Shown: positions 1 to 31,094 of the stretch, piece after piece | Position numbering within the stretch: the stretch's first letter is position 1 | Layout of the letters: every line of letters starts with the position of its first letter | Source: a virus | Length of the DNA: 31,094 bases | Strand: one strand, 5' to 3' | Virus record (IMG/VR): IMGVR_UViG_3300045135_000959 | Span: 1 to 31,094 of that record | The notes under the pieces: generated by a model | What the model was told of the DNA's origin: nothing | What the model saw: only the letters and a program-made list of their open reading frames with translations | The model's database searches: none | Made by a program: the position numbers and the translations under genes

Positions 1-42
1 GGTTACATTAAGATCGTTATCGTATGTTTGGATTCTAGCCAT
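1..42 (-). CDS. Start of a further late gene (partial)
   Basis: Only the first 14 codons are inside the window (reads MARIQTYDNDLNVT). The ATG at 42-40 shares its A with the TAA stop of the endolysin gene (TAATG), the same coupling seen at other junctions here, which supports a real start. A short opening of this kind, with an IxTYDxD pattern, resembles the beginnings of tail-fibre or appendage proteins of marine Bacteroidota phages, and the position after the lysis genes would allow that. The match is from memory and rests on 14 residues, so the function is only a suggestion. Confidence 0.5.
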   Translation of the reverse strand, partial: MARIQTYDNDLNVT

Positions 43-503
43 TATAGTTCTTTATATAGTGTTCTACCGTTCTTTTTATAAGCAACAAGCTTTTGTCCAC
101 GGTTCTTACCTTCCTTTTTGTATGACACATGGACCCAAGCGGGTTCTGTGTTTGTGCCAAATTCCCAAATTAATTGATCGAATACAACGTGCTCAGACAG
201 GTAGCCGAATATTTTAGCATTGGTAACCCCGCCGTAAACGTCTGCGTCAATATCAATTGCCTGCCCATTACAGTGCTGTGAGGTAGAACTCCCCCCGATG
301 CGTTTATTTAGCTCTTCTGATCGATAACCTGAGGTTATGCCTATTGGCACATTAAAGTGCTTTCTAAGCGGCTCAAACACGTTCTCAGCAAGCGCTTTCA
401 AGTTTTCTAAATGCTCGATAGTCGGCTCATTCGAAATATCGTGTTTAATTGCCGTAGCGGATTTAGTAACCTCAGCTAATGATACGTGTTCTGATAACTT
501 CAT
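42..503 (-). CDS. Peptidase M15-family endolysin (D,D- or L,D-carboxy/endopeptidase type)
   Basis: A 153-aa zinc peptidase predicted to cut the peptide part of peptidoglycan at the end of infection. The M15 pattern is clear: SGYRS at 58-62, the ligand motif SxHxxGxAxD around His77 and Asp84, and the closing WxH at 123-125 with His125; Glu114 in WEFG is a candidate catalytic acid. The length fits a single-domain M15 enzyme with no cell-wall binding domain and no signal peptide, so it would need a holin to reach the wall. The reading frame is open 21 codons further upstream, to 566, but the ATG at 503 is preferred: it lies 1 nt after the stop of the preceding gene and begins the conserved part. 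It follows two membrane-associated genes, making a lysis cassette. Exact bond specificity cannot be read from the sequence. Confidence 0.9.
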   Translation of the reverse strand: MKLSEHVSLAEVTKSATAIKHDISNEPTIEHLENLKALAENVFEPLRKHFNVPIGITSGYRSEELNKRIGGSSTSQHCNGQAIDIDADVYGGVTNAKIFGYLSEHVVFDQLIWEFGTNTEPAWVHVSYKKEGKNRGQKLVAYKKNGRTLYKEL

Positions 504-504
504 T

Positions 505-816
505 TTATTTGTTTTTAAGGCGATCGTTTTCTTTTTCCAAGTATTCAACCTTAATGCGAAGAGCACTAACCTCTTCTGTTAGCTTCAGCACTAAATCTCT
601 TAAATCATCTTTTTCCTGTGCCGATTGTGCTAATAGTGCTTCTAGGTTTCTCACTCTATTCTTAAGATCGTCGCGGTATTGTACACCGTCGCTATTTTCT
701 ACTTTGTTTTTCTTCTCCTCTGCTTTAACGCGCAAACGAGCCTCTAGAAACTTCCAGATGCCCGCCGTACCAAGTACAGTTACTGCCGTAGCGATTATAG
801 ATGCATTATCACCCAT
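505..816 (-). CDS. Membrane-anchored coiled-coil protein, spanin- or holin-accessory-like
   Basis: A 103-aa protein with a hydrophobic segment at about residues 6-25 followed by a highly charged heptad-like helix to the C terminus (Leu/Val spacing from about 48 to 100). This single-TM plus coiled-coil design, set between a multi-TM protein and the endolysin, suits an inner-membrane spanin component or a holin accessory. No lipobox or overlapping outer-membrane partner is seen, so a classical Rz/Rz1 pair is not shown. Its ATG overlaps the end of the upstream gene by 8 nt (ATGGGTGA), which indicates translational coupling. The membrane and coiled-coil reading is firm; the lysis role is inferred from position. 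Confidence 0.7.
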   Translation of the reverse strand: MGDNASIIATAVTVLGTAGIWKFLEARLRVKAEEKKNKVENSDGVQYRDDLKNRVRNLEALLAQSAQEKDDLRDLVLKLTEEVSALRIKVEYLEKENDRLKNK

Positions 817-1195
817 GTCTGTCTAATTTTTCTTTAAATACTCTCAATGAATTCCACACTGCGAATACACCAATTACGAGCCAACCGACTCTGCTGCCAT
901 TCATTAGATTGTGAGTAGATAAATTAAAAATTGTTGCAACAGCCACTAAAGCGGCGATGCGAACGGCAAGAAATCTCATTTGCAATGTTCCATTCCAAAG
1001 AACGGAATATAATTGAAATGCACCAGCACCAATCGCTACTAAGCATAGGAATGGTGCAGGGTCATCATATTCAACCAAAATAGAAGCTGGGAGAGCGAAC
1101 ATATGGATTATACCAATTAGTACTTCGTTAGGTTCACTATCGGAATACCAGAATAATTCTTTAAATCTCGCTATTCCCTGTTTCTTATTTTTCAT
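809..1195 (-). CDS. Four-TM membrane protein, holin candidate
   Basis: A 128-aa protein with four predicted membrane segments, near EVLIGIIHMFALPASIL, FLCLVAIGAGAFQLYSV, FLAVRIAALVAVATIF and VGWLVIGVFAVWNSL, and short charged ends. It is the first of three lysis-type genes, and small multi-TM proteins directly before an M15 peptidase are usually holins. I do not recognise the family. An upstream in-frame GTG at 1201 would add two residues; the ATG at 1195 is preferred. It lies 27 nt after the giant-protein stop, and its own stop overlaps the next start. A non-lysis membrane role is possible. Confidence 0.65.
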   Translation of the reverse strand: MKNKKQGIARFKELFWYSDSEPNEVLIGIIHMFALPASILVEYDDPAPFLCLVAIGAGAFQLYSVLWNGTLQMRFLAVRIAALVAVATIFNLSTHNLMNGSRVGWLVIGVFAVWNSLRVFKEKLDRHG

Positions 1196-1222
1196 TATCA
1201 CGTAGTTTTATTACTTACTTAT

Positions 1223-4200
1223 TTATTTTTTGCCGTCGCCTTTAGGCCTTGATTCCGGGAATCGTTTGTACATATCCTCTAAAGCTTCCTTCTCTTTTTC
1301 AGCCTTTTTTCTAGCTCTAGTTTCAGCGGCTTTCTTTTTACCTTCTTCTTTACGTTGCTCTTTAGCATTCGTCTTGATCAGATCGTGCTCTTCGTTTGTA
1401 ACACCAACATCCCATGTTTTCCAGCCAAGTGCTAATGCTATACGCTGCCATGCTTCGTTTCTTGAATCTAATGCTTCAGAGTAAGAATTGATAATATCCA
1501 CCATTCTATCCATAGGAACGTTAGCCGCACCTGAAACCAATGAACCTATAATAGAATACGCAGGGCTTAAATTAATGCGCCCGTCTTTTGCAACATCAAA
1601 GCCGCGTGCTTTAAGAACATCTTCCTCAAATTTCTTGGTTTGAATTGCGGCATAGATTTTTCTATATTTAGAACCAATTGGTGGGGATAGGCTTAGCGCT
1701 GCTCCAAGTGTATAAGCATGATCGGCCATGAATCCTTTTTCCTCTTGCTTAAAGTATTCCGTAATAGTATTCTTTATAGTAGCAAGAACAGCGCCTTTAA
1801 CCCCACTACCCTTCAGAATAGAATCGGTCATGGAGTTTACAATTTTAAGAAGCCTAACGTTTTCTTTGTATTCCTTCTTTTCAAGCTCTTTAGCTGTCAT
1901 TCCACTTTCGTCCTCATCATCTTCAAAAGCAACTGCAAATAATGCGCTTTGTAATGCGGAGAATACAAAGTTTTGAACCGCGCCGTAATAGATAATTTTA
2001 GAAAGGTGGGTTTTAAAATCACCACGCCCATTTGCAATGTCCTGCATTGACTTTTTCATCAAGCGGGTATATTGCATAGGTGTGTTTTGGAACGCCAATA
2101 CTAAGCGACCTAGTGGGCTACGCTGCTCTTGGGATACTAAGTAAGGATCTGAAGATTGCTGAGCCTCATCAGCTGTTTTGCTAAAGTCTTCCCACGCCTT
2201 AGTTTCTGCCGCGCTTTGCTTCATACCTTGTTTCAGATATGTATTAACGCGGTTGCGGTAGAACGTTGATCCACCCATCGCAATAGCGAAACTATCCGCA
2301 ATCTGTGTTGGAGTAAAACCAATTTTCAATAAGTAAGCAATTACAGCAGATGCTTTGTTTTGAGCGCCATCGGCCATGTTCGCAATCTCTGCTTCGTTCA
2401 CATCAGTCTGTAGGCCAGAGCGGCGTTGCTTTAATTTATCAGAATTGAAAATGTAAGCAAAGTCTTTCCAGAATTGAGGCTGATTAGCAAATGCTGCAGC
2501 TGCTTTTATTGGGTTGTTGTCAGACCAGTTAATAAAGTTAGTTGCAGATAAGTTCTGCAATACAGCTGAACGTATGTTAAAGAACATGATTGCTCCAGTG
2601 GAGTTGTTCACCCAGTTCAACCATTGGTTCATTTGTCTGTTCATACCGGTAGGACGGTTACGCCCGTTGATCATGGAGTATAAAGAATCCTCCAATGCCT
2701 CTCTATGTCTAGTACCGTAAACCGCCTCAATTTTATTAAGGTTCTCAGGTGAGAATATCGCATCAGCATTTTCGATGAACTCTGCTAAATACTTTTTGCG
2801 GCCAACCTTTTCAGTCATGCTATTAAGATCCGAAACAATGGTATTTGACATCCAATGAGGCCCTGGTTCAACCCATGTGTCTTGGCGAGAAATAGCCTGC
2901 ATTGCATTACCTAACTCAATCAAACCTGGGAATTGATTGATTTCATTAATTAGGAATCTAACATCGTCTATGTCCATTCCCGGGATTTCAATGCCCTGCT
3001 GAGTCCACATGTATACACGCAACGCTTGGTCGTAAGTAAAATTAGTATTGCTAATTTTCTTTCCAAGCATTTTAAAGTATTTCTTATTTGCCTTTGCTAC
3101 AGCATGATATTCTCTGCGTATTTGTTGCTTAACAGCGTCAATTTGAGCAACGCCCCTGGTGTATGGGTCAATCAATTTTTCTTCAACCCATTTTTGATCA
3201 GCTTCGCCTTGTCTGCCTTTTCCGGCAAATGTATATGCTGTTAAGCCTCTAAAGTCTTCTGCGGATGCTGGAACAAACAATCTATATTTACCCTTTTTCT
3301 CACCCTGCATTTGAGCCTGCACTCTAGAATAAACCTTAGTAGCAGAAACACCTTTTGTGCGCTCAATCATTTCATTTAGTTCTTGACTGAGGCCTTTGCT
3401 AAATTTAATACTAGACTGTTCTAGACCGCTATTAACTTGATTAACAAAATCAGAAGGCAGCATTTCATCATACCCTAGATTGTCAGTGTTGATTTCGTAG
3501 AAGCGTCCTTTGTAGTCCTCGCGATATTTAGCGGCACTTTCCTGTACGCTATCCCATGTTTTAGTAACAATAAAATCAGCCAATGATCTTTCCGCTCTAG
3601 CGCGATTTCGTTTAACGGCGATATCCCGACTAGTGTTAACATGGATCATGTGAATTTCAAAACCCGCGTCCTCAAGAGCCTTCATCTTCTTGGTTGTAGC
3701 ATTATAAGAAGCGCCGGTTCCGTCAACGATCATACTTTCTTTAGCTGCAGTATTTCTAGCTAAATCTTCCTCGGCAGCCTTGCGGGCTTTCCATCCAAGC
3801 TTGGCGCGAAGGGATCGCTGTTCTTTATCGTATGTTTTTTCGTCTGTAGGTAAGCCCGCTTCTTCTATGTACTTTTCTAAGTACGGATCCTGATTAATCA
3901 AGCGGTATCCTTTTTCAATAAGCCCAAGCCCTTTTACAATACTTGACTTACCGGCGCCTGGTCCACCAACCATAAAGATTGCCCTTGGGTTGGTTGACGA
4001 AAACTTAATAGAAGGCTTAATAATGTTTTTTGCAGCGTGAGCTTTTGACCAGTTAATTCCTATTTTTTGAGTATAAGCTTCTACTTCGGCTTTTTTATTC
4101 AAATGCTCTTGCAATGTCTCTAGCGGTGCGGAGCCATTAACAAACTCCTCTATAGTTCTAGAGGCTATTGTCGTAGAATAAACTTTTGATTTTGTAGCAT

Positions 4201-7200
4201 CATCTAATAATTCAAATCGTAAAATACCTGATTTATTTTCTTTACGCTGAGTATCAAAAAATGCAGCCGACTTTGCATCTGTTGCTAATAGAGTGTTTTT
4301 TCTTAAGATTTTATCTAATGCTGCATTGGTGCCACCATCTAATCCGCCAAATTCATCTAGTGTAAAATTAGGATCTGCGGCTAGCGAAACTATATCCAGC
4401 ATTAGCGCAATATTAGGATACACATGCTCAATATAAGACGAGCCGGAAATGCCATTTGAAAAATAAGCTAATTGACCAGTCGCTCTAAACCCTTTATACA
4501 AATGCTTTTCATTCATTCTTTGGAGCAATCTGATAAGGTTTTTAGTGCTAAGCTCTCCTGATTTGACAGCTATAATAAGGTCTGTAGCTATAGATTTTGC
4601 TAAAGCTTTATTTGCTAAGTTAGCTTCTTGAATTTTACTGATTAACCCAGAATCAAGGGCTTTTTGTGCCGTACCGCTTCCCTGTTGTATTTCCTTTAAT
4701 ACACCAGCAAGCCCGCGCCCTTGGGAATAAAGATGTACTTCTTTTAATTGTTTTTCGGTTAATCTAGTCGCCCTGGTTTTGTCGCCAGTGCTCTCCGCTT
4801 GCATTGATATTTCAGCATCTCCAAAAACAGCGCCACCACCAAATGCTGCGATTTCAGCGGTATTTATATTTGCAGCAACACTTCCAACTTCGTTTTTATA
4901 ATTTTGAAGTTCGGCAATAGCGTCTTGATCACCGCTTTTAGCTAGTTTTTCTAATGTATTTAAACTAGTGTAGTCATTAGCAAAATCTTTGCCAAGACCG
5001 TCTATTTCAGATTTAGCTAAAAATGATTTAACAGTTAGTTGCTGCATGTAATCAAATAAGCCTCTATCGTACAGATATTTTATAGTGTTAAATATCTTGT
5101 CAAACATTGTTTTAGATAGTGGCATTTTTTCCCCGGAGGAAACGCTGTTAATTATTTCATCACGTTTTTGCATTGTTTCTTCAAAAGTTCTACCAAAATT
5201 TGAAGACTTTTTAAGGAAAACGTTTAAAACATTTTTAAATGTATCTCTAATAAACGGATCGCGTATTTCTGTGCGGCTTAGCCCTGGACTTTTTTTAGAC
5301 CATTTGATATTCCCACGTTCAAGATCAAGCGCTATAACAGCAACGGCGTTTTCAGCAATTTCTGCACCAACCCTTTCTTGGTTAGCCATCATTGCTCTGT
5401 AGATTTCGCTGTCAGGATCTTGAAGGCTTTCGTTTACTAATTCAATAGCCAATTCTTCTGCAATGGCTTTCGCCCAAGACTCTTTTTTACCACGTATTGG
5501 GTTACCTGATTCTTCAAGTATGTATGACAAGAATGTTTTGTCATCAATCTTAAGCGATGCTTGTGGCAATCGGCGGACCATTTCCGCTCCGGATGTACGA
5601 CCAGCCATATCAGTAGATGTGGTTTCGCGGTCAATCTTTTTGCCTTGCCAATCACTTGTCCACACGCCGTCAACTTTCTTTTGAACGGCAATAGGCATAG
5701 CCTGCATGAGATATGTGGTAGTCATATTCTCAAGTAGTGCTTTCTTATTCTTTGTTAGCCATTTGCGCAACTGGTGGTCTTTTTTACCACCCATTTCTTG
5801 CTTAAGGTCAATGTCAATCTGCTTGCCAAGTGCAAGTCTTAGCTCGTTTACGTATGGCTTAACCGTACGGTTTTTGGATACCGCCTCGTCAATACGGTTT
5901 TTAATCGTACCTACAATACGCGGTATCTTAGCCTTAATTGTTTCAAGCGTCTCAGGGCTAACAATTTTCTTTTCAAGCAATGTAGGATACTGAGGTTTCT
6001 CAGCTGTTGCTCTTTCTTGAATATCTTCAGAAGTTGTTGCTTCAGGTGCCGCCCCTTTATAGTCGTCAACATTAGAGCCGCCAAAATCTTCAGCAATGCT
6101 AACCTTACCAGCAGCAGCGTCTTTGAACATATCTCTAATGCGGAAATTGATGTAACTGTTTAGATACCCATATAAACTAGAGTTTTCGCCATGCTTGGCT
6201 ACATACTCTGGCGTATTAAATTTACCAATGACATTTCCCTCATATATACGAAGCACAACGTCGCTGATGGCTTCATCCATCTGGAAATTAGGGATCTTAG
6301 CAGCGTATTTTGCTAGCTGGGCTTTAATCATACCATTAAGCACACGGGCAATAATGGGCGAGTTAGGATCAAAGTAGCGCATGTCAGAGCTCATTTTTTC
6401 AAGCGTTTCTTTTGCTCTGCTTGCCTCATTAGACATGCTACCTTGGCTGAACTTAGGTGCTCTAAGTGCTGTTTTTGCAGCCGCAGCTCTAGCTTCTGGC
6501 GTATTAGCTGGTGCTGTAATTTTATTTGCAGCAGCGTCACTCATTTCTTGAAGAGTCAATTTACCGCTTGCTATTTTATTACCAAGACCAACAACAAAGT
6601 TTACTATGTCGTCTTCGCCCTTAAAGTCAAAGTCGTATTGGTCTTTTGCAACAAATTCAAGATTGGCCCCGAAGAATGCAGCAAGCCCACGCTTTTTAGT
6701 TTTATCCCTAAATCCAACCTTGTTGTCGGCAACAAGTTCAAGGAATCTTGATATAACCTCGTGCGCTTTGTAATTACCGTCTTTATCAACTTCGATAGTT
6801 TGAGCCCATGCTTTGTATTCCGCACGGGTCATTACTCGTTTTGCTTCTTTTAAAAGACTAGATGCGATTACACCAAACTGCTTTTCCTTGCCTTTAAATA
6901 TTTTATCAAATACATAGTGACCGACTTCGTGCGTGCCAATATGTTTTCTTTGATTAGCAACTTGGTTTTCTATTGAAATATAAACCTCGTCGCCCATATT
7001 GAACCCGTCAGATCCGTTTTTGATCTCTTCGATCACTTCTGCTACTAATGGATTTGGGACCATTGTTGTATTACCGTCGCCATCTACTGCTTGAATCTCT
7101 AATGGAATTATGACCCCTGCTTCTACAGCCCGAATCATTTCCTCTGTTGTGTCAAACTGTGTAACCTTAGCGCCTTGAACTTCTCCGGCTTGGTTGTTAT

Positions 7201-9847
7201 TCTTTACAAGTTCTTCGCGTAAGTAAATATCGTATGCAGCGGCTTCAATTTCCTTTTCTGTGGGGATATGATCGTCACCCTTTTGTGACAAAATGCTTTG
7301 TCTAGCAAGGTCAAGAAGATTTTTATATCTAGGGTTGTCGTTGACGGATAGCAAAGAAAATTCAGAGCGGAATTTCATAATGTTACCTTCGCTCAAGCTT
7401 TGTTCTTTCTTATATTGAAGGTCATTAAATTGTTCTCTAAGCTTTTGAATCTCCTCGGCTTTTTGCTTATTTGTTTTAGTGTCGTCTTTAGAAATCTCTA
7501 TAGCTTGCAATTGCAACTCTGTTTGCTTTTTAGTTGCCTCTTGCACCTCGGCAGCGTGGCGAGCTGTGAGATGTTTATTTATAAGATTTTCTACGCGCTC
7601 AACTTCAGCGTTAATTTCGTTATTTACTGTGTTTAGCTGCCCGCGGAGTGCCTCTATTTTCTCAGGATTAGATTCTTTTGCAATCTCAGCTTGAATACGT
7701 TTCGCTTCAGCCTGTTTCATGCGTAGATTTTCCTTTGCTTTGTAATCAGAGTGCCTAGATACGTATACACCGCGCATAAACGGCACGGCTTGCATAATTA
7801 GACCCATAGAATATCCAGAGAACCCAGAGTGATCCATGCCCTCTGTTATAGGTCTGCCATCTATTAGGTTTTGAGCTCCGGTAGTAAGTATTTCACCCCC
7901 CATTTCGGCAAATGGTTCCAAACCAAGCTCGTATAAGTTATCTTTAGCAAATGCGCGCATAGAGTTGTCTACTACGTCGGATTTGCCGGCTTGAACCCAC
8001 TTTGCTTTTGCGTTCTTTATTATACGTGTTGTAGTGATTTCGGAAAATACACCCTCAGCAAGACCATACCCGGTAGACTTCAGGGTCTTTTCTAGCATTG
8101 AGTATTCCGCTTCGCCGGCTAATTCCTCGCCGGTCATTTCACGGAATTTATTACCCATGCTTGTTGCCCCGGCTACCCAAGATGCACTGCCACCAGAAGC
8201 AATCATTGTTGTCATGATTGGAATCTGTGTCATGATCTCTTGCAGCATGAATTCGCCGAAGTTACCTGCATCATTGAAAGCGTCTTCAAAGCTTACGTCG
8301 CGCTGGTATCTTTCTTTCTCGTTATCCAAATAACGGCCAGCTTGATCAATGAGCACGCGGTTAATTTGTTTAACGGTGCCATTATTTGAGAATGTTCCAG
8401 CTTCATTTGCTAGTGTTGCAATGTCCAACCCAAGCCCCGCGAATCCGCCAACAACTGTGTTTGCTGATTTAGCCGCTAAACTATAGTCTCTTCGTGATGC
8501 ATCTAGTGCAATATCCGCGTCTTGTAATTCATTAGACGCGTTAAGCTTTTGTTCTTGCAACGAATTGTCGAGCAAGTTCAATACATTGTACATGTCAGAA
8601 ACCTCTGTTCCCGCATTATATAACGACTGTAGTATTTGTACACCATTAGATAATTGAACCATAGTTCTATCCGATGTATCAACAAATATACCTAGCTCGC
8701 TTAAGTCGCTTGTTAATTGTATTGCCTCTTCATCTGATAAGCTTTCGCCACTAAACATTCTACCCATGGCATCTGCTGCTGATAATGCAATACCACGCTC
8801 GTTCTCAATTACCATTGATTTTTCAACAGCGGAGTTATATGCAGCAGCTTTTTCATGCTGGATAAATGCATCGGCAATAAACTGATTCCCCTGCTGACTT
8901 TCGGTGCTACCGGGGAAATACATTGATCCAACGCCTGGTATAACCTTATACTCGCCATCAGCAACGCCGGCTTGCTTGCTTTTAGTGGCCTCTTTAGCTC
9001 TAGCTAATTTAAGATCTATAATATCGTTTTCAACAAATGTTTGGCGAACAATATTTTCAGCTTTGCTTTGCAGCTCTTCTGGCGAAATTGTTATATCATT
9101 TGCTTCGGCGTACTCAAGTAAGCCTTTCTTTGCGTTTTCAATTTCGTTTTTAAAAGGCTCAATAGTTACAACGCGAGATGTCGGCGTAACACCACTGTAA
9201 GCCATTCCGTCACTTGTTTTTACCTCAGTATACGGTGTAAACAAGTCTTCGCTTGAATACTTAGCGTTAATAGCCTCAACGTCTTCTGGTGTAACAAACT
9301 TAGACTTTTCTTCTTCTCTTGTGCCGGTTAAGGATGTTATGTTTTCACCCAACGCGGCCAATGACTCGCTAGAGACATTCCCTGTGATAAAAGCATTAAG
9401 CTCTTTAATATTTTCAGCAATAACAGCCTCATCCGTTTCGTCAAAAGACAAACGGTTTGATTGCTTCTTTTCTCCAGTTACAGGGTCTGTATATGTTGCA
9501 ATAAGGTAATCCGTGCCAAAGCCGGTTTCCTCGAAAGATACGCCTTCAATAGGCTTAAAATATGCCTCTAGATTTTCTCTACCCGGTGTCTCTGTTAATC
9601 CAAATATTCCCTGGCTGGCAAGCACATTTAAATCAGAACTTAGATCATACCCTTGTGACTCCAATGAAATATCGCCCGAACTGGAATCCCCAGCGGGCGT
9701 TTGATTTGAGCTCACCGGCGGAGTCGTTTCCGCTGAGCCGTTTTGCTTTCCCGCACCGCCATTGTTTGCCAATAGCTCTTCGACTGTAACGCCGTTAAGT
9801 GCTGCAATTTCCTGTAATTTTTCAGGGGTGAATTTGCTTAGATCCAT
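1223..9847 (-). CDS. Giant 2874-aa multidomain virion (ejected, polyvalent) protein
   Basis: The largest gene here, presumably packaged and injected into the host. In order: a short helical N terminus and a Ser/Thr/Gly-rich linker (about 30-65); a long helical region with hydrophobic stretches near 536-565 and 680-695; a coiled coil near 700-820; a zincin site HEVGH at 973-977 with Glu1030 or Glu1037 downstream; a sigma-70-region-2-like stretch near 1187-1243; a helical region; a zeta-toxin/polynucleotide-kinase-like P-loop domain with GGPGAGKS at 1961-1968 and DGTG at 2042-2045; a further domain from about 2150; and a C-terminal part with hydrophobic segments near 2415-2435 and 2618-2641 and a very basic tail. 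KFS or KWS motifs fall at boundaries. It follows two smaller Ala/Gln-rich proteins, as T7 gp14-gp15-gp16 are grouped. It has no DxDGD RNA-polymerase motif, unlike the giant protein of crAss-like phages. Individual activities are predicted only. Confidence 0.85.
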   Translation of the reverse strand: MDLSKFTPEKLQEIAALNGVTVEELLANNGGAGKQNGSAETTPPVSSNQTPAGDSSSGDISLESQGYDLSSDLNVLASQGIFGLTETPGRENLEAYFKPIEGVSFEETGFGTDYLIATYTDPVTGEKKQSNRLSFDETDEAVIAENIKELNAFITGNVSSESLAALGENITSLTGTREEEKSKFVTPEDVEAINAKYSSEDLFTPYTEVKTSDGMAYSGVTPTSRVVTIEPFKNEIENAKKGLLEYAEANDITISPEELQSKAENIVRQTFVENDIIDLKLARAKEATKSKQAGVADGEYKVIPGVGSMYFPGSTESQQGNQFIADAFIQHEKAAAYNSAVEKSMVIENERGIALSAADAMGRMFSGESLSDEEAIQLTSDLSELGIFVDTSDRTMVQLSNGVQILQSLYNAGTEVSDMYNVLNLLDNSLQEQKLNASNELQDADIALDASRRDYSLAAKSANTVVGGFAGLGLDIATLANEAGTFSNNGTVKQINRVLIDQAGRYLDNEKERYQRDVSFEDAFNDAGNFGEFMLQEIMTQIPIMTTMIASGGSASWVAGATSMGNKFREMTGEELAGEAEYSMLEKTLKSTGYGLAEGVFSEITTTRIIKNAKAKWVQAGKSDVVDNSMRAFAKDNLYELGLEPFAEMGGEILTTGAQNLIDGRPITEGMDHSGFSGYSMGLIMQAVPFMRGVYVSRHSDYKAKENLRMKQAEAKRIQAEIAKESNPEKIEALRGQLNTVNNEINAEVERVENLINKHLTARHAAEVQEATKKQTELQLQAIEISKDDTKTNKQKAEEIQKLREQFNDLQYKKEQSLSEGNIMKFRSEFSLLSVNDNPRYKNLLDLARQSILSQKGDDHIPTEKEIEAAAYDIYLREELVKNNNQAGEVQGAKVTQFDTTEEMIRAVEAGVIIPLEIQAVDGDGNTTMVPNPLVAEVIEEIKNGSDGFNMGDEVYISIENQVANQRKHIGTHEVGHYVFDKIFKGKEKQFGVIASSLLKEAKRVMTRAEYKAWAQTIEVDKDGNYKAHEVISRFLELVADNKVGFRDKTKKRGLAAFFGANLEFVAKDQYDFDFKGEDDIVNFVVGLGNKIASGKLTLQEMSDAAANKITAPANTPEARAAAAKTALRAPKFSQGSMSNEASRAKETLEKMSSDMRYFDPNSPIIARVLNGMIKAQLAKYAAKIPNFQMDEAISDVVLRIYEGNVIGKFNTPEYVAKHGENSSLYGYLNSYINFRIRDMFKDAAAGKVSIAEDFGGSNVDDYKGAAPEATTSEDIQERATAEKPQYPTLLEKKIVSPETLETIKAKIPRIVGTIKNRIDEAVSKNRTVKPYVNELRLALGKQIDIDLKQEMGGKKDHQLRKWLTKNKKALLENMTTTYLMQAMPIAVQKKVDGVWTSDWQGKKIDRETTSTDMAGRTSGAEMVRRLPQASLKIDDKTFLSYILEESGNPIRGKKESWAKAIAEELAIELVNESLQDPDSEIYRAMMANQERVGAEIAENAVAVIALDLERGNIKWSKKSPGLSRTEIRDPFIRDTFKNVLNVFLKKSSNFGRTFEETMQKRDEIINSVSSGEKMPLSKTMFDKIFNTIKYLYDRGLFDYMQQLTVKSFLAKSEIDGLGKDFANDYTSLNTLEKLAKSGDQDAIAELQNYKNEVGSVAANINTAEIAAFGGGAVFGDAEISMQAESTGDKTRATRLTEKQLKEVHLYSQGRGLAGVLKEIQQGSGTAQKALDSGLISKIQEANLANKALAKSIATDLIIAVKSGELSTKNLIRLLQRMNEKHLYKGFRATGQLAYFSNGISGSSYIEHVYPNIALMLDIVSLAADPNFTLDEFGGLDGGTNAALDKILRKNTLLATDAKSAAFFDTQRKENKSGILRFELLDDATKSKVYSTTIASRTIEEFVNGSAPLETLQEHLNKKAEVEAYTQKIGINWSKAHAAKNIIKPSIKFSSTNPRAIFMVGGPGAGKSSIVKGLGLIEKGYRLINQDPYLEKYIEEAGLPTDEKTYDKEQRSLRAKLGWKARKAAEEDLARNTAAKESMIVDGTGASYNATTKKMKALEDAGFEIHMIHVNTSRDIAVKRNRARAERSLADFIVTKTWDSVQESAAKYREDYKGRFYEINTDNLGYDEMLPSDFVNQVNSGLEQSSIKFSKGLSQELNEMIERTKGVSATKVYSRVQAQMQGEKKGKYRLFVPASAEDFRGLTAYTFAGKGRQGEADQKWVEEKLIDPYTRGVAQIDAVKQQIRREYHAVAKANKKYFKMLGKKISNTNFTYDQALRVYMWTQQGIEIPGMDIDDVRFLINEINQFPGLIELGNAMQAISRQDTWVEPGPHWMSNTIVSDLNSMTEKVGRKKYLAEFIENADAIFSPENLNKIEAVYGTRHREALEDSLYSMINGRNRPTGMNRQMNQWLNWVNNSTGAIMFFNIRSAVLQNLSATNFINWSDNNPIKAAAAFANQPQFWKDFAYIFNSDKLKQRRSGLQTDVNEAEIANMADGAQNKASAVIAYLLKIGFTPTQIADSFAIAMGGSTFYRNRVNTYLKQGMKQSAAETKAWEDFSKTADEAQQSSDPYLVSQEQRSPLGRLVLAFQNTPMQYTRLMKKSMQDIANGRGDFKTHLSKIIYYGAVQNFVFSALQSALFAVAFEDDEDESGMTAKELEKKEYKENVRLLKIVNSMTDSILKGSGVKGAVLATIKNTITEYFKQEEKGFMADHAYTLGAALSLSPPIGSKYRKIYAAIQTKKFEEDVLKARGFDVAKDGRINLSPAYSIIGSLVSGAANVPMDRMVDIINSYSEALDSRNEAWQRIALALGWKTWDVGVTNEEHDLIKTNAKEQRKEEGKKKAAETRARKKAEKEKEALEDMYKRFPESRPKGDGKK
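3398..6454 (-). repeat. Recurring (I)KFS / KWS boundary motifs in the giant protein
   Basis: Short motifs recur inside the protein: PKFSQG at 1131-1136 (codons near 6441-6457), IKWSKK at 1514-1519, INWSK at 1931-1935, IKFSS at 1947-1951 and IKFSKG at 2147-2152. They sit where one recognisable domain ends and the next begins, and two IKFS copies are exactly 200 residues apart, bracketing the kinase domain. They may be linkers or protease sites. Confidence 0.55.
3443..4000 (-). other. P-loop kinase domain (zeta-toxin / polynucleotide-kinase-like) in the giant protein
   Basis: Residues about 1950-2135 carry a Walker A motif GGPGAGKS (codons 3944-3967) after a hydrophobic strand AIFMV, then NQDP, a predicted strand with VDGTG, a second strand with IHMIHV, and an Arg-rich RNRARAERS helix suited to a phosphate-clamping lid. 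This layout matches zeta-toxin and T4 Pnkp-type kinases. The substrate (nucleotide, RNA end or UDP-sugar) cannot be told. The domain is flanked by IKFS at both ends (1947-1950 and 2147-2150). Confidence 0.75.
6917..6931 (-). other. Zincin active-site motif HEVGH in the giant protein
   Basis: These codons read H-E-V-G-H (residues 973-977). The first and last His would bind zinc and the Glu would activate water. A third ligand is likely Glu1030 or Glu1037 in the helix HEVISRFLE. Metallopeptidase domains inside large phage polyvalent proteins are proposed to process the polyprotein itself or host proteins after injection. Confidence 0.75.
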
Positions 9848-9870
9848 GTTATTGAACTAGATTATTATTT

Positions 9871-10980
9871 TTATATAGCGTCGTAAGCGTCTTGTCTAGA
9901 TGGGAATGCTACACCATCAACGAAATAAACATCTGGATTGTCTTTGCTTCTGTAAACGGTGTGCCCGCTGATTTGATATTTAACGCCAACTGTCTTATCG
10001 TCATCAACCTTCGCCCAATCAGGGTCATCTTGTTTTTCAGTAGGTGTAGTTGTTCCAACGCCGCCCGTAGGTTTTTTCTGCGAATCTTTATATGCTTTAC
10101 CTTCCGCTGCCGCAGCATCTACACCACTTAATACGCGGTCTTTTACTTGCTGACGTACTGCATCAATGTTGTTTGGATCCCATTCGATATCCCCGAATGA
10201 CAAGCCATCGCTATCAAAGTCACCAGATACCAATGATTTAAGTTGATCAGGCGATTTAAGGAAACCATCAATTTTAGAAGATACGACGCTACGCGCGTAC
10301 TCGTTCATTGGCACACCCTTATTATAATAGTCATTGGCTAGGCTCATAATAGAGTTAGCTGTATCGTAAGCACGCATTGTAGGCATTTGGAAATCGTCAA
10401 ACGACTGAATATTGCCGTCACCCAAGTCATATCCTAGTTTACCACCCGGAAGCACGGAAATCTTCGCTTTGTTTTCGCTAAGACCAAATACGGAATTAGC
10501 CGCTTCAATTTCAGAACCAGCACCCAATGACCATTGACCAGACTTTGTGAGCTCGCCATACTGCACTTTATTATCTTTGTATGCCTTTACCTGATTAGAT
10601 AAGTTTAAGAATCCCTGTTGTACAGAATTCATTTCGTCAATGTAATACTGATACTCAGGCGAAGTGTGATCTTCTATTTTAGCTATCTGAGACGCCGCGT
10701 ATGCGTACTTGCTGCGTTCGGTAACCAAATAGTCGCGCATTGCTTTTTGGGTGTCCTCATCAAGCCCTGTGAAGTCAAAATCTGACTTCATTTTGTCCAT
10801 GTATTTATTAGCGGTATTTGTGGCGTTTAACGCTTTCTGTTTTTCTTCCGCTTTAGCTTGAATAATGGCAGAACGATCCGTAGTAACGGCTTTCATGCCG
10901 GCAGCGTAGTTTACAAAACCACTGCCGCTGCCACCACCGCGCATCGTTTTTTCTCCTTGTATTAAATCTGAATTTGCCAT
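9871..10980 (-). CDS. Internal virion / ejection-type protein
   Basis: A 369-aa mostly helical, polar protein between the 215-aa protein and the 2874-aa giant. It begins with a Gly/Ser-rich patch (MRGGGSGSG at 13-21), continues with Lys/Gln/Ala-rich helices to about 135, has a mixed middle, a disordered Lys/Thr/Gly/Pro stretch near 296-325, and a compact C-terminal piece with repeated aromatic residues (HTVYRS, VYFVDG). It has no signal peptide or clear TM segment. By position and composition it resembles the middle member of an ejection-protein trio such as T7 gp15, but I recognise no domain. It starts 1 nt after the preceding stop. The Met at 13 is an alternative start; the first ATG is kept because it abuts the upstream gene. 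Confidence 0.7.
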   Translation of the reverse strand: MANSDLIQGEKTMRGGGSGSGFVNYAAGMKAVTTDRSAIIQAKAEEKQKALNATNTANKYMDKMKSDFDFTGLDEDTQKAMRDYLVTERSKYAYAASQIAKIEDHTSPEYQYYIDEMNSVQQGFLNLSNQVKAYKDNKVQYGELTKSGQWSLGAGSEIEAANSVFGLSENKAKISVLPGGKLGYDLGDGNIQSFDDFQMPTMRAYDTANSIMSLANDYYNKGVPMNEYARSVVSSKIDGFLKSPDQLKSLVSGDFDSDGLSFGDIEWDPNNIDAVRQQVKDRVLSGVDAAAAEGKAYKDSQKKPTGGVGTTTPTEKQDDPDWAKVDDDKTVGVKYQISGHTVYRSKDNPDVYFVDGVAFPSRQDAYDAI

Positions 10981-10981
10981 A

Positions 10982-11629
10982 TTACCTCACTGATTGCCCT
11001 AGGAAGTTGGTCACACCGTCAACAGCAGCCATGCCTTGTACAGGTGCCATTGCCTGGATTGATGCTGACGCTACTTGCCCAACGCCACCAATTAACGCTT
11101 GTGTAGCTTCTTGACGCGCTAGGTTCGCGGCGCCTAAACGAGCTTGCGACATCCCCAGTTCTGTTTCTGTTTGATTGCGTTCCATATTACGAGACAACAC
11201 CTCTCCCTCACGGAATTGGCTTTGAAGACTTGCTGCCATTTGGCGCTCTGCTGACTGATTACTAGCCTCTTGCTGCGCAATAGATGCAGATGCTGATTGA
11301 GCATTCTGTGACTGAGCGTTAGCCAACGATTGTGCCAACGCGGCAATACCAGAACCGCCAGCGGCACCCTTCATAGCATCCATTGTTTGTGCCATTCCTT
11401 GCGCTTGCTGCTGAGCCCTGAAATCTGCTGCTTGAGTATTAACTGTCAAATCTTCGTATGCATTTTGCATATTTGCATACGGGTTGGACGTATCAAGATC
11501 TTGAAATCTAGCTAGGTTAGTGTCATATAGTGCCTGAGCATCTTTTTGCTCTTGTACACGTTTCTTGTGACCAATAATACCGGTCGCAATACCAACACCA
11601 CCCTGGATTAAGCTGTCTACTAGTGGCAT
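10982..11629 (-). CDS. Ala/Gln-rich internal virion / ejection-type protein
   Basis: A 215-aa protein with a short hydrophobic Gly-rich N terminus (IQGGVGIATGIIG at 8-20), a NPYAN motif near 50, and a long Ala/Gln/Ser-rich helical body (QQQAQGMAQ, QSASASIAQQEASNQ), ending in another Gly/Ala-rich hydrophobic part near 175-205. The N-terminal hydrophobic segment plus long polar helices is like T7 gp14-type ejection proteins, which enter the host envelope first. It follows the muzzle gene after 31 nt and precedes the other two presumed cargo genes. Similar proteins occur in marine podoviruses, a recollection I cannot check here. The direct sequence evidence is composition and position. Confidence 0.7.
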   Translation of the reverse strand: MPLVDSLIQGGVGIATGIIGHKKRVQEQKDAQALYDTNLARFQDLDTSNPYANMQNAYEDLTVNTQAADFRAQQQAQGMAQTMDAMKGAAGGSGIAALAQSLANAQSQNAQSASASIAQQEASNQSAERQMAASLQSQFREGEVLSRNMERNQTETELGMSQARLGAANLARQEATQALIGGVGQVASASIQAMAPVQGMAAVDGVTNFLGQSVR

Positions 11630-11660
11630 ATTTTATTAAGTTATAAGTTATTATCACATA

Positions 11661-14600
11661 TTATTCGCTGCTTATAAACACTTCGGAGTTGACCGCAAAC
11701 AGTTCTTTTGGGTCTGATCCTGACAATGTCATAAGCACTTCGGCGTAGTATCCGACGATACCCGATGTATTCTTAACGCTGTCTTTAGCAAAGAAAACAA
11801 AATCTCCAGCTTGTGGTGGCGCTACGCCATAAGAATTTTGAACAACAAGAAGATTTCCATTGTTTATAGCGAACAGTTTACCTATAATATATACCAGCCC
11901 GTTGCCTGCGCTTTTGTAGTATATAGGATCATTGGCTTGCAGTGAAACATTTGCTTTACCAGGTAGGACTATTTCAAATATACCTGGCGTTGGATCATCA
12001 GCGTCTTCAGTTAACACCCCGAGCCCTTGTACAGAAAACTCTGATGTGTCAAGTGCGCCTGACTGTGTAGTGTTATCCCAAGTTGTAGCTAAACCATTAA
12101 TGTAGTTGAAGAAGATACCTTCTTTCTTTTTCCACGTTTTAACCTCGCCGTCTTGCTGGTCAGTAATAACATCCGCTACCCAACCTTCGCTTCCTTCGTA
12201 TGACAAAGTCTTGAAGTTTTTGATACTTGTTGGGGCATCGTTAATGATAGGCGTAATTGTAGCATCATACTGAGAGCCATAGAAGTTTGCGCGCAATGGA
12301 TTAGTATGAATCCAAAGCTCACCTCCCTGGAACGTGTAGTAAGAGTTATTCATTGAAACACCAAACTCAGGTTGGTAGGACAAGCGAGTTGGCCAGCCGT
12401 CAATTCTTTCTTTAAACGATACAGAATCATCGCCAACCGCGACATTATAAGAAGATACATCTTCATCATATGCTCCAATGATTGGCCCTGTATGTGCTTT
12501 CAACTTTTCTTGGAAGTATCTTGACATGCCTTTCTCATTCAGCTCTGTCAAACCGTCCATTGATAGCCTTAATACGGAACCGCGCGCTTTATCGGTAAAG
12601 TAAGAACGGAAGCCAAACGAGGCAAACGATTCAGGGTTTTTAGATATACCAAAGTCCCCAGCAAATGGAATTGCTTGGCCTAATACTCTATTTGTTGACG
12701 TGAGATTTGTATTGCCGTCAGCATTGTACAATGCATCTTTATCGGCGAGTACTTTAAAACACTTGTCCTCACAAAGCACCAATAGATCCCCTGTTGCGCC
12801 GCCACCTCTAGATGACAGCTTTTGAATAGTGCCATATATAGGATTAAGATCTTTGCTGATTTTAAGACCTTGTATAAACTGATTTAGTTCGTTAACTCCG
12901 CTGGTGCTATTATACAAGCCGCTCCAGATTAGGCCGCTACCTCGATGTTCCTCGGCATACGGCTCATCAAGCACCGTAGACACTTTAACACCTTTGGTGA
13001 TTGTTTTAGCATTAAAGTCATCGCGAATACGATCAGACTCTACACCATTTCCAAAGCTATAACAGTTAAACCAATCAAGCTCTATAGAAGTGTTGAGCAA
13101 ACCAATTGGCAATGCGTTTGTTGCCTCGTAATAAAGATCAATATCCGCTATTTCAGTTGGTTCTGTTTCAAATACAGCTGGGTTAGGTGTTGAAAGAATA
13201 ACCGAGTCAGTGTCAAATATAGTTGGCTTCAAGCGGCGTTTGCGCATGAAATGAACCTCTTCTATGTCGTTTGCCCATGTAAACGTTGACGGAAGCGGAT
13301 CAACTAATGTTATTTTTAAAACATAAAAATATTGAGAGCCGTTGACAACGGAATCAGGTGTTATACCAACCCTTGCGTTTGTTGCTCTAAAAACACTAAG
13401 TATTTCCTTTGGCTCTGTTAACTGCCCCGTGATAGGGTTTCTGAATCTAACGTAATGCCCCGCGGCTAAGTTTGCATGTACCCATTCATACGGGGTATTT
13501 GGCGTGCCGGAAGCTTCTGTTGTATTTCGTATCCACCCCAAGCTAAAAACAGCGTTGTTTGCATTTGGGGGGAACGGTCCATTTGGACCGGTGGCAAATG
13601 AACGTACTGGTGGGCCAGCGTCATAAAACTCACCCCACGCCCATCTGTTTTGATAAGCGATGTTAGATGTTCCGTTTGCTGGGTCATCTAACGCGTTTAG
13701 CTGAATATTCGACATTTGTTGCATAATGTCATATGTATATTCAGTGCCTTCAGACCCGTAAATTACATTATTATCTAGTGGCGTATCTCGATTAATCTTA
13801 ACAAAAAACTTCCCAAGATATTCAGGCTTAGAAACATATTCTTCTTGATAAACCTGTATTTCTACAGCCTCTACAGAGTTATAGATTATGTTAACGGTAT
13901 CTGTGTCCAATACTTCTTCAAGTTTGACGCGGTATGTTGTTGGGTCACTGCCTTTTAAACCGCCGTCTTCCACTTTGTAGAAACCGCTGGTTACTTGGTT
14001 AGATCCCCAATTTAATCTGCCTCTAAACTTAATATAAACAGTGCCCTGCCAAGCCCTGATAAATTCGCCGTTAGTTACATCACTAGGCCCGCTAAACGTG
14101 AACTCATTATCGCCAGCAGAAACATTAGCAGGGGTTGAGTCTGTATTTTTAACATTTGTTACCGCGGCATATGCTACCTGAGTCTTTTCGTTAGCGATGC
14201 TTTCAGGCGCTTCACTTTTAATATCTAAAACACGATATCTAGCAGAGCTTATTACAGCATCGTCAGACTTATGTGCTTTCTTTAATTCTATAAATTTATC
14301 CTCTGAAAGTTTGTTTCTTTCGGCTGATGGAATGGCTAACCAAACATTGCCGTCACCAGAGTCATACACCCTATCAATAATTACATTGTAATACTCATTA
14401 GAAGGGTCTTTAACGTAGTATTTAAAATGCGTTGCCCAAGACGGCGCGGTATGGCTTGAAAGTACCTCTATTTTATTTGATCTACGAGCAAGTGATTTTG
14501 GCACACGAACCGCACTGTTTTCACTCGTAAATACAGGTGTTTCGCGGCCGTATTTGTCCATATATACAATACCCACATTATAGTCGCGCATTGACTTTAC

Positions 14601-16037
14601 AGATGGTTCCGGATACTTGACATTGTTTATATTCGAAGAAACAATACTTGCACTGATATCTGTTAGTGTATTATCAACGTCATAGTTTTGAACGTAGTTC
14701 CCGTATACAATTCTATTGCCAATAAGTTCTTGCGCTTTAGCTTTGCGTGGAACATTATCATATGGGCGGATTAATTGATCAGGATTTACAACACTATATA
14801 TTAGTTCGGAATCAATAGAATATAGGGTTGTTGTAGGCGGCACGGCGTCGACTTTATATACCGATGTTTCATTCGAATCTTTATATAAAATTTCAAGCTC
14901 ATCAACATCGTCTGGCACATTTGAAAATCCACTAAGCTCAATTTTACGTATATTATTTGTCATACCCTCGTTAAACGCTTCGTCCGGAGTGTATGAAAAG
15001 TAATTTGGCTCGAAAGCCACGTTTGAAAATGGAGAATATGCTGAGTATGTATTGTTTGCAAACTTCCATCGGTAAGCAAAGCGAGGGAAGCTCAATTCAA
15101 ACATTGGCTCGTCCTCTTCTAATAAACAAGACCACTCTAGGGTTTGATTAGGCAAATCGTAAGGTATAGACTCTACCTCTGCTGTAATAGATGTGCCAGA
15201 AACCACAGTGACGGTTGCTCTGATTTGCCATTCGTCTTCGTAATCATTGTCATTAGTTGACGATGCGTCCATTATGATAATATCTCCAACTATCCAGTTT
15301 GGGGTGGCGCTTACGGTAAATGTAATTAAAGAACCAACTTCAACCGGCACCCATTCCGTAATAATATTTTCGGTGAACTTAGCGTTTGTTGTAACAGGAT
15401 CAATACCTGTACCATTTCCTCCGCGAAGTGATGCAAATGTGTTTACGGTCGGTGCTGCAAGCGGCTTTGGTTTAATAACGGTAACGTCGCTTTCTTCAAA
15501 ATCTCTACCGTACACCTGTGTGTCTGTAGTGAAGTCCGTAGAGCCAGCTTTAAACAGTTCTATATCGATGATCTTTGGTTCATTTAAACCGTCAGTCCAC
15601 ATCAACATGCCATCAAGCACATTCACCCCTGTGATTAGATAATCATAGCTAAAGTTTAGGTAGCCCTGTGTATCAACAAGAATTGGCGCAACAATATCTG
15701 TAGTCTCGTCGTATTCTACAATAGCACTCACCGTGCCCACTTGCGTATCCTCTCCTATTATAAACCAATAAATCTTTTCGTTTTGCGTATCGCGTACAAC
15801 ACCAATACATACAGTATTAGTAAGGCCAAACCCATCTGCCCAGTAAACATCGGGGTTGGTTGACCTTAAATTCTTCTTAGTATTACCTAGAATGTTTTCT
15901 ACCGCACCAACATCAGATCCTTCAGACGTGCTGATTTGGATATTTTGGGCGTCTCTGTATTGTCCGTTGGGCACAAGTCTCTCGTCAAGATCCTTGTTCA
16001 TTTTGCCCTGCACGAACGTGTGCTGTAACTTAGGCAT
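11661..16037 (-). CDS. Tail muzzle / stabilization protein
   Basis: A 1458-aa, beta-rich, acidic protein with few long helices. Its first 51 residues match what I recall as the opening of crAss-like stabilization (tail muzzle) proteins: QHTFVQGKMNKDLDERL at 5-21, YRDAQNIQ at 27-34, and SEGSDVGAVENI at 38-49. In those phages the protein forms the distal end of the short tail, closing the channel until DNA release. Length fits that family. Ig-like and beta-propeller-like stretches are plausible but not provable by eye. It lies 3 nt after a ring protein gene and before the cargo genes, the usual order. A receptor-binding contribution is possible. Confidence 0.8.
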   Translation of the reverse strand: MPKLQHTFVQGKMNKDLDERLVPNGQYRDAQNIQISTSEGSDVGAVENILGNTKKNLRSTNPDVYWADGFGLTNTVCIGVVRDTQNEKIYWFIIGEDTQVGTVSAIVEYDETTDIVAPILVDTQGYLNFSYDYLITGVNVLDGMLMWTDGLNEPKIIDIELFKAGSTDFTTDTQVYGRDFEESDVTVIKPKPLAAPTVNTFASLRGGNGTGIDPVTTNAKFTENIITEWVPVEVGSLITFTVSATPNWIVGDIIIMDASSTNDNDYEDEWQIRATVTVVSGTSITAEVESIPYDLPNQTLEWSCLLEEDEPMFELSFPRFAYRWKFANNTYSAYSPFSNVAFEPNYFSYTPDEAFNEGMTNNIRKIELSGFSNVPDDVDELEILYKDSNETSVYKVDAVPPTTTLYSIDSELIYSVVNPDQLIRPYDNVPRKAKAQELIGNRIVYGNYVQNYDVDNTLTDISASIVSSNINNVKYPEPSVKSMRDYNVGIVYMDKYGRETPVFTSENSAVRVPKSLARRSNKIEVLSSHTAPSWATHFKYYVKDPSNEYYNVIIDRVYDSGDGNVWLAIPSAERNKLSEDKFIELKKAHKSDDAVISSARYRVLDIKSEAPESIANEKTQVAYAAVTNVKNTDSTPANVSAGDNEFTFSGPSDVTNGEFIRAWQGTVYIKFRGRLNWGSNQVTSGFYKVEDGGLKGSDPTTYRVKLEEVLDTDTVNIIYNSVEAVEIQVYQEEYVSKPEYLGKFFVKINRDTPLDNNVIYGSEGTEYTYDIMQQMSNIQLNALDDPANGTSNIAYQNRWAWGEFYDAGPPVRSFATGPNGPFPPNANNAVFSLGWIRNTTEASGTPNTPYEWVHANLAAGHYVRFRNPITGQLTEPKEILSVFRATNARVGITPDSVVNGSQYFYVLKITLVDPLPSTFTWANDIEEVHFMRKRRLKPTIFDTDSVILSTPNPAVFETEPTEIADIDLYYEATNALPIGLLNTSIELDWFNCYSFGNGVESDRIRDDFNAKTITKGVKVSTVLDEPYAEEHRGSGLIWSGLYNSTSGVNELNQFIQGLKISKDLNPIYGTIQKLSSRGGGATGDLLVLCEDKCFKVLADKDALYNADGNTNLTSTNRVLGQAIPFAGDFGISKNPESFASFGFRSYFTDKARGSVLRLSMDGLTELNEKGMSRYFQEKLKAHTGPIIGAYDEDVSSYNVAVGDDSVSFKERIDGWPTRLSYQPEFGVSMNNSYYTFQGGELWIHTNPLRANFYGSQYDATITPIINDAPTSIKNFKTLSYEGSEGWVADVITDQQDGEVKTWKKKEGIFFNYINGLATTWDNTTQSGALDTSEFSVQGLGVLTEDADDPTPGIFEIVLPGKANVSLQANDPIYYKSAGNGLVYIIGKLFAINNGNLLVVQNSYGVAPPQAGDFVFFAKDSVKNTSGIVGYYAEVLMTLSGSDPKELFAVNSEVFISSE

Positions 16038-16040
16038 AGA

Positions 16041-16955
16041 TTAGTGTTTAATCCACTTAGATTGATTTCTCATTACTTGTGCAAATTCACCAAACTTGAT
16101 GTTTGACAAACGTAGTTTTGCATTACGCTTAGCGGCAAATGCCTCTTTCTTAAAGCGAGCAACAAGGTATTCTGGAGTATTTGCGCGGGTTGCTAGAATA
16201 GCGTGCGCTAAGTATTTATAGATTGCTTCTTCTGCAAATTTGTGCACAACCATTTCTTCGTCGGTGCCTAGACCATCACTAATGTATTCTATAGTAATGA
16301 TTTGACCAGCAAGGTTTGAACTGAAATGAGCAATTCCTTTTAGCTTGTCAATATAGAAGACACCGTTGGATTGCATGTGTTCAGGGCTTGAGCCGTAACG
16401 ACGGCCATAAGCATATAGGTTATACAGCTCACTAACACTCATATCAGCAGTAGCAGCCGAAGGATTTGTTCTGTAGTTATCTGAAGCAAAGCGCTTAGCA
16501 GTCTCAGATTCAGACGGGTATAGCAAATTGCCGTCCTGATCAAACGCTGGATTGTAATTAGAATCCTGTAGGATAGCACGTGGGTTGCTAGTGTCTCTCG
16601 ATGGATATATGATATGCTGGATACCATTTGCGTCCGTGTAAGAGAATCGTACATAGTTCACGTAGTCTTGTGGTAAGATAATGCTTAGTGATGGGCCTAA
16701 TTCAAGTTCCTGCGATTTAGTTGAGGGCAGAGTATCGAAGCTAAGCTCTTGGATCGCGCGTTGTGCGTGAAATGCAACGTCTGTGCGCTTAATCTTACTA
16801 ATGATTTTATCTTCGCCAACATAAGCAATAATGAAGTTATTGATAAGATCCTGTAGACTGACAAACTGGTAGTTGCCGTAGTTTTCGTCGCCGCTGTTTA
16901 TTACCCCGTCATTACCGAGGTAATACTGTTCGGCTGATTGATTCAATAAACCCAT
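16041..16955 (-). CDS. Tail ring / tubular protein
   Basis: A 304-aa protein with an N-terminal polar segment, LQDLINNFIIAYVGEDKIISKI near 34-55, a helical stretch beginning AFHAQRAIQELSF, then LILPQDYVNYVRF-like beta structure with aromatic residues (residues about 90-112), and a C-terminal helical part. The arrangement of a short helical domain followed by PxDYVxxVR is common in ring or tail-tubular proteins of podoviruses, including crAss-like ones, where it links the portal-proximal ring to the muzzle. It starts 3 nt after the previous gene. The exact ring position in the particle is not determinable. Confidence 0.7.
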   Translation of the reverse strand: MGLLNQSAEQYYLGNDGVINSGDENYGNYQFVSLQDLINNFIIAYVGEDKIISKIKRTDVAFHAQRAIQELSFDTLPSTKSQELELGPSLSIILPQDYVNYVRFSYTDANGIQHIIYPSRDTSNPRAILQDSNYNPAFDQDGNLLYPSESETAKRFASDNYRTNPSAATADMSVSELYNLYAYGRRYGSSPEHMQSNGVFYIDKLKGIAHFSSNLAGQIITIEYISDGLGTDEEMVVHKFAEEAIYKYLAHAILATRANTPEYLVARFKKEAFAAKRNAKLRLSNIKFGEFAQVMRNQSKWIKH

Positions 16956-16958
16956 TTA

Positions 16959-17645
16959 TTAAGATTTTTCCTGTTGAGTATTCTGCATTTCCATTTGGTT
17001 ACCAATCTGGTAAAGGCCAATGTCCTTGATAAGCAATCCAGCCAATTCTAGGATTTTAATAACCAATTCCGTTTCTTCAGATGGGTGTAGCTCGAAATCA
17101 ACAGAGTTGCTGATATCGAACTGTGCCTGACCAAAAACATCTTGGTATGCCCATTCAACGGTAGCAGGCTTTCTAATATAATTACACGTCACGCCTGTAG
17201 TTAACTCACTGTCGCCATATACTTTTACGCCGTTTTGATCAGCGATGAAAATAGGGCGGTTATTTTTAGGTTTTGTTAACGGTGACGCGTTGATGTAAAG
17301 AAACTCATTACGGTTAATACGCTCAGCTTCAATATTGTTATAAATAAGCGTACCAATACGGTATAGGTCCAACGGTAGTGGAAAAGACGTACCATTGTGC
17401 GTAAGTAAGCCTGTCGTCTCGAATAGATTGATCTTTTCATTCAGAAGATTTAGCATGTCTGAGTATTCAGTATCATTTCCATGCATACGACCAAATTGGT
17501 TGATATCATAGAAATACTGCTCGAATAAATCTAATTGTGCCTGGTTAGCAAACAAGTTAAACTCTTGTGGGGTTAAGTACCCGCGTTGTTCCTTGTTCAT
17601 TATACCAAGCACTCTTTGGTAAACTGTATCTACACTTACACTCAT
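16959..17645 (-). CDS. Head-tail connector / ring protein
   Basis: A 228-aa protein with an N-terminal helical part (VYQRVLGIMNKEQRGYLTPQEF, residues 8-29; then NLFANQAQLDLFEQYF) and a central beta-rich part with FPLPLDLYRIGTLI, closing in a helical C terminus containing a conserved-looking HPSEETELVIKILELAG. The pattern YLTPxEFNxxANxAQLxxFExYF is one I recall in connectors of crAss-like and Cellulophaga phages. It precedes the second ring gene, and a structured inverted repeat lies just upstream. The role as the portal-side ring is inferred from order. Confidence 0.7.
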   Translation of the reverse strand: MSVSVDTVYQRVLGIMNKEQRGYLTPQEFNLFANQAQLDLFEQYFYDINQFGRMHGNDTEYSDMLNLLNEKINLFETTGLLTHNGTSFPLPLDLYRIGTLIYNNIEAERINRNEFLYINASPLTKPKNNRPIFIADQNGVKVYGDSELTTGVTCNYIRKPATVEWAYQDVFGQAQFDISNSVDFELHPSEETELVIKILELAGLLIKDIGLYQIGNQMEMQNTQQEKS

Positions 17646-17660
17646 TATTGTTTGTTATTT

Positions 17661-17711
17661 AGTATAAGTGGTGCATGCAAAAAATGCACACACCACTTAA
17701 AGACTTATACT
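17661..17711 (-). other. Imperfect inverted repeat between the auxiliary and ring genes
   Basis: AGTATAAG (17661-17668) pairs with CTTATACT (17704-17711). Inside these, AAGTGGTG (17666-17673) pairs with CACCACTT (17691-17698), and GTGCAT (17671-17676) with ATGCAC (17684-17689), around a loop that reads T-rich on the minus strand. The outer arm covers the stop codon of the upstream gene. No T-run follows on the minus strand, so it does not look like an ordinary intrinsic terminator; an RNA stability or processing hairpin is more likely. Confidence 0.55.
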
Positions 17712-18583
17712 AGTCGCTTCTCAATTGCTTGTAGCACCTCCATACCATCGTCGGTCTTAAAGAATGCCGCAAGAGCTGAATACGGGTGTTCGCCAAATGG
17801 AACAGTCATCACCTTGTGATTGTTATCCCCGTAAGTAAACGTTCTGTTGTCTCCAGAAAGTCGTAAAATATTTTGTTCAACGGCTTTAATACCGATGTTT
17901 CTTAAATGTACGTTTTCGTCATTCGCGAGCTGTAAGAACAAACCTGGATTTTTACGTGCAAAGATCAAGAGATCGCGTTTAAGCTCCTTAGAACTCGCCT
18001 CAGATACTTTAGAACCATATTCTACGCGCAAGATTGCTTCAGCTTCTTCAACATCAAGTGATTTAGCTAGGTTTAGCGCTTCAAGTTCAAATTCAATCCA
18101 GTCTACTTCATTAGTAGCGATTGCTTCTGGGCTGTATTCTTGGATAATACCTGCTGTAGTGTATGGGTGATACAATGAAAGCAGTTTTTGCAATACAACT
18201 TTTTCTTTAGGTACACGCAAGATCCCGTTGCGCATTACAATACGACCTAGTGTTGCAGGTCCTTCTTGTTCGTCGACAAATGGCGATCGTTGGTTAGTTG
18301 CGTAGCGCAATTCGCGCTCGTATCCTTTTTCCGAATCAAAGTAAAGCAATGGGTGCTTAGCGCTGTGCATTGAAGGGATAGTGAAAACCAATGGTTGACG
18401 TCCCGTTTTCAATTCGTACAAGCGGTCTTTAATAACCCACTCATCTTTCTTTTCTTCGGTTACAGGGGCAGATACCGGGATAGTTGCTAGAACTTCCTCT
18501 TCTGGTTCAACCCAAGTTTCTTGTTTAGGTGCCGGAGCAGCCTTTGGAGCAGCCTTTGCTGCAGGTTTTTTAGCAGTTGCCAT
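17705..18583 (-). CDS. Structural-module protein of unknown role
   Basis: A 292-aa protein with an Ala/Lys/Pro-rich N terminus (about 1-25), an acidic linker to about 48, and a folded remainder containing VFTIPSMHS, LLYFDSEKGYERELRYATNQ and SPFVDEQ around residues 66-103. I recall this pattern from proteins of flavobacterial and other marine phages, without a firm function. Its place just after MCP and before the connectors suggests a virion or head-completion protein, for example a minor or decoration protein. It is separated from MCP by a terminator-like stem-loop and from the next gene by an inverted repeat, so its level may be set separately from both neighbours. Confidence 0.7.
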   Translation of the reverse strand: MATAKKPAAKAAPKAAPAPKQETWVEPEEEVLATIPVSAPVTEEKKDEWVIKDRLYELKTGRQPLVFTIPSMHSAKHPLLYFDSEKGYERELRYATNQRSPFVDEQEGPATLGRIVMRNGILRVPKEKVVLQKLLSLYHPYTTAGIIQEYSPEAIATNEVDWIEFELEALNLAKSLDVEEAEAILRVEYGSKVSEASSKELKRDLLIFARKNPGLFLQLANDENVHLRNIGIKAVEQNILRLSGDNRTFTYGDNNHKVMTVPFGEHPYSALAAFFKTDDGMEVLQAIEKRLV

Positions 18584-18614
18584 AATATGATAAAATTAAA
18601 TAAGAGATAAAGGG

Positions 18615-18643
18615 TAAAAGCTACCCCGCCGAAACGGAGTAGC
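18615..18643 (-). terminator. Stem-loop terminator after the MCP gene
   Basis: On the minus strand a 9-bp GC-rich stem (GCTACTCCG with CGGGGTAGC) encloses the loop TTTCGG and is followed by TTTTA. One position pairs only as G·U on the minus-strand RNA and would be a C-A mismatch on the plus strand, which argues that it acts on the late transcript. It lies 23 nt after the MCP stop and probably lets most transcripts end after MCP, keeping downstream tail genes lower. Confidence 0.75.
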
Positions 18644-18666
18644 CATACCTTTATAAATAACCTAGA

Positions 18667-20100
18667 TTATAGGCTAGTTGATTTCAACAACACGAAGTTG
18701 TTTGCACCTTGAACACAGATAGTACGCTCAGACAACATGTGAACGTTCATTTCATCAGCGTCGCTAGTGTAGTTTCCACCAACAGATCCAGTAACCCAAG
18801 ACTTCAAGCGACGATCGTCAGCTTCAGAAGCACGGTAACGGATGTGAAGGAATGGACGAGAGATGTTCTTACCAAGCATCTGATCGTAAACTGTAGAAGT
18901 ACCTGCAGGAACGATTACACCGTCGATATCATCGATACCGCCACGAGTAACTGAGTCGTTCAAGTATTTCCAGTCAGTTTTGTAGAAGTCGTAAGAACCA
19001 CGACGGAAACCAGAGAATCCTAGGTTCAATGCCATATCTTCAGAGTTGTTGAAAACACCGTAAGAAGTACCACCAGCACCGTAAGAGTTCTGAGCAGCCA
19101 ACATGTTGTCAATTTCCAAAGAAGTTGCACGATCCAAGAACATCATGTTCTCTTCGATAGCTCCTTGCTTGTCAAGTTCAGCCAAGATAGTGTCGAACTC
19201 AGCCAAACCAGCACCAGCAGCGGCACCGAAGTCAGCGTCGTTGTAAACCAATCCGCGCTCTTCCAAAGCAGAGAACAAACCTTGAGTACCTTCCAAAGTA
19301 GCACCAGAAGCGTCAGTGAAGCTAGACTTAGCTTTTTCTGCTTCAACCATGCTCATTTCCAAGTAGTCTTCGAAACGTAGACGTGCTTCGTGCTCAGACT
19401 TCAAGTACCACAAGTAACCGCCAGTACCAGCTTCAGTAGTAACTTCTACCCAACCGATCTGAGCAACGTCAGAACCGTTTACGTGGTATTTGTCACGAAG
19501 GATGATTGGCTTGTTGCTGAAAGTATCGAAAGAAGCATCGATAGAGTTTCCAGCGTTGCTAGATCCTTTACCGTACTCAGAACCGAATACAAACAATTTC
19601 AAAGCCGCAGCACCTTGAAGGTCGCTAGGGAAGTTACCGTCAGTAGTGTTGTAACACTCAACAGTTACAGTTTGACCAGCTACAGACTTAACGAAAGCCT
19701 TAACAGTGTCAATACCCAAAGTAGCATCGCTTTGAGAAACAACGATAGTCATACCAGCACCCAACAAGTTAGTAGCACCAGGGATAGTGATAGTCTGTCC
19801 GTGTGCACCAGCAGGAGTGTTAGAAGCTACGTCGTCGTAAGCGATGTGTAGACGGCCTTGTTCAGACCATACTACTTGGTCAGAAGCCATTGGCATTTCA
19901 GCGCCAACCATGCGCAAGAAACCACCGATTGTGCGGTTACCGTAGCGCTCTACTTCTTTTTCGTATACTTCAGGCAAGAATTGTTGCGTGAAGTCCATAT
20001 CAGCGACACTCAAGTAGTTGTCACCGAAAAGTCCTTTAACAGGACGTGGCGTCAAGTGCGCCAAGTTTGCCAATGAGGCAGGTGATGTTGCAAAAGCCAT
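18667..20100 (-). CDS. Major capsid protein (HK97-fold expected)
   Basis: A 477-aa protein at the expected place after portal and scaffold. The N-terminal part (TPRPVKGLFGDNYLSV near 17-32, TQQFLPEVYEKEVERYGNRTIG near 38-59), the long alpha/beta body and size near 480-500 fit crAss-like capsid proteins. Codon use is strongly skewed, with Asn mostly AAC, Phe TTC and Tyr TAC, unlike the mixed use of the giant protein, consistent with very high expression. A/T-rich leader with no Shine-Dalgarno motif precedes the ATG, and a strong stem-loop follows the stop. No N-terminal delta domain or protease site is evident. The fold is inferred from family, not visible directly. Confidence 0.85.
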   Translation of the reverse strand: MAFATSPASLANLAHLTPRPVKGLFGDNYLSVADMDFTQQFLPEVYEKEVERYGNRTIGGFLRMVGAEMPMASDQVVWSEQGRLHIAYDDVASNTPAGAHGQTITIPGATNLLGAGMTIVVSQSDATLGIDTVKAFVKSVAGQTVTVECYNTTDGNFPSDLQGAAALKLFVFGSEYGKGSSNAGNSIDASFDTFSNKPIILRDKYHVNGSDVAQIGWVEVTTEAGTGGYLWYLKSEHEARLRFEDYLEMSMVEAEKAKSSFTDASGATLEGTQGLFSALEERGLVYNDADFGAAAGAGLAEFDTILAELDKQGAIEENMMFLDRATSLEIDNMLAAQNSYGAGGTSYGVFNNSEDMALNLGFSGFRRGSYDFYKTDWKYLNDSVTRGGIDDIDGVIVPAGTSTVYDQMLGKNISRPFLHIRYRASEADDRRLKSWVTGSVGGNYTSDADEMNVHMLSERTICVQGANNFVLLKSTSL

Positions 20101-20124
20101 TATTCTTTAATTTTTAATGGATTA

Positions 20125-21282
20125 TTACTTTCTAAATTTAACCTTAAGCTTAGAGGTACTTTCACCATCAGTTACCGCGCGCATGGTCCACCCGTTTGAA
20201 GTTGTGACTTCATTATGAACACCTCTCGCGCCCATATCCACATTCTTCGTACGAGACATGCTATCTTTCATTGCATCGGCTTTGCCTTGCTCATAAAAGT
20301 GCTGTGCAATCTGATCAGCGTTCATTGCAGTGAACAGCGATTTATGGTAACCCGCCGCGTCCGACATCTCATTATTTTCGTTCAAGAACTTCTTGACAAA
20401 ATTATTGATGTCACTTTGGGTTGCCTTAACCTCGGCTGGGTTTTTAACCTTAAAGCGGTATTTCTTATCCCCAACTTTATAGTCGAAACCTTTAAAGTTT
20501 TCAGAGAAAAGATTATCGCTCGCTTGTCTAAAACGCGCAGCTTGTTGTTCAGCAACTGTACGTGCCTCTTCACTTTCTTTATTATAACGATTGAAAAACT
20601 CAATCGCTTTTTGCTGTTCTGGATTCAAACGAGAACCCATTTTAATTTCATCGTAGTATTTACGCTTAAGACCGTCTAGATGATTTTTTGCCTCAGCGAC
20701 CGCTTCTTTGCGCGCAATCTTTTTGCGGCGGATGTCGCTTTCATCATCAATATCTTCGTCGTAAGCAAACTTATCAGACAATAAGAAATCAATGTCTTCT
20801 TTGTCGTAAGCCGTATATTTTTGCTCATAGTATTCACGAAGCAATTGATCTTCGTTTAATGTACTATAATCTGTATTAAGACGAACATAATCCTCAAGCG
20901 TGCCACCTGTTTCGTTCATAAACTCAACCACCTTCTGAATGTTTTCAGGAAGTTCGATGCCTTTTTCAGCAGATTCAGCGTGCATTTCCGCAGCGGTTTC
21001 TTGCATTGTAGGCTGGGCAGGTTGCTCTTCTTCGTCTTCAACAATCTCAAGTAGCGTAGGCTCTTCGTCCTCTTCTACTTCAGTGGGCTTTTCAGGCTCT
21101 ACTTCAGGTTCTGGTTGTGCTTCAGGTTCCGGTTGTGGCTCCGGTTGAGGCTCTGGTTCTGGTTTACCTTCTGGTTTTCCAGCCAATGCGCTCATGTCTA
21201 GTTTAATCGTACCATCTTCAGTTACAGACGCCGGATTTACCGCGCCGGTATCTTCAGCTGGTTCTTTTACTTCTTCACTCAT
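20125..21282 (-). CDS. Scaffold-like head assembly protein
   Basis: A 385-aa protein with a very acidic first third (PE/PQ repeat at 37-66, then Glu/Asp-rich to about 90), a helical, charged middle (about 120-330) and a basic end (KLKVKFRK). It lies between portal and MCP, where tailed phages encode scaffolding proteins, and an acidic helical body with a basic C terminus that can dock to capsid protein fits that role. It could instead be an inner capsid or cargo protein. No prohead protease motif is seen in it. The gene starts 32 nt after portal and ends 24 nt before MCP. Confidence 0.65.
   Translation of the reverse strand: MSEEVKEPAEDTGAVNPASVTEDGTIKLDMSALAGKPEGKPEPEPQPEPQPEPEAQPEPEVEPEKPTEVEEDEEPTLLEIVEDEEEQPAQPTMQETAAEMHAESAEKGIELPENIQKVVEFMNETGGTLEDYVRLNTDYSTLNEDQLLREYYEQKYTAYDKEDIDFLLSDKFAYDEDIDDESDIRRKKIARKEAVAEAKNHLDGLKRKYYDEIKMGSRLNPEQQKAIEFFNRYNKESEEARTVAEQQAARFRQASDNLFSENFKGFDYKVGDKKYRFKVKNPAEVKATQSDINNFVKKFLNENNEMSDAAGYHKSLFTAMNADQIAQHFYEQGKADAMKDSMSRTKNVDMGARGVHNEVTTSNGWTMRAVTDGESTSKLKVKFRK
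21085..21174 (-). repeat. PEPQPE tandem repeat in the scaffold-like protein
   Basis: Residues 37-66 are made of repeated PE, PEPE and PQPE units, coded by repeating GGTTCTGGTT-type triplets on the plus strand. The tract is a disordered linker between the N terminus and the acidic segment. Copy number is likely to vary among related phages by slippage. Confidence 0.8.
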
Positions 21283-21314
21283 GATAAGATATTATATAAT
21301 TGTTATGGTTATTA

Positions 21315-23744
21315 TTACCTGGGTTCGAAACTTCCTAAACCGAATCCACCGCCCATGATATCATTACCGGCTGATTCAAAGTTCTTTGGGGATCCACCCT
21401 TCTGTCTTTGGTCTATTAATTCACTCTGCTGAGTGGCTTGGATTTTGGTTCTTTCGTCTTTGCGATCTTCAGCTTCTTTTATTTTGCTTTTAGCCGCTTC
21501 AACTTCCATGCCCTTTAGTTGCATGTTATATTGGAATTCAAGCTGCATCAATTGCATCTTAGCTTGTACTTCCTTATCCATTCTGCCCATTTCAAGCTGA
21601 GCTTTAATTTGCTCAAGTTGTGCTTTAGTTTGGAACATTGCTTGGTCTTTTTGAACCTCCGCTTGCGCTGCAACCTGTTGCGCTTGCGCATTTGCCTGTG
21701 CCTGCGCTTGCATATTCTGCTGTTGCATCATTTGATCGCGCTCAAGCTTTTTCTTGCGACGTAACTTAAGTAGTTGATTTGCAAGCTTTAAGTTCTTAAC
21801 CTCACGAATATCAATAGCGTCCTCTAAATCAATAAGACCCGCGGACAACGCTGTTTGAATATTGTTTTCTAGCAATTGTTCTTCTTCTTCGTCAGGCGAC
21901 AATTCAAGGAAGATGCCGAAATCGTGCAAATGCAATTCAGTAAGGTCTTCTAATACGCCAACGTTGAATCCACCAATCTTCTGAATAAACGCCTCGCGTG
22001 CTGGGTGGAATTCAATAATGTCAGAAATACGTAGTGATAAACACTCAGCTGTTTCTGCTGTCAAGAATAATCCAGCATCAAGGATATGGCGGGTCGCTGT
22101 ATTTGAATTTGCGGCTGCAAGTTTCTGTACGCCAACTAATGCGCGGGCATCTGGTGTTGAACCGTCGCGCGCTTCGTTAAGACCCGTTACGTCACGGATC
22201 ATTTGCAAATAGTAATTGTATGTACTAATTAGCGTTTGGATCTTTTGACTACCACCACCTGTTTGAATTGGTGACACAGGAACTTTACCTGGATTCATGT
22301 CACCATCTTGCGTAAATGAGCGCCCAATAACAGAACCTGTCTGGAAGAACATGTTCAGTGCTTCTTGTGGGTTGTAGTTTGTTCCGTTACCCAAATCAAT
22401 TTCAGCAAGTCCATCAGCGTCAAGATAAACACCATCAGGCATCATCTTGGACATTACCTGCTGGAGCTTCAAGTGCGTAAGCTGGATCATATCTGCAAAA
22501 CCGGTACAGCGGCTTACCAATGATTCAATACGTCCTTTATACATTCTAGGCGCGACAATGCTGTAGTTCATCTTAACCTTAGCATAGTCGCTCTTAGGAC
22601 GCATCATGTTCTTAGCCATTTCCCACTTCAAAAGAATGTCGGTGCCAAGTATTAAAACACCTTCGTATAACACTTCTAGCGAGCGAGACATTTTGCCATA
22701 TACTGCTTCGTAAGCTTCTACTGGCGGATCAAACTGATCGTCACGCACAATAACTTTAGTGGCACCAGTAGCTGTTTCTTTAACCTTGTACACTTCGTTC
22801 ATGTACGTCTTATAGTTAAAGTATAATACCTGCACAACATTGTTGTCGCGGGCATTCATATTTGTTAGGGTTGTATCATAACCAGCGTTATGGTTATTTG
22901 TCCCTTTACCTTCAATATCCTTAAGATCGGCGTCAGTTAAATGTGGAAATTGTTTTTTAAGCTCATTAACAGGTACGAACTTAACCTCACCAACATAGTA
23001 GATATCTTCAAAATACGGAGATTCAGTATATGAATAAACCATATAAGCCGGATCAACATATTCCACCTTAACACCTTCAGACTCTGTAAAAGAGTTCTTA
23101 ACCGCGCCAATACCGATTGTAGCCAAGTCATAATTAACGCGTCTTTTTGTTAAATCGTATTTATTGCCATCAAGCAAAGTGTTGATTGCAATTTCTTCTG
23201 CAATTTCAACGCCCTGCTTGTATGTTAGTTGCATGTGCAACTCTAGTTCTTCTTTTGATTCCGGTAGCATTTCCGGATTCGTTTCAAAAAGATTAATACC
23301 AAATTCCTCTTTAGCAAATTCGTTGAGGTCTTTGGTTTGCATATCGCGAATAATAGATTCCATGTACTTGGTGCGTTTATTCACTCCGTATGGATCTTGT
23401 GCATATGCTTTAATGTCAAATGTTCTATCTGAAATACCATTGACCACAATGTCAACAAACTTTGATAGAATTGGAACAGGCTTCCAGTCTAAGTTTAGGT
23501 AAGATAAATCACCGTTAATTGAAAGCTCATCTTTATACTTTTGGATTGGCTGCTCGCCTCTCGCATACAATCGTAGATTGTTGAATGTATTCTGATTGCT
23601 TCTGAATCTGCTCGTCCCTGAATTGCTAGAGAACCACTCATTTTGAATAGCGCGCCCAATTTTGAGTCCGTATTCAGATGACATTTTCTCAGCGTCGCTA
23701 ACTGCTTGGCTAGGGAAAAAACTATTTACAACTGATTCAGCCAT
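21315..23744 (-). CDS. Portal protein
   Basis: An 809-aa protein directly after TerL, the usual place for portal, and longer than many portals because of a C-terminal extension. The body is a mixed alpha/beta portal-type region with SFTE and long helical segments; residues about 649-790 are Gln/Ala/Lys-rich and strongly helical (QAQAQANAQAQQ, KAQLEQIKAQLE), which would form a long barrel or coiled coil inside the capsid. The last 20 residues are Gly-rich. It starts 1 nt after the TerL stop (TAATATG). Crassvirales portals have similar length and C-terminal helices. Function by position and family is secure; detailed motifs are not visible by eye. Confidence 0.85.
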   Translation of the reverse strand: MAESVVNSFFPSQAVSDAEKMSSEYGLKIGRAIQNEWFSSNSGTSRFRSNQNTFNNLRLYARGEQPIQKYKDELSINGDLSYLNLDWKPVPILSKFVDIVVNGISDRTFDIKAYAQDPYGVNKRTKYMESIIRDMQTKDLNEFAKEEFGINLFETNPEMLPESKEELELHMQLTYKQGVEIAEEIAINTLLDGNKYDLTKRRVNYDLATIGIGAVKNSFTESEGVKVEYVDPAYMVYSYTESPYFEDIYYVGEVKFVPVNELKKQFPHLTDADLKDIEGKGTNNHNAGYDTTLTNMNARDNNVVQVLYFNYKTYMNEVYKVKETATGATKVIVRDDQFDPPVEAYEAVYGKMSRSLEVLYEGVLILGTDILLKWEMAKNMMRPKSDYAKVKMNYSIVAPRMYKGRIESLVSRCTGFADMIQLTHLKLQQVMSKMMPDGVYLDADGLAEIDLGNGTNYNPQEALNMFFQTGSVIGRSFTQDGDMNPGKVPVSPIQTGGGSQKIQTLISTYNYYLQMIRDVTGLNEARDGSTPDARALVGVQKLAAANSNTATRHILDAGLFLTAETAECLSLRISDIIEFHPAREAFIQKIGGFNVGVLEDLTELHLHDFGIFLELSPDEEEEQLLENNIQTALSAGLIDLEDAIDIREVKNLKLANQLLKLRRKKKLERDQMMQQQNMQAQAQANAQAQQVAAQAEVQKDQAMFQTKAQLEQIKAQLEMGRMDKEVQAKMQLMQLEFQYNMQLKGMEVEAAKSKIKEAEDRKDERTKIQATQQSELIDQRQKGGSPKNFESAGNDIMGGGFGLGSFEPR

Positions 23745-23745
23745 A

Positions 23746-25956
23746 TTATCGTATTATTTTCGACATACTCCCGTCCTGCGCATATCTCGCAATAGAGAGA
23801 TTTAATTTTTGTTTTTGAATTTGTGCTACCGGTCTATACAAATCTTTATTGCAAGCCATAATCGCTAAGCCGGAAGAAATAGCAGCATCGTATTTCGTAC
23901 GATTATTGATATCAAATCTAGCCCAGTCATTTAGTGTTCGATCAAAATACATTGATCCGTAACTACCATCTTCTTGTAAGCCGACGTACTTATCTATGTA
24001 CATCTCAATGGCAGCCGCGTGTGCTTGTTTCACGTCCTCGCTCGAGTTCGGTATTCCGCCTATTTCCTTTTCAGTTACGGAAAGCTTATTCCATAATCTG
24101 TCAGGTCTATTCATTGAAAAACCCCGATAACCACGTCTCTTAAAATAATAAAGTAGTCTCGGTTTGTTATTCTCAGCAAGAATTGGCATCCCGTAAAAGA
24201 CGCAAGCCATAAGTACGTCTTCGAAGAATATCTCAGCTGTCTGAGGCCTAGCAACATATTCTAAAAAGAATGTACTAGGTGGCGCATCTTCCATGCTGAA
24301 CTTTGTTAGCCCATGCAATGCACCTTTAGAGCCCTTGCCGTCGGTAGTCCCTGAAATATCGTAACTATCACAGCCAAATGCACCGATGTGCTCATTGCCT
24401 GGATATTTAATACCATTTTTCACAATTACGCGATTCTGTAGATTTGCGGAAGGAATCCACGATATCTTAAATCGCCCTTGAGGACCGGGTATAAACTCTA
24501 CTCTTGAGTCTTTTATACCGTTAGCCCACTGAAAATTACCAGTGGTTATAACACTAGTATTACGCAGATCTTGATTATAATCAACTTGTTCATAGATTTT
24601 TGCTAAGTTAAACAAGCTATTTTTTGTTTCATCGCGAAATGCGTGTTCTTCGGTACGTGGAAACTGTCTGTAATATTCATTTAAGGCGTCCTGGTCTTGT
24701 TTAAGGCCTTCAACCTCATTCTCCCAGTAATCTATAACCCCAACTTCAATCGGATCGCCATATGGGTCTAAAACTTCTTCTTCAGGTGTTTCAAATACGG
24801 GCTGCCCATACTCGTCAATAAACCCTTCGTAGTTCCATTCCATTGGGATAAACAAACTGTATAAGCCAGACTTCGTTTGTCCGTTGGCGTTTCGCTTGGT
24901 AACATCCGAGTCATAGTACAGTTTTTTGAAGTTGTCGCCACCTTTATCCAAAGCGTTCGATGTTGATCCCATCATACACTTACCAATAATACGCGAACCC
25001 AAACGCAAACACGTTTTAGTTACACGCCAGTTATTGAGGATATTATCAGGTTTTTCCCACTTACCACTCTCATCATGAACGAGTAATCGTAATTTCTCAC
25101 CATCATAAGAGTTATCACCAGTGTTTTTCCAGTCAATTGTAGTGTCAAGACCCTCCATCTCCGTACGTTTTTCCTTTGACGTCATTGACTTTCTTGTCAA
25201 TTTCGATGCAGGAACGCGATACGCTAATTCTGTTTTAGGTCTATCCATACCATCTTGGATAGGCTTGAAGAAAAAAGGATAGTTTACAGAAATAGGTACA
25301 ACCTTATCGGTAAACATCTTTTTAGCATCGGCACCCGTTTTAGATAATATACCAAAACGAGCATCACTGGTGTTGGTTGCTTGGTTTACGGTTTCAGCGG
25401 AAGACATAAATGAAAATCCACTCCGTCGGTTTTTAAGATAGCACATTCCGTAAGCTCTTGAATCTGCTTTAACGGCTTCCCAGAAAATGAAGAACAATCT
25501 GTTTGCTTCACGAAAATCTGGAAATCCGACGTCAATCTTTGACCATTGTAGGTACATATAATGAGTACCGGTAATATACGTAGGTACATCGTTATTGTAG
25601 AACCAATGCCCTTCTTCTCGTCTTCGGAACTCTTCATCTATATATCCGCCCCATTTTGCTTGGAATTCCTCAGGATAGCTAGCCCAATCAAATATTGTCT
25701 TAATATTCTTAAGCTCTTTTGGGTATTCTTCAACTTGCCACTTATTTGCGCCCTTCTTCAAGTTCTTTGGTGCAGGTGGCAATGCAATAGCAAGGTTCTG
25801 TATTTCAATGATCTCGCCAATCTCCCCGGTTTGACTAAGAACAACAATATCGTGTTCTTTGTTATAGCCATACTTCCATTTCTTCGCTTTATTGTAACGA
25901 TGTAATGTAGAAAGCTTAACGGGCTCAACCGTTTTAACTAATGTTTGCTCGTACAT
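23746..25956 (-). CDS. terL: Terminase large subunit (TerL)
   Basis: A 736-aa two-part packaging motor: N-terminal ATPase and C-terminal RNase H-like nuclease. The Walker A region is unusual, KNRRSGFS at 175-182, with no GK[ST]. Walker B is LLVHDE at 291-296, with Asp295 and Glu296. A coupling motif GSTSN lies at 330-334. In the nuclease, candidate metal ligands are Asp530 or Asp533 (GCDSYD), Glu595 (LAENN) and Asp690 (KYDAA). The N-terminal region NKWQVEEYP and GTHYMYLQWSKID fit crAss-like TerL proteins. Its ATG shares an A with the stop of the preceding small gene (TAATG). A separate nuclease or ATPase partner is not seen nearby. Confidence 0.92.
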   Translation of the reverse strand: MYEQTLVKTVEPVKLSTLHRYNKAKKWKYGYNKEHDIVVLSQTGEIGEIIEIQNLAIALPPAPKNLKKGANKWQVEEYPKELKNIKTIFDWASYPEEFQAKWGGYIDEEFRRREEGHWFYNNDVPTYITGTHYMYLQWSKIDVGFPDFREANRLFFIFWEAVKADSRAYGMCYLKNRRSGFSFMSSAETVNQATNTSDARFGILSKTGADAKKMFTDKVVPISVNYPFFFKPIQDGMDRPKTELAYRVPASKLTRKSMTSKEKRTEMEGLDTTIDWKNTGDNSYDGEKLRLLVHDESGKWEKPDNILNNWRVTKTCLRLGSRIIGKCMMGSTSNALDKGGDNFKKLYYDSDVTKRNANGQTKSGLYSLFIPMEWNYEGFIDEYGQPVFETPEEEVLDPYGDPIEVGVIDYWENEVEGLKQDQDALNEYYRQFPRTEEHAFRDETKNSLFNLAKIYEQVDYNQDLRNTSVITTGNFQWANGIKDSRVEFIPGPQGRFKISWIPSANLQNRVIVKNGIKYPGNEHIGAFGCDSYDISGTTDGKGSKGALHGLTKFSMEDAPPSTFFLEYVARPQTAEIFFEDVLMACVFYGMPILAENNKPRLLYYFKRRGYRGFSMNRPDRLWNKLSVTEKEIGGIPNSSEDVKQAHAAAIEMYIDKYVGLQEDGSYGSMYFDRTLNDWARFDINNRTKYDAAISSGLAIMACNKDLYRPVAQIQKQKLNLSIARYAQDGSMSKIIR

Positions 25957-26228
25957 TATTTAGATCGTCTTTCAGCAAAGCCTTTAAAAGCTTCGGTGGT
26001 TTCTTCTTTTGGTTTATTCTCAAGTATACGCTCTTCTTCTTCTATCCTAGATAGTATTTCAAAAGCGTCAAATATTGCCAGTTTTTTAGTTGCAGCGGCA
26101 TTTTTCAACCTGTCAGCGGAAATATCATCCCCACTATCAACTATCTTTTCCTCAGCTACCTTAATCAGTTCATCAACTGCTTTGCGTCCAGCTTGGATTA
26201 TATTCTTCTTCGTCTCCTTGATATTCAT
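25956..26228 (-). CDS. Small terminase-like protein (candidate)
   Basis: A 90-aa helical, charged protein directly before TerL, where TerS normally lies. It holds SADRLKNAAATKKLAIFDAF (residues 37-56) then a helix ILSRIEEEERIL. I recall this pattern in marine phages before TerL but without a proven role. No clear helix-turn-helix is visible, and 90 aa is short for a TerS, so recognition of packaging DNA may be done elsewhere. It overlaps the end of the preceding gene by 56 nt and is coupled to TerL by TAATG. Confidence 0.55.
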   Translation of the reverse strand: MNIKETKKNIIQAGRKAVDELIKVAEEKIVDSGDDISADRLKNAAATKKLAIFDAFEILSRIEEEERILENKPKEETTEAFKGFAERRSK

Positions 26229-26775
26229 ATTTGATTGTAATTAGATTTGATGGGATACGATATAATCTCTCTTTCTCAATATGGAACTCATATTCGGTTC
26301 CCTGCTTAAAACCGACAAGCTCGCCCTGAGCAACGGTTCCGTCAGAATACTTGACAATTCCAATCCCTGGTTTTTCGTGATCCATTGAAAACATTTTAGT
26401 TTCCTTAATTGGTTTCACAAAACAGTAGCCAGGAAGGGAATGCCATTGACCATTCCTTTTATACGCAAAAACTTGATCTGGTTGCACGAAATAGAGGTCT
26501 TCAGTAAAATAGCTTCTGCTGTTCTTTTCGTTACCTCTAACGTCGTAAAAACGTCTAAAAACGTTATGATGAACAATTACCTCATCGCCATCTTGCAATC
26601 CAAGCTCCTCAACAATAGGAGAAGCCTTAATAACGCCAAGTCTGCTGGTATAAAAGTGGTTTTGTAATTCTGTATTTAGTATTAGCTTCTTATCGCCAAC
26701 CTGATGTTCGGCAGTTGTTCTGCCATTCTTAGGTTCAACAATATAGTTGAATAGCCCTTTACCATTCAAGGTCAT
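26173..26775 (-). CDS. Tandem GroES-like protein (candidate co-chaperonin)
   Basis: A 200-aa protein with what look like two GroES-like beta barrels. The first spans about 8-106, with LFNYIVEP at the start, a loop near 20-40, DGDEVIVHHNVFRRFYD at 62-78 (compare GroES GDxVIF) and DLYFVQPDQVFAY at its end. The second spans about 116-183, with GYCFVKPI, GIGIVKYSDG, GELVGFKQGTEYEF (150-165) and LYRIPSNLITI at the end, as in the GroES C-terminal strand. It may act on the host GroEL to fold phage capsid proteins, as T4 gp31 does. A TTG start at 26781 is possible; the ATG at 26775 is preferred. It overlaps the preceding gene end. The similarity is by eye and could be a generic barrel. Confidence 0.55.
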   Translation of the reverse strand: MTLNGKGLFNYIVEPKNGRTTAEHQVGDKKLILNTELQNHFYTSRLGVIKASPIVEELGLQDGDEVIVHHNVFRRFYDVRGNEKNSRSYFTEDLYFVQPDQVFAYKRNGQWHSLPGYCFVKPIKETKMFSMDHEKPGIGIVKYSDGTVAQGELVGFKQGTEYEFHIEKERLYRIPSNLITIKYEYQGDEEEYNPSWTQSS

Positions 26776-26980
26776 ACTCAATAGCTACAGCCATGTTCTT
26801 GTTAAAGTCTTTCCACGGCATTACTAAATCTCCTTTTTGAATATAGATAGAGTACTTTTCTTCCTCTTCTATAATATTAACTATAGAATGGCCACCATAC
26901 ACTTCCTGTCCAACAGAATAGTGCATGGCGCCATTTTTATAGTCAGGTCCGATGCTTATCTTACGAATTAGCTGTTGCAT
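26759..26980 (-). CDS. Small protein of unknown function (73 aa)
   Basis: From the ATG at 26980 this reads a 73-aa protein beginning MQQLIRKISIGPDYKNGAMH, with a mainly beta-type pattern (VYGGHSIVNI, KYSIYIQKGDLVMPWKD) and an acidic end. The frame is open to 27055, but the longer form would have a basic N terminus lying wholly inside the upstream gene; the 26980 start, overlapping it by only 20 nt, is preferred. I do not recognise a named family. The GPDYK-AMHYSVGQ opening resembles small proteins before terminase in Bacteroidota phages, from recollection. No catalytic residues are apparent. Confidence 0.65.
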   Translation of the reverse strand: MQQLIRKISIGPDYKNGAMHYSVGQEVYGGHSIVNIIEEEEKYSIYIQKGDLVMPWKDFNKNMAVAIEYDLEW

Positions 26981-27227
26981 CTTCGATGATTGCACCTGTG
27001 TTAATGTCGATTTGTACGTCGCCGTACGCCTCTTCCATCTCGCTGCGCAAACCATCTAGGATTTCACGACCAGCTGATAATTGCTTAAGCACCTCGTGCT
27101 TTTGAGCTTCAAGACCACCAATTTGCATTTGCATGTTGTTGATCTCTTTAACAATACCCTGTAGTTTAGCCAAATGCTCTTCTGAGATTTGCTTAGGGGT
27201 TTCTTTGATGTTTTTCACTTTTGCCAT
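26961..27227 (-). CDS. Small coiled-coil protein (88 aa)
   Basis: An 88-aa protein: basic N terminus, then a long helix with heptad-like Leu/Ile spacing (KLQGIVKEINNMQMQIGGLE, residues 21-40, then HEVLKQLSAGREILDGLRSE), and a short beta-like tail DVQIDINTGAI. It probably forms a dimeric or trimeric coiled coil. The family is not one I can name. It sits in the run of small genes leading to terminase and overlaps the next start by 20 nt. An assembly or scaffold-associated role is possible, and nothing in it is catalytic. Confidence 0.7.
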   Translation of the reverse strand: MAKVKNIKETPKQISEEHLAKLQGIVKEINNMQMQIGGLEAQKHEVLKQLSAGREILDGLRSEMEEAYGDVQIDINTGAIIEDATANS

Positions 27228-27257
27228 TTGATTTAATTTAAGTGAGTTATTAATATT

Positions 27258-27575
27258 TTAGCAGTTCCACTTTCGGCGCGCTGCTAAACCGCGTTCGCTT
27301 TTCCAGCCCTTTGAGCGTGCGCAGAACGATTTACGTCTTTTAGCCGCTTTGCTATCAGGGTCTAGTTTTGACGGTGGAGTAGTTACTGCAGTCTGCAATT
27401 TACTACCTGGATTGTCACGGCGGTACTTTTTTACGCCTTTTTCTGTCATACCACCCCCAGCGTCAGCTCCTGTACCGCCACCTTTTTTAACTTCGGCGTA
27501 GTTACCTTCTGACTTTTTGCGAGATGGTGCATCACCTTTTTTCTTAAACGGTGAATTGTGTTGTACGTATGCCAT
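27258..27575 (-). CDS. Basic Lys/Arg-rich small protein, DUF6321-like
   Basis: A 105-aa basic protein. An SPFKKKG motif lies at 8-14. The C-terminal part holds MTEKGVKKYRRDNPGSKLQT (43-62), KAAKRRKSFCARS (77-89) and an ending RRKWNC. This is the pattern I recall for a small protein widespread in marine phages (DUF6321-type), where the last segment often contains more residues between the FCAR and the RKW.C motifs. Two conserved Cys (86 and 105) and many basic residues suggest nucleic-acid contact or packaging in the virion. Function is not established, and the DUF name is from memory. It begins 1 nt after the 38-aa gene. Confidence 0.7.
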   Translation of the reverse strand: MAYVQHNSPFKKKGDAPSRKKSEGNYAEVKKGGGTGADAGGGMTEKGVKKYRRDNPGSKLQTAVTTPPSKLDPDSKAAKRRKSFCARSKGWKSERGLAARRKWNC

Positions 27576-27576
27576 C

Positions 27577-27693
27577 TTACTTAGTGTTTGTTTTTTTAGT
27601 GATAGGTACGCAGTTTGGAACTTTTTTACCGTTCTTCTCCTTCATACCTATCGCTGTATATCCTTCCCAGCAAGATTTATTCTTACCTTTCAT
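27577..27693 (-). CDS. 38-aa CW..GY peptide
   Basis: A small gene between two larger ones. From ATG 27693 to TAA 27577 it reads 38 residues: MKGKNKSCWEGYTAIGMKEK, then NGKKVPNCVPITKKTNTK. The core CWxGYxxIGMKxKNGKKVPNCVP is a pattern I recall from small domains and peptides in cyanophages and other marine phages; two Cys (residues 8 and 28) are spaced 20 apart. It starts 2 nt after the stop of the 587-aa gene and ends 1 nt before the next ATG, which supports a real gene. Function unknown. Confidence 0.75.
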   Translation of the reverse strand: MKGKNKSCWEGYTAIGMKEKNGKKVPNCVPITKKTNTK

Positions 27694-27695
27694 AA

Positions 27696-29459
27696 TTACT
27701 TAAAGTATCCCTTTTTCAATGGTGACTTGCCTTTCATGCCAACATTAGACTGGTAACGCATTTGTGCGGCACTAACCAATGAATTAGACTGGCGATCTTT
27801 TTTGTCAAGCGTTGGCGTTCCGTCAACCAACGGCGCACTTGTTCTATTATAAGAAGAACGCGGAGCTGTGCCAGTATTAGCCTGAATATTTGTGGCTGTA
27901 TTTTTATTAGCCGCAACTACTTTAGCGTTTTTCTGTTCGGTTAAAGCCTCACTTAAGTCGCTAATTTCCTGAGTGCTCATACCAGTGCCGTTAACACCTT
28001 TGTAATCAGGTTTTTGCATATTAGTAGGTCTAAGTGTTGGCGCAGCAGACTCTTTAATGTCAATTGAAGCTGTTTTGCGAGGAGCGTTTATTACAGTCTG
28101 CCCCGCCTTCATTTCCTCTTTAGTTTCTTGTCGCTCAGCACGCTTTGCTTTAGCGTTATCTACAACACTCTGCGCACGATCCTTCCATGTTTTTCTTGGC
28201 GCAGTTTCTCCGCTTGCAGCTGCACCAGTGCCAGCATCAGAAATAGATCCCTTAGGCGAGTTTGTCAAGCCTTGGCCTTTTGCTGCTGCTTCTCCCATTT
28301 CCACAGCCTTAATTTGATTAGCTATGTTTTTATCAGTAGGCGCATTAAGATCAGGGCTCATTAAAACTTTTGTTTTACCTGTCTCGGCACTTCCAGCTGA
28401 TTTTCCAGAAGCAAGACTAGCGCTCGCCGCAGGATTAATATCCGGCGTAGATAGTTTAGGCGTTTCAAATCGACCTTCTGCGCTTATCAGGTTTTTAGAA
28501 CCAGTGCTATTTACGGAATTTGTTTTAGCTCTCCCAGCTGATCTGGCGTCTAATCCAGAACCGGTTGATTCGCTTCCGCTGCCGACAACATTCAAGCGAG
28601 AATAATCGCCGCCAAGGTTCTTCTTAGTTTGTTCAAGTGCGGCAGTACCCTTCATTGTAGAAGCGTCGTACTTGTCCATATCCTTCTTGGTGTATACTTT
28701 GTCACTACCAGAAGCGCCTTGGTTCAATTGATCCATAGAGCGACCTGTGTCCATAATACGAGTCTGCTGATCAGAAATACCGCGAGACTCGTTATATAAC
28801 GCTTGTTCTTTGTCGCTTAGCTCTGCGCGTCCGGTCATCACATCACGGCGTCCCTTCCAGCCTTCCGCCCATGTTCCACCTTCTTGGCGAATGTTACGAG
28901 CTTCTTGTTTAGCAATATTGCGAAGGTCCTTGCGGGCCTCTTGACGTCCCCAACGTTCATTTTGTTTTTGCACGCGGCGGTTCCAACGGTTTTCCCAAGG
29001 TGTGATTGCGTCAGTTTCATGTACAATACCCGGGGTGTACGATGTATCCTTGCCTGGCTCAGTATATGTTTCCGTCTTTTTAACTTGTGTAACAACGTCG
29101 GCTTCGCGACCAGTGTTGCCTTCATATCCAGGGAAACGCTTTTTCAACCCCTCTACGGTTCCGTGACCGGCGGCTGCCATTTGCTCATACGTGCGCCCTC
29201 CGCTAAGCAATTCGGTCATTTTATTTTCCCAAGGCTTGCCAGCGGTGCCACCGCCAATTGCATCAGGCGTGGTAAGATTTGCGCCAGCTGTGGTTTCGTC
29301 AACAATTACTTCTCGCTGCTTTTCTACCGGTTCACCTTCGGTTACAACCTCAATTTGTTTAGCCGGAGACTCTACCTTGCCTGTTTTAAGGGTAGGCTGA
29401 TGTACTGCATCTTTTCCCCATGCGCCGTTGCGCACTCTGTTTGTAATAGGCTTATTCAT
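27696..29459 (-). CDS. Disordered 587-aa protein with SPLK motif
   Basis: A 587-aa protein of low complexity, rich in Ala, Gly, Ser, Lys, Thr and Glu, with few hydrophobic stretches. A basic/aromatic helical patch (PWENRWNRRVQKQNERW near 153-169) interrupts long polar regions. It has SPAKQ near residue 31 and ends in KSPLKKGYFK, the motif shared with neighbouring proteins. No enzyme motif is seen. A virion cargo, DNA-organising or assembly role is possible, and I do not recognise a family. The gene is coupled by TAATG to the preceding one. Confidence 0.7.
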   Translation of the reverse strand: MNKPITNRVRNGAWGKDAVHQPTLKTGKVESPAKQIEVVTEGEPVEKQREVIVDETTAGANLTTPDAIGGGTAGKPWENKMTELLSGGRTYEQMAAAGHGTVEGLKKRFPGYEGNTGREADVVTQVKKTETYTEPGKDTSYTPGIVHETDAITPWENRWNRRVQKQNERWGRQEARKDLRNIAKQEARNIRQEGGTWAEGWKGRRDVMTGRAELSDKEQALYNESRGISDQQTRIMDTGRSMDQLNQGASGSDKVYTKKDMDKYDASTMKGTAALEQTKKNLGGDYSRLNVVGSGSESTGSGLDARSAGRAKTNSVNSTGSKNLISAEGRFETPKLSTPDINPAASASLASGKSAGSAETGKTKVLMSPDLNAPTDKNIANQIKAVEMGEAAAKGQGLTNSPKGSISDAGTGAAASGETAPRKTWKDRAQSVVDNAKAKRAERQETKEEMKAGQTVINAPRKTASIDIKESAAPTLRPTNMQKPDYKGVNGTGMSTQEISDLSEALTEQKNAKVVAANKNTATNIQANTGTAPRSSYNRTSAPLVDGTPTLDKKDRQSNSLVSAAQMRYQSNVGMKGKSPLKKGYFK

Positions 29460-29851
29460 TATAGCTCTAGGTTCAAATTATCGTATTCTTCTTGGCTCTC
29501 GTTGATGTCGTTTGTTTCATCTTCAAGAGTTTGATCTTCATTTACTTGGTCAGCTTTACTTTCGTCAAAGGGGTCTAAATCCGCAGTTTTTGGTTTTGGA
29601 GCTGCAGGCGGTGGCGTAGTGGGCTTTGGACGATTTGTTTCAGCCGGCTCAAGGTGGCCTGCTAAATCATTAAAGCTACTAGCTGCATAGGCCGCGCCGG
29701 CAACAAGAGCTTCATTCATTTTCAGCGGAGACTTACTGCGCTGTGTAATAGGGGTGGTCGCAGAGGATTTAGTGGTAGCGTTTCCTTGAGGGTTGTTCAA
29801 ACCCGCACGACCGTGTAACCCCGTAAAGTTTTTCATTCTAAAGTTACCCAT
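29459..29851 (-). CDS. Small acidic-tailed protein with SPLK motif
   Basis: A 130-aa protein: short N-terminal part MGNFRMKNFTGLHGRAG, then KSPLKMNEALVAGAAYAASS (residues about 40-59), a Pro/Thr-rich middle, and a very acidic C terminus. The SPLK-then-Ala-rich helix resembles small proteins seen in Bacteroidota phages. Frame is open 14 codons further upstream, but the ATG at 29851 overlaps the zincin stop by 8 nt (ATGGGTAA), the same geometry as in the lysis genes, so it is preferred. Function unknown; a virion-associated or targeting role is possible because the motif recurs nearby. Confidence 0.65.
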   Translation of the reverse strand: MGNFRMKNFTGLHGRAGLNNPQGNATTKSSATTPITQRSKSPLKMNEALVAGAAYAASSFNDLAGHLEPAETNRPKPTTPPPAAPKPKTADLDPFDESKADQVNEDQTLEDETNDINESQEEYDNLNLEL

Positions 29852-30188
29852 TGTATGCTTCTTTTTCCCATTCAAAATCAGGGTGACCTTCATTCATTTG
29901 GGCACGTTTATATACTTTCATAGGAGACTTAGTATCACGCTTCCACATTACCTCGTTGTCGTTATACTGCAATCTCCCTTGTTGCATCTGCTCTAAATGC
30001 ACTTTTTCATGAGCTACCGCCTCTTCTTTTTGTTCTGGCGATAAGTTCTTATCTACAAAAATAGTACCGTCACGATTAGCTTCTGCCATAATGTTTCCGT
30101 CTAAAGACTTTTGGAAAACAGGCGTGTCGTGCGTCGATGTAGCATCGATACCAAACAATGTAGTTTTATCTTTAAGCTTGAACCCCAT
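29844..30188 (-). CDS. Minimal zinc metallopeptidase-like protein (HEKVH)
   Basis: A 114-aa protein with an HExxH zinc-binding motif, AVAHEKVHLEQM (His80, Glu81, His84), in a predicted helix. A later Glu (FEWEKEAYN, near the end) may be the third ligand. It is much shorter than usual peptidases, so it is either a minimal zincin or a non-catalytic relative. SPMKVYKR near residues 88-95 matches the SP[LFM]K motif of neighbours. A role in virion-protein processing or host-protein cleavage is possible. It is coupled by TAATG to the preceding 44-aa gene. The activity is unproven. Confidence 0.65.
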   Translation of the reverse strand: MGFKLKDKTTLFGIDATSTHDTPVFQKSLDGNIMAEANRDGTIFVDKNLSPEQKEEAVAHEKVHLEQMQQGRLQYNDNEVMWKRDTKSPMKVYKRAQMNEGHPDFEWEKEAYNG

Positions 30189-30322
30189 TACTTAGCTTTT
30201 ACACCAGTGTTAACAAAATCGCCAGGAATCTTGCCGGCCGCATCAATAGTCACTTTGCCTGAAGGCGCTGCTTTTTCTGGCTTTGCTTTTGCTTTTTCCG
30301 TAATGGGTAAACATTGCTTCAT
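30188..30322 (-). CDS. 44-aa Lys/Ala-rich protein
   Basis: A small gene of 45 codons starting at ATG 30322 (ATGA overlap with the stop of the winged-helix gene) and ending at TAA 30188, which overlaps the next ATG (TAATG). It encodes 44 residues with a Lys/Ala-rich segment (KAKAKPEKAAPSGKVT) and an ending DFVNTGVKAK. Coupling at both ends is the main reason to accept it. No family is recognised; it could be a basic linker or DNA-contacting peptide. Confidence 0.6.
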   Translation of the reverse strand: MKQCLPITEKAKAKPEKAAPSGKVTIDAAGKIPGDFVNTGVKAK

Positions 30323-30759
30323 CGCTCGTTATCTTTAATCATATTGTCGATAGCCGTATTATAGACTTTATCTGTATATGATTTGTTTTTGTAAAACTTA
30401 CTTGATTCCTTAACAGGTATATCCTCATAACCAAGCAATATATTATATATGCGAGTTATAAGGCGCTTTGCTTTAGGTGATACCTTGTAGACCGAATACT
30501 TAACTGTAGTTCTATTACGATGCTTAAATACATCAATCCACCCTTCTCTTCGCAGACGTTCCCATCTGTTTTTATCCCAAGAATATGTGGTTACACCTTC
30601 TATAAAATCATTACGTGTAAAATACTTTTTGCAATCCAGATAGATAAGCAGCTCTAGATCCGCGTCTAAGATATCATAGGACTTGCACGCCCATTTGCGC
30701 ACAAGCCTATAATATTTAAATAAATTTAGTTCACGTAAATCGTCTGGTTCTAACCTCAT
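30319..30759 (-). CDS. Winged-helix-like protein (candidate)
   Basis: A 146-aa basic protein from the ATG at 30759, which overlaps the GroES-like stop as ATGA. The frame is open to 30813, but that would add a Cys/Arg-rich N terminus in the shadow of the GroES-like gene, so the coupled start is preferred. The region YFTRNDFIEGVTTYSWDKNR, WERLRREGWIDVFKHRNR and VSPKAKRLITRIYNILLG looks like helix-turn-helix plus wing (recognition helix before the RRxGWI turn). A transcription or packaging-DNA role is possible. No family is certain. Confidence 0.55.
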   Translation of the reverse strand: MRLEPDDLRELNLFKYYRLVRKWACKSYDILDADLELLIYLDCKKYFTRNDFIEGVTTYSWDKNRWERLRREGWIDVFKHRNRTTVKYSVYKVSPKAKRLITRIYNILLGYEDIPVKESSKFYKNKSYTDKVYNTAIDNMIKDNER

Positions 30760-31013
30760 TCTACAATAACAACATCGCCGACGGTAATAACGTGGTAAAG
30801 CTTTTCTTGCCATTCAATACCGTGACCAGCGTGCTTATCGTAGCGAATTGTATCACCAGGCTTCAAACCTTGTACTTTATCGCCAACGCTGATAATGTTA
30901 GCCCTTAGGTATCTAACGTCGTTGTTTTGTTTTTCAGTTAATTCGAGACCCCCAACCTTCTTGGGAGCCTCTTTAATTTTGTCAATTACAATGTAGTGGT
31001 TAATTGCTTGCAT
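30756..31013 (-). CDS. GroES-like co-chaperonin (phage-encoded)
   Basis: An 85-aa protein close to GroES in pattern and only slightly shorter than the 97 aa of GroES. A beta strand IVIDKIKE opens it, a mobile-loop-like part KKVGGLELTEKQ at about 18-29 has the GGxxL hydrophobic tripeptide used to bind GroEL, then VGDKVQGLKPGDTIRYDKHAGHGIE and a closing VGDVVIVE. A phage GroES, like T4 gp31, would cap host GroEL for capsid-protein folding. It is the first complete gene here and is coupled by ATGA to the winged-helix candidate. GroEL is not encoded in the window. Confidence 0.85.
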   Translation of the reverse strand: MQAINHYIVIDKIKEAPKKVGGLELTEKQNNDVRYLRANIISVGDKVQGLKPGDTIRYDKHAGHGIEWQEKLYHVITVGDVVIVE

Positions 31014-31094
31014 CGATTCTAGCGTTTGAGATTACACAATCGGCCGAGGTAATTGTTACAGCAACACTTACAGCGTTCTTCAAAGCTGTCTTCG
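31014..31094 (-). other. Tail of an upstream gene, frame uncertain
   Basis: Two minus-strand frames remain open from the window edge. One ends TAG at 31019 and reads a Cys-rich end (RCKCCCNNYLGRLCNLKR), leaving 5 nt before the groES-like ATG. The other stops TAA at 31000, overlapping that start, and reads KTALKNAVSVAVTI then TSADCVISNARIDASN. Neither can be chosen from 80 bases. One is probably the C terminus of the preceding gene. Confidence 0.3.

What the first reader, a model, noticed from the sequence alone, without database searches (positions are those of the whole stretch)
1223..9847. A 2874-aa polyvalent virion protein combining a zincin, a sigma-like stretch and a zeta-toxin-like kinase
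Seen: HEVGH at 973-977, a Walker A GGPGAGKS at 1961-1968 with DGTG and an Arg-rich lid, and membrane-type segments. Known: large phage polyvalent proteins carry several effector domains and are often injected. Inference: it is ejected with the DNA and acts on the host at the start of infection. This combination in a crAss-related virion, in the slot where crAss-like phages usually have a giant RNA polymerase, seems worth describing.
Basis: partly seen in the sequence, partly recalled or inferred. Interest (0 to 1): 0.85.

Follow-up and report, generated by a model that had tools for sequence, protein, structure and literature searches.

The report
Injected multi-enzyme phage virion protein
A marine virus of bacteria, related to gut crAss phages, carries one giant protein that combines a zinc protease of the self-cutting type, a piece resembling bacterial sigma factors and a kinase, probably shot into the host cell with the viral DNA in the place where crAss phages carry polymerase-associated proteins.

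Summary
In detail: a 2874-aa open frame on the minus strand (1223-9847), with HEVGH at aa 973-977 and GGPGAGKS at aa 1961-1968. All three proposed domains gain support. Zincin: HExxH plus a downstream Glu is invariant in 29 same-slot giants (11-34% identity), 61 of 64 further giants have exactly one HExxH, and AlphaFold puts it on an ordered helix. Sigma-like: the best profile and structure matches are sigma-factor region 2. Kinase: Pfam AAA_33 5e-13, Zeta_toxin 1.5e-9. 'Membrane-type segments' are not supported. The protein belongs to a large family (at least 542 viral contigs share its C-terminal core) lying muzzle - small - small - giant, the position of crAss001 gp47, which is virion cargo but not the catalytic polymerase. 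The polymerase motif is absent from two complete relatives. Best reading: an ejected polyvalent protein, probably self-processed by its zincin, delivering a sigma2-type module and a kinase. Virion location, ejection, cleavage and RNA-polymerase binding are inferred. Polyvalent proteins with zincin and zeta-type kinase are known (Iyer 2017); I found no description of the sigma2 module or this crAss-related family in the papers I could search. New variant of a known kind.

The parts
1223..9847 (-). Giant polyvalent protein gene, 2874 aa (aa 1 at 9847)
   Evidence: Open frame ATG to stop
7751..8515 (-). N-terminal core 'B', aa 445-699
   Evidence: Iterative HMM: also in phi38:1 gp101 (7e-68), phi13:2 gp127 (9e-67), elemoF gp18 and Panino same-slot giants; alignment A9
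6557..7204 (-). Zincin (gluzincin-type metallopeptidase) domain, aa 882-1097
   Evidence: 31 sequences by HMM; H,E,H,E invariant in 29; AF2 pLDDT about 85-95 over most of it; structural matches to Certhrax and lethal-factor zincin-fold domains, Z 5.0-5.9
6917..6931 (-). HEVGH active-site motif, aa 973-977, on helix 101-115 of the model
6758..6760 (-). Glu1030, invariant third zinc-ligand candidate
6083..6406 (-). Sigma-70 region-2-like domain, about aa 1148-1255
   Evidence: Profile vs PDB: SigE N-domain E=0.0012, sigma-K 0.0032; Pfam Sigma70_r2 in 2 of 12 members, best 7e-4; 9 of the 12 best structural matches are sigma factors or sigma-containing complexes, Z 5.5-6.7
5291..5962 (-). Domain 'E', aa 1296-1519, unknown function
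   Evidence: Shared by 22 sequences and 49 of 64 further giants; no convincing PDB match
4013..5170 (-). Region 'F', aa 1560-1945; the part of about aa 1685-1885 is shared by 11 giants
3428..4000 (-). Zeta-toxin/polynucleotide-kinase-type P-loop kinase, aa 1950-2140
   Evidence: Pfam AAA_33 5.3e-13, Zeta_toxin 1.5e-9, both above gathering; PHROG ATPase and polynucleotide kinase; QD-type, DGTG and Arg-lid motifs conserved in six giants
3944..3967 (-). Walker A GGPGAGKS, aa 1961-1968
1346..3418 (-). C-terminal core 'H', aa 2144-2834, all-helical; no Pfam, PHROG or PDB sequence match
   Evidence: At least 542 viral contigs; resembles C-termini of LPD/polyvalent proteins in BFVD, E 5e-11 to 1e-3
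9871..10980 (-). 369-aa protein in the C2-cargo position
   Evidence: Synteny with crAss001 gp46
10982..11629 (-). 215-aa protein in the C1-cargo position; related to phi38:1 gp99 (virion structural protein)
   Evidence: phmmer 1.2e-5 in a 16-sequence set
11661..16037 (-). Muzzle protein
   Evidence: Pfam crAss_MUZ 1.8e-10, crAss_MUZ_C 5.9e-10
18667..20100 (-). Major capsid protein (MCP position)
   Evidence: phrog_13704 7.5e-97, virion structural; 52% to MW202828 counterpart
23746..25956 (-). Terminase large subunit
   Evidence: 64.5% identity to MW202828 terL

Best explanation
This is a polyvalent ejection (cargo) protein of a crAss-related marine podovirus, probably infecting a Bacteroidota host. 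A conserved N-core and a helical C-core hold it in the virion and deliver it; between them sit exchangeable modules. SHOWN by sequence or structure model: zincin with complete ligand set, sigma2-like domain, P-loop kinase, synteny with crAss cargo. INFERRED: it is packaged, passes through the tail in a partly unfolded state with the DNA and refolds in the cell; the zincin cuts the chain between modules; the freed sigma2 module binds the clamp helices of host RNA polymerase (as T4 gp55 does with a sigma2-type domain) and favours phage promoters, which could matter because the clade seems to lack the virion RNA polymerase; the kinase phosphorylates a host or defence-related small molecule or RNA end.
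For: Zincin conservation and model. Sigma2 by profile and by structure. Kinase. Slot synteny and relatives annotated as structural; mass spectrometry of crAss001 cargo (PMC10172136). A phi14:2 gp67 module (140 aa, 80.7% identity) occurs in phi13:2 gp127, tying the two cargo slots together. The polymerase motif [SGT]DFDxDK is found in gp50 and gp66 but not in two complete relatives, the window or the giants. Iyer 2017 describes zincin processing and zeta-type kinases in polyvalent proteins. T4 gp55 shows that a sigmaR2-type factor binds clamp helices and a -10-like element (PMC7892883). Low dN against saturated dS in kinase and C-core.
Against: No virion proteomics, cleavage or binding data for this protein. 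Sigma2 matches are each marginal (E about 1e-3; Z under 8 can arise by chance in helical models), no region 4 was found, and only 17 of 64 family members have the domain, so it cannot be the general substitute for a virion polymerase. The relatives phi38:1 and phi13:2, whose giants are annotated as structural, share only the N-core and lack HExxH. N4 virion polymerase carries a zincin yet is packaged unprocessed (Iyer 2017). The kinase was poorly modelled. Absence of a polymerase rests on a motif and BLAST.
Confidence: 0.55

Rival explanations
1. It is mainly an ejectosome or internal-core structural protein (like T7 gp16 or N4-type injection proteins). The enzyme-like modules help entry: the zincin opens the cell envelope, and the kinase weakens cell wall synthesis by phosphorylating UDP-GlcNAc as zeta toxins do.
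For: The C-core is all-helical and the most conserved part; weak structural matches to the phiM1 ejectosome (Z 3.7) and T7 core protein (Z 3.5). Iyer 2017 proposed this role for zeta-type kinases in polyvalent proteins.
Against: Those Z scores are within the noise for helical models. A sigma2-like module has no obvious role in entry. An ART-like domain inserted in the same region of L098 suggests intracellular effectors.
Confidence: 0.25
2. The zincin is itself an effector that cuts host proteins, not a self-processing protease.
For: Structural resemblance to lethal-factor-type zincin folds; Iyer 2017 lists effector action as an alternative. No conserved cleavage site is universal: the KFS linkers are missing in several giants.
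Against: Near-universal presence of exactly one copy, whereas the kinase, sigma2 and HAD modules vary, fits a housekeeping processing role better than a variable effector.
Confidence: 0.25
3. The sigma-like stretch is a helical bundle that only resembles sigma region 2, and does not bind RNA polymerase.
For: Only about E=1e-3 in sequence; Z 5.5-6.7 lies in a range where common helical arrangements score (notes).
Against: Two independent methods rank sigma factors first, at the same residues, while other segments of the same proteins (A3, A6, A8, A9) hit none.
Confidence: 0.2

Closest known systems
Polyvalent proteins (Iyer, Burroughs, Anand, de Souza, Aravind 2017, PMC5512222)
   Same: Giant multidomain phage protein; zincin as the commonest hub domain, with HExxH and a Glu on a second helix; zeta-type kinase and ART modules; C-core resembles LPD-bearing proteins in BFVD
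   Different: The words sigma and crAss occur nowhere in that paper; the C-core has no Pfam match; the position is the crAss cargo slot
crAss001 gp47 / phi14:2 gp67 and gp65 (large virion cargo associated with the RNA polymerase)
   Same: Same gene region after the muzzle and smaller cargo genes; gp47 and gp65 carry HExxH; a gp67 module is shared with phi13:2 gp127
   Different: No full-length homology detectable; no catalytic polymerase gene found in the two complete relatives checked
N4-like virion RNA polymerase
   Same: Giant ejected virion protein with a zincin outside the catalytic domain (Iyer 2017)
   Different: No T7-like polymerase domain was matched here
T4 gp55 (sigmaR2-type late factor, PMC7892883)
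   Same: Only a sigma region-2-type domain is recognised; in gp55 it suffices for clamp-helix and -10-like contacts
   Different: gp55 is a small separate protein for late genes; here the module is fused in a predicted virion protein
A0A218MLT5 'UDP-N-acetylglucosamine kinase' [uncultured virus], BFVD
   Same: 37% identity over 959 columns of the kinase plus C-core model
   Different: Name given in the database only; the rest of its architecture was not examined

Membership tests
Polyvalent proteins | Several unrelated effector domains in one polypeptide of a phage or conjugative element | tested here: met
   Zincin, sigma2-like and P-loop kinase
Polyvalent proteins | Zincin-like MPTase with HExxH and a Glu on the following helix | tested here: met
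   H,E,H,E invariant in 29 sequences; Glu1030 at model residue 161, in helix 159-171
Polyvalent proteins | Delivered into the host with the DNA | not testable with these tools
   Only synteny and virion annotation of relatives
Zincin (clan MA) metallopeptidase | Zincin fold | tested here: met
   Model residues 20-175 mostly pLDDT 85-95; Certhrax Z 5.9 over 164 residues, lethal factor Z 5.0-5.3, moderate scores; 4 of 29 members hit Peptidase_M78, best 7.6e-5
Zincin (clan MA) metallopeptidase | Zinc-dependent proteolysis | not testable with these tools
   No biochemical data
Sigma-70 family | Region 2 homology | tested here: met
   E 0.0012-0.0032 by profile; Z up to 6.7 by structure, both marginal alone
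Sigma-70 family | Region 4 (-35 / beta-flap binding helix-turn-helix) | tested here: inconclusive
   None found by a profile search of the following domain E or whole-protein Pfam; so not filed as a full sigma factor
Zeta toxin (UDP-GlcNAc kinase) | Zeta_toxin profile above gathering | tested here: met
   38 bits against 22.3
Zeta toxin (UDP-GlcNAc kinase) | UDP-GlcNAc specificity | tested here: inconclusive
   AAA_33 scores higher, and the P-loop-region PDB hits include polynucleotide kinases, all weak
crAss-like virion RNA polymerase | DFDxD catalytic motif | tested here: not met
   Absent from P0001; present in controls gp50 and gp66
Crassvirales-like podovirus | crAss-type muzzle protein | tested here: met
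   Pfam crAss_MUZ and crAss_MUZ_C above cutoff

The most novel reading that the evidence does not exclude
A branch of crAss-related marine phages has given up the virion RNA polymerase and, in part of its members, instead ejects a sigma2-only factor inside a self-cleaving polyvalent protein, which takes over the host RNA polymerase at the start of infection.
Probability: 0.25. Interest if true: 0.88.

Novelty: new variant of a known kind. Interest (0 to 1): 0.64.

Why it matters
It defines a large family of giant cargo proteins in crAss-related marine phages for which I found no name, shows that the zincin is its near-universal enzyme while other modules are swapped, and gives a directly testable answer to how phages of this group that seem to lack the virion RNA polymerase might start transcription. 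Cultured relatives (Flavobacterium phage elemo, Cellulophaga phages) exist for tests.

Tried and rejected
Direct search of viral contigs with the full protein found nothing; going through the muzzle protein solved this. Whole-protein PDB sequence search: no match. RNA polymerase idea: rejected, no DFDxD motif and no BLAST match to gp50/gp66; an earlier regex (DxDG) missed the positive control and is discarded. Transmembrane segments: not supported. KFS linkers as universal cleavage sites: 20 of 54 lie near domain edges against 6.6 expected, but some giants have none and homologous positions are counted more than once, so only a lead. Foldseek of the zincin/sigma model against PDB gave nothing at E below 1; the VIA-align second look gave the useful ranking. 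Domains B and E: no convincing PDB relatives.

Full report
WHAT IS THERE. The frame is real: 2874 aa, minus strand, 1223-9847. The contig is a 31,094-base IMG/VR record, so nothing beyond it can be read. Its other genes place it: muzzle (crAss_MUZ), an MCP-like virion protein, and a terminase 64.5% identical to that of Podoviridae sp. ctfjg026, MW202828. Known relatives have the same gene order, muzzle then small genes then a giant: MW202828 3859 aa, elemoF 3694 aa, phi38:1 gp101, phi13:2 gp127, Panino 1829 aa; in elemoF, phi38:1 and phi13:2 the giant is annotated as structural.

FAMILY. Searching viral contigs with a muzzle alignment gave 80 loci. Thirty giant frames or fragments were fetched, and a later scan with the C-terminal core gave at least 542 contigs and 80 more loci. 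Iterative profiles divide the protein into N-core B (445-699, shared with phi38:1 and phi13:2), zincin (882-1097), sigma-like (1123-1272), E (1296-1519), F (1560-1945), kinase (1940-2140) and C-core H (2144-2834). In 64 non-redundant further giants: B 42, zincin 56, sigma-like 17, E 49, F 20, kinase 4, HAD-like 47, H 64 (the set was selected by H).

ZINCIN. Exactly one HExxH in 28 of 29 non-fragment giants and 61 of 64 (the three without are 1365 aa or shorter). In 29 aligned domains with 11-34% identity to the window, only H973, E974, H977 and Glu1030 are invariant. AlphaFold2 with 29 sequences gives pLDDT 85-95 over most of the domain, HEVGH in a helix and Glu1030 on a later helix. VIA-align finds Certhrax (Z 5.9, 164 residues) and anthrax lethal factor (Z 5.0-5.3) over model residues 1-243, the superfamily Iyer et al. 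named for polyvalent zincins. These Z values are moderate; the ligand conservation is the stronger evidence.

SIGMA-LIKE DOMAIN. A 12-member profile has sigma-K (0.0032) and SigE (0.0096) as its best PDB hits; a 26-member profile gives SigE 0.0012; two members hit Pfam Sigma70_r2 (best 7e-4). In the structure comparison ranks 1-4 and most of the next are sigma factors, at aa 1148-1255. Profiles of the other segments hit none. No region 4 was found. T4 gp55 is a precedent for a factor built on a sigmaR2 domain.

KINASE. AAA_33 5.3e-13 and Zeta_toxin 1.5e-9, both above gathering. Six giants share the P-loop, a QD/SD pair, DGTG and an Arg-rich lid ending in ERSL; P0001, L109, L123 and L124 combine kinase, zincin and sigma-like domain. 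The substrate is open: zeta (UDP-GlcNAc) or polynucleotide-kinase-like.

C-CORE. No PDB sequence match and no Pfam or PHROG family recurring across the members. BFVD shows close uncultured-virus proteins and then LPD, ART-PolyVal and MuF-type proteins at E 5e-11 to 1e-3.

MOSAICISM. Against L123 the kinase is 82% and the C-core 80% identical, but the zincin 26% and N-core 22%: the N-terminal half has been exchanged or has diverged fast, while the zinc ligands stay.

SLOT. crAss001 runs muzzle gp44, C1 gp45, C2 gp46, gp47. These cargo proteins and gp49, gp50 were in virions by mass spectrometry. So the window's giant is the positional counterpart of gp47/gp67, and the catalytic polymerase is gp50/gp66. 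The motif [SGT]DFDxDK is found in those two and not in complete MW202828, complete phi38:1, the window or other relatives checked. A 140-aa module at 80.7% identity is shared by phi14:2 gp67 and phi13:2 gp127.

MECHANISM. See best explanation. Packaging, ejection, cleavage and RNA polymerase binding are inferred; none was tested.

NOVELTY. Zincin processing and zeta-type kinases in polyvalent proteins were described in 2017. I found no paper in the held library joining the terms crAss-like phages, zincin and RNA polymerase, and no sigma domain in Iyer 2017; subscription papers are not covered, so priority is not certain.

Noticed in passing
L088, L090, L094 and others directly before the C-core (e.g. 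L094:6669-7178): A HAD-like domain (DFDDTLA ... LTAR ... YFxDDA) precedes the C-core in 47 of 64 giants; the window has the kinase in that place instead. Pfam matches are sub-threshold.
   Followed up: partly
L109 aa 2361-2780; L129 aa 1990-2213; L098 aa 1612-1900: Effector domains sit inside the HAD domain, between motif I and the cap: the kinase in L109 and L129, an ART-PolyVal-like domain (E 0.007) in L098. The HAD cap looks like an insertion hot spot.
   Followed up: partly
window aa 1132, 1515, 1948, 2148: All four [KR][FW]S motifs of the protein lie at module borders (PKFSQ, IKWSK, IKFSS, IKFSK); family-wide 20 of 54 near borders against 6.6 expected. Possible linker or cleavage signal.
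   Followed up: partly
L122 (phi14:2 gp67) and L005 (phi13:2 gp127): A 140-aa module at 80.7% identity shared by giant virion proteins of a true crAss phage and a Pachyviridae phage, both from Cellulophaga baltica: recent exchange.
   Followed up: no
window 29844-30188 (-): A 114-aa frame with HEKVH in an EAVAHEKVHLEQM context: a second, small zincin-like protein.
   Followed up: no
L121 gp47 aa 2157; L122 gp65 aa 245 and gp70 aa 234, 461: HExxH motifs in crAss001 and phi14:2 cargo or virion proteins; gp65 weakly matches the zincin profile (7e-4 among nine sequences).
   Followed up: partly
window 30756-31013 and 42-566 (-): By eye: a GroES-like co-chaperonin frame and an M15-type peptidase (endolysin-like) frame, as in annotated relatives.
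   Followed up: no

Follow-up and report, generated by a model that had tools for sequence, protein, structure and literature searches.

A short SP[LFM]K-type motif shared by late accessory proteins of a clade of uncultured tailed phages: a candidate virion sorting tag

A contig of 31 kb (31,094 nucleotides, analysed at full length and hereafter the window) represents the late region of an uncultured tailed phage, encoded on its minus strand. Four adjacent genes there, located between those for GroES and the terminase, encode proteins that carry the short motif SP[LFM]K at different positions. The question raised by this locus is whether the recurrence is accidental or represents a short linear tag, as proposed in an earlier note on this DNA, and, if it is a tag, whether it serves for packaging into the head, for binding to the scaffold or portal, or for cleavage by the zincin encoded in the same cluster. 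Homologue searches with the terminase and the portal identified, as named relatives, the Flavobacterium elemo phages, the Cellulophaga phi38:1 and phi18:3 types, Maribacter phage Panino, Tenacibaculum phage Gundel_1 and one environmental genome. Marine genomes that encode GroEL along with structural homologues of phi38:1 have been described as putative Flavobacteriaceae phages (Nishimura et al., 2017; PMC5332604), and the window phage probably belongs to the same wider group as group 2 of that study, with which it has in common the phi38:1 structural homologues and the chaperonin genes; however, no tag is mentioned in the relevant passages of that paper, and phi38:1 itself lacks the tagged island described here. 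The GroES gene of the window (85 aa) occupies positions 30756-31013 and, in addition, a 202-aa protein encoded next to the terminase (26173-26781) matches a GroES-type PHROG (2.5e-10); in the named relatives, a co-chaperonin is annotated beside the terminase as well.

Of the 24 window proteins scanned, these four have exactly one SP[LFM]K each (Table 1), and neither SP[LFM]K nor SPAK is present in any of the other 20. All the SP[LFM]K and SPAK sites named in the earlier note, at their varied positions, were located on the minus strand. Per-protein shuffling yields an expectation of 0.032 SP[LFM]K sites in the four genes, with four or more sites in none of 5000 shuffles and one site in every one of the four genes in none of 20,000; the Poisson chance comes to 4e-8 over the four genes and to 9e-5 over the entire window, values that serve as guides only, homologous sites being non-independent. 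Given that the pattern was picked after inspection of the data, replication in relatives is needed.

Table 1. Tag sites and related features of the four adjacent genes (window coordinates)
Feature	Position	Strand	Basis
105-aa DUF6321 protein (Pfam PF19846), N-terminal tag MAYVQHNSPFKKKG	27258..27575	-	Pfam 7.4e-13; homologue alignment
SPFK, residues 8-11 of the 105-aa protein	27543..27554	-	sequence; homologues
587-aa low-complexity protein with N-terminal PITNR, SPAK and C-terminal KSPLKKGYFK	27696..29459	-	sequence; positional equivalents
SPLK, residues 579-582 of the 587-aa protein, C-terminal tag	27714..27725	-	
SPAK, residues 31-34 of the 587-aa protein	29358..29369	-	
PITNR, residues 4-8 of the 587-aa protein, second tag element	29436..29450	-	
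130-aa protein with PITQRSKSPLKMN (listed as a 144-aa ORF from 29893)	29459..29851	-	sequence; homologues
SPLK, residues 55-58 of the 144-aa ORF (130-aa protein)	29720..29731	-	
PITQR in the 130/144-aa protein	29738..29752	-	
114-aa zincin (HEKVH), probable minigluzincin-like metallopeptidase	29844..30188	-	invariant residues; fold and profile matches
SPMK, zincin residues 88-91, part of the fold, probably no tag copy	29916..29927	-	predicted structure; homologues
MGFKLK, N-terminal tag of the zincin	30171..30188	-	aligned homologues; low pLDDT

For the 130/144-aa protein, the shorter reading adopted in the earlier note is preferable because the 14 codons that the 144-aa ORF has in addition lie, in a different frame, over the end of the zincin gene; the extra residues (LNGKKKH), which were considered as a repeated leader, are the zincin C-terminus read out of frame. 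The description of the four proteins as otherwise unrelated stands only in part, given that, beyond the SP[LFM]K common to all of them, the 587-aa and 130/144-aa proteins also have PITxR in common. In homologues of the 130/144-aa protein, SP[LFMA]K is found in 21 of 31 sequences, mostly within the block PITQ(K/R)(A/S)..SP.K(M/I)N..LV.G, and most of the remaining ones contain SACK at the equivalent place. The positional equivalents of the 587-aa protein, encoded upstream of DUF6321 genes, have in common PITxR/K N-termini and ...P[LM]KKGYFK C-termini, PITxR/K being present near the N-terminus in 28 of 87 such genes.

Replication was assessed in related contigs, which are partial and in which ORFs were called mechanically. 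In a motif-independent set of 80 loci sampled by terminase alone, the search against a shuffled background suggested in the earlier note revealed a large excess of SP[LFMA]K in late accessory proteins (41 sites vs 2.3 expected) and no excess in core packaging and structural proteins (9 vs 7.6). The same pattern holds in 16 long contigs, with 41 sites vs 4.2 expected in late accessory proteins, 2 vs 4.9 in core proteins and none vs 2.5 on the other strand. Starts of the [FY]K[MLQ] type were counted in the 80 loci, which are unbiased in this respect, several of the 16 long contigs having been picked via the MAFKMKG pattern, which biases their N-terminal counts; 39 such starts vs 0.8 expected are found in accessory proteins and 16 vs 1.7 in core proteins, the latter appearing to be largely terminases that begin with MYKQ, as in the 16 long contigs. 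Neither of the outcomes named in the earlier note as refuting the tag was observed: lysine-rich proteins, too, carry the motif more often than chance predicts, and homologues retain it. Across 225 related loci, SPLK, SPFK, SPMK and SPAK are 5 to 11 times as frequent as in shuffles (SPAK alone, 81 vs 10.6 expected), and SPIK, SPVK, SPYK and SPKK show no clear rise; in a larger set, SP[IVY]K occurs 33 times vs 12 expected.

In a redundancy-reduced set of 171 sites, the motif can be refined to [KNS]SP[LFMA]K[QM], with Q immediately after the motif lysine 6.3 times over composition and a hydrophobic residue favoured at position 3; the relaxed forms SALK and TPLK are enriched as well. Sites are N-terminal, internal or C-terminal (of 193 SP[LFM]K sites, 96 lie in the first 30 residues and 20 in the last 20, the others being internal), some proteins contain several copies, and only the MAFKMK-type part is strictly N-terminal. 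The recurring companions of the motif are MAFKMKG-type N-terminal starts (MAFKMKG itself on 141 entries collected by DNA pattern), PITxR/K, and C-terminal P[LM]KKGYFK (KSPLKKGYFK); PITxR and an [FY]K-type start are represented in the window as well (Table 1). Tagged proteins are rich in lysine (15.5% vs 8.3%) and poor in hydrophobic residues (24% vs 35%). Within SP[LFM]K, the P, L, F and K codons do not depart from background use, and serine is encoded by both TCN and AGY; selection thus acts at the protein level. The tag is selected as a peptide, sits mostly close to protein termini, accompanies passenger domains that are unrelated to one another, and is confined to the late accessory proteins of a single clade. 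Two loci (L103:7597-8001 and L104:1086-1655) encode small proteins that consist largely of repeated SPAKMYGGKKGDESKSK-type units, with up to four SPAK each, and a MAFKMKG-tagged 297-aa protein of AMKMK/PMKMK repeats, with a histone-H1- or protamine-like look, is encoded at positions 44221-45114 of contig G048 (L386).

The clade in question comprises phages whose terminase is at least 70% identical to that of the window; the tag set is absent from the sister groups and from the six named relatives. Loci whose terminases are 63-68% identical yielded no tags among 187 ORFs no longer than 700 aa; in the six named relatives, both the motif (1 vs 0.8 expected) and the N-terminal start (1 vs 0.6) are at chance level. 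Within about 30 kb searched in each of these relatives, the genes for the 105-, 587- and 144-aa proteins, the zincin and an 88-aa protein have no match, whereas the flanking genes have matches in most of the six. Searches from the opposite direction lead to the same clade: 48 of 50 contigs retrieved with the MAFKMKG pattern, and 49 of 50 retrieved with the terminase, the zincin or DUF6321, encode a terminase about 73-80% identical to that of the window, and the same capsid lineage accompanies the tag set in these 48 and 49 contigs. The MAFKMKG search has two exceptions, a contig of 120 kb that probably matched by chance and another of 40 kb. The tagged genes form an accessory island of a single clade, and the cultured relatives with MS/MS data lack them. 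Within the clade, 9 of 41 loci, represented by partial contig stretches, show no visible tags.

The 105-aa protein matches DUF6321 (PF19846) at 49.4 bits, above the gathering cut-off of 28.5. An alignment of the clade's DUF6321 proteins includes MAYVQHNSPFKKKG-DUF6321 and MAFQMTPSSPLLKKG-DUF6321 forms along with untagged ones that start, for example, with MPSKNAPSRKK; in homologues of the 105-aa protein, SP[FL] is retained, with lysine at position 4 or 5. Tag and passenger domain are thus separable, DUF6321 being found with and without the tag. In the predicted structure, residues 1-21 are disordered (pLDDT below 50) and the DUF6321 domain is ordered. Outside the window, the tag is carried by DUF5872 (1.8e-13), by an SLT transglycosylase with a match to phrog_342, 'internal virion protein with endolysin domain' (6e-8), by a PAP2-like protein slightly under the Pfam cut-off, and by a module containing the sequence FPSAYASGA. 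Matches of this last module and of DUF6321 fall at different positions of the same two families, phrog_727 and phrog_3477, which means that the two are fused in other phages. Cyanophage P-TIM68 has DUF6321 at the end of a protein of 427 aa whose gene adjoins the terminase genes; the N-terminus of this protein resembles, by eye only, the RDWF motif of DUF5872. Modules joined covalently in other phages are separate yet equally tagged in this clade. A PDB sequence search with the capsid protein and DUF6321 returned no match; DUF6321 is not named in the open-access literature searched, and DUF5872 is named there in one paper, on an algal virus.

The zincin requires separate consideration. In the aligned zincins, H60, E61, H64, W107 and E108 are invariant, the best Foldseek matches are abylysin and selecase (4jiu, 4qhi; prob 0.97 and 0.92, with weak E values of about 0.1), and the profile comparison with MJ1213 is weak (E 0.024), which together are consistent with a probable minigluzincin-like metallopeptidase. 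A tblastn search of the zincin against cultured phages gave no match. F3 and K4 are nearly invariant among 28 aligned zincins, an [FY]K[MLQ] start is present in 86 of 125 homologues, and residues 1-10 are mostly predicted with pLDDT below 50. The SPMK of this protein, listed in the earlier note as a copy of the motif, does not belong with the others: it lies in a confidently predicted hairpin past the HExxH helix, most homologues with that loop have SPAR and others lack the motif, and SPxK follows HExxH in only 15 of 125. It is part of the fold and probably no copy of the tag; the tag of the zincin is the N-terminal MGFKLK. The zincin was also considered as a capsid maturation protease and rejected in that role, being unmatched in the six relatives with homologous capsid genes. 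A second possible zincin is suggested by a HEVGH motif (THEVGHYVFDK) in the 2874-aa giant late protein, which also contains an AAA_33 / zeta-toxin-type kinase domain at residues 1950-2102 (window 3542-4000, minus strand; 5e-13 and 1.5e-9).

That the SP[LFM]K sites represent a short linear tag, as the earlier note had it, is well supported by the excess over shuffles, the recurrence in homologues, the coexistence of tagged and untagged DUF6321, the predicted disorder of the tag and its absence from core genes. With about even confidence, we interpret the sites in the 105-, 587- and 130-aa proteins as a modular sorting tag, which most likely loads accessory proteins into the virion. This interpretation is favoured by the enrichment in accessory late proteins and not in core proteins, by the match of the tagged transglycosylase to an internal virion protein family, by the fusion in other phages of passenger modules that are separate here, by the restriction to a clade with the same capsid lineage, and by the precedent of the capsid targeting sequence (CTS) of phage T4. 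Among the diverse internal proteins of T4, nothing but the CTS is conserved; its place is strictly N-terminal, the prohead protease gp21 cuts it off, and packaging is proven (PMC3012670, PMC9026906). The tag described here resembles it in that a short sequence alone is common to unrelated, often basic accessory proteins of one phage group; it differs in being N-terminal, internal or C-terminal, often multi-copy, and without sign of cleavage, and no sequence relation is claimed. Accordingly, we describe the tag as one that would work like the CTS and do not class it as a CTS, given that about half of the sites (96 of 193) are near the N-terminus, that there is no support for cleavage, and that packaging, established in T4, is inferred for the present phages. 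In the crassvirus phiCrAss001, a podovirus of Bacteroidetes, many virus-encoded proteins are stored in the capsid and tail and then ejected (PMC10172136), a likeness to the cargo postulated here; the phiCrAss001 cargo, however, consists of a few large conserved proteins, with no common short tag described in the corresponding passages. No comparable phage tag was found in the open-access literature.

Packaging into the head is, as a hypothesis, the best reading of these patterns. Under this scenario, the tag would dock on one common acceptor during head assembly, for which the acidic scaffold, the portal and the inner wall of the capsid are candidates; contact would be made by the hydrophobic position-3 residue and the position-4 lysine, and no cleavage would be required. 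The zincin, DUF6321, DUF5872, the transglycosylase and other passengers would travel in the virion and be delivered together with the DNA. The N-terminal part of the scaffold protein is, by sequence, strongly acidic, and one may speculate that it could hold the lysine-rich tags. More tentatively, and with somewhat less than even confidence, a general address system can be envisaged in which one particle acceptor binds the SP[LFMA]K-type peptide uncleaved, so that nearly any tagged protein becomes exchangeable virion cargo for the next host. The variable position of the tag, the four-residue core with its relaxed forms and the clade loci without visible tags count against a sorting tag.

Several other explanations have to be weighed. 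The tag could be a docking signal for a host protein, for the phage GroEL/GroES, or for an assembly or replication compartment, with the tagged proteins acting late in the cell and remaining unpackaged; tagged genes adjoin GroEL/GroES genes in several contigs, and the expression position is compatible with any late role, but sister phages with GroEL/GroES carry no tags, two tag clusters flank the structural genes on both sides, and a transglycosylase and a metallopeptidase would be odd as late cytoplasmic proteins, so that we consider this scenario rather unlikely. An SPKK-type DNA-binding element, through which basic tagged proteins would condense or coat the packaged genome, fits the lysine richness of these proteins, and the S-P-x-K core in lysine-rich disordered stretches resembles the SPKK of sperm-specific histones (PMC9903204). 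In that motif, however, position 3 is basic, whereas here it is hydrophobic; SP[KR][KR] is not enriched (14 vs 19.2 expected), which sets the sites apart from the SPKK class with S/T-P followed by basic positions 3 and 4, SPKK itself occurs 5 times vs 14 expected in the 225 related loci, and two of the four window proteins have a negative net charge, all of which makes this explanation improbable.

Trimming of internal proteins is common among phages, and cutting at the N-terminal and C-terminal sites would leave a clean core; a processing site at or after SPxK, used by the zincin or a prohead protease during maturation, could also invoke the removal of the CTS in T4 (PMC9026906). Cleavage by the zincin, which the earlier note had offered as one possible function, nevertheless lacks support: the zincin is itself an N-terminally tagged passenger, is unmatched in relatives with homologous capsid genes, and would face internal sites and multiple copies per protein; furthermore, in the 171-site set there is no conserved cleavage site or residue after the lysine beyond Q/M, and we regard processing as very improbable. 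A DNA- or RNA-level element, such as a recombination hotspot or a translation-start signal incidentally read as a peptide, could be suspected from MAFKMKG at gene starts, with the GCA and AAA bias that is frequent in start regions, but is disfavoured by the background codon use and by sites in the middle and at the ends of genes, which leaves it highly improbable. Chance or composition, that is, short low-complexity proteins combined with a post hoc pattern, may explain the zincin copy, which alone looks coincidental, and the pattern was indeed selected by eye; for the set of sites as a whole, the composition-preserving shuffles (0.03 expected) and the replication in a motif-blind locus sample refute this explanation and reduce its probability to a negligible level.

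If the tag loads virions, the cargo of hundreds of uncultured marine phages could be listed from sequence, with the zincin, DUF6321, DUF5872, the transglycosylase and many orphans as candidate early-infection effectors, and a natural capsid address system would exist besides that of T4. Mechanism aside, a short linear motif common to dozens of unrelated phage proteins is unusual, and its identification makes the roles of DUF6321 and DUF5872 testable.

With regard to the terminase, relatives of the window protein (L431-L462) are found in metagenome bins, many of which are labelled Bacteroidetes or Flavobacteriia, and also in archaeal and proteobacterial bins, where they probably represent mis-binned phage contigs. 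In the contigs of L155, L160, L198, L201, L208, L256 and L294, the terminase gene is in at least two pieces, some with in-frame stops, which may reflect introns, insertions or assembly errors.
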